NCBI GenBank assembly: GCA_037447655.1
Contig: JBBHKE010002680.1
Span: forward strand, 1 to 64,000
Source of the DNA: Zygnema cylindricum
Lineage: Eukaryota > Streptophyta > Zygnematophyceae > Zygnematales > Zygnemataceae
Length of the DNA stretch: 64,000 bases
Reading direction: 5' to 3'
The notes below the pieces were generated by a model. The model was not told the DNA's origin. It saw only the letters and a list, made by a program, of their open reading frames with translations, and ran no database searches. The translations under genes were made by a program, and so were the position numbers. Below are positions 1-64,000 of the stretch, one piece after another (position 1 is the stretch's first letter; the number at the start of each line of letters is the position of its first letter).

Positions 1-1263
1 ATGAGGGGAAGAGGAAAAGTGGGAGGGAAGGGAGAGGGAGAGGGGGGGCGAAATATGGAGGAGGGGGGGGGTGAGAGCGAGGGGGATGTCTTAGAATTGC
101 CATTTGTAAAAGAAAAGTTGAATGTTTAGAAAAGGTTTAGGGGTAACAGTTATTTTGGTAACTAAGGGATTTTTCTTCATTTCTGAACATCCAGCATATG
201 TGGAGATTGGGTAGTTTGAGTAGTCTGTCCAAATTCTTAGATGTCATTTTAACACTAATCCTGATTGTGAATGACATTTGAAAAAGGCCGTTGTTATTTC
301 CAGTGTTTCAAATTCCTTAAAATCTACAGTTGGTGGCTAACAATTGCTGACTTGGTTCAAATTCAAATAATCCATAAAATGTTGTCTGTTTTTATGTGTT
401 CTTTGATTTTTTGAGTTTTTTAGGTTATTTTGGCTTTTATGGGAATATGTTCCTTGAATAAACCGCAGAGTTTAAAGACAGTCGCTTTGTTTTTTGAATC
501 TTCAAATATTATTCTTGTTACCTTTGTAAATATTTCCTTTTTCAACATTTTTTTTGAATTTTGATTCAAGTCATACGAAGAATTAGTTTTTGTCTGAAAA
601 TCAATAAATATGTTCTTTTGTCCTGATAAATGACAAAAAGGTTTGAATGGAACAAATATCTCGCACTCACCACCGACTTTTGAGGAGGAAATTCAAATAG
701 CTTCCGACCTATATGGTGGACAAAAGGTTAAAATAATCCAATTATATTCTTAAGTAAATATTTTTTCACAATTGTTTTCACTGTTCACACCTATTTATAC
801 CTGAATGATCTAAAAGAAGTCAAAAGAAATAATGAGTATTCTCTTTAATATGTATAGAATTCACGAACATTCTCACGATTAAAGGCAACTGGAATTGCCG
901 AAATAAGACATTCGGAAACACAAAAAAAAAAAAAACTGTCGTTTTGATTTAGATATTTAAAATTCATATGTCATCAACGATCACCTAATTTTCAAAATGA
1001 CTTGACGTTTTTTTCATTACTAAACACATGTTACAATCATAATCTAAGTAGAAACAAGTTGAAAAATGTCGAAAATCAGGTTTCTACAAAACCTTTTGAA
1101 CCTCGTCACTATTATTCCCACAACAAACCAACAATCATTTATCTTTATAAAACAATTCTCAAATGTGAGTTTCCTCGAGGGTTTCCTAAACCTACCTACA
1201 TATCTGTCTTAACTGATCCACCAAAGTCAAAAACAAAAACAAAAAAAAGCTGTAAAAAAAACC

Positions 1264-4209
1264 CTAATCGTCGTTGTCATCCTCCCCTTGTCTTTGCTCA
1301 TGTTGAGATACAAGCCTCTCCACATATTCTCTTTCCACTCTTTCCTTTACTCCCTTGGATCCCTCTTCACCAGGCCCCACCAAAACCGGCCCTACTTGAC
1401 AAAGTGTGAAAGCAACATCTGCAAATTAAAAAAAAAACCGAGGTCAAAAAACAAATATATACACCCTAAAAGCCTTGAAAGTGATAAAACATTGCAACAA
1501 AATGAAAAAACATAAAAGGTAAAACAATAAAATGTAACGATAAAATAATAAAACATCAAGATAAAGTGATAAAATATCACAAAAAAAGGATAAAAGACAA
1601 CAGCGAAACGATAAAACATCCTTGCAGTAGGTCCTTCGCTGGTCTCAAAATGCAACAAGTCAAGAATTCAGAAAGGGTTTTGAATTTTAAAATTGCGAGA
1701 GACAATCACACAACTAAAAGGAAGGTAGAGAAAACATAAGCTAACAGAATTTCTAGTTTTGGAAACGATAAAGAAGTCCCATAGGTCAAGAATTCTCATC
1801 TCAATTGGACGAAAAAACAAGAAAAGGCTACAGAGTTCGTTGTAAAAGCAGCATGCATGAGCCTCACCTTCTGGAGTACACCGAGTATTCCCAAACTTAT
1901 TCATTCCAACTAAAGTTGCTTTTACTTGAGAGGAGTTGTATACAATTAGGGTTGGGAGGTTGCGATCCGGGTAATTTTTTATACACTCTGTCGAAATCAT
2001 TTTAACAAACTTCGTTCCCGAATATTTCTCGGCAAGTTCCTCCAAACATTGCCCTAATATTGCACATTCCCGTATACTGCACGTAAAGTAATATATCATT
2101 TTAAAAAGCAAGAAAAGAAAGTAAAAACGCGTCCCTTTCATGGAGAGAGTAAACAGAAGAGTAAGAAACACAAAAAATCATCATACACAACAACCGGCGA
2201 TGTGAAATGTCAGGAATGTGGATAAAAAAAACATAAACCATAAGTCCAAAGAATTGTCAGTCATTTCTCACTTATCCTTGTCAAGAAAAGCATCCAAAAT
2301 GTTAAGATTTTCATCACTAAACAAAAAAAACGATAACTCGAGACATTAAAAATGGCGCATAATGTCAAATAAATCCATAAATTTATGAACAAGGTAGGCA
2401 TAAAAAAAAGAGTTGGAAACTTTTAACACAATGTAATGATTAAGTTATGATTCAGCAGCCACAAGACAAAAACCTTGTAAAACTTTAAAACTTAGATGAG
2501 CCACCAAATTTTTGATCCTCTATATTGTTGCAATATCTCTCAATTGTTTAACATCTTAACTTTACAACAAAATGTGTGAGAGGTAAAGAAGAATGATGAA
2601 TTTTGGTTTCGAAAAAAAAATCTTGAAAAGAAAAAAAAAAAAAACCGTACAAAATTCATTCCTGTAATCACATTAATCAGATCCGTCGGTAAAAGAAATG
2701 TTAAAAACAAAACTATATCAAAAATATATCCAACTTTTGTTAAATCATACGCATCCTTTGTCCAATTTATATCCTATCTAACACGCCCTTTATCCAATTC
2801 TTTATCCAATGTTTAACAAAATTTGTATCCATTTTTACACAAAATTAATACGAGTTTCATCCAATTTTACCCAACAATTTTTATCCAATCTGTATCCATA
2901 TTTTCCCCAAATTATAGCCAAACTACCACCCACTTTACCCAAACTTTACCCACATTACCCGAACTTTACACAAACTTTACCCAAACTTAAACCAATCTTA
3001 CCCGTCTTTGAAGAGATGAACCACCACCCATACATCCGGCGGTGCCTGGGATACCTCTCGAACAAAATCTTGTTTCTTTATGAGCTCCACACTTCCAAAT
3101 CTCGGTTTTGTTTTTGCGTCCTTTAATTCCGCTAGTCGCTTTCTCCTGTTTATGATAATAATACACCATGAACCGCTAGCAGCGTTAAGAATTAATTACT
3201 ATGCTAGCGTTAACAATTATATTTCTACTATAAACAATGTGGAAGATTGTGAATTGCAAAAAAAAAAAAAAGCGTTAGAGAAAAAAATTAAGCTTGATAA
3301 TGCTATTTCGTATTCAGTAGCCAATAAAGAGGGACAGAGTTAGTGTTATTAACACTGACAGTAATTAACGGTGTAGTAGTTAATTACTAGACATTGTCCA
3401 GATGATTCCAACACTGATCAATTATATCCAATAATTCCAATAACTAGCCTATTATTCCCAATACTTCTAGTAATTCCAATACGAGGACTTAAGACGAAAA
3501 AACCTTACAATTTTTAAGATTCGAAATACAAAAATTGATGGTTCAGATAATTTATGTAAGAGAAAATAGCTGAGGATGAGGATACTTCATTATGCCATTT
3601 ATTTTGAAATTTATTTTGACATTTCCTTTGACACTTACTTTTGAACTTTATTTTGACGTTTCTTTCGACATTTAATTTTGAAATTTATTTGGACGTTTAA
3701 ATTGACGTCAATTTACTGCTTTTAGGCAATAATATTCAACCTACCTTCAACTACTCTCCAAAAACAAAATACAACATAGATTACAAGCTCCTTTTCTAGA
3801 GGTTCATCATTCAACCTCACCTTCAACTACTATCCAAAAGCCCAAAAACCAGAACCGAAAACTCAAAAACAAAAACCAAAAACCCAAAAAAACAAAAAAC
3901 AAAGAAATAAAAAAAAAACGATGCAAACAAGGTCAAAACAAAGTCAGAACAAAGCAAAAAAATAAAATTACTGCACCTGTATTCTTCCAGAAACCGGTCA
4001 TCATCCAATTCATCTTCAATCTCTTCAAGCTCTTCTTCACTCTTCTGTTTTATCCATTCTTTGTCTTTCTTCTCTTCCTCTACTGGCCGCCATGGTTCAT
4101 TAGGTTTTGGTTTCTCCCTAGGCGCCAAATTTCCATACTTAACCATCAGATCTTCCCATTCTGTAGTCGTACCTTCTTTATCTTTATACACAGTATGGTA
4201 CTCACTCAT
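1264..4209 (-). CDS. Phosducin-like protein (PDCL2/PDCL3, VIAF-type), 4 exons
   Basis: Exons, read on the minus strand, are 4209-3977, 3145-3002, 2076-1868 and 1418-1264. They total 741 bp and encode 246 aa plus TAG. Every intron is GT-AG and phases agree (2, 2, 1). Exon 1 gives the conserved acidic N-terminus (MSEYHTVYKDKEG, then EELEEIEDELDDDRFLEEYR). Exon 2 gives the PRFGSVELIKKQDFV and VWVVVHLFKDG block. Exon 3 carries the thioredoxin-fold core with CLEELAEKY, TKFVKM and NYPDRNLPTLIVYN. Exon 4 gives a charged tail ending in DDNDD. Family knowledge: these cytosolic proteins are co-chaperones of the CCT/TRiC chaperonin in actin, tubulin or G-beta folding; they have a thioredoxin fold but no redox CXXC, and none is seen here. 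Length matches the family (about 240 aa). The gene looks intact. The PDCL2 versus PDCL3 assignment is not resolved. Confidence 0.93.
3162..3375. mobile_element. TA-flanked MITE, copy A (in PDCL-like intron 1)
   Basis: The ends are inverted: TACACCATGAACC on the left and, in reverse, TACACCGTTAATT on the right. The element is about 214 bp with no coding capacity and matches four other copies in the window (7802, 12864, 14951, 18993). TA at both ends suggests a Tc1/mariner-type TA target site. It ends only about 17 bp from the acceptor of exon 2 of the phosducin-like gene, so it supplies part of that intron's 3' end. Confidence 0.6.
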
Positions 4210-4395
4210 ATCTTCGGATTGTTAAAAAAAAAAAAAGTGAGAGCAAAAAACAAAATACAGAAAAAAAAACAGGAAACAGTAATCAAGAAGGAAAAAGAGA
4301 GAGAAGAAGAACGATAGGAAGAGGAAAAGAAAAAAACGTCAAGAAATATGGTAGTGGAAGAAGAAAAAAGCCCGTGCAGGAAGCTTTTGTATCAA

Positions 4396-4450
4396 GGTTT
4401 TAGGGTTAGTACATGAGATAGATACGCCAAGAAATTGAAGAAAACCCTAA
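4396..4450. promoter_or_regulatory. Telo-box motifs upstream of the phosducin-like gene
   Basis: TTTTAGGGTT lies at about 4399 and AAAACCCTAAAA at about 4441, roughly 190-240 bp upstream of the ATG at 4209. Between them and the ATG is a purine-rich plus strand, i.e. a CT-rich 5' leader on the coding strand. AAACCCTA telo-boxes with CT-rich leaders are common in plant promoters of growth-related genes. A promoter role here is inferred. Confidence 0.4.
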
Positions 4451-5026
4451 AATCTTGAAAACGGTCAACGTACTGAATAGTGAATACTATAAACAAAACG
4501 TGCGCGCATTCTGTGCGAAACCAAGAAACCGTGTGAAAAAATATTTAGTGCGCACGTTTCCGCTGGTACCGTACACTACAGTACAGTACGCGTATCGCTA
4601 TGCGTTATTAGTAGAACACACAATAGCGATACTTTTTGGCCCCCCGGGGTGCCGAAGACGTCCGCGACCGCTCGTTTAGGGTTTATTTTTTCTCTTTTTG
4701 TTATTTTTTTATTAAAAAAACAACCCAAAACACAAAACCCTATTTCTCGTACCCGATCCCGAGAGGTGCCAAATGTCGGCGCGAGGTGCCGCGAGGTGCC
4801 GAAGGTCCCACACTTGTATGGGGGCTTGTTCGATACCCATACTGTACAGTACAGTACAGTTCTGTAACATTACTGTACTTTACAGTACACAGTGTATTGC
4901 TATTAGGGCGTGTCCCATGTGTTCAAGTAAGGGTTCTTTTCCGTCGTTTTCACAGAAAATGGGACTTCCAACGAGAAAATATTACGCCGTACGAAAAATG
5001 GGCAAAAACACAAGTACATTTTGCGT
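4451..5026. other. Spacer rich in CAGTA/GTAC repeats, no gene
   Basis: The open frames here overlap, lack family resemblance and are probably chance. The segment contains two clusters of short CAGTAC-type repeats (about 4573-4590 and 4849-4893) in partly inverted arrangement, and a GGGCGTGTCCCATGT motif near 4906. That motif resembles the inner ends of the hairpin at 6637-6874. This may be debris of small DNA transposons. Confidence 0.4.
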
Positions 5027-5034
5027 CATCTTGA

Positions 5035-5926
5035 TAGTGTTGTGTATCGGTAAGGATTTGCCGATAACCGATATGGGCCTTTTTTCGGGTATCCGATAAT
5101 CTATATATTGGTACGATATATCGTTATCGGTGTTATCGCCAATAAATAACCGATATTTATCGGTTATTATCAGCGATAACACCGATATCGATAACTATCA
5201 GCGATAGCTGTACAGAGCGTACAGATAAATGTACGGCCAGTACACTCAACTGTACGTGTTATTCCCCGGGCGTGTACAAGCACAGAAAGTAGAGTAGCCG
5301 CCATAAGATCTGTACGGTTTTCATACAGATCTAGTAAAAACGATGTAGCTTTCACATGCGACGCCATGGCTTTATCCCTTTATTCCTTCAGATCCACTGG
5401 GGAACTACCACATGTCAATCTGTAGGCTTTTTCGGCAAAAGCTGCCAAAAGAGCCATTCCGGGATGTCGGCGCTCACTCTGGCTGTCCGCCCGTGTTTTC
5501 TCATTCCAAATCGTCTGTTCGATTCCGGCGGCGCGCAGAATGTTATTTTGCGTCCGTTATACTTCGTGTCCGCCGTCCTTTTTCCGTTCCATGTTCACCA
5601 GTTTGTCAGCACAATTCCGTACGTTGTCGTAAAATTTCTGTTCAGTTAACCGGCCAACGTTTATGTGTTGCGCTGTCCGTAATAAAATGCAGTTAAATGG
5701 GGACGGAACAGATTCTTAAACGTGGCATGCCACGCTATTGAAAGTCAATAATATAATACAGTATGTTATAAAGTACTATTATATGCATACTATATTTTTT
5801 TAAGTTATCGCCGATATGGAATTTGTTGGTCTCAGACCAATATATCGAAACCTCTAATCGTTCGATAATCGATAACTATCGGTATTAGTGTTATCGCGAT
5901 AACTGTTTTACCGATACACAACACAA
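5035..5926. mobile_element. hAT-like non-autonomous DNA transposon (MITE)
   Basis: The left end TAGTGTTGTGTATCGGTAA is matched in reverse complement by the right end (TTGTGTTGTGTATCGGTAA), 18 of 19 bases. Flanks CATCTTGA and CATCTTGG form an 8-bp duplication with one mismatch, as expected for hAT transposition. Subterminal zones (5060-5215 and 5810-5905) are packed with CGATA/TATCG motifs, many as short palindromes, as in subterminal transposase-binding repeats of hAT elements. No transposase is encoded in the 892 bp, so mobility would need a transposase supplied from elsewhere. Confidence 0.75.
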
Positions 5927-6636
5927 CATCTTGGAACTTGGAAGGTACGGCAATTTGGGGTTATTATCATCGCTACCCACTTCGAGCTCATCTTCACACT
6001 TGCACTGGAATGAAACCGCGACCTGATTTTAATCAAAATACTACCCTATTGACGAAATAGAAAACCTGGATTGCACGCGTCAAACGTTTTCAAAAAAAAT
6101 TGCACGAAAGAAAGTACACGCTATTTTTTTCACTGCTTGTCACGCGCATGCACATAAGAAAATGACAAACATGTACGGTAAAAAAATTGCAAGGGTCTCA
6201 TACCTCCACTTTCCTTCATGGGTCCTTTGCAAAATTTTACGCTGTCCTCGTCTCTCCCCCTCTTTCTCACTCGACCACTCCTCTTTCTCTCTTATGCACA
6301 CGAGATGCAGCAATAATAGTATCAAATGAAAGATATATATTTTTTTTCTTTTTTTTAAATATTTTTGGTCTAAGTTTGATGGCATATCGAATGATAAAAT
6401 ATAAGAAAACGAAATAGGGAAGCCATGGCTGAAAATCTACGTACTGATGACGTCACATGGTAGCATGACTGCGCTATATCACAAAACCCTAAACATCTAC
6501 AACGTCACAAAAACCTCGACGTCTACAATCGTCGCCGTTTTTAGGAAGTTTCGTAGTCGTCTACATTTCGTTTCGTAGACTATCGCACATTTTGTAGACG
6601 TCTATAACTGTCATATAATTGAAGAAATGAACGCGC
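5927..6636. other. Spacer without recognisable gene
   Basis: Open frames on both strands (for example 6140-6385 minus) are low complexity and unlike any family I know. A telo-box (AAAACCCTAAAC) lies near 6483. Short CGTAGAC/GTCTACA words recur between 6490 and 6605. I see no exon here that joins either neighbouring gene. Confidence 0.4.
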
Positions 6637-6874
6637 AAGTAACGATTGACATAGGCACACTTTGAAAAGTACACCGTAAAATTTGCGCTGAATTCCAAAG
6701 TAACGTTTCAAAGTTTCGGTTATATGGGGACACGCCCTTAGTCTATTACACAGTGTACTAGATTGCATTTTAAGGGCGTGTTCCCATGTAACCAAAACTT
6801 TGAAACGTTACTTTGGATGTTAGCGCAAATTTTACGGTGTACTTTTCAAAGTGTGCCAATGTCAATCGTTACTT
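6637..6874. repeat. Near-perfect long hairpin (104-bp arms, 30-bp loop)
   Basis: The arms 6637-6740 and 6771-6874 are reverse complements with 7 mismatches by eye (about 93%) and no gaps; the loop is 6741-6770. The arm ends facing the loop are CACGCCCTTA and TAAGGGCGTG. Coding is absent. It is either a fold-back MITE, two element ends placed head to head, or a hairpin-RNA locus. Equal arm length without indels points to a recent origin. Confidence 0.85.
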
Positions 6875-7509
6875 CGAATATGTGACAGGTGTAGACGTCG
6901 CCAATATCTTTCGACACCTGTAGACGCCAACAAACTGCGGACATTTGTACACTACAACGAGCTCTTGATAATTGACATACTGGGAACATTTGTAGACGCT
7001 AAGGTTTTCCTGCATTACTTTGTCAGTGGCATAGATTTCTGGATGCCGCTAGACTAAGCAAGGCGGCGGGCGATGACACTCATCTTGCCCAAAAAATGGC
7101 GACGTCGTGTAAAAATGGATCTGCGAGATTCAAAAGCCTGCCATCAGAAAATGAGGATGTGGTTGAGATTTATTTGACCACAAAATCCCTTTTTTGTGTT
7201 CTGTCCGCATATGCCGTTGGTTTGTTACCAATTCTCGTTTTCAAGGCGCCGCGTTTTTTCAATTCTAAATTTTGTAACTTCACTCTAATATGCACACAAT
7301 ATGACACTAATTTGTTGTTGTTTTGTGAAACATTACCCATTTTAGAATAAAACTTAACTCTAATATGCGTCTCGTTCGTTTAAAGGTCTGGTATTACCGT
7401 TATGTACCCTAAAAAACCCTTTGATAGGGTAAACATATATACTATTAATCTCGCAGGATCTGAAATAGAGTTAAAATGGCACAGTATTAGACTTAGCTAT
7501 CCGCGACTA

Positions 7510-7512
<3 letters not shown>
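6875..7512. other. Spacer; possible orphan first exon at 7096
   Basis: An ATG in good context (AAAAAATGGCG) at 7096 opens a 84-codon frame starting MATSCKNGSARFKSLPSENE. I do not recognise it, and after about 35 residues the frame looks like non-coding AT-rich DNA. It could be a first exon of an unseen gene or chance. No linked splice partner was found. Confidence 0.25.

Positions 7513-7574
<62 letters not shown>
7513..7574. repeat. (TA)n microsatellite
   Basis: About 60 bp of uninterrupted TA dinucleotides, ending in TATACACAC. It produces the artificial tyrosine-isoleucine frame at 7402-7608. Such tracts are slippage-prone and length-variable. Confidence 0.97.
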
Positions 7575-7579
<5 letters not shown>

Positions 7580-7801
7580 TACGTTTATGTAGCATGGACA
7601 GTTTTTAGCATGTGCACATGTTATCAGTTCACACAGACACACACAAAAACGAACGTATGAATGTATGCGAACGCCTATTTTAGAAACTGGACTCCGCTAT
7701 TTTTCCAAGCGCAGCTCTGTATGCGACCGACATAAGTTAACCACAATTTCCGTACGGATGTCGGTAACGAAGCACACTGTTGCACGAACAAACTAAATCC
7801 G

Positions 7802-7972
7802 TACACCACACTATTAATGAATCCAGTACGGTCATACCATTGACGCTATTTTACTAGAACCGTAATTAATGTCAAAGATAAATTAGATTCAATCACTGTA
7901 TTTCGGGTATCAATGTCAAAATTTTGGGGTGCCGATATAGCGTTTATAAGGCTAATAACGATTCACGGTGTA
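7802..7972. mobile_element. TA-flanked MITE, copy B
   Basis: It begins TACACCACACTATTA and ends ATTCACGGTGTA. The reverse complement of the right end, TACACCGTGAATCG, matches the family terminus. About 171 bp, non-coding. Same family as copies at 3162, 12864, 14951 and 18993. Confidence 0.55.
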
Positions 7973-8436
7973 GCGCGATGTGTTAATGGCCAGTAATCAA
8001 GCTGTCATCTACAAAAATGTATGATTTATCGCAAATTGTACATTGTTTTGTACGATTGATTTGATGTACGAACCCGAAAAAGCCGGGGATTCGGTTCTCG
8101 AAGAACTTCAGATTATGGTACGGTACAATTACCATTTCGATTCCACGTGTCCCTTTCAATTCACAGCGCCGCAAAGAATCACATGTTTGTCTTAGAGCGT
8201 TGTTCCATTAGGCGGTCTCAGTAAATGTCAAAAATTCGTTTACTGAAACCATCGTTCCATTGTGTCGGGTTAGTAACTGACATTTTATTTTCGTGGCAAA
8301 ACTAGATTGGTCCACGCAATAGATGAATAAGATTTTTGAAGTCTTCAAAGAATCTCTGACAGCAAACTGTGACCACATATTCGTACTGGCGAAGGTAAAA
8401 AGTGACTTGTACGACGTATTGAATAAAATCTGTACG

Positions 8437-8472
8437 ATAAAAAACCCTAAAAACCCTAAAAAACCCTGAAAA
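8437..8472. repeat. Interstitial telomere-like repeats
   Basis: Degenerate copies of AAACCCTA in tandem (AAAACCCTAAAAACCCTAAA and following). This is the Arabidopsis-type plant telomere unit, here as a short interstitial or telo-box cluster about 30 bp ahead of an ATG at 8500. A promoter element is possible. Confidence 0.6.
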
Positions 8473-8499
8473 ACTTAAGATTTGTAAAAGCGTACGAAA

Positions 8500-8607
8500 A
8501 TGTCAAAATGGTTTAGTGGATGGCAACAGACGCGTGAAACAATATCCTCCGTCAAAGATTTTATTGCGGCTTCCGGTGGCCTCGCATCCTCCCTGGCGGA
8601 AGGCACA
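8500..8607 (+). other. Candidate first coding exon, unrecognised
   Basis: ATG at 8500 in context GAAAATGTCAAAATGG starts a frame MSKWFSGWQQTRETISSVKD followed by an Ala/Ser-rich stretch. Composition is protein-like for about 35 residues and then loses that character. Telomere-like motifs lie just upstream. It could be the 5' exon of the transporter gene that begins at the acceptor before 11277, but I found no donor that proves this. Chance remains possible. Confidence 0.25.
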
Positions 8608-8937
8608 TGTCATATGCGACGTGTACCCACCTGGTCGCGCAGCTGTCGTGGATATTTGTTTACTTTTCTACGAGGCACGATGCTATTCGTTCAGGCGCTA
8701 AGAATTGACCTAATCCGGGCCACTTGTTGCGAACTGAAAGTGTCAGACTATGGAGTATCCGATTATGCATCCGACGGTCCACGTTTACGGGGCGTAAACG
8801 TGGAGAATCAAATCCCTCATACAGTAGGCTTGTTTTCTGACATTTTATTTTTTTGGTACGGCACTGTACGAAAGAGTACGGCTTTCAGTAGACAACGGCA
8901 TTTTTCCCCTAATGGAATCTTACCCTTAAAAGAATAA

Positions 8938-10670
8938 TCTGTTAGGACACGTGACGAAGCAGGAAGTGAATATAGCATGGCCGTCCAATTTGTGTTCCGC
9001 GGACGGCCGAGATCTTGGTCCTCTTACAGCATACAGGATTTTTTAGCAACAATCTTAGGATTTTAAGAGTGCTCATCGTCAGCCAACCGTAAATTAGAAA
9101 GTAAGGGTACCGTCCGCAGAATGCAAACTAAACATCTAGGAGTGTGGTGACCACGTTGCCGTGTTCTGCCACGTAAAAATACAATATCGACATGGACAAA
9201 TAGGCCAAAAATACTCTTGTTTCTATTGCGCAAAACGTTAATACCTTGTAACTTACACAATCATTGATATTTTGATATTTTTTAGTTCTTTTTTTTGCGT
9301 TAGATCTCGTTGCTCTTCTACTTCATGCCTGCCAAAATTCAATTTTTTTCTGGTCTAATTGTTTGTCCACTTTGAAAAGCGCCCCGTTTTGCGGGAAGTT
9401 TTTGACTTTTTTTGTCACAGAGTACTTTGGTCAGTTTGGCGTGCTTTCCATGTCACAAAGGCTTGGCTTGTGAATAGCGATAGAGGCGCAAGAACGGACT
9501 AATTTGCCAGGTGAATTTCGGTTCATTTACTTCCAGCTCTACTGTAGTGTTCATGTACGGAACAGCAACGGATCTAAGGCGGGTGTGGTCCGCTCTATTT
9601 ACACTTCTACATTGCAGTGTTGAATAATGGTCAAGGTTTTGCCAGAGAAACTTATAATCACGCCAGTGTAATAACTGCTCGGTAAAACCAATTCAAGTTA
9701 ACGAGGAGGAATAATAATTAGTTTTTTGCTTTGCTAGTTGCAGGTGTTGGTGATACTTAAAGAAAACTGGGAGTTAGGATAAAATATGAAAATGCCTTTT
9801 TTCAATTTGTACAGTTTTTCAGAATGTTTCTGATAAAGATAAGACGGTAGATGTGGTTTGCTGAAACAAACCATTCCAAATCATTTTGCCAAAAAAATGA
9901 GATGTAAGGCTCGAGTCGTTCTTTTGACGCCGTTAGTGTAGGCTTTATGCTTGCATATGTATTCTCAATGCTAAACATTATTTTGTGTATGATCTAATTA
10001 TTTTGTGTATTTGTGTCATTTTGGCAAAAATGACATTTGTTCAAAGTTCCAGTTTGCCTTTTAGTCTGTCTATTGAAGGTAGGTCATTGATGTATGGATG
10101 AACAATATGGATAATGTGCGTATGTATGCTACATTCTTCTCCCTCTTTATATATAATTTGTTATTCATACAATGTATGGATATTCTGGATAATATGATGA
10201 CTTTGACAGAGGTCAAATTGATGTTCTTTTCTTGCCACCAGTTTTGTCAGGACTTGTAGTAAGGTGAATCGAGCTACAAAATTTAAGCTTTATAACTAAA
10301 ATTGCAATCAATCTGTGTTCAGTTTCCATGATAATGCTTGCTTTTCACTGAAATCCTCAAGATTTAAAGCCTGGAATTTTTAATGAAGAAATCACCTATC
10401 TTGTGTAACGTTATTTTATCGTTCTTTTATGTGAAATCATTATTTTTTAAAATCAGATCTTGAAATTCGTTATTGACGTCATAGATTTTAGACGACTGGC
10501 TAATGGCTTGCATTTTCTGAGTCACACTTTATTAATATTTGAGGAGAGGTTCTGGAATGTTGAGACTAGTGACAAAAACAGAAACATATCATTTGTCAAA
10601 CATGAAATTGTTGGAAGATTTTGAAGGGAGTTGTTGCTCAAAAGTTTGTTAAATGTCTGGCATTGATGAT
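8938..10670. other. Intergenic spacer, nothing recognisable
   Basis: AT-rich sequence with only short, unrelated open frames on both strands and no domain resemblance. If the transporter gene has distant 5' exons, this would be intron or promoter. Confidence 0.4.
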
Positions 10671-10675
10671 ATAGA

Positions 10676-10850
10676 AAGGTGAAACGAGAGGTAGAGAGGG
10701 AGAGAGGAAGGGAGGGGAGGGGAGGAGTGAGGGAGGGAGGGGGGAAAGGAGAGAGAGGGAGGAGGGGGAGAGGAGAGAGAGGGAGGGGGGGAGGGGAGAG
10801 AGAGTGAGGGAGGGAGGGAAGAGAGTGAGGGAGGGAGGGGAGAGAGAGTC
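10676..10850. repeat. Purine-strand tract (GGGA/GAGA)
   Basis: About 175 bp composed almost only of G and A on the plus strand, with GGGAGG and GAGAGAG words. The complementary CT strand yields artificial Ser/Pro/Leu frames. It lies about 600 bp upstream of the first recognised transporter exon. Such mirror-like polypurine tracts can form triplex DNA and may be promoter or intron sequence. A similar shorter tract opens the window (1-90). Confidence 0.85.
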
Positions 10851-11333
10851 GCTTTCCAAGTTGAGTGATGAATGTCCAATATTTAAAGCAACCAGGTATT
10901 CTTAATCAATCGTGCGCAAAAATTTATTCCGGAAGATTGCTTTCTGTGTTCTTAGAGATTGGTTATCATATCACATTTTGTATCTCGGTGTTTCTTTCAA
11001 AGAATGACAGTGTCTAACTCTGTCTCTTGCATTTTTCTTGTGTTTGCACAAACAGCTTTCTTGTTTTTAGTTTAGCTCATTAACACTTGTTAAGTTTCTG
11101 ATTCTTCATTATTGCTGCATTGAAATTGCAGGTTATTCAGTGTAAGTAACTTGCTTATAATTACTCCGGTAAAACATGTGCTTGTTGTCATTCATTTTTT
11201 ACTCTCTTTCAGGAAGTCAGAAAGCTTTAGGCAGAAAACCTCTTAATTCCAACTATGTGCAATACTTATTTTGCAGAACGTATTTGCTGGAGAATCAACA
11301 AATGGCAATGTAACTGCTCTTGTTTCGACACCT

Positions 11334-14300
11334 ATGGCCTCTCCTCCTATTCCTGGAGAAGTCATTAAAGTATCCTTGGACTCTTCTGTTTCTGAGACAC
11401 CGTTACCGACACATAAAAGCCATGGCAACCTACTGCCATTCCGCCTATGGTATCTTTTTGCATTTGCAGGGCTGGCTTGTGTATCGCCTTTCTTGATTCT
11501 GTATTATCACCGCATTGGGCTTTCCGAGGGGCAAATAGGACTCTTACTAGCCCTACAGCCAGTAACGGCCATTCCAATGGGCCCTCTTTGGGGCTTCCTT
11601 GTTGATTATACCAGAAAGTCGAAGGAAATTCTTATTCTTACACTTGTTGGTGCCACTATTTGCCGCTTTTTGGCTGGATGGACCACCACATTTTGGGAGT
11701 TATTTTTAGTCATTTGTTTAAGTTATGCAATTGGTGCTCCATCTTCAGTCCTGGTCGATGTGATGGCATTGAAAGCACTTCCGGATGAATCCGACTATGG
11801 AAAGCTGGTAGGCTCCCTCCCGTTTCTCTCTGCATCGTCTCTCCTTGCCCCCTACCCTTATCTCTCCTTGTCCTAAAGTAAAGTATTAAAGTAATAACCT
11901 GTGGCGAGCCAATTATTCACTTTCCTTGTGAGAATCGGTGTCCTTAGTACAGATTTTCCCATTATAGGGACAAAACTTATACCATCACTAAAATTTTGAT
12001 AGTGGATGCTTATGTCATTGTAGCATTGGGCTAAAATGCAAACTGGAGTTTCCAATGCCCCTTCCGTCTAATTATGATTGTCCACATTATGTGGATTTGT
12101 TGTCATAACTGGTAAAAATGTTTGGTCTTGTTAGTGGCAATGTGAGACAGGAGGAAATAATGCGATCTTTGCCTTTGTTGTGATAAAGTCTTGAATCTTT
12201 TTTGGTATCTGGCGTTGTTCATTATGGTGGAAAAATGACGTCAGCCATGGTTACTGTAGCTATTGCTCATGCTTGTGAAGAAACTTCTCTGAAACTTGTA
12301 AAGTTTTTGGAAAACCTTATGTTTTTGCTGAAACCATCTTCTGGATGAGGCAGAGATACTCCATGCCTCACTTTTCTGGGAGTTTGTGAGGATAATTGTT
12401 TCATTATTTGATGTCGAGGAACTGAGTATTATGAGAATTCTCAGTAATATTTGTTGGAATTTTGTCACCTGCTTTTCTGTAGAAGACCAGTTTGTGGAAG
12501 TGCAGATTATTGATACGTAGACTGTTGGTCTTTGTAGGTCTTTAGAGCCTATGAGAGTGATGGCTAAACAATGCATTTGTGGAGGGCGGAGGTCACAAAT
12601 GCAGAGACTATGGGGGGCAGTCGGTTGGGGATCGGCGAGTCCCTTGCTTGGCCTTCTTATTCAAGTGACAAACCTAAACGCGATCTTCTACTGCCATGTG
12701 GCATGTATATGTCTATCACAGCCCTCAATAATGTTATTGTTCTATTGTTCTGTTACATTGAAATACAATTGGAGTTTCGCCAGGATAGGGTGAAAGCTGG
12801 GAAAATTTTGTTTGAGTGGTTTGTTCTCATACAAGGACAGCTACTGCCCCCTAATAGGTTAATTACACTATATGCGATTACCAGCATTATTGCTAGTAAT
12901 CACAGTAATTGTACAGCAAATTGTACAGATCATACATTTTTCCGTACGATTATTGCGGTTACTAGCCAGTAATTGCGTATTTGTAATTACAAAAAGAATC
13001 CACTAAAAAAAATATAATTGAAAACAATCATATTTCTCTCACGATTTCACTCTTCCGTTTCCTTCATTTTCATTGAAAAATCACCATCTCATCTCCAAAA
13101 AAAAACATAAACAAAACTGCTGACTTTTCTTGGAAAGGTGTTTCAATGGACCGGCAGTGATGGCAGCGACTGTTGCAGTCAGTACTCAGTTCGAAGGCAC
13201 AAAAGATAAAATAGAGGATTCGACTAAAAAAAGACCCACCTTGATTGAGCTCTTTGTAGCCACGCAAAATCTTTTCAGTCATGCGAGTGTGGTCGTCTTT
13301 TTTGGAGTTATATTGATAATGGGAATGTCCCTGGGCTGTATTGAGAATTATCTTTTTCTCTACATCGACGAGTTAGGAGGCAGCACAACTTTGATGGGCT
13401 TGACACTCACAGTCACGTGAGGTCCTTATCATGTCCTTCATCATTCATTTTCTGATATAGATTGAAGGTGTTTTGCCCTGGCTTTTTATCCTCCTTTTCT
13501 TTTTTCTTTTAAGCTGATTTTCTGCCTTCAGGTTGTTGGCAGATAAGTGAGTTTCATACAGTAAGGCGGCAGTTATGCCACGAGTTTGAATGATAACCCA
13601 CTAATAATTCACTAACTCTAATAGCCATGTAATCGCGGTCAATGTGGAGGGATGCAGGTGCCTGGCAGAGGTCCCAGCCATGTATCTCTCGGGTGCAGCT
13701 GTACGGTTGGTGGGCGTGGTGGGTGTTCTATGTCTTGTCCTCAGTTGCAATATTGCCAGGTATGATGTCTTTTAATGTTGGTGTGTGCTCTTGAATTGTG
13801 TGTGTGTGTTTTTTTTTTCAAGTCATTAACACTTGCTCAAAGACAGACTTTTTTACACACTTTTGATCACCCACCATCTTCCCATCTACTTAATGCTGTG
13901 GTCTTGAAGTTTTTCTCTAGGAGCCAGCTTTGGGAGCCGTTGTTCCGTCCACTGTTTATCTCATCAATGCCAGACTTATCCTAACAAGCCATTGGGCCAA
14001 AGAAATCATTGGGCAGCTTTAGTAACAGTGATATTTACTGCATATAATTGTTTAAGTGAAAGTGTTCACTTCAATGAAAAACATTTTGAAGGTACCTGCA
14101 GACTTCTTTGTTATTCATTCATTTCAAATCCGTGGACGGTACTACCGGTTGAACTTCTTCATGGCATCACCTTTGGCTGGGGCTTTTCCATAGGTAAGCT
14201 CATATGTTTTTCTTTTTTTGTTGGTATCTATTTTATCATGTATGGGCTGAATTTTGTTTGGTACTAATGCAAGAGTTTAGTAAGTGTAGTAGAAAGTAAA

Positions 14301-16586
14301 CTGACTCACCTGCAGTATTGAAAGAAAAATTGTCAGTGAGCAGTTGTGCTCTGCCTTTGGATTAGTTTTCTCAACTTCACCGTCTGGAAAGTATAGGTAC
14401 TTTGAGGCCAGTGCATTGTTCCCATTAGTAAAACTCAACGTCAGATTGTTCTTATAAAATTTCTCTTGGCTCTTTTCTTATTGGTAATTAGATGAAAGTG
14501 AGAAAGCATCACAGGAAACTTAGAGTCTGAGTAATGTTTATTTCGTTTGCTTGTTTTGCGTCTGGTTAATACTCTGGTCCAAGGAATATGCTTGACGGTT
14601 GAATGAAGTCGTTCCTTTTCTCAGCATGTAATAAAGTTCCTTTTCTGATGTGTTGTAATGTGATTCCATAGTAGTATGGGTTTAACTTGGAAATGAGTTA
14701 TGATGTCCAGGGACTATGCACGCTGGGGCGATCGCTCCTCCAGGGCTTGCAGCCGCGGTTCAGGTGTGTTTTTCTCCTTCAGTTTTCTCCTTCATTAGTA
14801 TTTGTCTCATCCAATATCGTACGACAGCCTTAAATGCAGCTGTGGTCGATATTGTAACGGGGACAGAGACCCCCAATTTGAACTCATGGATGGGGAACCG
14901 TCATATGAATTCTTTTTAACAAACTAGGATATGTTCCATGGGCAGTTTGGTACACTGTGAATTATTTATTAGCAATAACTGTTTTAGCGTTAATATCTCT
15001 ATTCCGGTTCAAATGACGTGGATGACTGTGGACCGCAAAAATAATCAGCATTAAGAGAAGAACCATTTGTATTTATAACGCTATTTTGTGATCCGAGGCC
15101 AAAAAGCACCTGGAGGAAATTATTGTTAATGCTAATAGCGCTTCACGGTGTAGTTATCAGTTTGGTTTACTCATGGTTGTGTCCGACCTCAGGAGTTACT
15201 ATGTGTAGAATGTTCCCTTTGTAATATGGAGCTCATATATGGGAGGAGTCTATTGCAGGTGTTGTTCAACGCAGCTTTTTTTAGTGTTGGTTCAGGTCTT
15301 GGAGCCTTGATCTCTGGAGTTATCTATGAGCATTTCGGAGCAGGTGAGGTATCAGAATCTTGAAAATCACCTCGTCCCAAATTTTAAATGTTATGCAGAA
15401 CTAGAGTCATCGACCTGAATGACCATATGAAGAAGCTAAAATTTGGGCCTGAAATTTGAGTCTTAGTACCAATTGAAAAGGAACATTGCTGGGATTTTAT
15501 TCTATTCCGTCATCATTCACGTTTTTTCCAATGGAATTCTTACCTCACAGTTCTGGCAAAAGTAAGTTGTTCAGAGTTTTATTGCTTGTTATGATCCACG
15601 ATTAAATTTTACACTATCATTTTGATATTGTGTGTCGATTAACTTGGTTTCAAATTTTTTAAAGAGTCTCTTAAATGTTGTGTATCAGCTCTTTTCTTAG
15701 CGCGTCATGTGTTATATTGACAATTATAGAATATCGAACGGGAAAAGGGCTTGGTATATTGAGTGGTGACGATTAATTGTTTATCATTGATGTATCTGTT
15801 ATAGTGTATATTATTTACTGTCCAAAGCGTAATCCTGAAATATACGAATTCTTGACGAAGGACGCACTTCAAACCTTAACTAGGCGTATGAAGAGCCGGA
15901 ACCTGCAATATTCCACCGCTGATTTTCAGACATGAAAAGTGTAGATTTTTTTTTGCTGTGAAATCGTAGTCGCCCTCTATGAGGAGTATGAAAAGCAGCG
16001 GATAATCAGAAAATGTAGATTTAGCACAATTTAAGGTTTCATTGTTGTAAGAATTGTATGATGGTATTGCTGGTTTCGGTGAACAAAGAATGTACTTCTT
16101 TTTTACACGTGATGTTTGTTGTATGGAAATTTGTGCGTCATGCTTTGGACTGACGGGTCCCTACTTTAAATGAAATTATCAATGTAAAATATTGACTACA
16201 GATACCTTTTCGATATATGAAAATGTTATATTGATCATCGAGGTCACAAAAAAACTCTTATTAACCATAACTGTATATCTGTATCTCTGTATAAACACTT
16301 CGTTATCTGTATGAGGCCTTTGAAACACACCACTACAGTACTTATCGCGGATAATTGCAATAATAACCCACAGGTTCTGCTGAAACAAACATAAATTGTT
16401 TCTTGACAAATGCTGATGGGATGCAAAGTCATTACGGAAACTTTGGGAGGGTGTGCAGTTTTTCTCTTCCGCATGATGGCCAGTGTTGACTTTATAACTT
16501 TGCTGTTCTTCCTCTCATTTAATTCAGTCACTCTTCAGGTGTGGATTTCTCCATTTTTTGCTGTTTGTATGCTCAATAGAATATAA
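11334..16586 (+). CDS. MFSD6-like major facilitator transporter, 8 exons
   Basis: Exons: 11334-11807, 12605-12789, 13138-13416, 13658-13759, 14102-14193, 14711-14763, 15259-15343, 16429-16586. They total 1428 bp (475 aa). All introns are GT-AG with matching phases. The frame shows an MFS_1-like 12-helix transporter: TM1 near LWYLFAFAGLACVSPF, then LSEGQIGLLLALQPV, RLWGAVGWG after exon 1, FLFLYIDELG and LMGLTLTVT in exon 3, EVPAMYLSGAAVRLVG in exon 4, VLPVELLHGITFGW in exon 5, APPGLAAAVQ, then GSGLGALISGVIYEHFGA and the last helix AVFLFRMMASVDF. Substrate unknown; an integral membrane location is expected. A good acceptor (TTTTGCAG) precedes 11277 and the frame is open from there, so the start at 11334 (MASPPIPGEV) implies a 5'UTR intron or an unseen upstream exon. 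The C-terminus after FLSFNS is the least certain part. Confidence 0.85.
12864..12985. mobile_element. TA-flanked MITE, copy E (transporter intron 2)
   Basis: Left end TTACACTATATGCGATTACC and reverse-complemented right end TTACAAATACGCAATTACTG are similar over about 35 bp, including a shared GCTAGTAA word. About 122 bp, non-coding, inside the intron after exon 2. The most diverged member of the family. Confidence 0.5.
14951..15152. mobile_element. TA-flanked MITE, copy C (transporter intron 6)
   Basis: Starts TACACTGTGAATTA and ends GCTTCACGGTGTA; the inverted ends also share TTAGCA(T)TAAC further in. About 202 bp, non-coding, between exons 6 and 7 of the transporter gene. Confidence 0.6.
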
Positions 16587-16679
16587 ATGTAGCTGTCATG
16601 ATAAACATTATAGAAGTTACAGGGAGGTGTACAATGAAGCCGTGGTAGTTTTGTTCTTATCAGTATTTAGAATGGTATG

Positions 16680-17462
16680 CGGGTGTCATGGAGCTCATAA
16701 TGACATGAATGTATTGCAGGTGTTATTCTACTCAACTTTTTTTAGTGCCGGTTCAGGCCTTGGAAAAATGCGTTCTGGACTGATATATCGGCATTTCGGG
16801 ACAGGTGAGAAATCAAAAATTTGGTATTGTTGAGTCACGGTGTCACATATTCAAAAAGGTCATGCAGAATTAGGGACTTTAAAAAATGACATTGACCTGA
16901 AAGAGCATATGAAGAGGTTAAACTCAGGGTCTTAGTACAAGTGAAAAGAAGCATTGTCACGATTTTATTTTATGCCTGCATTTGTCGTCCTATTTCAAAT
17001 AGATTTTCAGCCTTACAAATTTTTGGAAAAATTGTGCCTTCTGTGTTCCAGTTTTATTGTTTGTTATACGAACTGTTTTTTTTACTAATCAACAATCATT
17101 CACTAATTTTTATACTATGCATCGAGGAATTTGGTTGTAATTTTGAATGGTTGCTTATGGCTGAAACCCTCATGATAATACCACACAGGTTGTGGCGAGC
17201 AAACATGAATTGTTACCTACACATACTCGTGTAGGTAAGTATGTCAAGTCTTTGTATGCCAAGTCATAACAGAAAACTTTGGAAGGGTTGTGCAGTTTTT
17301 ATCTTCCGCACGATCACCAGTGTTGTCTTTGTAGCTTTAGTGTTTTTCCTCTCGTTTTATTCGTCTACATGGAAACATTCTGCTTTGGCTGACTCCGTCG
17401 GGCAAACAGTCTTCAAAAATGTGACAATGGTGACGCACACTTTGAATGACGGGGAAGTTTGA
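16680..17462 (+). pseudogene. Decayed duplicate of transporter exons 7-8
   Basis: 16718-16803 repeats exon 7 (VLFYSTFF, GSGLGKMRSGLIYRHFGT) with its acceptor and donor. About 17250-17365 repeats exon 8 (KLWKGCAVFIFRTITSV), followed by a tail that runs to TGA at 17462. Flanking intron sequence is also shared (15344-15540 with 16804-16990; 16360-16440 with 17183-17285). Compared with exon 8 the duplicate has an extra A and an extra T. In the phase set by exon 7' it therefore stops at TAG after about 24 codons, without the last helix. This is probably a non-functional tandem duplication; use as alternative 3' exons cannot be excluded. Confidence 0.75.
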
Positions 17463-18992
17463 AGCTCTCACGTTTGGATGGATATGAGAACCATATTGAA
17501 ATTCAGCAGCATTCCGTAACCTCTATATTTGAGTGAAGGCAAAGAAAAGATATTGATAAACTTCGGCAAGAATCAGTAAACGCTAAAATCTGACGGTACG
17601 GATTCTGAGCGAGTTAGTTCAGCATTTGCTGCTGAAAGTATCTGGAAGTGTCTTTTTTTTTGGTAAGGTTCAGAATGGTGTCTTATTTTCAATTTTGGAT
17701 AGTGATATGCACAACTTTGCTTTAAGAGAACCTAGTTGCTTGACTATACGGCATTTTGAAAAGCCGAAAACCTGCATAGAGGGCAGTTGTTTTCTTAGAA
17801 TTCTGCTTATGTTTTTCAAGCGTTTGTTTCAACTGCATTAGGGGAAAAAATGATGTTATATGGCACTGAATAGAAATGAGTACATTTGTGACCAAAATGG
17901 AGCTTGTCCCTGTTAATCACTCTATAAGCTTGCCACACAAACACAATAATCATTGTTTCGAAATGATGATTGAACCACCCGGGAATCATCTGAATGCACT
18001 CATTCTGGAATGCACTCATTCTGGAATTCACGGGTTTCCCATAAATCTGCCAAAATCGAATCTCGACAGATTCTGGGACAGATTTGTGCTCATTATTGAA
18101 ACAGTTTACTGTAGTACTGCCAAGTGTCCGCAGGCTCACTTGGAGTGTTTTTCGACACCTTCACTCCAACAGCGACATCTTTTATTTAATTGGACTCATG
18201 TTTGAGTTGTGACTAGCTCCATAGTTCAATATAGTTTGTAGTAGTTCAATAGCTTTTTGATGTAGGAGTTCCTCACATGTTATCATTTTCTTATATTGAA
18301 GAGGAAAAAATTGTTTGTTGTGGCCTTAGTGAACAACTCGTCAAATTGTGCTTCTCCAGATCATGAGTATTCGCTTAGATCCTGTAGACGATCAAAGTTT
18401 ACCAAAAGACTTTCTGAAGAAGAATCAAACAATTTACTCATACGGCCGTCTCTTTGCGCTCCTTGTTCTTAACAGTGTACCAACATGGACAGCTTTCACT
18501 GTTTGTTTTCACTTCTGCACCTCCTGAACTTTTTCACGCACGATACAGACAAAATTGTGCTGTTACGGAGATCGGGTACTATATCATGCAGCGCTGTGAA
18601 CTGAAGTTAAGGTGTGGTTTCCCTAATTGAACTGTTTTACCAGTGTGTCTGTTGCTAACAGTCAAAAACTTTGAAAAGTACACACGAAAAGTTCAGAATA
18701 CCAACAAATTTATTACCAATGGCAGGCTTTGACCGGAAGTCCTACAGGGCAAGAACCCTTACCTCCACCATTGCTCAATTCTACAAAACATCTACAAACT
18801 ACGGTTTGAACATAGTAAATGTTACATCGCAAATGCTTGCTTCTCGGAATGCAGAAAGAAAACTATTGAACCTCTCACAAGTTCTTAAAGGTGGATGTTA
18901 CGGTAAAAAAAGATTTAAAAAAACAAAAAAGTTTAGGATTTGCTGTTTTTCCTAATCTCCTCCAAGGTTTAGGTAGTGTTAGATTTGAACAA
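17463..18992. other. Intergenic spacer, no gene seen
   Basis: Overlapping open frames on both strands around 17816-18205 look like chance. A 16-bp word (GAATGCACTCATTCTG) is tandemly doubled near 17992-18023. A frame at 18671-18955 begins MKSTHEKFRIPTNLL and is not recognised. Confidence 0.4.
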
Positions 18993-19214
18993 TACACCGT
19001 TTCTCGTGATTAGTGCTAATGGCTTTTAGGCTACTTAACACATCCTCTCTACATGCACACTTGCTGCATTTTTTCCAAAAGTTGTGGTTGAAAGGCTAGG
19101 TTCACGCCTTCCAAATGGAGGTTACCAATTGAAAATTGCACAGGTGTGCACCAAAAAAAAAGCATGTCAAAAGTGGTGAGAAAAACATTGACACTAATTG
19201 TGATAAACGGTGTA
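18993..19214. mobile_element. TA-flanked MITE, copy D
   Basis: Left end TACACCGTTTCTCGTGATTA and reverse-complemented right end TACACCGTTTATCACAATTA align over about 29 bp with few mismatches, the best-preserved inverted repeat of the family. About 222 bp, non-coding, marking the edge between the gene-bearing part and the retrotransposon mosaic. Confidence 0.7.
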
Positions 19215-19589
19215 CCTCTTAAGCCTGCAGCTGTTTAATCAAACGTATAATCGACAATTCTGAGCATTTTGTTCATTTCAAAAAAAAATCTCATCTCCAA
19301 CTTGTGTAAACTTCAAAATAACTTGTGAACTAGTAGAATGGTTGACTTTATTAAAGAGCGCGATGGTAAACCATCTGAGTCCATGGGAACAAGAGGAAGT
19401 AGCACGGCAAAAACTGAAAAACTACATGTCTGGGGAAGAAACAAAAACAATAAGCAAGGCAAAAGCAACGAAAACACGAAAAGATGGCTAGTGACGGAAA
19501 ACACCCAGAGAAGCAAAAAACAACAAACGAAACATCAAATGAAAGAGCTAACACCTATCAACAAAATCCCAACATAAATAAAAATCTAC

Positions 19590-20526
19590 CCAAAGTAACC
19601 ACGTAAGTCCCCGAACCCCGGAGGAGCACGAGGAGGGAGTTCTGGGACACGTCGACGATCCATAGCCGCAATAGACAATCCAAGGAGAATAGAAGCCTGC
19701 ACTTGCTGAAGGGCCACCGATAAACGTTGACGGTAAAAGGAAGTAAGTACTGAAACAGACCGTCTCCCAGGTCCCCGCCGCTTGAACGAACGCCGACCAC
19801 AAGCACAGAGGAACTCGTCTAAAGCCACACCCAAACAACCAAATATCTCAACCGCCATCGGAGTTAAACCATCCATAGCATCCGGTACCGACTGTGAAGA
19901 ACGACCCTCGGAGGAACTGCTCAAATTTTCCACCACCCCTCCCACTGGTCGAACCACCCGAGCTCGATCTGTCCGAGCCACTCTTTGAACCAACTCCTTT
20001 TTAACCTTCAACTCATGGAGGTCGTGAAGAGCAAGGAGTTCCTTGCGGCCAGGATGATGTGGATCAGTCAACACCGAGGGATCAATTGGAATTTCTGCCC
20101 TAGGTATCTTGGATCGAGTATGAAAACCAACTTCAAGGAAGTGACTCGAGAATGGTTACTTATGAGCCAATCCTTTTCGGCGAGCAGTAGAAGACAACTT
20201 CTTCCTTTCCTAGGCTTTGGAGTTGGCAGCCTCGGCCAAAGATGGGAACTGCTCGGGAATCAAACTGGGAATAGGTGGAGGAGCGGGTGCCCCAGATGGT
20301 TCCTTGGCTAGAGAATCAAAGACCGGCGCCACTGGAGTCAAGCTGGGAATAGGTGGAGGAGCGGGTGCCCCAGACGTTTCCTTGGCCAGAGAATCAAAGA
20401 CCGGCGCCACTGGGACAGATTTCTCTGACATAGGCGACCCTTCTTCCGGTACAAACGTCTCCTACCTACAATGCTCTCTAGATCGATATCTAGAGTTCCC
20501 TTATCTTGAACTTCTCCGCCTCCCAT
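19590..20526 (-). pseudogene. Ty3/Gypsy gag N-terminal fragment
   Basis: On the minus strand an ATG at 20526 starts MGGGEVQDK, matching the gag start of the large Gypsy element at 31823 (MGGGEVYDK). Further in, HDLHELKVKKELVQRVARTDRARVV matches HNLHELKVKKELVQLVVRSDRARIV at about 32300-32370. Frames are broken between these blocks and the copy stops near 19590 with no capsid, protease or pol. Upstream on the same strand (20.5-22.2 kb) is the matching LTR. This is a 5'-end remnant of a DNMT-Gypsy relative. Confidence 0.7.
20267..20422 (-). repeat. 78-bp tandem duplication within gag fragment
   Basis: Two adjacent 78-bp units (20267-20344 and 20345-20422) encode, on the minus strand, two copies of a 26-residue Pro/Ala-rich segment (APVFDSLAKE followed by SGAPAPPPIPSL). 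The units differ at only a few bases, so the duplication is young relative to the decay of the rest. Confidence 0.85.
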
Positions 20527-20689
20527 TGAGTGATGACTACCAAGAAGAGAAACTGACTGGAAAGGGAAATCTTACTCTCAAAGAAGAGTATCGTATTCAA
20601 ACTAAAGCGCCTATCCCCCCTAATCCGAGGAGACAAGGGTTGCTTTTCAGTACTATGCCGATCCGCCGAAAGCGAAACAAATGCTACTC

Positions 20690-22190
20690 AAAACCCCTCT
20701 AAACTTCCAAGAGATGCCCAAAATACCCTCTGAACTCAAGAACTCCGGAGCAAAAAGGGGCCCTCAGCGAGTACACAGGTGAACTTCCCCGCAAAAATAT
20801 AATAAACAATTAAAATAATAGGTTGTTTCACCACAAAAATATAATAAACAATTAAAATAATAGGTTGTTTCAGGTTTAACAAAATAATTAAAATAATAGG
20901 TTGTTTCAGGTTTAACAATATCACCTTGCTCCAGGAAATAGAATATAAGGCGCAATTATGAATAATGGCAAGGCAAACTCAACATACCCCTGCAATAAAT
21001 GATGACACAGAGCAGAGAATACCCCCCCCCCTCTCAATGGTACCGAAACCGGATCCTCCTTAACCCCTCGGGTTGTGCGGCTCAAACGCGGCAAGACTCT
21101 TCTCCGTTTCAAGCAGCAAAGAGCCAAAATCGCCCAACAAGGTGGATAGTGCCAACTACCCGCCCAAACTACGACTCCCACAAAAAGACAGATTCCAAAA
21201 CAGAGATGGCAATAGAGTCCAAGCACGCAAGTCAAAAGTTCTCCAATAGAAGGTTTGCTCCAAATTTCTTGGGGTTTTTTTCACGAGACAGTATTGAAAT
21301 GCAACCTGTCTCCTTTGGACCCAAGTGTCTTATACATCAAAGTTTGTCTAATCTCACGTTCAAAAGGTCAACGATATGCTATTAGCCAATGAGCGGGATG
21401 CAAGTGTTGTTGAACTGACATAAGACAAAACAATCCGTACCACACTTGGGGCAAAAAGCTATACTCCGGACTGCGGCTAGATCCGCGGTCAGAAGTCATA
21501 TTTTGTTCCACTATTATAAGACAAAGTACTAAAAAAGACATGAAAATGCCAAACTTTGTTTTGATATAATTAATGGACCAAAAGTCAGCTGAAGCTAAAT
21601 TGAATTCTTAGTGATAGCTAACAACATAATCTACATGACAATCCGAAAAGTTACGTGGCATGTACCCCCCACGAGGGCTAGTGGCAACTAGTCCCCTATA
21701 ACATAGTTGCAATCTTTGTCGTGCATGAGAGGCAAGCAAGCAAACATGCATCACAACCAGCAAAGTCATGCTCAGAAACATATACAACAACGGAAATAAA
21801 TATGAAAAGTCAATAAAAAATATACAGCATGAGAAGGAACAAAGGTTAAAATGACCCTAAAAAGAAGGGAAAGAATACTCCCCTAGAGTGAAGTGAACCC
21901 AATACTAGGCTCTCTGGTCTTTATCACATTCCCTACAAGAGTTATCCCGTTACGACAGCAAAGCAAGAAATATTCCAAGCGGAACAAGGGAAAATCCAAA
22001 TCCGATCAAAAAAACACTCTTTTCAAGCCAACTGAAATACAAACAAGATACAAACACACAACCAAACCGTCAAGCTGCCCGAGGAAGGCACAGCAAGGTA
22101 CAGATGTGCTCCCCCACGATCTCCAATTCCACACTTCAACCAAAAGACCAAGTTTGGAAGGAAACCTTCCGGACGTGGCCTTAGGCCGTG
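20690..22190 (-). mobile_element. Gypsy LTR (minus orientation), diverged
   Basis: Blocks of this segment match, in reverse complement, the LTR of the 30.5-44.9 kb Gypsy element: 20930-21235 (conceptual LYCHLCFG), 21240-21400 (GGAGACAGGTTGC) and 21420-21590. It directly precedes the gag start at 20526. A local triplication of about 50 bp containing TAATAGGTTGTTTCA lies at 20820-20920. The outer half (21600-22190) is more diverged. A 120-bp piece of it (21720-21842) recurs at 63090-63215. Confidence 0.6.
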
Positions 22191-22599
22191 TGGATTAAAA
22201 ACGTGGGCACAAATAAAAGGTGAAATATTCTTAACCTATCTAGCCTCTACAGCTAGCTAGCAAGGAGAAGAAAGACACGTGGGCAATCGGTGAGAGAGAG
22301 CAAGAGAAAAGCTCCGCTGCCAAGAGAAAATTCTTGTCCAAAAGCTAAATTCTCTAAGTCTGAGAATTAGGCTAAGAAGAGCTACACTAGGCCTAAGCAA
22401 AATAAGCCTATGTCTAGTCTACTTTACATGCATGAAACTACTAAAGATGTTGGCCAATAGGCGGCCAATATCGTCTGCCGTACGCGTGACAAAATCCATT
22501 ATCCGAGGGTAAAAACCCTCCCTAACTACATGTGCGCGCAAACCTACATGGGTTCGCGACTTAAATAAATACAAGGTATCGAAGCGACGCCGATACTAC

Positions 22600-22830
22600 C
22601 AGGAATCGCGATTCGGCGCCAAACGATACTTCGCGTCGATACTCCCGAAATTGCGTGCATACGCACGAAACGAAACATATCGCACGAAACGAAAACCATC
22701 GCACGAAATATTTCTGGAAATCGCGATGCGTCGCCAAAACGATACTTCGCGTCCATACTTCGAAAATAACATACCTGCGCACGAAATAAAACATATCGCA
22801 CGGAATTAGTACTATTCAACGAAACATGCA
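22600..22830. repeat. Tandem duplication, about 116-bp unit
   Basis: GATACTTCGCGTC occurs at 22625 and again at 22741 with similar flanks (TCGCGAT before, ATCGCACGAA after). Rich in TCGCG and CGAAA words, non-coding. It adjoins the 20-bp minisatellite. Confidence 0.65.
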
Positions 22831-22904
22831 CGCGAATCGCGTACATGTCATAAATAAATGAATCGGCGTAAAATCGCACGTGTGAACGAAATTTATATAT
22901 GCGT

Positions 22905-23190
22905 GCGAAAATCGTGCGTGCATGCATTAAATCGTGCGTGCATGCGTCAAATCTTGCGCGCGTGCGAAAAACCGTGCGTGCGCGCGGAAAACTGCGCGTG
23001 CATGCAAGAAAACCGCGCGTGCGTGCAAAATACCGCGCGTGCGTGCAAAATACCGCGCGTGCATGAGAAATACTGCGCGCGCGTGAGAAATACCGCGCGT
23101 GCGTGAAAAATACTGCGCATGCGTGAGAAATACTGCGCATGCATGCAAAATACTGCGCGTGCGTGGATAATATCGTGCGCGCGGGCAACC
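22905..23190. repeat. CG-rich 20-bp minisatellite
   Basis: About 13 diverged units of roughly 20 bp (type: AAATACCGCGCGTGCGTGC). Long alternating purine-pyrimidine runs (GCGCGCGTGCGTGC) are typical of Z-DNA-prone sequence. It generates spurious Ala/Arg/His/Phe frames on the minus strand. The array ends in GATGCGGCATGAC, as does the second array at 24725-24905, so both belong to one larger repeat. Confidence 0.85.
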
Positions 23191-23222
23191 GACACGATGC
23201 GGCATGACATCGAAGAGAGAGA

Positions 23223-23836
23223 GATGCCTACCTACTAAATTCCTGAAGTCCTAAACCCCTCTCACAACCCCTAACTACTGACGTACAAACCAATCACCTG
23301 ACTGTAGAGTACAAAAAAGTACTTTGGCCGATATACTTTTTGTACGGCATGTGTACGGCAAGGTCATTGGATGGACGCATGTCTTTGTCTCACCCATCTT
23401 TATGCTCCCTCGGATTCCTACCTCTCAATGTTATCTCACCACAAGGTACCAGGTCATGTCAAGCTCGAAAACCGCCAAAGCAGCCATTCCGGGATCTCGG
23501 CGATGATACGCGACGTCAAATCCATACCGGCTTTCAGTATTAGCCGTCAAAACAAATGTCCGGTTCATTTGTTTTGTGTGTGACTTGTGGTACGGTATAT
23601 TTAAGGAATCTCTATGCATTATATCCGTAATTTCGATAATCAGACTAGATCCTCTAAACAACGTTTTAATAAATATCACACCTCATGTACTGTAACGAAA
23701 TTCTACGACACACTTGTTACAGCTGACGGCTACGCCTCGCTATGCTGGTCGAAGGTTCAAGTCCTGCTGGACTCAACCTTTTGTTGAGAGTGACTTATGT
23801 CACTCTTTAATTTTGCCTATAGAGCTAAGGCAGCCT
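23223..23836 (+). mobile_element. Partial Copia LTR with tRNA-like module
   Basis: It parallels the Copia LTR at 46044-47090: CCTAAACCCCTCTCACA, then CCAATCAC, TTTTTGTACGGCATGTGTACGG, CATTCCGGGATCTCGGCGATGAT and, near the end, GAGCTAAGGCAGCC. It is cut at about 23836 where a minus-strand Gypsy LTR begins. In the position where other LTRs of the family carry the conserved hairpin, it has a tRNA-like segment at 23716-23779. Confidence 0.6.
23716..23779 (+). other. tRNA-like segment within LTR (B-box GGTTCAAGTCC)
   Basis: GGTTCAAGTCC at 23754-23764 matches the Pol III B-box/T-loop consensus (GGTTCRANTCC). GACGGCTACGCC about 35 bp upstream is in the position of a D-arm/A-box. The acceptor stem does not close convincingly, so this is tRNA-like rather than a tRNA gene. 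Similar modules occupy the same place in other LTRs here (27072, 46811, 62218). Confidence 0.4.
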
Positions 23837-24612
23837 GTCGAGCGTGCCCCGGAACCATGAGGTTGGGCACACTGTCCGAGGAGAATGTGCCAGAAGGACT
23901 TACATCCCACCCCAAATGCCAATGCTTCCCCAGAGGTGGGGTAATACCCTCCCTGGTTCTTTCCTTTCCCTCGGGGTGTATGAGGAAGGGCCTTTTTATA
24001 AACCGATACGGAGTAAGGTATGTATGCGAGAACAAATGAAAAAGAAAATACAACATACCCCTTATTCGGTGCTCATCCACTGGAAGTCAATTAAATGCGC
24101 AGTCTCGATAACACTCTCCTGATGAATGATGCGGGAAAGGTAAGTCGTTTACTCCGGCTAATCCAAAGTTCCGGAGACAATTAAGAACAAACTCATAGTA
24201 CGCAAATAATCCCACGCGGAAATATAAAAGAATAAAAATAGGCTTTCTCAGATTAAACAATATCACCTTGCCCCAGAGAATTGAATAAAAGATAGGAAAA
24301 TCAATAATGGAAGAGCAAGCTAAACATACCCTGGAGTGCAACAATGGCCAAATCACGAAGAGGCAACACCTCCAAATGGCAACGATGAGAGTTATGATCC
24401 TTCCCCATACCTCGGTTCCGCCGCATGGATCCGACAAAACTCTTCTCAGTTCCAAATGGAAACAGTCCAAATCGCCCAAAGAGGGAACTATAGCAACCAC
24501 CCCCTCGAGCTACAATTTCAGCAACAAACAGTCCAAAACAGAGATGGCAATAGAGTTCACAACAAAATGCAATAGTAGTCAGGGCTTTAGCTTCATCTTC
24601 GACTTTCAGTGA
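23837..24612 (-). mobile_element. Gypsy LTR pieces joined without internal region
   Basis: On the minus strand, 24612-24058 matches the downstream part of the Gypsy LTR (conceptual ELYCHLCFG; TTCTCTGGGGCAAGGT). It is followed by GAATAAGGGG and then at 24057 by the LTR start (TATGTTGTATTTTC, CTTACTCCGTATCGG, CCTTCCTCATACACC), which is cut at 23837. The same order occurs at 44.9 kb on the plus strand. Confidence 0.55.
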
Positions 24613-24724
24613 CTGCAACAAGCGTGGGAGTTGAAAAGAGAAGTTAGAGGCAGACTGCCTTGGCTTCTTTTCTGCATTTTAATTTAGACCTAGAAAATAC
24701 TAAACAAACCATCAAATTCTACAG

Positions 24725-24905
24725 CATGACATCGCGCGTGCGCGCGTAATACCATAAGTGTGCAGAATACCGCGCATGCGTGCAAAATACCGAGGGTGCG
24801 TGAGAAATACTGTGCATGAGTGCATTATATCGTGCGCACGCGACGAATATCACGCGTGCCTGCATGATATTGTGCGCGCGAGAAATCAACCTGATGCGGC
24901 ATGAC
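24725..24905. repeat. CG-rich 20-bp minisatellite, second array
   Basis: Diverged units of the array at 22905-23190 (CCGCGCATGCGTGCAAAATA type), again ending GATGCGGCATGAC. It is preceded by a Copia LTR fragment at 24613-24720 (TATTTTCTAGGTCTAAATT; AGGCAGTCTGCCTCTAAC), suggesting the array sits in one LTR subfamily. Confidence 0.7.
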
Positions 24906-25749
24906 AACTTTGTTTTTCTGAGATAACAGCCGGAACCGAAGAAGATGAGGATGCCGGTGTAGTCATCTTGGAACCAAACCAAGCTAGAAACTTTCACAAA
25001 AACCGGTCTGAAAAACAGCAACTTCAACAGTTGATAAAACCCAAACCAGAGACAGAATAGCTCTGCAAATCTACCACAAAGTAGATAATATCAGGATTAA
25101 CACACACACAAATTTACAAATAATTTTGCCAACAGATCTGTGAGATATCTACTGATGAAAATGTCAAAAACAGGCTGTACAGTTTTTGACTACAAAATGT
25201 TCATACCTTCAAAGTTATCTAAGTCCTACTAATATACACTGAAGCCTATGCTGCTGAACGTACGGAGGCATACCAGCCGTACAATAAATACCTACGGCTC
25301 GAACCAAACAAGGTACGTCACACAAAAAGATTCCTTTACTAATCAACTAACTACACAAAGACAAAAAACTACTTAACTAGATATTTACAAAGGAGTAGGA
25401 TTCTATATGCCACGTCATTTGTCGTGTATGTGGTTCACACGGAACAGCATTTGTCGACGGTCTCCTTCAGCCGCGTACATATCACATTCGGCACTGTAGA
25501 CAAATCTCCATGTGCCATTTTATCCTCAAGTGTATCTATCCACAAACAATCGGATATTCTGGAGTGTCTTCTTTCTTGTAGTGACTTGAGTCTTAGGAGT
25601 GTATATAAATGTGTACTCCCTACCGATCTAGTGGAACATCATTTCTGGTGTGTAATGAATTGAACTTACAACCAAACATATGCTAAGTCGTGAAACTCTC
25701 TCTCCCTCACACTCGAGGCATAGAGAGGACTAAAGCTTTCGAAAACAAT
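24906..25749. other. Repeat-derived spacer, not identified
   Basis: No recognisable domain. Words such as CCAGCCGTACAATAAAT and the position next to a Copia integrase fragment suggest diverged LTR sequence, but I cannot assign it. Confidence 0.3.
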
Positions 25750-26076
25750 AAACTTGACTACCGAATACTTTTAAGTGAGAGATATCTGGTTTCCTTCTCT
25801 TATAAGGTGTCATTCTATTTACGGCTGTAGTGAGGACTTTATTCTTAATGTAGTTTGTCAATTCATGGCTTTTGCCCAAAATCTTTTTCCTATTTTCTTA
25901 TCTGCCAACATACTACGCACACTATCTCTTAAAGTGCGGTTCAACCTCTCAGCTACCCCATTTAGTTCTAGATTATTGGGTACAGTTTTTTGATGCTGAA
26001 ATCCCTCATCTCTCAAGTATTCTGCAAACTAGTTAGAGGTTTACTCTCCCCTATTATTACTTCTTATTCTCTTAAT
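25750..26076 (-). pseudogene. Copia integrase fragment
   Basis: The minus strand matches the integrase core of the full-length Copia at 49210-49540 (region around NGVAERLNRT and ANYIKNRV), with several substitutions and stops. It is cut at 26076, where a Copia LTR starts. Confidence 0.7.
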
Positions 26077-27340
26077 TAAAAGAAGCTAATCTAGATAGTG
26101 TCGACTCCAAGTTTATATAAACTCAAATGATTGAACCCTTGACAATCAAAACCCCATTACAGCTTCACCCCTGTGAAGTAAGACTATTGTGTGCTCAGTT
26201 CCACCACATATGCAAAGTTAGAAAATGAGATTTGGACACATTCACCCACTTTGACTTTCTCTTATATATGCAGCCACCCAGACTGGTAAAACTGATGACC
26301 GGCTACACTCATGTGTAGTGTAGACTCCCATGAGTGCGCAGCAACAAGAATCACTAAAATTGGTCAATTAAATTGGTAGTTATGGCTAGCCAAAGTTTAC
26401 CATGTATATAAGGTGCTCTCTGAAGAAGAGGCTAACCTACCAAAAATATTATAAATCCTAAAACCCCTCTCTTAGCCCCCTAGTACTAAGGTACGCACCA
26501 ATGAATAGATTGTAAAGTATATAAAGGTACAGGTGTCGGTGTACCTTTTGTACGGCTATCGTAAGACATGGCCAAAAACCAACACGTGTCTTATCCGGAC
26601 TCGTTTTTTTAATTCCGAAATTTGTGCTGCCAAATATTATCTCTCCACGTGGCTCCAAGTCATGCCACGTCTGAAAAACGATACCGTACAAGAAAGAACA
26701 AGTGTCAAAGTACTTTCTATAGGTACATTGTATGAAATTGCCATAGTGCAACATTTGTCACTTCCAGATTTGTTTTCTTCCGTTCCGGAAATTCCGTATG
26801 CCCGTATGATGTTGCCACGTGTCATTCGGAGTGGCGGCGTCTGCAAACTGCTAAATTGTTCTTTATGCGATGTCGGTGCTCACCACGGCCGTTCGATTTA
26901 TATCGTCGTTTAAAACAGACCGTCGAAATAAATGTCCCTACTATTTATTTTCCGGTACTAAAAGTATAACTCTTTCTATGCCCTATATACCGTAATCCAG
27001 TTAAATTGAAAACCCTACGTGTAACTATGTAAATAACTATCAAACCCTATATGTCCTAGCACTAATCCTAGACTAAATGGACAAAGCTAATGGTTGCGGG
27101 ATGTTTGACGGACGATAGGTACCAGGATCAATTCTAGGGTCCGTCAAATACATTTTTGGTAAACATACCTATTATCTACTCGTGTCTCTCTGGAGAGCTT
27201 AGGCACCCATGGCTTTATCCCCCTCTCTAGCATTGAGTGACTATAACAAGTGTGTGGGCTTGGAGAAGAGAGTCAAAGGCAAACTGCCTCTGCTCTTTTT
27301 CTATCCTAATAAAGACCTAAAAAATACTCAAATATCAACA
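26077..27340 (-). repeat. 3' LTR of deleted Copia derivative
   Basis: Direct repeat of 29236-30544. It ends on the plus strand in CTCAAATATCAACA, so the element's LTR begins TGTTGATATTTGAG. About 40 bp at the other end are missing. It includes the conserved hairpin at 27104-27148 (TTTGACGGAC pairs perfectly with GTCCGTCAAA) and the A-box-like CTAAATGGACAAAGC at 27072. Confidence 0.75.
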
Positions 27341-27463
27341 CTCCCCTTATTTTCTAGTCTACTTTCTTTAAATTCTTACAAACAAATAAAAAACATTCCT
27401 TTCCCCTTTTCCATTTTTCTTTCTTTTCCCTTTTTTTTCATAAAACTTTAAGACAACACCCTC

Positions 27464-29260
27464 CTATTTAAAAAGGTCATTTAAATGAGCTGAAGTAAAC
27501 ATTCCATCTTGGTGATCATACATTTTATTTAACATCCCACTTTTCATAAATCCGAGCAAAGATATTATCCACCTCATCTCTTTTCCATCCACACACAAAC
27601 CGATTTCCCACTTGTAATCCAAATAGCCAGCCCCATCTCCAATCTGCAACATACACTTAAATGCTAACCCTTTTATAGGCACACCTCCATAAATAAAATC
27701 ACTTCCTTTAGTGATGTCAAACCCATTACCCCCAAAAACTGAACTTTGCTCACTCTCTCCCATCGATTTCTTTCCACTCACTTTCTAAATTTATTCCCAA
27801 TAAATATTTCTCCTCCTTAAACCTTTCATTAAATATTCCTCTTCTCCCTTATCCTTTAAGACCCCTTCTAGTTTCTTTTCTCCCCTTTCCTCGCAATCTG
27901 TTGAAGTCTCCATTTCCAACCAATTTTATGTTTCCAAATTGTCTATAAAATTATCCTCATTAATTTTATCTTTCCCGTTTTCACTTATGGATCCTAGATC
28001 TGACTTTCTCATTTCTATGTCATACACTCTACACTCCTCAACGTCCTCAAGTACCTCCTCTCTCTTTACTCCCCTTATACCTCCTAAAGCACATTGTTGC
28101 CTTCGTGGAATTTTTGTGTACTTTTCTCTCTTCTCCATTCTACCGATGTGAACAAGCTCCAAGATTTCTTCATCCTCTTTCTCCTCTTCCCCTTATACCT
28201 CCTTATTCACACTCCAACTTCTAAGTTCTTCCAAACAAGGACACTCCTCGATATAGTGACCCGGTTTTTCTACAAAAGAAGCAAACCCCATTTTTTCAAA
28301 GCTCCCCTTTCTTTTATTCTCCCTCTCTTTCCACCAAAGTTCTGATAAGGTTTACCTTTGTCTTTTTTCCTCTCATTATGCTTCCGCTCGTCACCGTCGT
28401 TCCTCACATCACTCTTCCGCCAGTCACCACCAGTTGTAAATGCAGTCTCTGTGTTACTTCCGCTACGAAGCTCCAAGGTGCCTTCCCTCACAAAAATTAT
28501 CCCCATGGTAATGCTCCAAGTCCATGAAAAGACATCCATTCCTTGCATACACTAAATGATTTCTTCGTACTCATGTGGGAGCTTTATGATTAGTTTATTA
28601 ATCTTTCTCTCCCCAGATTCCACATATCGCGCACTAGCAAGCTCAACTTATAACGCAGCAATATCATTGCAAATTTCTATCATGCTAACGCCTTTATAAA
28701 CATAGGCCTCTATTTCTTGTTTTACTAAATGCTGCCTCTATATAGTCTCCCTCTTATAAATCTAAATTAGTGTTTCCCAATTTTTCGAATACTTGATTAG
28801 ACTTAAAAGAGTGATAGCTATGGACTTAGACACATATCTATGTATGTTATGTTTTGCTATAGTGTTTTTATATTCCCAAATTTTCTATCATTTTCTTCTG
28901 TTTTTGGTTCAGTTATAATCCCCACAAGTGGAACCGTAGCCGAGAGCCTAGCTCCCCTCACCATAGGTGTCCCTTTATCCTTCTCCCCTATTTCCCCTTC
29001 CACGGTAATGATTTTCCCTTCACCTTCCATTGCATCTGAACTCTGGTTGGTTTTCTGGGCAGCCCCAGATGATTCTCCATAGTGAGTTCCTCCAGAGCCC
29101 AGGGGCGGACACCTCACTTGTTGCGAAACAATTCCCCATAAGTGCTTCTCGAAAAGTAATCCCTCCATCGTAAACTTCCAATAAGTGAAGTTTAATCCAT
29201 CAAACATAAACACCCTAGATGGTGGGCCCATAACTTGAAATTCTTTGGGCTCCATTGCCA
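27464..29260 (-). pseudogene. Internal remnants of deleted Copia (gag and RNase H only)
   Basis: Read on the minus strand: gag start at 29260-28857 (EFQVMGPPSRVFMFDGLNF, WGIVSQQV), gag end at 28548-28270 (SWTWSITMGIIFVREGTLE), a QQCALGGIR block at 28162-27926 matching the pre-protease linker, then a degenerate RNase H piece at 27781-27464 (DITKGSDFIYGG; RWIISLLGFMKSG). Protease, integrase and RT are absent. Flanked by LTRs of the same family, this is a non-autonomous, internally deleted derivative. Confidence 0.7.
29223..29234 (-). other. Primer-binding site matching tRNA-iMet anticodon arm
   Basis: The complement reads GTTATGGGCCCA, one base after the LTR terminus. It is complementary to the anticodon stem-loop (TGGGCCCATAAC, anticodon CAT) of eukaryotic initiator tRNA-Met, as in Drosophila copia, which is primed by a half tRNA. 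The same 12-mer occurs at 55172-55183; a diverged form is at 51422-51433. The site is also translated as VMGP of Gag. Confidence 0.7.
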
Positions 29261-30544
29261 CACAGAATTCGAAAATCAAAAGAAGCTAATCTAGATAGTG
29301 CCGACTCTATGTTTATTTAAACCCAAACGAATGACCCCTTGACAACGAAAACCCCATTATAGCTTGACTCCAGTGAAGTAAGACTTTTTTTGTGCTCAGT
29401 TCCACCACACAATGCAAAGTTAGAATATGAGATTTGGACACATTCACCCACTTTGAATTTCCTTTATAAATGCAATCACTCAAGCTAGCAAAAACTCTGA
29501 CCGACTGCTTTTTTGTGTAGCGTGGACTGCTTTGATTCCGTAGCAACAAGAATAACTGAAATTGGTCAACTGAATTGATAGTTATGGCTAGCCATAGTTT
29601 ACCATTTATACAAGGTGCTCTCTGGGAGAGGTAGCTACCTACCAGAAATAATTTAAGTCCTAAAACTCCTCTCTAAGCCCCCTAATACTACAGTACGAAC
29701 CAATGACAAGACTATAAAGTTCATAAAGGTGCAGGTGCCGGTGTTTCTTTTTTACGGCCATCGTACGACATGGCCAAAAACCAACAAGTGTCTTATCCGG
29801 ACTCTTTCTTTTAATTCTCGGAATTCGTGCTGCCAAATATTATCTCTCCACGTGGCTCTAGGTCATGCCACGTCTGAAAAATGGTACCTTATAAGAAAGT
29901 ACAAGTGTTGGATTACTTTGTGTAAGTACATTGTACGAAATCGCTATAGTGTTACATTTGTTACCTCCGGAATTGTTTTCTTCCGTTCATTAAATTCTGT
30001 AAGCTCGTATGATATTGCCACGTGTCATCCATAGTGGCGGCGCCTGCAAATTGCCAAATTGTCCTTTCTGCGATATTGGCGCTAACCACAGTCGTCCGAT
30101 TTACATCGTCATTTAAAACGGACCGTCGAAATAAATGTCCGTACTATTTATTTCGATGGTACTAAAAGTACAACTGTTTTTATGCCCTATATACCGTAAC
30201 CCAGTTAAATGGAAAACCCTACTTGTAACTATGTAAACATCTATCAAACCCTATATATCCTAGCACTAGTCCTAGACTAAATGGACAAAGCTAACGGCTG
30301 TTGGATGTTTGACGGACGGTAGCTACCAAGATCAATTCGTAGGTCCATCAAATACCTTTTTGGTAAACATACCTATTATCTACTCGTGTCTCTTTGGAGA
30401 GCTTAGGCAGCCATGGCTTTATCTCCCTCTCCAGCCTTGAGTGACTAGAACAAGTGTGGGGGCTTGGAGAAGGGAGTCAGAGGCAAACTGCCTCTGCTCT
30501 TTTTCTATTCTATTAAAGACCTAGAAAATACTCAAATATCAACA
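29236..30544 (-). repeat. 5' LTR of deleted Copia derivative
   Basis: Starts TG at 29236 and ends CAACA at 30544, 1309 bp, in direct repeat with 26077-27340. Just outside the inner end (29223-29234) is TGGGCCCATAAC, whose complement GTTATGGGCCCA is the primer-binding site. The hairpin at 30308-30352 has one mismatch in its 10-bp stem. The gag ATG (29263-29261, minus) lies inside this LTR. Confidence 0.75.
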
Positions 30545-31730
30545 ATTCTTTGTCAAGCTCGGATGCTTGGGTGGCACATTTTTCCTTACCCAGGATTTGC
30601 AGGCACCTTTCACCTTGTACGGACACCGGTGTACCGAGAATGGAGTGCACCAAACCAGACACGATTATTTGATTTCCAAAGTTGAGCTCAACGCATTGTA
30701 TTTTGCGCCTAACAAAGGACGGAGTGCAAAGTTAGAGAGCCTCAAAGATGGGAATGGTTGCACTATATTGGATGTAATCCACCCATGTAGAAGGGGGGTA
30801 CATTGTGGAACGTTGTATAGACTTTCGGGTTCTTATCTTCATTTGGTTGTTAGGAGTCAGTAAAAATTTGGTTGAGGTCAAACTCATTCTTGGTCTGTTA
30901 ATTACATCAGGTTGAAGTTGGACATTTAGCGTTGTTGTACAGCCTTTCTCTTATAATAGCGAAACAGATTTGACTTATAACCGTAGATTTAGCCATAGTT
31001 AGACTTACAACCTTTTACCCTGAGTGTAGTACAGCCTATTTTGTCTTATGACACATCGTTAACGATTGCTTGCCGCTGATTGGCCAATGGTATTGCTTGG
31101 ACTTTCAAGTTGGCAGTAGGAAATGCTTTGGTGTACAAGGCACTTTGGGCCGAAGGAGACAGGTTGCTTTTTCACTACTGTCTCCTAAGAAAACCCTAGA
31201 GAAATACAATCAATCTTTTTGTTGGAGAATTGTTGCATTGTGTCGTGAACTCTATTGCCATCTTTGTTTTGGATTGATTTTTGTGGAAATCATAGCTCAG
31301 GTGGGTGGTTGGCACTATCCTCTCTTTGGGCGGTTCGAACTTTCGTTATTTGAAACTTTGAAGAGTCTGGTCGGATCCGTACGACGGAACCGAGGGTTGA
31401 GGGAGAATCATATCAGTCTTCGAGGCAATTTGGAGAGGTTTCTTCTTCTAAGTTTGTCTGCGTTGCAGTCAGAGGTATGTGAGCTTGCTTCACCATTTTT
31501 ATTGATTTCTATATTTATTTCTATTTTCTGGGGCAAGGTAATCTGAAAGAGCCGATATTTATAGTTTCTATATTTTTGCGTGGAAGTTATTTGCGCACTG
31601 TTGTGATAATCCTCGGTTTCTGGCCGGAGTTTTGTGGGCCGGATCGGACGACTAGCATTCCTTTTTCATCCTTTGTATAGTATTCAGGAGTGTAGCATTT
31701 AGTGGGCTTCCGGCGGATAAGCCTTGTACT
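30545..31730 (+). repeat. 5' LTR of the DNMT-Gypsy (5' truncated)
   Basis: Matches 43758-44920 over about 1.16 kb (from TCAAGCTCGGATGCTTGGG to GTAGCATTTAGTGGG and GGATAAG). The U3 start seen at 42484 (TATGTGGTACTTTC) is missing because a Copia LTR ends at 30544. The conceptual frame 31070-31546 (ELYCHLCFGLIFVEI) is LTR sequence, also seen at 21.0 and 24.5 kb, not a gene. Confidence 0.75.
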
Positions 31731-31822
31731 GAAAAATCAACCTGTCTCTATATATTAAAGAGGTTAGGTGCTTAGGGCGGAGTACTTTCAAAAAGGGATC
31801 TAGCTCCTGTATCCAGTCATCT

Positions 31823-32452
31823 ATGGGAGGAGGAGAAGTTTATGATAAGGATCTTTCACGAGTCCGACTGGAAGAACAGGAAAGGCAAGAAGCAGTAGCA
31901 CAGGAGGAAGAGTCTCAAGGCCCAAGGTAGTAGTTCCCTTTGCCTCCACTCTCAACATAGAGATTGTCCTTTAGGGAATAATGCCTGAGGCTTTAACAGT
32001 TGAGACTCCTCCGAAACAGCCAGTGAAGCCACCCTCTCCTCTTCCTCCACCTGTCTTCTCTCCCGAGAATTTCCCAACTTTGTCCGAGGCTGCCAGATCT
32101 TGGGCCACGGAGAATGGGGAGAGATCGACCTTATCTCCTAAATAAAGTAGGAAGGGCTTGGCACATAAGGAAGCAGTCCCTGGTCACCCTTTTGAAATAG
32201 GACGCCATAGAAGATCGAAGGCTCCGATAGCAGAGATCTATATGGATCCCAAAATCCTGGCACACCCTAACCGGCCCGGTCAAAAAGAAAACTTAGCCCT
32301 TCACAATCTCCATGAATTGAAGGTTAAGAAGGAGTTGGTGCAGCTGGTAGTTAGGTCCGACCGAGCTAGAATCGTAAGCTTAGTGGGAGGCGTAGTGGAA
32401 ATATTGAGCAGTTCATCAAAAAGTAGGTCATCCACCTTTGTCCAGGAATAAC
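31823..32452 (+). pseudogene. Gypsy gag, N-terminal region
   Basis: ATG at 31823 (MGGGEVYDK) follows a leader of about 90 bp. The frame is charged (RLEEQERQEAVAQEEE) and stops at TAG TAG (31928). A Pro-rich stretch follows (PPSPLPPPVFSPENFPTLSE), then a block conserved with the fragment at 19.6-20.1 kb (HNLHELKVKKELVQLVVRSD). Several stops make it non-functional. Confidence 0.6.
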
Positions 32453-34402
32453 AGGGGATACCGTCAACTTCATACCGGCATTCTACCCAATCTCAGGACA
32501 CCAGAACCAGTGGACCGTCCTAGGGCAGGACAACCTCACGGACCCGGGCCGGGGAAGGGACCAGTAAGTGGGGGCTCCCAGAGCCCCAGAGGTTGCACCG
32601 GTTTGATCATAAAGACAACAAGGGCAGATTCGCTCTTCAACCGAAAGATGAGCCGTTCTTCCCTTCCTCCTCAGTCTCTCCTAGCTCCCTGTCTCCATGA
32701 GTGCCGATAGTCTAACCTTCCGAAAGGTTGTGACGTTCGAGACCTACAAACCCCAAAGTACCGGCTTGGAAATTGCGGATCTCTTAGGTGTGGTGAGCAG
32801 CACCCAGAAGCTAGTTGATTTCTTGCGGTCTCAGAGTCAGGCTATGGCGGGGGCCAGACTCGTCACCGTAGACTGGGAGGCTCTTGAAAAGGAATGGAAA
32901 AAGGCACTAGAACACGAATTGCTCCTCTTCCGGGAGGCTAAGTAGAGAGCAAAGGGGATCCTTAGTGGACAGGTCGATTCCTCTCGTAGAACCGGTTCCT
33001 CTGCGTGAGAACAACCCTTGGGACAAGCAATTCCTCCTGCAACACCGGCTATGAGCACTTACCAGAGACCTAGACCGGAACCTCCACTTAAGCAGGAAGG
33101 GGGGGAGGGACAACAAGGCCTTACAAATAGGGATGGGTGTAGATCTACTGGGAAACTTGGCAGCTGTTGCCACTGAGCATCCTACCTTGGTCTCGTTGGC
33201 GGGAGCTTCCACTGTGGAGGACGTGATGTAGCTACAACCTGACCACAGAGTACACATTTCTCTCGGACTATCCACTCCTCCGCCATCTCCACCTCACGCC
33301 TCCTCTCGTTTGCCCTCAATTTCTCCCGCTGCCGCAGTCCGTTCGTCCCCGGGACCGCCTGTTTTACCCTACAAGTACGACGTCCCTGCCTACTCACCTT
33401 CTCACAGACGATCCCCATCTTCCAACTCCAAAACTCCACCTGCCGAAACCTCCAGAAGGCTCCCCAGGAGACACAAACCTTTTCCTCAAAGCCCACGATC
33501 CTCTTTGTCCTCGCCACAGCCCATCCCACAAAGATCTTTGAATAGGCCTCGCCTCCATATCCCTTCAGTGGCTACGGTCCTAAGAGAAGAACAATATTTT
33601 GCTGGATATAAAGGAGCCATATATTTCACACCTCTTTTTTTTGCAAGACCTTCTTCAGTTGGGGGGGGGGTCATAGCAGATACACCTGGAGGAGAAAGAG
33701 GTTCGGGCGTAGAAGGGACAAAACCCGGAGCCATTTCACCGGTCTAGTTTGTCAGCCCCACTAGGATAGCCTCTCCACAGTTCACCCACCTTGCCGAGGA
33801 GGAAAACGAAATGGAGGACATAAGGATCTTTACGGGGGACAGCTCGGTGATCGCTTTTTTTGATTTTGAACTGTTGTGGAAATCCTTCACGCAGTCCGAA
33901 ATTAACATATACAGGGGAGGGGCCATCCAAGAGGATTTTGAGACCAGTCTTTTCCCTATGATGGTAAACTATCTAGCTTGAGGAGCATTGGCCGACTATA
34001 AGGAGCGTTAACCCTCTCTAATGGCTCCAAACATCAAAATCTCAGATATAGCTCTTGACGCCGAGGTCCTTGACGCCGCCGCCGACCTGGCCGCAGACCT
34101 GGCCGCCGCCACAGCAACCCCTGTTAGTGCTACCTTCAGTAGGGACATGAAACTGCAAGCCCAAGGTAGAGCCTATGTTAACCATCTGCTGACTGTACAA
34201 GCAGCTGAGGCAGCCACTCGGATGGTGGCCAACCCAACTCCTTATACCGCTCTTCAGAACTCTAGGAGGCTCCTTTACACAGAAAAGAACGAAACTGCCA
34301 TCAACGAATTCATTGAATTCCGATGTTTGAAGAATGAAACACCGCAAACTCTGTTCAACCGCCTCTCGAGCCTCTGTCAGAAAAACCAAGTTGTCTACCA
34401 TT
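32453..34402 (+). pseudogene. Gypsy gag, middle and capsid region
   Basis: 32697-32945 encodes an acidic, helix-prone block (IADLLGVVSSTQKLVDFLRS). 33121-34402 stays in one frame with a few stops and shows a Pro/Ser-rich linker, then DIRIFTGDSSVIAFFDFELL and an Ala-rich helical segment (AADLAADLAAATATPV). It ends near LCQKNQVVYH, after which the frame shifts. The assignment rests on position between leader and zinc knuckle and on capsid-like helical content. Confidence 0.5.
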
Positions 34403-35810
34403 GACACACCAGCCATGGCCACGAAATATTATATCGCTGTTTGGAATTCGTTCGGACCAACAGGACAGGCAGCCCTCGACAATTGGAGTGCCAGTCAGGC
34501 AATCGACGACAAGAATCCCACGGCGCAGGAAATCTTATTAGCAGCGAAGAAGTTGTATGATCATTTTGTAAACAGTGAGGCCAGAGAAAAGGCTGTTACC
34601 AACAAAGCACGAGCCAACTTCGCACGTTTTCCGGGGGAATCCTCTCTTTACAAAGAGGAACTACAGAACTTTAAGGTTTGCAGAAGCTTATGGGGAAACA
34701 CGAAGCCGAGACCAAATCCGAACCTGCAATGGGTGCGGATGAAAAAAATTACCTGTACAACTGCCTGAACTGCAACCAAAGTGCCACGTGAGGAAACGAT
34801 GCCCCATGAAGCTCAACCCGGAACTCGCTATCAAGCAAAAGGAGTTTGAGAAAGAACGAGCAGAAAGAACCCGAAAGCAGTAGGAACGCAAGCAGGGAGG
34901 AGGAGGGGACCGCACGCCGGTCAAAAAGAAAACTAATAAACCTACTCCTCGCTCCGAAACCTCCAAAATGTCTCAATCTCAATTAACACAAATCAGACTT
35001 CCTAAATTTAATGATGCACAGATCTCTAATGAGCTAATAAGGAAATACACTACTGAGGGGTAAAAATGTGAGGCCTGTGAGTTCATGGGCCATAAGGAGG
35101 GGCAATGTTTCCAGAAGTATGGTGTACCAAAAGAAATTATGCAATATGTTTTGTTCACAGGCTAGGGGGAAACAGCCGTTAATCTCGTGCCATTGCAACT
35201 TTTGTATCCCTTGGGAGGTCGATCTCCAGATGAACTAAGACCAAGTAACATGACGCCACAAAACATCATCCAGCAGCAAAGCAATCAATTGTCCGCCATG
35301 GCAGCAGAATAGGCCGCTCTCCGCTTCGGATAAAGGGCCCGTACTCCTCCACCTCTAACGCACGCTCAGAAACTACATAAATAAAAAAAAGAACTGCTAC
35401 GAAAGTTGGCAGAGCTGGAACAGCAGACCACGCTGGGTGGAGATGATGATGACCTTATGGGTTGGGATATGGAGACTTCAAAGGCTCATCATGCTAAAAC
35501 ATTTCTGCCCGGAGCTTGGAACGTTGAGGTCGAAGACAATCAGAGGCAACTCCGCTCTACCACGTCTTCACAGAGAAAGGACAACCAGCCGACGGAACCA
35601 AAGGACCACAACCGCAAAGCCACCGGTCATTTATCCTACACACCGCAAGCTGTCCTGCTGAATAGTGACATTGGTTTGGGCCTGAAACCGACCCATCTGC
35701 CTCCTCCGGTTCCAAAAAAACTTCCTCCCCGGTTTGAGGGTTACAAGAAACCACAGCGTGAAAAGAATGCTTCAGCAACGAAAATAGATCAGGAATGGTT
35801 TGACCGATAA
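34403..35810 (+). pseudogene. Gypsy capsid end and CCHC zinc knuckle
   Basis: 34403-34768 continues in a shifted frame (WNSFGPTGQAALDNW; AKKLYDHFVNSEAREK) and looks like capsid C-domain. 35067-35108 encodes CEACEFMGHKEGQC, a C-X2-C-X4-H-X4-C knuckle for RNA binding. 35406-35810 is a Pro/Lys-rich tail before protease. Stops near the knuckle (TAA before it, TAG after it) lie where glutamine or tryptophan codons differ by one transition. Confidence 0.65.
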
Positions 35811-35972
35811 CAAGCCTCAAAGACTAACTGCTGATCCACCATTAACACCTTCAACAGGGAAATTTGACGCAAAATAGGAAGAAACAGAGGAGGGGAACAG
35901 GAGAAATTAGAAGACAAGGACTCAACCATTTCATCGCCCAAAACTCACCCTTCTTCTTCGAAACCAGCAGTC

Positions 35973-36600
35973 ATGTTGGTACGACACTTGATGCCCTACG
36001 CCTTGACCCACGTCAAAACGCTAGCTTCCTCCCACAATTTGCCCGAAGAAATCATCATTCATGCACTAGGGGAAGAGATTCACACTAGGAGAGAAAGGGT
36101 CGTGTTAGAAGAACCACCTAAGACAGTCTTCATGTCTGCAGAACCGAAAACATCTATGTCGGATAGAGATTATAAGGCCCTGTTGGTGGCTCTTATTCTT
36201 AACAGGACAGGTAATTTTAAACTTAATAGTAACCGCGGGTATCAAGATGCAGTGGTGGATGCCGGAGCCCTCCTTAACCTCATAACCACCTCAGCATTAC
36301 AGAAAATGCCTGAGAAAATCATGCCAAAAATCAATCCCTGTGAAATATGCTAAGAACATTGGGAGTCAACCAGTATATGGCATCATTAAAGCAAAGGAAA
36401 ACGAATTCGCGGATGACACAGGCAAACACGTGCAAATTCAGCTCCCCTTCCTTGTGGTGGAAGGTAAGCAATTTGAAATTATGTTGGGCATGGCCACGTG
36501 GACAAGGTTGAACATGGAGTTGAGAATATGGAAGGAACAAGTTTCAGTTTCAGACCCAGAAAATCAAGAAGCACCAAGGTGGTGGTCCCATTGGTTTTAT
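35973..36600 (+). pseudogene. Gypsy aspartic protease region
   Basis: DAVVDAGALLNLITTSALQKM at about 36247-36309 is the catalytic segment, with DAG in place of the usual D-S/T-G. After a frame change, LPFLVVEGKQFEIMLGMATW (36440-36510) matches the second half, where ILG is typical. It precedes the methyltransferase. The altered triad and frameshift indicate inactivity. Confidence 0.6.
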
Positions 36601-36849
36601 TGAACCGGGGGAAAACGACTATTCCTGTGGCTAGATGTTATCCGGTGTACTCTGCATCCACCCCTTCAGAGTTGTTCAAATATTCCCCCGATATCGCGAA
36701 CTCTATATAGCAATTCCCCATTTCCAAGCGGTGGGAAAGGGAGTATCAAAGCAGATTGGTACAGTTGGCCACAGTTCGGCTGGGAGTGGACAGGAGCTTT
36801 CCCGCCATATCATCCTGGACAGTAAGGTTCATCCGGCACAAACTCCCAA

Positions 36850-37990
36850 CGGTTTCTAATCTAGAGAATGACTTGAATCAACAAGTGGTGTCATTGGATA
36901 TCCCGCCCTTAGGACTCCAGATTCTCTCGCTATTTTCCAGCATTAGTTCCGGCTTCGAAGCCGTCGTGATAGCTGGATACCAAGTAGAAACGTACTCGGC
37001 AGTCGAGATAGACCCGGACGCCCGTGCAGTCAAAGAGTACCAACTGCAACAGGTGCACGAACTTTACCCACAACAACTCCCGGTGTCCGCCATGTTTAAC
37101 TCTCACCGTACTCTTCCCCAGAATGTGGACAACATCACAGATTCACATTTGGAGACGCTTGGAATGGTAGACCTAGTGATCGGTGGATGGCCATGTAAGA
37201 GTTATTCCTTAGCGAGATAGGGCGGGGAACACCAGGATGTCCGAAGTATAACATTTTTTCAAATGACTCGACTGATAACAAGGTTACAGGAACGCTGGGA
37301 ACCACCAGTGGGGTACGTCATGGAAAATGTCAACCCCACATATGATAAATGGAAATAGGTAGTCAATAGCTAGAACCAAGTGACCAAGGTTTTGGGGACT
37401 CCCATAGTGTTTGATGCAGCTAAGGTCAGATCAAAAACCCACCGAGTGCAGGCTTATTGGACCAACTTGGCTCCCCTTCCCGTCCTCCAACAGCTGTTGA
37501 AGACACAGGTTCCGGATCCCAACATTACAGTTCAACAGATTCTCGGACCAGGCAAATGGCCACTCTTCTGACCACAGCCGACCGAACCCCCTTTTTCGGT
37601 TGCAATAAACTCGGGAATCCACGAAGGGCCCTACTGACCCTGGTATCATTCCCTAACAGCCATGCTTATCGGAAAGGCTCACCAGAATGATATTTGATAG
37701 TACAACCGCTACTTAGACGCCACCAAGTATTGAGGAACGAGAACAGGCAATGGGATTTCAACCGGCAACCACAGCAGCACTAGGGGTATCGGCCTTAAAG
37801 AGGTGCAGTTTAATCAGGCAAAGTATGGATTTGAATGCAATTTCATGGGTGCTACAACATTCTTTGGCATTTTCCACCCTCCAATCTCCAAAGTCACGCG
37901 CAACATACCTTGAAGCTCCACATATGTTGGCCCTACAAGCAACTCTACAGCTTAAAGGGGGGAGAAAGTCAAGAAGCTTAAGATTCAACA
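36850..37990 (+). pseudogene. C5 cytosine DNA methyltransferase domain in Gypsy pol
   Basis: Motif I is LQILSLFSSISSGFEAV (SAM binding, from 36915), with the acidic strand SAVEIDPDARAV after it. Motif IV is DLVIGGWPCKSYS with the catalytic Cys codon at 37194-37196. Motif VI is VGYVMENVNP (37307-37336). A motif IX-like RSKTHRVQAYWTN lies at about 37430-37470. The order fits DNMT3/DRM-like enzymes rather than DNMT1. The domain sits between protease and RT. It is interrupted in frame by TAG at 37218, 37356 and 37371 and by further stops after 37571, so this copy is dead though its key residues remain. Family role: methyl transfer from SAM to C5 of cytosine; proposed to self-methylate element DNA. 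Confidence 0.85.
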
Positions 37991-38145
37991 AATTACATTC
38001 AGAAAAAACACAGAACCCAAGAGCTTCCTCAGTGGGGGGGAGCCAAGGCTCATAACAGAATAGCTTATTGGAATTTGTTTGCAGCACTGTGTTAGAGGCG
38101 GAGCAAAGGACAAACTAGCAGGTAGAGCTCGAATTTAACATCTCC

Positions 38146-38786
38146 TTGTGGGGCCGGCCAACAGAAGCCCTTGTAGCAGTGGAACCGGGAAAAATGGACT
38201 GGACTCTAGGAGAGCAGCTAGATCCAGAGCAGAAAGCCAAGCTCTCCAAACTGTTAGAGGAGAACAAGCAGGTTTTCTCTTGGTCTGATACAGATGTAGG
38301 TATCTATAAAGGGACCCCTTTTAGGATAGACTTGACGGACAAGACGACAACTGTTTGGTAGAAACAATATCCTCTCAATTTTATGGAAAAAGAGTTTATC
38401 ACGGCAAAGGTACAGACTATGGTGGACGCAGGGCTGGTGCACGAAAGTATAAGGTAGCATGGATTTTCCTCTCCAACAGTCCTCCGCAAAAAGACTCCTC
38501 CAAGAAAACTATAGATTTCCGGATGTGTGGGGTATATAGGATGCTCAAAGGGGCGATAGTCTCTGAACGTTATCCGATGCCCACTTTAGAAGAGATCTTT
38601 GACTCTCTTGCTGGGGCCACCATTTACTCCATTTTGGATATGAATAATGGATTCCACTTGAATGCAATGGAGCCAAAGCATCGAGAGAGAACAACTTTTG
38701 GGCCATATCCAGGTTTTATGAATGGCTTTATATGCCATTCCGCCTCAAAAATGCACCCGCCAAATTCCAACGGGCCATGGATAAGT
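38146..38786 (+). pseudogene. Gypsy reverse transcriptase, first part
   Basis: LEENKQVFSWSDTDVGIYKG and KQYPLNFMEKEFI open the RT. SERYPMPTLEEIF and SILDMNNGFH hold the first catalytic Asp region. MPFRLKNAPAKFQRAMDKS follows in another frame. It is cut at 38786 by a Copia LTR. A TAG at about 38358 and frame changes break it. Confidence 0.8.
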
Positions 38787-39929
38787 CTATTGATATTTGT
38801 GTATTTTCTAGGTCTGTAAATAGGATAGAAAAAGGCAGAGGCAGTCTGCCTCTAACTCCCCTCTCCAAGCCCCCACACTTGTTGTAGTCACTGAAGGCTG
38901 GATAGGGAGCTAGAGCCATGGCTGCCTAAGCTCTCTAGAGAAGACAGGGGATAAATAAGGTAAACTTACCAAAAGGTACTTGACGGGCCCAAGAATTGAT
39001 CGTGGTACCTACAGTCCGTCAAGTTGCCCTCAGTCATTAGCCTTATCTGTTTAGTCTAAGCAAGTATTGAGATATATGGGGTTTCATAATTATTTAATTA
39101 GTTACACGTAGACTAGTTCATTTAATAGGAAATAATTACGTAGTGCATGGATACAGTTTTAGAGAGTACGGAGTACGGTTTCCATATTTTTATAAAACGG
39201 ATATCGCGCACTTGTTTCGACCGCGAAACAAATACCGCGCGTCGAATTTCAGCGACTATGATTATAGCCGGTTTTGATCGGACGGCCGCGATAGGCGCCG
39301 CGATCACGTAAGAGGTACTTTAAGCGGTTTACGATCATTACCGCGTTAGATGACACGTGGCGTGATAACATTGGATTATGGGAACTTTGGAGATTACGGG
39401 AACAAATCTTGAATTTACACGTGTCGGCATTTTGGCCATGTTGTACAATGGCCATACATAAAGTACACCGGCACCTTTACTTTTATATACGATACAATAA
39501 TTTAATTGGTGTTGTACTTCAGTAGATAGAGTTTTAGAGGGGGAATAGGACTTAGAAAATTTTGGGTAGGTAGCTGCCTCTCTCGAGAGCACCTTGTATA
39601 AATGGCAAACTTTGGCCAACCATATCTATCAATTTACTTGACCATTTTCAGTGATTCTTTTTGCTCCGGACTCAGGGGAGTCCACCCTAAACAAGGGTGT
39701 AGTCGGTCAGAGGTTTTGTCTGCCAGGGTGGCTGCATTTATAAGGGAAAGTCAAAATGGGTCAATGTGTCCAAATCTCATATTCTAACTTTGCATTCTGT
39801 GGTGGAACTTAGCACACAGAAAGTGTTGTTTACAAAGGTGAATCTATATTTGGGTTCTGACTCTTTAGGGGTCAGTCATTTGGGTTTATATCAAGTTAGG
39901 AGTCGGCACTATCTAGATTAGCTTCTTTG
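38787..39929 (+). mobile_element. Copia LTR inserted in Gypsy RT
   Basis: Begins TATTGATATTTGTGTATTTTCTAGG, close to the Copia LTR start (TGTTGATATTTGAG), and ends TATCTAGATTAGCTTC, as in the 26-30 kb element read in reverse. The last about 40 bp of a full LTR are missing. Hairpin at 38979-39023 (CTTGACGG with CCGTCAAG). RT sequence resumes after it. Confidence 0.75.
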
Positions 39930-39934
39930 GATCT

Positions 39935-40890
39935 GCCTACTCTGAGGGCCAATGAAGATCTCAAAGTTTCAGAGGCCCTACGGGGAATCGATTACGCCCA
40001 TTGTAACATTGATGTTGTCATCATTTTCTCCAAATTATTCAAGGAACATTTCGAACACATTCAGATAGTACTCCGGGCTCTCTAGGCATCGGCTTGAATT
40101 GCCACCCGAGAAAGGGTATTTTTGGGGTGCACAAAATTATTTATCTGGGTCATGAAGTGACCCGAGGGAAAGTATGCCCCCACATGGTCAAGGTGGCTGC
40201 CCTTGACGCAATCCCACCACCTCAGGACATTTCTGCTCTTCGCACATTCTTGGGCTTAGCTAATTATTATCGGAGGTTCAATCCCGACTTCAACAGCCAT
40301 GCCCAACCACTTAATCAATTATTGCGGAAGGACGAGGAGTGGCAGTGGGCCGAGGAACAGCATATAGCTTTCCAATTTATGAAAGACTCCCACAAGCAAC
40401 ATCTTGTGGTTCAACTACCCGATCACCAGCGACCTTTCCTCGTTTACATTGATTAGAGCAGGTTCGGAATAGGAGTAGTTTTGGCTCAATTGGATGATGT
40501 AGGGGCAGAGAATGTTGTGGCTTATGCGAGCCGCAGTAACATTAGAGCCAAAGGAAATTACAGCATTTATCAGAGAGTTATTGCGGCAGTCTTCGCAATC
40601 CAGCATTTCAGACCGTACCTCTATGGAGTACATTTTTTTCTAATCACGGATCACCAGCCCCTTAAATGGATCATGGAGAATAGTAAGTTGACCGGCAAGC
40701 TAGCCCGATGGGTGCTTATCTTGGAAAAATATGACTTCAGCATTATCCACAGAGCCGGGGAGATCCATGGAAATGCAGTTGGGCTGAGCAAGAATTTAGA
40801 CCCTTCCACCCAAGATTCAAAATGTGCTTCACACGATGAGGATCGTGAGCTCAACCTGCGGATTATCTATGCTTCCTCCGCCTTTATTTG
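39935..40890 (+). pseudogene. Gypsy RT end and RNase H
   Basis: HCNIDVVIIFSKLFKEH at about 39998 is the active-site strand, with the usual DD altered. 40094-40456 is the thumb/connection (YLGHEVTRGKV, LRTFLGLANYYRRFNPDF). RNase H begins FLVYID at 40436, has an in-frame TAG at 40454 where many Gypsy elements have Trp, then SRFGIGVVLAQ, YSIYQRVIAAVFAIQHFRPYLYG, ITDHQPLKWI and IIHRAGEIHGNAVGLSK. Confidence 0.85.
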
Positions 40891-40989
40891 GCTGCCTTGA
40901 GTTCGAGGGGAAGTGTCGACGTTTTATGCAGATTTAGAGGGGCATGCTCCAATTGGAGCCACCCGAAAGGATATTTAGAACGACGTTGA

Positions 40990-42252
40990 GTCACTCTAGT
41001 CCTTTCAGATGCGGGCGCCTCTCCCTCACTTAAAGGGAGTATCTTTGTCCCGTGTTCATACTAGGATGACCGCATGCGAATGAGATTGAGGCATCCTCCT
41101 CAAAAAATGGGCAGATGGGACGAGAAAAGTGGTTCCTCCTCTGGCGGACCGAGAAACTCTCATAGTCCGCCTTCACCAGTAATGTGGACAGTTCGAGCAA
41201 AAAAGGACAACCTCCTTGGTCACTGGGTCTTATTGGTGACACGGGCTGCCGGCCCAAGTTAACCGTGTTGTGCAGACTTGTCCCTCGTGTGACTCGGTGA
41301 AAGCTGCATTCGACAAGAAGGGGGGGACTTAATTACACTCTCTTCCTATCAGGGGAATGTTTTACCGGTGGTCTCTAAACCTGCAAAGACCACCCCCAAA
41401 CAACCGGAAGGAGAACCGGTTTTTTGTGGTCATGATTGAGCATTTTTCCAAATATATCGAATTGGTGGTTCTCCCGTGGAAGGAGTCCAAGGCCATTGTG
41501 GACGCATTCTTACAAGAGTGTTATCATAATTTGGAGCTCCTGCTAAAGTTGTGACAGATCAAGGGTCTGAGTTTGCGGGAGAATTTTCCAATCTTCTGGA
41601 AAAGTGCCTCATTAACCACCAGCTGACCAGCCCAGACACCCCTCAAGCCGACTACTTGGCTGAAAGGTGCGTCCTGACAGTGAAGCGGTCACTACGAAAA
41701 TATGCATTTGAGGAAGACTTAGGGGAGTGGGAGAAGCAGATGCCTTGGATCGCCATGGGTTACTGATTCAGTAGGTAAGCATCCTTTCATTCCCATAGCC
41801 CTTACTTCATTATTTTCGGTCGGCATCCCATCTTACCTGGAGCTACATCGGCTCAGGCAATTGTCTTTCCAAAAATGGACAATCGGGGAACAGTGGAGAA
41901 ATTGATTGTCGATAGGGCTAAGGTATTCCATCGGGAAATACCACTAGTTATGGGGAATTTGCAAGCCGCACAGCACCGGGATCAGCTCTAGTATTCAAAG
42001 CGCAGAAGTGGCAATTATGTTCCCCGGTAGCGGAGATTCATGCCAGGGAATTTTTGTGTACCGCATGTAACAAAAGAAGGACACTCTGACATTTTCGCCA
42101 GAAGGGTAATAATGAAAGTGGTGGAGGTTTCCAACAAAGGGGTGCTGACTTTGGAGGGGAAAGATGGTCGAAGAATCAAAGAGAATCAGATTAATGTGGC
42201 CCCTTGTCATCTTCAGGGGTTGGAGGATGAACCTACTTTCCACCTCACCTAA
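40990..42252 (+). pseudogene. Gypsy integrase and C-terminal region
   Basis: The zinc-binding part retains CPSCDSVKAAF (about 41280). The core reads RWSLNLQRP (catalytic Asp replaced by Asn, a G-to-A change), FFVVMIEHFSKYIELV, TDQGSEFAGEF (second Asp kept) and PQADYLAERCVLTVKRSL (Glu kept). After 41770 a basic tail (ARRVIMKVVEVSNKGVLTLE, 42098-42160) precedes the polypurine tract. Stops near 41553 and 41764 break it. Confidence 0.85.
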
Positions 42253-42461
42253 TTTGTAGATTCACCTGCCTGTGTCGCTGCCTGTTCACTGTCTGCCCCA
42301 CACTATCTCATGTCCGTTTGTGAGCGCTGCCACCAAGGGTGGCATGACCCTTGTCTTCCACTCCCTTGTGTTACTCACTCTAGGTCTTTAGATCCGTGGG
42401 GTTTGTGGGGATTGCGAATTCGGCGGCTGACATTTCTTATCCTCTCGGTCATTTGGGACTT

Positions 42462-42483
42462 AGAGGAAGGGGGGATTAGGGGG
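42462..42483 (+). other. Polypurine tract of the DNMT-Gypsy
   Basis: AGAGGAAGGGGGGATTAGGGGG lies directly before the LTR start TATGTGGTAC, as expected for plus-strand priming. Confidence 0.75.
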
Positions 42484-44930
42484 TATGTGGTACTTTCTTT
42501 CTCATTTGTCCCAGCATGCATACTGTAGAAATTAATGGTTTTAAGTATTTTCTAGGTCTGAATAGAAAGAAAGAAGCCGAGGCAGTCTACCTCTAACTCT
42601 CTCTCTAACTCAAACTTGTCGCAGTCACTGAGAAATCGGAGAGGAAGCTTGAGCCATGGCTACCTAGGCTATCCTGAGGTTTACGGGAAATTTATATTAG
42701 TTCGGGTTTATTTATTTAAAGGGTATGTGCCGGCGGCAGGAATTGATCCTTGTACCTACCGGCCGCCAAACAAGAAGTAGCCGGTAGCCTTAGCCGTTAA
42801 GTCTAAGAGTCATGATACGTAGTATATAGTTTGATAGTTATTTAAATATTTTCACGTACGATTATTCATTTAACTATAATAGATTACGAGATACATAGAT
42901 ATGGTAATATATAAAGTACGGATTACGGTACGCACTATAAATCAATACCGCGCATTTGTTTCGTAAATGAAACAAATACCGCGCATGTATTTATTACGGC
43001 TACGATTAAATTAGATTCTCATCGGACGGCCGCAATTAGCGCCGAGATCGCGGAGGAAGTTTTCGGCAGTTTGTGGCCATCGCCACATCGGATGACGCGT
43101 GGCGAAATTTCGTTGGATCGTGGAATCCCCGGAGATTATGGCATCGAATCCGGATATGACATGTGTCGACATTTAGGCCTTGACGTACAATATCCGTACC
43201 TAAAGTACACGGGCAGCTGTACTTTTGCGTACGGAACTCAATTCTGATTGGTTCCGTACATCAGTAGATAGAGTCTGTGAGAGAGATAGGACTTAGAAAA
43301 ATTAGGAGATAGGACCCTCTCTCCCAGAGAGCTTCTGTACAAAAGGTTCTCTTTTGACCCTCCATAACTTATTGCTCAGGGGAGCAAATTCAAAGATTCT
43401 TTTTGCTATCGACTCAGGGGAGTCTTGTGTTCACATGGGTGAGGTTGGTCAGAGTTTTTGTCTGTCAGGGTGGCAGTTTTTTTTGCAGAAACACAAAGGG
43501 GTCAGGGTTATCCTAGAGGCTTCTTGGAAGCTGTCCACTCTGAGGACTTATGGAGGTCTCAGAGTTTCACATACCTTACACCGTACCGGTCTATAACAAG
43601 GCCCTTCCTCATACACCCGTGGGAAGGGAAAGAATCGGGAAGGGTATTACACAACCTCCGGGGAAGCATTGGCATTTAGGGTGGGATGCAGGTCTATCTA
43701 ACATATTCTCCTCGGATAGCCTACCCAACCTCATGATTCCGAGGCACGCTCGGCAACTGTCAAGCTCGGATGCTTGGGTGGCATCTTTTTCCTTACCTTG
43801 GATTTCCAAGCACCTTTCACCGTGACGGACATCGGTGTACGGGGAATGGAGTGCACAAAACCGGACACGATTATTTGATTTCCAAAGATGAGCTCAACGC
43901 ACTTTATTCCGCGCTTAACAAAGGCGGAGTGCAAAGTTAGAGAGCCTCAAAGATGGGAATTGTAACACTATATCGGATATAATCCACCCTTGTAGAGGGG
44001 GGGTACATTGTGGAACGTTGTATCGACTTTCGGGTTCCTATCTTCATTTGGATGTTAGGAGTCAGTAAGAATTTGGTTGAGGTCAAACTCATTCTTGGTC
44101 GTTAATTACATCAGGTCAAAGTTGGACGTTTAGCATCGTTGTCCAGACTTTATCTTATAATAGCGAAACGGATTTGACATATTGACGCGGATTTAGCCGC
44201 AGTTAGATGTACAACCTTTTGCCCTGAGTGTAGTACAACCTCTTTTGTCTTATGACATATCGACAACGATTGCTTGTCGCTGATTGGCCAATTGTATTGC
44301 TTGGACTTTCGAGTTGGCAATAGGAAAAACTTTGGTGTATAAGGCACTTCGGGCCGAAGGAGACAGGTTGCTTTTTCAGTACTGTCTCCTAGGAAAACCC
44401 TAAGAGTTATACAATCAATCTTTATGTTGGAGAACTGTTGCATTGTGTCGTTGACTCTATTGCCATCTTTGTTTTGGATTGTCTTTTGTGGAAATCGTAG
44501 CTCAGGTGGGTGATTGGCAGTATCCTCTTTTTGGGCGGTTCAGACTTTCGCTATTCGAAACTTAGAAGAGTCTAGTCGGATCCGTACGGCGAAACTGAGG
44601 GTTGAGGGAGAATCATATCAGTCTTTGGGGCAATTTGGAGAGGTTTCTTCTTCTAAGTTTGTATGCGTTGCACTTAAGGGCATGTGAGCTTGCCTCACCA
44701 TTTTCGTTGATTTCTATATTTATTTCTATTTTCTGGGGCAAGGTAATCTGAAAGAGCCGATATTTATTGTTTCAATTTTCTTCGTGAGAGTTATTTGCGC
44801 ACTGTTGTGATAATCCTCGGTTTCTGGTCGGATTTTTGTGGGCCGGATCGGACGACTAGCATTCCCTTTTCATCCTTTGAGTAGTATTGAGCAGTGTAGC
44901 ATTTAGTGGGACTATGACGGATAAGGAAAA
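42484..44930 (+). repeat. 3' LTR of the DNMT-Gypsy, split by a solo Copia LTR
   Basis: The LTR starts at 42484-42486 and resumes at 43570 after the insertion; 43758-44920 repeats the 5' LTR. Without the insertion it is about 1.4 kb. It is followed by a second purine run (GGATAAGGAAAAAAGGG) and another LTR start at 44936. Confidence 0.7.
42524..43569 (+). mobile_element. Solo Copia LTR with TSD CATAC
   Basis: Starts TGTAGAAATTAATGG and ends GAGTTTCA, 1046 bp, flanked by CATAC (42519-42523 and 43570-43574). The uninterrupted target is visible in the related LTR at 44936 (CACATGCATACCTTATACC). Its hairpin region (42730-42768) has GGCGGC against GCCGCC, unlike the TTGACGG stems of its relatives. 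Confidence 0.9.
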
Positions 44931-44935
44931 AAGGG

Positions 44936-45154
44936 TATGTGGTACTTTCTTTTTCATTTGTTCCCACATGCATACCTTATACCGTATCGGTCTATAACAA
45001 GGCCCTTCCTCATACACCCGTGGGAAGGGAAGGAAGCGGGGATGGTATTAACCCACCTCTGGGGAAGCATTGGCATTTAGGGTGGGATGCACGTCCATCT
45101 AACACATTCTTCTTGAACAGCTTGCCCAAACTCATGGTTTTGGTCACGCTCGAC
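44936..45154 (+). repeat. Second Gypsy LTR start, truncated
   Basis: TATGTGGTACTTTCTTTTTC through CATGGTTTTGGTCACGCTCG repeats the first about 220 bp of the LTR at 42484. It is cut at about 45154 where Copia integrase sequence starts. It lies directly after an LTR end plus purine run, with no internal region. Confidence 0.65.
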
Positions 45155-46038
45155 ATCTTTGAAGTACTTGGGTGTTTCAAACTTTGTTTGCACGGAGTAG
45201 ACTCTAGAATATCTAGACCAATCATTAGTAATTATCAGCATATACCTCTTCCCCCCAACTGAAGGTACTCTCGCTGGTCCCCAGATATCTGTGTGGACCA
45301 GATCTAGTACTTTATCACCTTTATATGTGGCACTTTTGGGAAAAGGGAGTCTGTGAGCCTTACCTTGGGCACAGCCACTACAATCATCCATCATTTCATT
45401 ATCCCCAAACTAAATGCTTCTACTACACCCAGCTTCTTCATTTCCATCAGCCTATAAAAATGCACATGCCCCAACCGCTTATGCAAGATCATCAAGCTCG
45501 AGACACCACCATAGTAAGCACTCTTCCTTTCATTACTCAGGTTAAGCCTAAGTATTCCTTGGCCGCCCTTATCTGCAATAAAGTAGACTTCATCTCCGTA
45601 CTTAGCTGAAATGACTCCCTTTTTAGTGAAGGTATCAAAATCCTTGTTTTCTAATACTGAAGTAGACATATGGTTTTTATTTAGCTGAGGAATGTAAAGC
45701 ACATCTGAGAAGGTGAGTATAGAAGTCTTACCCTCCAATAAAACTTTCAGATCTACCGAGCCCACTAGATCTGTGGTAACTACTCTTCCATCCCCATACT
45801 CTATTTCTACAGTCTGGATCTTTCTTAGCTTAGTGAAGAGATGCCTATCACGACACTTATGCATGGATGCACCTGAATCAATAATCCATCCTGTCACGCC
45901 ACTTATGCATGGATGTATTTGAATCGATGAAGGTGAGAATGGAAGTCTTACCCTTCACTAAAACTTTTCAGATCTACCAAGCCCACTAGATCTGTGGTAA
46001 AACCTCTTCCATCCCCATCTTAGCTTAGTGAAGAGATG
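45155..46038 (-). pseudogene. Older Copia: protease and integrase N-terminus
   Basis: On the minus strand: WIIDSGASMHKC (protease DSG, 45888), YGDGRVVTTDLVGSVDLKV, YIPQLNKNHMS, KRLGHVHFYRLMEMKKLGVV (pre-integrase), then CSGCAQGKAHRLPF and DLVHTDIWGPARVPS. About 80-85% like the element inserted next to it. 45926-46038 repeats part of this region with a deletion, so a local duplication preceded the insertion at 46044. It continues beyond the insertion at 52484. Confidence 0.8.
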
Positions 46039-46043
46039 CCTAT

Positions 46044-47090
46044 TGCAATTCTGTGTCCTCCATTGGACTACAAAATACAGGAAGCCTCTAGATAGTATTT
46101 AACTAACCCACTTTAAGCCACGACCACTTCTGCCCAAGAAGGCAAACTGACAATTTGACTGCACCCCTGTGCAGCCTGGACTCCCCTGAGTCCGTAGCAA
46201 AAAGAATCACTGATAACGGCCAACCAGCCGATAAGTTATAGGGTGGCAAAGATGCCAATGTATACAAACTCTCATAGAGAGAGGACTATCTACCTAAATT
46301 TTCCTAAGTCCTAGTTTTTCCTAATTCCCTCTCACAGCTCCTATCTACTGCCTGTACGAACCAATCACAAAACTGTATAGTACTAGAAAGTACTACTGCC
46401 GATGTACTTTCTGTACGGCCTCTGTACGACAAGGCCATTAAGTGGACGCGTGTCCACTTTTCACTCGTCCGTACGTTCCTCGGAATTCCCGCGACCGAAT
46501 GATGTCTTCCCACGTGGCGCCGGATCATGCCACGTCACTAAATGCCAAAGTGACCACTCCGGGATTTCGGCGATGATGTGCGCCGTTGGATTTTATGCGA
46601 AACGCAATCTTGGCCGTAATAAATACTTGCGCGACATTTGTTCCGATGTAGAAATAAAATGCGTGGTATCCGTTTTGATTTAGCGTCGTACGACGTACTT
46701 TATATAACTGAATCTATGTAGGCCGTAAACAGTTCTAGTTAAATGAATTTTATCCACTTGAACTAAATATATATCTATCACATACCATAGCACTTAGCAT
46801 TGGTCCTAGTCTATGAGGATAAAGCTGACCGCTACCGGTCAACTTGACGAACCACAGGTACCGCGATCAATTCTCTGGTCCGTCAAGTATATTTTTAGTA
46901 ACCTACTAAAAATAGCTGTCTGTTGAACTAAGGCAGCCATGGATCAACCTCTCTCTCTTTCCTTCAGTGACTACAACAAGTATGGGGGCTAAAAAGCGGA
47001 GGTGGAGGCAGGCTGTCCGTCCTTTTCTTTTCCTTTTATAAAAACACATTTAAACCTAGAAAATACTCTAGAAATCTATAGATTTCAACA
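46044..47090 (-). repeat. 3' LTR of the full-length Copia
   Basis: 1047 bp, TGCAATTCTGTGTCC to GATTTCAACA on the plus strand. Contains the hairpin at 46843-46887 and A-box-like CTATGAGGATAAAGCTGACC at 46811. Confidence 0.95.
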
Positions 47091-47103
47091 CTCCCCTTAT
47101 TTT

Positions 47104-47904
47104 CTAGTCTAATTTTAATTTTTCTTTCAACCCGCATTTTTCCCGACAATATTTTAGTTTAGGAGAGGGCACAGGTTTGGTCATCATGTCAGCCACCATT
47201 TCTTCATCAGGTCTATACACAAGATTTAAAATTTTATTTTCAACTTTTTCTCTTACGAAGCTTAATCTTATGTCCATATGTTTTGCTTTGAAATGGTGTT
47301 TTGGATTGGCTGCAATTGCAATTGCAGCTTGGTTATCGCAAAAGATTTCATGCACTCCCTCCTTCATAAATCCCAGTTCTTGTAACAATGATTTCACCCA
47401 CATTAGTTCTTTTACAGCAGAACAAGACGCCATATACTCAGCCTCCATAGTAGACTGAGCAACCACCTTTTGTTGCTTACTGCTCCAACAGCAAGCACCT
47501 TCCCCCACATACAAAACATATCCAGAAGTGCATCTTCTCATAGGTGCATCCCCATAACTGGCGTCACTCCAAGTGGTGATATCAATGTGCTCCCCTCCCA
47601 AATGCAACCATAATTCTCTGGTTCCAACCAGATATCTCATGACTCTCTTGGCTGCCTCCCAGTCTCTCTTCCTAGGACCATTAAGACTCCTACTGAGTAC
47701 TCCAACTGCTGCCGCTATGTCCGGCCTGGTACAGTTTATAAAATAGATTAAGCTTCCTACGACCTGTCTATAAAGGATAGACTTCATGAACTCTCTCTCC
47801 TCTGGACTCATCTGATCGTCTAAGATCATCACTCCTCCTTCTACAGTCCCATCACTTACTTTTTTCAAGTCCATGGGAGTGGTAACACTGTTAGCATTTT
47901 CCAT
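47104..47904 (-). pseudogene. Copia RNase H and RT end
   Basis: 266 codons up to the stop at 47104. Shows VGSLIYFINCTRPDIAAAVG, the RNase H residues in TTWSDASYGDA, QSTMEAEYMASCSAVKELMW and IFCDNQAAIAIAANPKHHFK, and a C-terminal HMDIRLSFVREKV followed by MMTKPVPSPKLKYC. The TAG at 47905-47907 separates it from RT in the same frame. The catalytic residues look intact. Confidence 0.92.
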
Positions 47905-48594
47905 CTAGAATTTCTCAAGCATATTACCTATTGCTTCCTTCTGAGTAAGTCTGATAATCTTCTTCCCCCTATCTCTCTCCATTTGGATCCCCAAAATATA
48001 TTTTGCCTCCCCTAAATCCTTCATATCAAATCTTCCCCTAAGATCTTTCTTTAGCCTATTGATATTCTCCAAAGACTTACTTAACACAAGCAGATCATCC
48101 ACATAAATTGCAATAAAAATGACACCATTCTCATCTTCAAACATAAAGATAGAATGGTCAGAGCTGATCCCGATGTATCCCGGATCGGTGAGAAACTCAT
48201 CTAGTTTCTTATTCTACTGTCAGGGAGCCTGTTTTAATCCATATAAGGACTTTATGAGCCTGCAGACTTTGCTCTCTTCTCCTTCTTCCACAAACCCCTC
48301 GGGTTGCCTCATAAAAATTTCCTCCTCTAACTCACCATTAAGAAAAGCAGTCGTAATGTCCATCTGGTGTATTTCCATGTCTTCCGCTGCGGCCAGACTG
48401 CGGAGAATCCTTACCGATGGGAACCGAACAACTGGAGCAAAGGTCTCCTCATAGTCAATCCCCCCTTTTTGGGTGAACCCCTTCGCTACCAATCGAGCTT
48501 TATACCTCTCAATTGTATTATCTGGGTTCAGTTTTAGTTTATATACCCATTTACATGCAATAGGTTTTCTGTCTGGAGGGCAATCCGCTAGTTC
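47905..48594 (-). pseudogene. Copia reverse transcriptase
   Basis: NPDNTIERYKARLVAKGFTQ, GIDYEETFAPVVRFPSVR, DITTAFLNGELEEEIFMRQP and [14 protein letters not shown] precede TGA (48220-48222) and TAG (48214-48216), which lie where Copia RTs normally have Arg and Trp. The active site IYVDDLLVLSK (about 48080-48112) and DMKDLGEAKYILGIQMERDR follow in frame. Confidence 0.92.
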
Positions 48595-50652
48595 CTAAGT
48601 ATTTGCTTCCATGATAGAAGCCATCTCATCAATTATGGCTCTAATCCATCTTTCTTTCTCTGGAATATTCACTGCCTCTAAGTAAGACTGAGGCTCATCT
48701 GGGTGAGATAGCTTAGTTACCTTATGGGCAGCTTGTTTTTCCTGTATCCTTTTGCTGTTCCTCCTTCCTCCCTCAAACTCCAAAGCAAGAATGGATGGAA
48801 GTCTTAGATTTCTTCTCACTGTCTCATCGGCTCCCCTGTCCATGAAAACCGGTTTTTGTCCCGCTTCTTCTATCTCCTCGAAGTCCATATGAGTATGTGA
48901 GGTTTCTGGTGAGTCTCTTGTATCTTCGATCTCCCCTGAATATGTTATCACGGTTTCACTCATGTCCCTTTCGGGAACTACCAAATTCTCATCACTTTCG
49001 GACTCAAATCAGATCCTTATCTTCTTTGTATATTTGAAGGGGTCAAATGACTTCCCTTCATCCATGACAACTAAGTGTTTGACCAGAATGATATCTTTCT
49101 TTGCTAAGTCATAGACTCTATATCCCTTAACATCCTCATCATATCCCACAAAGTATCCAGGTTTTCCCTTAGCATCTAGTTTCCAGTTTTTCCTATCCGT
49201 GTCAAGATTGTAAACTTGGCTACCAAATACTTTAAGGTGTGAGATATCTGGTTTCCTTCCAACCCTTCTCTCATAAGGTGTCACTCCCTTTACAGCTGAG
49301 GTATGGACTCTATTCTTTATGTAGTTGGCACAGTTCATTGCTTCTGCCCAAAATCTCTTTCCTATTTTCTTGTGTGCCAACATACTACGCACACTATCTC
49401 CTAGTGTTCGATTCAACCTCTCAGCTACCCCATTTTGTTCCGGGTTATGTGGTACAGTTTTTTGGTGCTGCACTCCCTCATCTCTCAGATATTCCTCAAA
49501 CTCGTTAGAGGTATATTCCCCCCCATTATCACTCCTTATCCTCTTAATGGGGGTATCATGCAACTTCTCACTCCAAGCTTTATATTCTTTGAAGTAAGTT
49601 GATGCTTCAGACTTTGTTTTCAAAAAGTAGACTCTAGAGTATCTAGAGGAATCATCAGTTATTGTCATCATGAACCTCTTTCCTCCAACCGAAGGTACTT
49701 TTGCAGGTCCCCAAATATCTGTGTGGACCAAATCTAACACTTTCTCACCTCTATATGTGGCGGCTTTGGGAAAGGGAAGTCTGTGAGCCTTACCTTGAGC
49801 ACAACCACTACAATCATCCATCATTTCATTATCCTCAAACTGAATGCCATCTACTACCCCAAGCTTTTTCATTTCCCTCAACCTATCAAAATGCACATGC
49901 CCCAACCGCTTATGCCAAATCATCACCTTAGGAACACCAACATAGTAAGCATTCTTGTTTTCATTACTCAGGTTAAGCCTAAACATTCCTTGGCTACCCT
50001 TATCTTCTGTGAAGTAAACTCCATTCTCATACTTAACTGTAAAGACTCCCTTTCTAGTGAAAGTATCAAACTCTTTGTCATCTAATACAGACATAGAGAC
50101 AAGATTTTTACTCAGCTGAGGAATGTAAAGTAAATCTGAGAATGTAAGTATAGATGTCTTACCCTCCACTAAGACTTTCAGATCTACTGATCCCACTAGA
50201 TCTGTAGTAACCACTCTCCCATCCCCATACTCTATCTCTACAGTAGGAATCTTTCTTAGCTTAGTGAAGAGTTCTTTATCACGACACATATGCATGGATG
50301 CACCTGAGTCGATGATCCATCCTTCCTGTGGAGCTTCCCGAATTGCTCCAAGGGCACACTTCTGCCTCCGAAGGATCTCCTTCTCCTCCAGACTCTCGTG
50401 AAGAAGAAGCTCCCCATCCTCCTCAGAGGACTCATCCTCGGTTTTTCCTGACACTTTTGTTACCACAAGAGCCTTTTTCTTCCCTCCGGAAGAACCTCCT
50501 CCACGGTTCTCTTGGAGCCTCAGCTCTGATAGCTTGACACAATCTGCAATAAAGTGTCCCGGCTTTTTGCAATAATGACAAAGACCCTTTCCGGGCCTCT
50601 TTCCCCCAGAATGATCTCTTTCCTCTCTATAAGGTTTCTTCGGGTCCTTCCC
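48595..50652 (-). pseudogene. Copia protease and integrase
   Basis: One frame with a TGA at 49009. Gag tail carries CHYCKKPGHFIADC (50580-50539). Protease WIIDSGASMHMC; pre-integrase WHKRLGHVHFDRLREM and CSGCAQGKAHRLPFPK. Integrase D-D-E appears in HTDIWGP, RSDNGGEYTS and NPEQNGVAERLNRTL. The C-terminus shows VGRKPDISHLKVFGSQ and GYFVGYDED. After the TGA, 48984-48595 is the acidic linker to RT (SYLEAVNIPEKERWIRAI), ending at TAG 48595-48597. Confidence 0.92.
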
Positions 50653-51453
50653 CTATCGGTCCCCTCCTGCTGCTAGAGCTTGAATGCTCTTTCCTCCTCT
50701 CCTAATCTCCATTGTGTTTTCTTGCACAAGTATCATCCTGACTACTGTGTTCCATTTCCATGAACTATCAGGCATTCCCTGTACTCGGTACACAATGTTT
50801 TTGAACTCATCTGGTAATTTCATGATAAGGGTGTTAACTTTCATTTTCATTGTACCTGTCCACCCGGCACTTTCCATTTCCATATACAAACATGAAAGAT
50901 CATTACAGTAATCTAACATCTTTCCTCCTTTGTAAGTGTAACTCAATAGCTTTTGCTTAGCCAACTGGAGCTCCTGAATAGTTTCAGCTCTATAAATCTC
51001 CACTAAACTCTCCCACAACTCCTCGGCCTTGTAAATGTGAAGATGAGGAGTGGCCAAACCTTGAGTGAGGTGCCTGAGAATGAAGTTCTTGGCAGCCATG
51101 TTTACATCCTCCCACATTTGAGTATCGTTCTCCACGGTCTTCACGGTCAGCTCTCCCGATACTGTGGCAATAGGAGTGAGGAGTGTCTCCTTCCCTTTCC
51201 CCTTTTCGGACACACTACTGTCCCTATCATCTGCCTCCTCCGCTGAGGCAGCCGTTGTTGCAGAAAACCTTACTCCCCCAAATCCTGGTGGAGTTCCCGA
51301 AGGTGGACGTTTCACTTGTCCACTGACGATACCCCAGTATCGTTTTTCACACAAAGCTCCTATCATCATGGCTTCCCAATAGATGAACCCAGATCCATTG
51401 AAGGTGAGCACCCTAGAGGGTTAGCCGATAACCTGCAATTCTGTGTCCTCCAT
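50653..51453 (-). pseudogene. Copia gag
   Basis: Begins MEDTELQV at 51453, inside the LTR, with a TAA at 51421-51423. From 51411: FNGSGFIYWEAMMIGALC, WGIVSGQVKRPPSG, then the UBN2-type capsid core (ILRHLTQGLATPHLHIYKAE, AKQKLLSYTYKGGKMLDYCN, LIMKLPDEFKNIVYRVQG). Ends at TAG 50653-50655, where a related copy (54.4 kb) has Trp. The zinc knuckle lies downstream of that stop. Confidence 0.9.
51422..51433 (-). other. Primer-binding site (diverged) of full-length Copia
   Basis: The complement starts GGTTATCGGC directly after the LTR terminus CAGAATTGCA. It is GGTTATGGGCCCA with a few changes, so complementarity to the initiator tRNA-Met anticodon arm is weakened in this copy. Confidence 0.6.
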
Positions 51454-52478
51454 TGGACTACAAAATACCGGAAGCCTCTAGATAGTATTTAACTAACCCA
51501 CTTTAAGCCACGACCACTTCTGCCCAAGAAGGCAAACTGACAATTTGACTGCACCCCTGTGCAGCGTGGACTCCTTTGAGTCCGTAGCAAAAAGAATCAT
51601 TGATAACAGCCAACCAGCCGATAAGTTATAGGGTGGAAAAGATGCCAATGTATACAAACTCTCATAGAGAGAGGACTATCTACCTAAATTTTCCTAAGTC
51701 CTAGTTTTTCCTAATTCCCTCTCACAGCTCCTATCTACTGCCTGTACGAACCAATCACAAAACTGTATAGTACTAGAAAGTACTACTGCCGATGTACTTT
51801 CTGTACGGCCTCTGTACGACAAGGCCATTAAGTGGACGCGTGTCCACTTTTCACTCGTCCGTACGTTCCTCGGAATTCCCGCGACCGAATGATGTCTTCC
51901 CACGTGGCGCCGGGTCATGCCACGTCACTAAATGCCAAAGTGACCACTCCGGGATTTCGGCGATGATGTGCGCCGTTGGATTTTATGCGAAACGCAATCT
52001 TGGCCGTAATAAATACTTGCGCGACATTTGTTCCGATGTAGAAATAAAATGCGTGGTATCCGTTTTGATTTAGCGTCGTACGACGTACTTTATATAACTG
52101 AATCTATGTAGGCCGTAAACAGTTCTAGTTAAATGAATTTTATCCACTTGAACTAAATATATATCTATCACATACCATAGCACTTAGCATTGGTCCTAGT
52201 CTATGAGGATAAAGCTGACCGCTACCGGTCAACTTGACGAACCACAGGTACCGCGATCAATTCTCTGGTCCGTCAAGTATATTTATAGTAACCTACTAAA
52301 AATAGCTGTCTGTTGAACTAAGGCAGCCATGGATCAACCTCTCTCTCTTTCCTTCAGTGACTACAACAAGTATGGGGGCTAGAGAGCGGAGGTGGAGGAG
52401 GCTGTCCGTCCTTTTCTTTTCCTTTATAAAAACACATTTAAACCTAGAAAATACTCTAGAAATCTATAGATTTCAACA
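51434..52478 (-). repeat. 5' LTR of the full-length Copia
   Basis: 1045 bp, near-identical to 46044-47090 (differences noted near 51600, 51646, 51913, 52286 and 52380-52430). Hairpin at 52233-52277. The LTR 3' end includes the gag ATG and about 20 bp of coding sequence. Confidence 0.95.
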
Positions 52479-52483
52479 CCTAT

Positions 52484-52728
52484 CACGGCACTTATGCATG
52501 GATGCACTTGAATGGATAATCCATCCTGTCACGCCACTTATGAATGGATGCACTTGAATCGATAATCCATCCTTCTTCTGGAACTTCCCGAATGGCTCCA
52601 AGAGCACACTTTTGTTTTTTGAGGAATCTCCTTCTCCTCCAAATTCACATCAAGAAAAAGCTCCCCATCCTCCTCCACACAAAACTTGTCCTCCTTGGTC
52701 TCTCCTTTCACTCGTGTGACCACAAGTG
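52484..52728 (-). pseudogene. Older Copia continued: protease start and gag end
   Basis: Resumes the element at 45155-46038 across the nested insertion. Repeats ACTTATG(C/A)ATGGATGCAC twice (also at 45856-45925). Contains the reverse of the KALVVTRVKGETKED and EEKEIPQK linker. It is cut at 52728 by the insertion at 52734. Confidence 0.75.
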
Positions 52729-52733
52729 CCTTT

Positions 52734-54223
52734 TGTTGTTTTTAGGAAGATTCAGTTTCGTACATTCGTATGCGTATTTGTGTGCGCACGTAATTATTGG
52801 AATTACTGTGGAGGCTTGAACATATTTGAGGATTGGGGGAGTAAGTGTACGAGCGAAATTAAAGCGACGTAAGGAACAAATTGAGTGGCGCGGAATGGGC
52901 TAGGAAATGGACGACGGATCGCGAAGCGATCCGACGATGATTTAAAATATTCGAAGTATTTGAAAAATGTACGCTGGCCGGAACATAGAATCTTCTTTGG
53001 ACAGGTGTACTTTATTTGCGACAAGCTCATTTATTGCAACCGACGCAAAGTTAGTACGGAAAATATTTAGAAGGTACGGTTTATTTTTGATAAGTGGAAC
53101 GTCAATTCACCACGCGACGTCGTGGGATATTTGACGACTCGCGTGGATTTTTGTTTGGTATTTTTTTTGACCACGCGGCACGACATCAACGGTGCCAAAT
53201 AAGAGTTACGGACGGCGGGCAAAGGCCGCCGCTATTTATCAAGAGTGGGGACGCGAAATCGCGTCAATCACACGATATTTATTTTTGGACGTTCCGGATT
53301 GTTTGACAAAAATTGAGGAGTTTCGTTGAGTGACTTTGCATGAGTCAGCATACGATTTTGTGAGATTTTGTGTACCTGTAAATATTTGGAACAACATTGG
53401 TTTGTTATATGTGTATTAATAAATTAGAGTTGATTATGATGTTTATATTTATGTGGTCAATTAGGGTTTCGACAGTTTAATTTGTGTGTCGCATTTGCAG
53501 ACAAGTGTACGCTTACGATTGCTTGACTTTCAGGTGTACGCTTACGATTTGTTTATTGTTAATAATAGGTTATCATGATTTAATACAACTTAGTGGAAGC
53601 TACGCTGGATACTTTGACAGTTAGAGATTTGTTGACAGTTCACAAGTGTATATATAGCAATGAGCTTTGTTAGGAATAATATCATCAATGCTGGTTAGAA
53701 AAGTAGGGACCAAAGATGTAGTATTTTGGGGTTGTCGATTAGGTCATGCACTTTGAATTATATAATGATTATTTGATTATACTTTTGTTTATGTGTGATA
53801 CATTCGTCTGTTATTCTTTATTTATGTTATTTTATATATGTTTGATATGCATTGTTTATGCATTTGTCCTAGGGTTTGTTTATGTTGATTATTCCATCAA
53901 ACCTTAGATGTTATCCTAAGGTTTGTTTATGTTGATTACTCCATCAAACCTTAGTTGTGTTTGTTATGTCATGCATTGTCTTAGGGTTTGTTATGATGAT
54001 GGAGATATATTAAGCTTCTATTCCATGAAACCCTAGATGATTTCATGCGTCTGTGTACGCATGCTTGCTTCGTCTGTGTGCGGATGAATAATTGCATCTG
54101 TGTATGCATGTATGTTAAATGGAGGATGCATTTCAAATGATTGTTCATTGGCTTAGCTTCGCTTAGCTTTTTGCATGATAGTTTGGGTGGCTTCTACGGT
54201 CTATTTTAGACCAAAGAACAACA
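52734..54223. mobile_element. 1.49-kb insertion with TGTTGTT/AACAACA ends and TSD CCTTT
   Basis: Starts TGTTGTTTTTAGG, ends AAAGAACAACA, flanked by CCTTT (52729-52733 and 54224-54228). It splits gag codons of the older Copia. TG...CA ends and a 5-bp duplication fit a solo LTR of another family; short inverted ends alone do not exclude another element type. No coding potential recognised. Holds a tandem repeat at about 53870-53990. Confidence 0.8.
53868..53990. repeat. Tandem and inverted GGTTTGTTTATGTTGATTA repeats
   Basis: Two units of about 48 bp (CCTA(G/A)GGTTTGTTTATG, then TTGATTA(T/C)TCCATC, AAACCTTAG), with a partial third. CTAAGGTTTG and CAAACCTTAG within and between units can pair to form hairpins. 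Confidence 0.75.
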
Positions 54224-54228
54224 CCTTT

Positions 54229-55184
54229 TTCTTCCCTCTGTAAGAACCCCCTCCACGGTTTCTTGGAGCCTCAGCTATGAGAGCTTGATGCAATCAGCTA
54301 TGACGTGTCCTGGCTATTTGCAAAAATGGCAAAGACCCTTTGCAGGCCTTAGTTCTCTAAATTTATCCCATTTGAAGATGTTGTATGGCTTCTTCGGAGC
54401 CTTCCTCCACCGGTCTGTTTTGACAACTAGAGCTTGAACACTCTTTCCTCCTCTGAGGATCTCGATGGTGTTCTCCTGCATGAGTATCATTCGGACCACG
54501 GTGTTCCACTTCCAAGAATTATCATCCATATTTTGCACTCGATTATGTTCTCATAATCCTCAGGCAGCTTCATGATGAGAGTGTTTACTTTCATCTTAAT
54601 TGTTTTTGTCCATCCGGCACTCTCCATCTCCATATGAAGGCAAGAGAGATCATTACAGTAATCTAACATATTCCCTCCTTTGTAAGTATAACTCCCCATC
54701 CTTTGCTCCACCAGCTGGAGCTCCTAAATGGTACCAGCTCTATAGATATCCACTAACGTCATCCACAACTCCTCGGCCTTGAAGATGTGAAGATGAGAGG
54801 TCGCCAAAGCTTGGATGAGGTGCCTCAGAATGAAATGCCTGACATTCATGTTGGTGTACTCCCACATTTGAATATCGTTTTCCCCGGTCTTTAAGATCAC
54901 CACTCCCGGTGTCGTGGCAATAGGAGTAAGAGGTGTCTCCTTTCCTTTCCCCTTTCCAGACACACTGCTCTCCCCATCGTCTGTCTTCTCCGTTGGAGCA
55001 GATGCTGCTGCAAAAAAACCTCAATCAATCAAACCCTGGTGGAGTCCCCTGAGATGGTCGTTTCACTCGTCCATTGACGATACCCCAATATCGTTTTTCA
55101 TACAATGCCCTTGTCATCATGGCTTCCTAGTAAATGAACCCAGAACCGTTGAATATGTGCACCCTAGGGGGTGGGCCCATAACG
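54229..55184 (-). pseudogene. Older Copia gag
   Basis: GKGKETPLTPIATTPGVVIL, ILRHLIQALATSHLHIFKAE, YTYKGGNMLDYCNDLSCLHM and VRMILMQENTIEILRGGKS match the gag at 50653-51411; a frameshift lies near 54530. KTDRWRKAPKKPYN supplies the Trp seen as a stop in the nested element. PBS GTTATGGGCCCA is at 55172-55183 (complement). Its LTR starts at 55185. Confidence 0.85.
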
Positions 55185-55563
55185 TGCAATTCTGTGGCCC
55201 TTGATTAGACTGCAAAATTAAGGAATCCTCTAGGTAGTTTTTCACTGAGTCACTTTTAACTAGAATAGCTGCTACCCAAGTAGGCAAATAGGAAATCTGA
55301 CTGCATTCTTGTGCAGTTTGGACTCCCTTGAGTCCATAGCAAAAAGAATCAGTGAAAACACCCAACCAGGCAATTAGTTTTTAAGTGGCAAAGATGCCAA
55401 TATTTATACATGCTTGTTGGGATAGAGGCGGCTACTTCCTCAATCCTCTAAGTCCCAAACTGCTGGCACAACCCCTATCTACTGATGTACGAACCAATCA
55501 AAAGACAAAACAGTACAGAAATGAACTATGGTCGATGTATTTTTTGTACGGCATGTGTACGAT
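55185..55563 (-). repeat. Older Copia 5' LTR, truncated
   Basis: TGCAATTCTGTGGCCCTTG through CAGTTTGGACTCCCTTGAGTCC, CCAATCAAAAGAC and GTACGGCATGTGTACG parallels the LTR at 51434. It is cut at 55563, where an integrase fragment begins. Confidence 0.8.
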
Positions 55564-55565
55564 CT

Positions 55566-56000
55566 CAAGTATTCCTCAAACTCGTTAGAGGTGTACTATC
55601 CCCCATTATCACTCCTTATTTGCTTAATGGGGGTTACGTGCAACTTCTCACTCTAGGCTTGGTATTCTTTGAAGTACATTCGTGTTTCAGACTTTGTTTT
55701 TAGAAAGTATACCCTAAAATGTATGGACCAATCATCAGTAATTATTAGTATATACCTCTTTCCCCCAACCAAAGGAACTCTTGCTGGACCCTAGATATCT
55801 GTGTGGACCGGATCTAGTACTTTATCACCACTATACTTGGCAGTTTTGGGAAAGGGGATTCTTTGAGCCTTACCTTTGGCACTGCCACAACAATCATCTA
55901 TCATATCATTATCCCCAAGCTTAATGCATTCTACAACACCCTGATGTTCTATGACTACCGGTATAGGTGGAGCTGCAGCAGTAGTGGTAGATGTAGGCAT
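55566..56000 (-). pseudogene. Copia fragment: gag start fused to integrase N-terminus
   Basis: From 56000 the minus strand reads MPTSTTTAAAPPIPVVIEHQ, then directly GVVECIKLGDNDMIDDC and GKAQRIPFPKTAKYSGDKVL. An N-terminus resembling a gag start is joined to the pre-integrase region, with the rest of gag and protease deleted. Integrase continues to 55566 with several stops. Confidence 0.65.
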
Positions 56001-56910
56001 AACTTAAACAGAAGCTGACCAAGAAACCAATCAAACACCGATGTTTCACTCACTATGAAACCTGATCCACAATTACAATTTACAGCAAATTCAACATAGA
56101 ATATCACCAGCATACACAATGTCAATTCCCAAAATTACAGCACAATTGAACCACTAAACCATAAGTTATGACATCTGCAAGTTTCACAAAAATTGCATTA
56201 AGATTTGCATTATCTCAAAACTGGTTAACAAATTATTTCTATGTCGTAAACTTTTGTACACTGATTGTCTATCTACTAATCCATTTGACCAATCAGATTC
56301 TAATATCTGAATAGTCGTACTGTATTATAGTACGATAGAGTACCTAATGTACTTCCAAAAAATCCCGTTTGCTACTAACCTCAATCAAGCAGTGTCACAC
56401 TAAATTTAAATTCAGTAAACTCCAAAAACCGTTTGTTTAGGTTTTCTTCATTTGGCGACGTACACACAATGTTGCTGCTTAGTCACCTGTAGTCAAATAA
56501 GTCCAACTGGCTGTGGTTAATCTTCTACGAATATTTGGAGTGCTTATAAAGTACTTCGTCACCTGTGGTCCACACTTAAATCGTCACCGTTATTTTAGTT
56601 AAAATCGACGTCCTGTATTTATTCTTCACACTTGTTTTCCCAGATGTCCGGTATTCATTTTCGTCCGTCCGATGCGCCGGTTTGACTTCGTTCGATGTGT
56701 TACATGTGTTAAGATTCATTCCGCCTTTTCTGTATTGTCCCTCATACTGACGCGTGTCTATCAGACCGTACACTACACTCCAGAGTTACTCATCCACTGT
56801 CACACTATACAAGGTAAGTATTACAACTTCAAAGACACAAAAATATTCTAAGTTATAAACCTCCCCTCACAGCTCTATCTACTGAGGATAAAGCTTTGAA
56901 TCCAACACCC
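56001..56910 (-). repeat. Probable Copia LTR of another subfamily
   Basis: It lies between the gag-like start at 56000 and RNase H starting below 57551. It ends GAATCCAACA at 56910, the same style of terminus as other Copia LTRs here, and has CCAATCAGATTC and paired TAGTACGATAGAGTACC words. Its partner was not identified with confidence. Confidence 0.45.
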
Positions 56911-56939
56911 CCCTAAAGGTTTAGACTCAGCGATTCACT

Positions 56940-57551
56940 CAGACCAATAGCTTGTCTACAGAACTGTAATTAAGGTGCTGGCAGAGCTTTCGTAAGCATG
57001 TGTGCAACCATGTTTTCATCAGGCAAATAACACATTTTTATGACTTTAGCATGCACCTTCTCTGTGACAAAATGAAGTCTGACATCCATGTGCTTACTTT
57101 TGAAATTGTGGCTAGGATTGGAGGCCATTGCAATTGCTGCCTGGTTCTCACACCAGATCACCTGAGAACCAGTTTGCATGTATCCCAATTCCTGTAAAAG
57201 TGCCTTCACCCATTGGAGTTCCTTGAGGGCAGAGCTTGCTGCCATATATTCTGATTCCATTGTTGACTGAGCTGTGACTTTTTGAAGTTTGCTGCTCCAA
57301 CAACAAGTTCCATTTCCAATCTGCAAAACAAAACCTGTAGTAGATTTTCTGCTAGGCATGTCACCATAGCCAGCATCGCTCCAAGTTTGGAGTTTTACTT
57401 CTCCTCCTCCAAGGACAAGCTTCAGATTTCGGGTTCCTGCGAGGTATCTCAGAACTCTCTTTGCAGCCTCCCAGTCTGCCTTTCTCGGATTCTGCAGACT
57501 TCTACTTAAAGAGCCAACAGCAACTGCAATATCAAGTCTCGTGCAGTTCAT
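56940..57551 (-). pseudogene. Copia II RNase H
   Basis: QNPRKADWEAAKRVLRYLAG, QTWSDAGYGDMPSRKSTTGF, GNGTCCWSSKLQK, TAQSTMESEYMAASSALKEL and VIWCENQAAIAMASNPSHNF. The usual Asp before NQAA is Glu here. Ends MLTKALPAP, then TAA. About 70% like the first Copia, so a distinct family. Confidence 0.88.
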
Positions 57552-57614
57552 AAAATAGATGAGGCTACCTACAACTTGCCTGTATGGTTTTGATGCTATA
57601 AAGTCCCCCTCCCC

Positions 57615-58436
57615 TTACTCTAGGCTCTCACTGACTATAATTCCTAAATTAGAGTCACTTCCCTCTAATTTCTGCCAGAATTCCATAAGAGTTACACACC
57701 CTTTTACTTCTTTCATTTCAAATTTTTCAAGCATGGAACCTATGGCTTCTTTTTTAGTTAACATTATCTGTCTCTTATTTCTTTCTCTCTCTACTTGTAT
57801 CCCTAATATATATTTGGCTTCACCAAGATCCTTCATCTCAAGTCTGGAGTTTAAGGCTCCCTTAATACAATTTATTTCATCCATAGATTTGCTGATAAGC
57901 AGCAGATCATCTACATATACATCAATATAGAGTATCCCATCATTTCCTTGTAGAACATACACAGAATTATTTGAACTTAATCTTTTAAAGCCTAGTTTAG
58001 TTAGGAACTCATCCAACTTGAAGTTCCTTAGTCTAGGGGCTTGTTTCAGCCCATACAAAGATTTCACCAGTTTACAGACTAGTGTTTCCTTTCCTGTCTC
58101 TTCATACATTTCTGGTTGCTTCATATAGATAGTTTTTTTAAGTTCTCTATGAAGAAAAGTTGTCTTAACATCCATTTGATGAACTTCCATATTTTCAATT
58201 GCAGCTAGACTTAACAGAATTTTGACAGTTGGACACCTTACCATCGAAGAGAACGTTTCCTCAAAATCAATTCCCTCCTTCTGATTGTAACCCTTTACCA
58301 CAAGTCTGGCTTTATATCTCTCGATTGTTCTATCCGGATTTAACTTAACTTTGAACACCCATTTACTGCTAATAGCTTTTCGGTCCGGAGGAAGATCAAC
58401 TAACTCCCATGTTTGAGCCTCCATTATCGATTTCAT
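57615..58436 (-). pseudogene. Copia II reverse transcriptase
   Basis: 273 codons open: [60 protein letters not shown], the active site YIDVYVDDLLLISKSMDEIN, and SRLEMKDLGEAKYILGIQVE. The RLR after QAP replaces the usual RxW. A frame break lies before RNase H. Confidence 0.88.
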
Positions 58437-59037
58437 CTCGTCATTTGCTGCCTCAATCCTGTGAGTTCTTTCGGTTGATGAGAAGGCCTCCCGGATGGTC
58501 AGAGGTTCTCCTGAAGTTGAAGAAAATGCAAGTGGGAACCTGATTGCAGACGGCTGTTAGATCTCCTTCCCCCCGGAAATTCTGAGGCGGAGACCGATGG
58601 TTGTCGTGTGTTCCTTGGTTGTCTTATAATCTACCGTGGCTGCTCGTGGAGCCTCCCAACCTGCTCATACTGAGGCTGTACATGATCCTGCTGATCAGAA
58701 GAAACTTCCTCTGCAATAGGTTGCTGACCACTGGAAAGTAAGTTGTTTTGAGAGTATCAAAAATGACATATTCCTGAGATTTCATTTCAGCCTATTTGTC
58801 AGTCATTGTAAATAGATCTGCTAAATCTCCTTCATCTTTTACGATAACATTTTTGGACACCACAATCTTGTCTTTTTCTAGAACATATACCGTATACCCT
58901 TTTGAATAATCATCATAACCCATGAGGATTCTCGGTAACCCTTTCTGCTCCATTTTCCACGTAGACTAATAAGTATTTAGGATAAAGCATTTACTCCGAA
59001 ACACTTTTTAATGACCGACCTGGGGTTTTCTACCTGT
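58437..59037 (-). pseudogene. Copia II integrase C-terminus and linker, decayed
   Basis: Read in pieces: TGRKPQVGH, GLPRILMGYDDYSKGYTVYV, KDKIVVSKNVIVKDEGDLAD, then a Gln/Glu-rich linker (PVVSQQPIAEEVSSDQQDHV). Several stops; no long frame. Confidence 0.65.
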
Positions 59038-59883
59038 CTATAGTTCAAAAGGTGTTGTGCTAACCGATCTGGACCCTAATCTATTTTTGATATACACTGC
59101 ACAATTTAGGGCCTCAGCCCAGAATTTCATATCTATACTTTTATCAGAAAACATAGATCTAGCACACTCTCTAACTGTTCTATTTAACCTCTCTGAAACA
59201 CCATTTTGTTGAGGTGTGTAAGGAACAGTCAACTGACGACTGATGCGTTCACACAAAAGAAACTTCTTAAATTCATTTGACATATACTCGCCTCCATTAT
59301 CCAATCTGAGTTCCAAAATTGAAGTACCATGTAGCTTTTCCGCCCTAGCTTTGTAGTGTTTGAAGTGTGAAAAAACCTCACTTTTCTCTTTCATGAAATA
59401 CACTTAAGTATATCTGGAAAAATCATCAGTAAAAGTTACCATGAAGCGGACCCCCCCAGCGGATGGTATTTGAGCCGGGCCGAACACATCATAATGAATG
59501 AGCTGTAAGACCTTCGTTGATTTGTGCTCCGATTCTTGTGGAAGAGACAGCTTGTGAATCTTCCCCAAAGAGTAGCCATCACATGTTTTAACTGGGTGAT
59601 CTGTTAAAGTAACACCCTCTATTTTGCCAGATTTCACCATTTTGTTCAAGCTGTTATAATTTACATGACCTAGCCTTTTATGCCATAATTCATTCTCATA
59701 CATTACACTCGAGTAGAGAACATCATTTTCCTTAGAACCCCCCGGACTCAACCTTTTGTAAAGAGTGACTTGTATCACTCTTTGTTGTCCTGAGGCAACT
59801 AGTACACCAGAAACAAAAGAAGAAGCACCAGCAGTTGCCATAATAACAATACGCAAAAAGGAAACTCTCACGATATCCCACAA
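59038..59883 (-). pseudogene. Copia II pre-integrase and integrase core with truncated gag start
   Basis: ELWHKRLGHVNYNSLNKMVK and GKIHKLSLPQESEHKSTKVL (zinc-binding region), YDVFGPAQIPSAGGVRFMVT, then TAA at 59404, LRLDNGGEYMSNEFKKFLLC and TPQQNGVSERLNRTVRECAR. The Asp/Asp/Glu triad is present. Upstream, MATAGASSFVSGVLVASGQQ is gag-start-like and joined directly to pre-integrase; capsid, knuckle and protease are missing. Confidence 0.82.
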
Positions 59884-59929
59884 AAGATGGACTTCGCAAT
59901 GAAACCTCTAGCAAACCAGACACACCCAA

Positions 59930-60751
59930 GGTCTACAAAATTTGCCACAATATAAATTATACATGAAGGAAACAACATTCAAAATTTCTCAATATTCTGC
60001 ACAAAGATCAGAATGATCTTGTAATTCAAAAACAACCAAAAACTACTTCGCATTTTACATCCAAGGCATTCCTAACTCCAAGTTATTCTATGTCCTACAT
60101 ATACAAGTGAACCTACAGCTACTCTACATCGTACCACAATAATCGTGGTTGACCGGTAAACTAAGCTTTATCAAACTAAAAACCCCGTCGTCAACCGCAC
60201 ACAAAAATTTACACAAACCTAAAGCTAACAGCAGCTAAAATAAAATAGTACGCTGTCAAAGTTCGTCCTTTGAAATGACGGCCCAGTGAATGTTCTTCTT
60301 CCAAAATGACGGCGAACTCTGTTTGCCGTTGGCGCAATCTTTGATCACCGAAGATAATCCTCCACGTGTAAATCCGGCCCCCAAGTGAACTTGTACTTTT
60401 CTGTCCGGAACAAATAATCTTGACTTCCTCGCAGACTAACACGTGTGTCTGAAGTGTATCGAGTCTGTGTACTCCTTCTTGAGTTACGTATAACACTAAA
60501 TCTTGTTTATGACATTTTATCTTTTAACCAAAAATGACTCAACACAAACTGCTATGGCTGCGGTGTTCGACTAGCGCAGCATGGCAACACATCATCTTCC
60601 TTATACAAGTTGCTATGACTGCAATGTGACCAATATAGCATGGTAGCAAAGTATCCTTCTTACACAGGCTGTTATAGCCGCGGTCTGACTAGCGGAGCAT
60701 GGTAGCATCTCAATGTGAAATAGAGTGGGCTAAAGGTTTCCAAAAACCAAC
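59930..60751 (-). repeat. Probable Copia LTR between elements II and III
   Basis: Ends AAAAACCAACA at 60751, followed by CTCCCCTAAATC and then RNase H of element III, the same junction style as 56910 and 47090. Contains a short tandem GTTGCTATGACTGCAATG-type repeat at 60550-60705 (three variants). No coding potential. Confidence 0.5.
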
Positions 60752-60775
60752 ACTCCCCTAAATCTTTAGACTCTC

Positions 60776-61543
60776 TCAGCCACTGAGTCCACATTCCTCT
60801 CTAAAAAAATTCAATTTAGGTGCAGGTAAAGACTTAGTCATCATATCAGCTATCATTATCTCATCTCGTAGATAACTGAGTTTCAAAATCCTATTTATCA
60901 CCTTCTCTCTCACAAAATGCAACTTGATATCAATGTGTTTGCTTTTAAAGTGATGACTTTGGTTAGATGCAATCGCAATAGCTGCTTGGTTATCACACAA
61001 AACTATTTGAGATCTTGATTGCATGAAATGAAGATCTTGTAGGAGAGACTTACCCACAGTAACTCCTTGATAGCTGAGCTTGCCGCCATGTTTTCAGCCT
61101 CCATTGTAGACTGAGGTGTTACCTTTTGAAGCTAGCTTCTCCAACAGCATGTTCCACTTACAATTTTTAAGATAAATCCAGTGGTGGAACGACGGCTTGG
61201 ATGTCTTTGAACTAGCATCACTCCAAGTCTAAATTTTTACTTCATCTCCACCGAGAGCAAGTCGAAGATTCCGTGTTCCCGCAAGGTACCGAAGAACCCT
61301 CTTTGCTGCCTCCCAATCTATTTTCCTTGGATTCTGCAAACTTTGGCTCAGAGCACCGACTGCTGCCGCAATGTCCGGCCTAGTGTAGTTCATGAAGTAG
61401 ATTATGATGCCAACAATCTGCAGGTATGGAATGGTGGCCATAAAATCTGCCTCCCATGACTCTAAGGTGTCGTCAATAATGACTCCTCCGTTGATCTCTG
61501 TGCCTTCCACTATCTGTTTAAATTCCATGGGAGTGGCATTTCC
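60776..61543 (-). pseudogene. Copia III RNase H
   Basis: IVGIIIYFMNYTRPDIAAAV, NPRKIDWEAAKRVLRYLAGT, LLQDLHFMQSRSQIVLCDNQ and HIDIKLHFVREKVINRILKL. A frame break lies near 61060-61230. At 61543 a solo LTR interrupts the frame between TPMEFKQIVEG and the RT end. Confidence 0.85.
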
Positions 61544-62434
61544 TGAAATTATGTGGTCTCCATTAACCAACAAAATTAGCAGCCAATGTAAAGCCTCTAG
61601 GATAATATTTGCCGCTTTCACTTTCTCACTCAATAAGTGCCGCCCGGGCACAAAAACATTCTGACCACCCTCACCCTTTTGAGGAGAAGACTCCCTTGAG
61701 TCAAACGCAAAAAGAATCACTGAATTCGCTCCCCATAACAGTAAGTTATGGCTGGCCAAAGATGGCCTATAAATACAAAAGGTCACCTGGAGAGAGGCCC
61801 CTCAAATACGGTAAGTTCCTTAACTCCTACTCATAACTACCTACTACTCTACCGTAGGCCAATCAAAAGAGTATATAGTACAAGAAGGTACTGTGGCCGA
61901 TTGTACTTCTTGTACGGCCATCGTACAACATGGCCTTCTGGTTGACACTTGTCAACTTGGGAGCCATCGTTCCCGACGTCCAATGATGTGTCGCCACGTG
62001 GCAAAGCCCGCTGGGCTGTCCGAAAGCCGCCAAAGATTCATTCGGGTTTGGCGGGGGCGACGAAGGCCGTCCGATCATATATTTTACACGGTTAGATTCG
62101 CGTCCGCGAGCGTCGTTTGACTATAGATGTCGTTTCGTTAATTTTGGTCTGTTTAAGTCAAAGTGACGTTTCTATAACACTTTGATTAGTTACCAAACCA
62201 TATATGTGTATCGTTTTGTTAACGCCCAAATGGATAAGGCGTACATCTACATAGTACTCCGTAGACCCAAGTTCAAATCTTGCTAAAGGCAACATTTTGG
62301 TAATTTATCAATCTGTCTCATTGCTGCCTGTCAGCCTGTTTCTTTCTAACTATAGCGGCAGCTATGGTGACTCTCTCCCTCTCTTTACTACAGAGTCTAC
62401 ATTAAGAATTGAATATTAATTAATTATTTTCAAC
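61544..62434 (+). mobile_element. Solo Copia LTR in element III
   Basis: Starts TGAAATTATGTGG and ends TTTTCAACA, 891 bp; flanks TTTCC and CTTCC are a probable 5-bp duplication with one change. Interior matches the family (GACTCCCTTGAGTC, TTATGGCTGGCCAAAGATGG, CTTGTACGGCCATCGTACAA). A tRNA-like segment lies at 62218-62292. Confidence 0.75.
62218..62292 (+). other. tRNA-Arg-like segment within LTR
   Basis: GCCCAAATGGATAAGGCGT resembles the D-arm/A-box of eukaryotic tRNA-Arg (GCCCAATGGATAAGGCGT from family knowledge). AGTTCAAATCT at 62270-62280 is in B-box position. The acceptor stem is poor, so it is tRNA-derived rather than a functional tRNA. It sits where relatives have the GACGGAC hairpin. 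Confidence 0.5.
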
Positions 62435-62439
62435 ACTTC

Positions 62440-63092
62440 CCTTTGCCTCTGACATGCATAATTTTTCAAGCACATTCCGTATTGCTTCCCGCTTGAATTC
62501 CAAGAATATACTTTGCCTCCAATCTTAAATTCAAGGCTGCCTTTATTTTGTTGATCTCATTTAATGACTTACTCAATAGCAGCAAATCATCTACATACAC
62601 AGCAATGTAAATAATCTCATCTTCCCCTTTCATAACGTAGACTATGTGATCTGAGCTAATCTATACAAAGCTTAGACCGGTTAGAAACTCATCTAGTTTC
62701 ATATTCCACTGACGGGGAGCCTGTTTTAGACCATACAGGGATTTCAACAGCTTACAGACCACATTTTCATTTCAAGTCTCTACATACTTTTCAGGCTGTT
62801 TTATATAGATCACCTCCTCTAAATCTCCATGCAAGAAAGTTATCTTAACATCCAATTGATGTAATTCCATATTCTCACTGGGCGCTAAAGACAACAAAAT
62901 TCTAACAGTTGGAAACCGGACAACCGGAGAGAAAGTCTCCTCATAGTCAATTCCCTCCTTCTGACTATAGCCTTTTGCAACAAGTCTAGTTTTATATCTT
63001 TCAATGGAATTATCCGGATTCAGCTTAACTTTGAAGACCCACTTACAACCGATTGCCTTTCGGTCCAGTGGGTCATTTTCACCTTTGTTCCT
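62440..63092 (-). pseudogene. Copia III reverse transcriptase, partial
   Basis: NPDNSIERYKTRLVAKGYSQ, GIDYEETFSPVVRFPTVRIL, ENMELHQLDVKITFLHGDLE, and further down a YVDDLLLLSKSLNEINK-like active-site segment (62540-62610). It is cut at 63092 by a Gypsy LTR fragment. Confidence 0.85.
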
Positions 63093-63215
63093 TCTCATGG
63101 TGTATATATTTTATTGACTTTTCATATTTATTTCCGTTGTTGTATATTTTTGTGAGCATGACTTTGCTGGTTGTGATGCATGTTTGCTTGCTAGCTTCTC
63201 ATGCACGACAGCATC
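63093..63215 (+). repeat. Gypsy LTR fragment captured in Copia III
   Basis: About 120 bp (CCTTCTCATGGTGTATATA to CTTCTCATGCACGACA) match the reverse complement of 21720-21842 in the minus-strand Gypsy LTR. It interrupts Copia between RT and the linker. Confidence 0.8.
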
Positions 63216-63300
63216 TTCGCAGCTTCGCAGCCTCACAGCTTCGCAATTTAGCAGCGCAACTTCGCACCGTCGTAGTTTCGCAGATTCAATGCTTAGTGGC
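63216..63300. repeat. AGCTTCGCAG-type short tandem repeat
   Basis: Seven to eight imperfect copies of (A/G)CTTCGCAGC, directly after the captured LTR fragment; it may be filler DNA from repair. Confidence 0.7.
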
Positions 63301-63309
63301 GAAGCTTCA

Positions 63310-64000
63310 TTGCCTCGCAGCCTGCTGCTTTTCCTTCTTCTCCCCGGAATATCTGAGGCTGGAACTGTATGATCCGTAGGTTGTCGCTGAGGAGGAGGAG
63401 GTGGAGGTGGAGGTGAATGAGGAGTATCTCGGACAAGCAGAGTGTCCAAAGGAGAAATAGGAGAAGATGAGGTGGAAGAATAAAAGGGACATTTTCAAAA
63501 ATTACATATTCTTGGATTTTGGCATTTTTCCCAATATCTGTCATGCCAAATATATCAACTGATTGACTTTCCTCTTTAACCAGAATATTCCTAGCAACTT
63601 AAAGAGTTTTCTTGTCTGTATTGTATACTCTATAGCCGAGTGACTCATCATTATATCCCATAAAAATTCTAGGGACCGATTTCGGACTAAGCTTAGAAAT
63701 AGGTAGATTATTTAAATTAAACATTTGCTCCCAACAACCCGGAAATGACTAACATTAGGTTTTTTCCCCGTCCACACGTCATATGGTGTTTTTCCTTTCA
63801 GTGCTTTAGTTTCCACTCTATTTCTTATAAAAGAGACACAAGAGAAAGCCTCACCCCAAAACTTAAAATCTATCCCTTTATCTAACATCATAGATTTTGC
63901 ACTTTCCGTTAAAGTTCAGTTAAGTCTTTCTGATACTCCGTTTATCTCTGGAGTATACGGAACTGTAAATTGCTGAGAAATTCCATTTTCTTTCACATAG
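63310..64000 (-). pseudogene. Copia III integrase C-terminus, cut by window end
   Basis: From the edge inward on the minus strand: QQFTVPYTP, INGVSERLN, SAKSMMLDKGIDFKFWGEAF, KTPYDVWTGKKPNVSH, IFMGYNDESLGYRVYNTDKK and ILVKEESQSVDIFGMTD. A stop replaces the residue after ERLN. 63310-63540 is the low-complexity linker to RT. Gag and protease would lie beyond the window. Confidence 0.82.

Follow-up and report, generated by a model that had tools for sequence, protein, structure and literature searches.

A Dnmt3-type DNA methyltransferase (DNMT) within the Pol polyprotein of a Gypsy retrotransposon has been described in the charophyte Klebsormidium nitens as KnitGypsy-Dnmt3 (de Mendoza et al. 2018, PMC5890265), whose repeats are said in the legends to Figs 1 and 4 of that paper to be of DIRS type, arranged A-coding-B-A-B. 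The DNMTs of KnitGypsy and of SymbioLINE yielded no DNA methylation in yeast, a result called inconclusive in the same source. SymbioDIRS-Dnmt3 of Symbiodinium likewise carries Dnmt3 in Pol, has A-coding-B-A-B repeats and occurs in two domain orders (PMC5890265), but it has a tyrosine recombinase. Self-priming is known for the Tf1/Sushi and Tcn1 chromoviruses, which are also Gypsy elements, and a prediction puts it at 12% of the LTR elements of plants (PMC6317226). Apart from PMC5890265, no report of a retrotransposon DNMT was found in titles among the matches listed in the open-licence literature; PMC12344493 cites the published case and, in the excerpts, calls the LTR class Copia, and the excerpts of PMC6453930 contain no mention of it. 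A DNMT in a Gypsy Pol with DIRS-like repeats is already published for K. nitens (PMC5890265). What the present analysis appears to add to that paper are bryophyte members, the order RT-RH-DNMT-IN-PHD, a PHD finger, and details of the ends and of priming, namely TG...CA termini, a 4-bp target duplication and a self-complementary primer site (22/23 nt). The main text of PMC5890265 never uses the word PHD, and that of PMC6317226 uses neither this term nor methyltransferase.

The window, which is the whole stretch of DNA analysed (64,000 nucleotides of Zygnema cylindricum, contig JBBHKE010002680.1), contains at 30551-45155 one plus-strand Ty3/Gypsy element that hosts a DNMT. Its domain order is gag-PR-DNMT-RT-RH-IN followed by a PHD relic (PR, protease; RT, reverse transcriptase; RH, RNase H; IN, integrase), and its terminal repeats are ordered A-coding-B-A-B. 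Membership of Ty3/Gypsy is indicated by the RT-RH-IN order with a DDE integrase. KnitGypsy-Dnmt3, with its Dnmt3-type DNMT in a Gypsy Pol and its A-coding-B-A-B repeats, is the closest known kind (PMC5890265), whereas SymbioDIRS-Dnmt3 is set apart by its recombinase. The copy is dead. Its features are as follows.

30545-30550, no strand: residual target DNA, 6 bp ATTCTT, of which the last 4 bp, TCTT, are the target-site duplication
30551-31721, plus strand: left terminal repeat A1, left end TGTCAAGC, placed by target duplication and empty-site comparison
31726-31748, plus strand: primer-binding site, reverse-complementary to positions 603-625 of repeat A
34012-35153, plus strand: gag region, limits set by eye; 35031-35153 similar to P0011
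35067-35108, plus strand: gag zinc knuckle CEACEFMGHKEGQC, read from the sequence
36153-36528, plus strand: aspartic protease remnant, frameshifted, DTG changed to DAG, similar to P0011 residues 595-723
36891-37902, plus strand: DNMT3-type C5-cytosine methyltransferase, by family profile in three frames, with DNMT3A the top match in PDB
38484-40159, plus strand: reverse transcriptase, split by an LTR-like insertion, by RT profile at 38484-38800 and 39972-40159
38790-39971, no strand: Copia-type LTR-like insertion in the RT, about 1.18 kb, right end approximate
40346-40738, plus strand: RNase H, Pfam RT_RNaseH E 3.3e-26, profile E 2.1e-43
41132-41652, plus strand: DDE integrase, frame change near 41510, profile E 2.2e-37 and 1.9e-16
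41950-42222, plus strand: integrase C-terminal region, profile E 4.7e-27
42271-42430, plus strand: PHD finger relic (VCERCHQGWHDPCL), relatives' PHD profile E 4.3e-5
42462-42483, plus strand: polypurine tract AGAGGAAGGGGGGATTAGGGGG, its last Gs common to B1, read from the sequence
42481-43757 (42481-42523 and 43570-43757), plus strand: terminal repeat B1, 84% identical to B2
42524-43569: solo LTR inside B1 with 5-bp duplication CATAC, read from the sequence
43758-44931, plus strand: terminal repeat A2, TATA-like box at 44338, primer sequence at 44360-44382
44933-45155, plus strand: terminal repeat B2, right end GCTCGACA, flanked by TCTT at 45156-45159

The DNMT domain at 36891-37902 is full length and is broken by three in-frame stops (at 37218, 37356 and 37371, all within 36891-37560) and, downstream of that part, by two frameshifts. 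An earlier note on this DNA had placed C5-methyltransferase motifs at 36850-37990, and the peptides that it quoted (LSLFSSISSGFEA, GGWPCKSYS, MENVNP and HRVQAYWTN) were found there in a single frame (0-based frame 2), within 36920-37470; the domain lies where it had been put, but its later part, which runs on in two further frames to about 37902, had been overlooked, and HRVQAYWTN, described as IX-like, is motif VIII. A DNMT profile built from relatives only, with the window excluded, matched at 36891-37601 in frame 2 (E 1.4e-68), at 37556-37684 in frame 1 (E 4e-10) and at 37684-37902 in frame 0 (E 7e-19), and in the six-frame translation at E up to 1 the relatives' profile detected no second DNMT in the window. 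Against Pfam DNA_methylase, the uninterrupted N-terminal piece gave E 0.0021, under the Pfam cut-off, whereas the read-through with stops written as X gave E 9.7e-8 and passed it, so that the Pfam check proposed in the note for a stop-masked translation came out significant. In a PDB sequence search with the same read-through, DNMT3A chains were best (E 7.9e-10) and DNMT3B next (1.5e-7), compared with 0.002 for 4onj, a DRM, 0.028 for DRM2 and 0.07 for HhaI; as best match for DNMTs of the window type, DNMT3 was preferred over DRM, DNMT2 and bacterial enzymes, and in sequence and fold the domain is closer to DNMT3 than to DNMT2. DRM methyltransferases have a rearranged motif order, with VI-X before I-V. 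Membership of that group was rejected for the window domain, in which motifs I, II, IV, VI and VIII and the later region run in canonical order. The catalytic Cys, ENV and HR are all present in that order, in agreement with the earlier claim that the Cys had been kept although the copy is dead. Two residues depart from the consensus of 75 aligned relatives: Ser replaces the Gly of motif I (Gly in 71/75 rows), and Gln stands at the second Arg after HR (Arg in 72/75). In kind, the segment is almost certainly a DNMT3-type methyltransferase in a Gypsy Pol.

The position of the domain between the protease and the RT of one Gypsy element, as had been claimed, is borne out by the protease remnant upstream and the RT from 38484 onwards. 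What identifies gag and protease is mostly their resemblance to a single relative, P0011, with others matching more weakly: gag at 35031-35153 is 44% identical over 41 aa (E 1e-7 for that stretch alone), and the protease consists of two pieces like P0011 (42% over 60 and 31 aa, E 6e-15 for that stretch alone), while on the window the gag-knuckle family profile gave no match under E 0.05 and the family PR profile did not reach E 0.05. The insertion within the RT comprises pieces 77-81% identical to the Copia LTRs at 26079-27338 and 29236-30542. Further downstream, the RNase H stretch is 64% and the integrase 55% identical to those of P0010, and the integrase C-terminal region is GPY/F-like. The minus strand holds two diverged remnants, at 19900-21700 and 23836-24577, that come from this element or a related one. 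The first includes a gag leader, and at 20.4-21.7 kb its A end leads directly into a primer site; in the second, at 24.1-23.8 kb, GGG separates A from a B ending CTCGACA at 23836. The DNMT profile gave no match in these two minus-strand stretches.

Identical full LTRs at both ends, as in Ty3/Gypsy elements, are not present; the left end has A only and the right end B-A-B, with A measuring 1.17 kb (A1 and A2 89.8% identical over 1172 columns) and B 0.24 kb. The termini are TG...CA, and TGTCAAGC comes close to being an inverted repeat of GCTCGACA. The element interrupts the integrase gene of a Copia: Copia sequence carries on in the right flank from 45156, the match of this flank to a Copia paralogue with an empty site begins exactly at 49586, and the ATTCTT left of A1 matches intact paralogues at 49584-49589 and near 55664. 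The directly adjoining left flank of the target is six bases long; about 35 bp of the target Copia are missing there, other Copia sequence lies between, and the left piece of the interrupted Copia is picked up again left of 26078, where it shows 82% identity to 49211-49548. Because the right flank, ATTCTT and the TCTT duplication all fit the same Copia paralogue, the integrated element seems to be bounded by A on the left and by B on the right, and the 4-bp duplication is of the kind expected from a DDE integrase. The split repeats fit DIRS elements, but these have a tyrosine recombinase and make no target duplication, whereas the element has a DDE integrase and the 4-bp TCTT duplication. Alternatively, the arrangement could be an accident of this locus, in which the 5' LTR lost B and the 3' side gained one, rather than the form in which the family replicates. 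That the window holds only one nearly full copy, with B1 interrupted and a left target flank of 6 bp, would suit such an accident, but in the second diverged copy too the end of A directly adjoins the primer site, a third fragment shows an A-B end with the identical CTCGACA terminus, DIRS-like repeats are stated for K. nitens in the figure legends of PMC5890265, and the TG...CA termini, 4-bp duplication and empty site point to integrated ends; we regard the accident as very unlikely.

In an old Gypsy lineage of algae and bryophytes whose Pol includes a methylation writer and, in many members, a histone reader, a DDE integrase might insert a circular two-repeat cDNA opened within the repeat (B|A), and the element might both place and mark its own chromatin, a combined scheme that we put forward as speculative and rather unlikely. 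Opening at B|A would explain how DIRS-like ends come with an ordinary target duplication. B has GGG in front of it at the polypurine tract, at the A2|B2 junction and in the fragment near 24 kb. The four bases CCTT, which follow A1 and precede the primer site, are absent from both A|B junctions although they would be expected at a simple end-joined junction, and the circle route is therefore kept only as part of this speculative scheme. An element that joins DIRS-like ends to DDE-type integration with a duplicated target bears on how Gypsy elements could give rise to DIRS-type repeats.

The primer site, 23 nt long and four bases past A1, is complementary to A2 at 22/23 and to A1 at 21/23 positions, with match scores of 20 and 17, respectively, against a best of 12 among 300 shuffles and of 10 among 174 other 45-mers of the element. 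Positions 603-625 of A start, in A2, 22 nt downstream of the TATA-like box, which reads TACAAG in A1. We infer from this arrangement that transcription may start near 31155 in A1 and that the element was probably self-primed from A-repeat sequence, in an arrangement that resembles that of Tf1. A similar primer-site pair was seen by eye in the second diverged copy (20687-20630, minus strand), and tRNA and Rfam searches of the window gave no matches.

Relatives of the element were collected by blastp at E up to 1e-3 and number 82. The first search returned seven proteins, one of them named Sphagnum compactum, of which P0007 joins DNMT to RT; a search admitting long proteins added P0009 and P0010, the latter a single frame of 1494 aa in which Pfam finds DNMT, RT, RH and IN and which ends in a divergent PHD-like finger; and the search seeded with P0010 returned 74 proteins including P0010 itself, 13 from Marchantia polymorpha and one, KFL_009030040 (P0063), from K. 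nitens. The window's nearest relatives are metagenomic, and uninterrupted metagenomic polyproteins are among them, DNMT and RT being joined in a single frame in P0009, P0010, P0042, P0045, P0049, P0078 and others. The window DNMT is 37-38% identical to P0009/P0010, 32% to P0063 over 252 aa, 32% to the best-scoring Marchantia protein and 34% to the fragment P0079 over 186 aa, and the RH-IN part is 36-43% identical to that of the K. nitens DNMT-Gypsy protein. P0063 has the order PR-DNMT-RT-RH-IN, shares family and class with the window element, and may be one of the copies of PMC5890265 or a further one; with the same repeat arrangement published for K. nitens, it upholds the proposal that this is a charophyte-related DNMT-Gypsy. 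In the Marchantia protein Mp_4g09160 (P0013), named hypothetical, PR-DNMT follows the same plan as the window, but 10/13 Marchantia proteins have no RT in the same protein, unlike the window element. A total of 26 PR-DNMT proteins (10 of them from Marchantia) lack an RT in the same protein, with 0-133 residues after the DNMT, and P0051 among them carries RH and IN pieces; in these, gag and protease instead of RT could be the partners of DNMT synthesis, or the pattern may be an effect of the gene models. The DNMT-Gypsy is more widespread than the published charophyte case suggests, with members in Marchantia and Sphagnum, and the Marchantia members make the question of why a transposon carries the host's silencing enzyme testable in a tractable plant.

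These relatives also bear on the reading that a host DNMT3 gene fragment landed by chance in a single Gypsy copy, by nested insertion or as a chimera. Such an event might be imagined in a dead copy and in a window where nested insertions are common, but it is refuted by the uninterrupted polyproteins with DNMT and RT in one frame and opposed by the 82 relatives (74 from one search) and by the agreement of DNMT and RT-RH distances described below, which leaves it a negligible chance; confinement to one Gypsy copy, which the earlier note had named as grounds for giving up its proposal, is not what was found. A viral carrier was not found in four IMG/VR scans, in which the queries labelled A1, P0009 and P0068 returned no relative and the query labelled A4 returned 22 loci with short matches (27-45% identity), taken for the common C5-methyltransferase core; the best viral structure match (E 2.1e-14) was worse than the top PDB DNMT3 rows (2.3e-17).

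For the DNMT tree and the residue counts, 75 of the 82 relatives were used, those with at least 250 aa of DNMT; trees were quick trees without bootstrap, with a DNMT3A fragment as the sole outgroup, and the profiles of the domain maps were built from the mapped proteins themselves, so that the maps show order and do not amount to detecting the domains independently. The proteins submitted to Pfam were P0001-P0007, P0009, P0010, P0013, P0034, P0040, P0063 and P0068. Two domain orders were distinguished. Class I, to which the window belongs, has PR-DNMT-RT-RH-IN or parts of it (38/75 proteins, assigned by RT after DNMT in 14 and by protease before DNMT in the other 24), and class II has RT-RH-DNMT-IN or parts of it, in full RT-RH-DNMT-IN-PHD (35/75, by RT or RH before DNMT in 29 and by DNMT-IN only in 6); the remaining 2/75 are fragments that fit neither class securely. 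In the quick DNMT tree class II forms one clade (SH-aLRT 99) with one class-unassigned fragment inside, the window and DNMT3A being on long branches so that the window's position is unsure, and in the quick RT-RH tree a branch of support 100 separates the classes, the window being on the class I side. Patristic distances of DNMT and RT-RH, compared in 37 elements with DNMT, RT and RH of usable length, were correlated overall (Mantel r 0.85) and within class I (0.88, 9 elements) and class II (0.82, 28 elements), and none of 2000 permutations was as high as the observed r in any of the three. This agreement argues that the DNMT evolved with the element; the two orders may derive from one capture and one relocation or from two captures of close enzymes. 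Median identities among 27 proteins with all four domains were 0.37 for DNMT, 0.45 for RT, 0.52 for RH and 0.42 for IN, which makes the DNMT the least conserved of the four.

The PHD relic of the window is a weak match (E 4.3e-5) to a profile to which the divergent finger of P0010 itself contributed; the match ends at 42369, the last C..C was placed by eye in another frame, and the same profile found no other PHD in the window (six frames, E up to 1). Among the relatives, the PHD cysteine pattern occurs in 31/83 sequences, precomputed Pfam PF00628 in 29/74 proteins of the P0010-seeded search, and a PHD by local profile in 32/37 proteins reaching the integrase C-terminal region. Divided by class, this is 30/31 in class II, the remaining one being cut off, and 2/6 in class I (P0078 and the divergent P0010), where three carry another tail and the P0063 record stops 7 aa after the integrase C-terminal region, before the PHD position. 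In the Pfam run, PHD was named in both class II members included, P0034 and P0068, and was not reported at E 0.01 for the divergent finger of P0010; the nearest matches of the P0060 finger are chromatin readers. P0068 has a long extra C-terminal region past the PHD with no Pfam match at E 0.01. The presence of a PHD in many members suggests a reader-writer pair within one polyprotein. The Tf1/Sushi and Tcn1 chromoviruses have ordinary LTRs and a chromatin-reading module after the integrase, and chromodomains in chromoviruses have been proposed to tether integration to a chromatin state. Compared with the present family, these elements have a chromodomain instead of a PHD and no DNMT. PHD-guided targeting of integration, where a PHD is present, is conceivable but somewhat doubtful, and its chances were set lower because only 2/6 of class I, the window's class, have the finger.

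Taken together, the sequence data suggest a Gypsy family in which the Pol of working members would supply a methyltransferase along with RT and integrase, the element RNA would start in A and prime its own reverse transcription with its 5' end, the DNMT would methylate the new cDNA or the insertion site, and the PHD finger, where present, would anchor the complex that integrates the cDNA at chromatin of a particular state. We hold this proposal as a whole to be quite probable. Weighing against it are the negative yeast result for the KnitGypsy DNMT (PMC5890265), the Ser and Gln substitutions in the window domain, the weak PHD match together with the different tail of three among six class I members, the lower conservation of DNMT than of RT, RH and IN, and the CpG figures given below. 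On its parts, it is likely that the DNMT of working members acts on DNA, and rather less than an even prospect that the element benefits through self-methylation, in which case the likely benefit would be that a new copy resembles host-methylated DNA or stays quiet enough to be tolerated. CpG transitions between A1 and A2 occur at a rate of 0.183, compared with 0.187 in a Copia LTR pair, and their excess over other transitions is 3.8-fold and 2.4-fold, respectively, values that do not differ significantly (Fisher p 0.14); just one CpG transition was counted in a second Copia pair and three in B1/B2. The observed/expected (o/e) CpG ratio of the element is 0.40-0.85 by segment, and two Copia stretches are lower (0.36 and 0.39).

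Two other readings of the DNMT were weighed. It might assist Pol by binding RNA or DNA, for instance as a chaperone of the cDNA or by methylating RNA, and not be a DNA modifier; the yeast results for KnitGypsy and SymbioLINE (PMC5890265) and the unusual motif IV, AGW[P/E]C, with Glu for Pro in 17/75 rows, would agree with this, but the catalytic residues are kept and sequence and fold are nearest DNMT3, not DNMT2, so that we judge it quite unlikely. Or the DNMT might serve as a brake, the element methylating its own promoter, staying silent in most cells and being tolerated by the host; slowed retrotransposition is among the options in the discussion of PMC5890265, but the A repeats of the window copy are not CpG-poor (o/e 0.74 in A1 and 0.85 in A2-B2), and the brake seems unlikely, although it deserves some weight. 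A DNMT that acts on DNA in working members remains the reading we prefer. The Glu-for-Pro change beside the catalytic Cys, found in P0042, P0045, P0049 and 14 further relatives, is an unusual active-site variant of the PC motif, and P0063 of K. nitens has EH, not EN, in motif VI, so that this copy may be inactive.

Elsewhere in the window, an MFS_1_like transporter exon (11247-11876, plus strand, Pfam E 6.5e-22) probably belongs to a host gene. Beside the old elements lies a young Copia on the minus strand, whose LTRs at 46044-47091 and 51434-52479 are 98.8% identical and which has long open gag and integrase frames.
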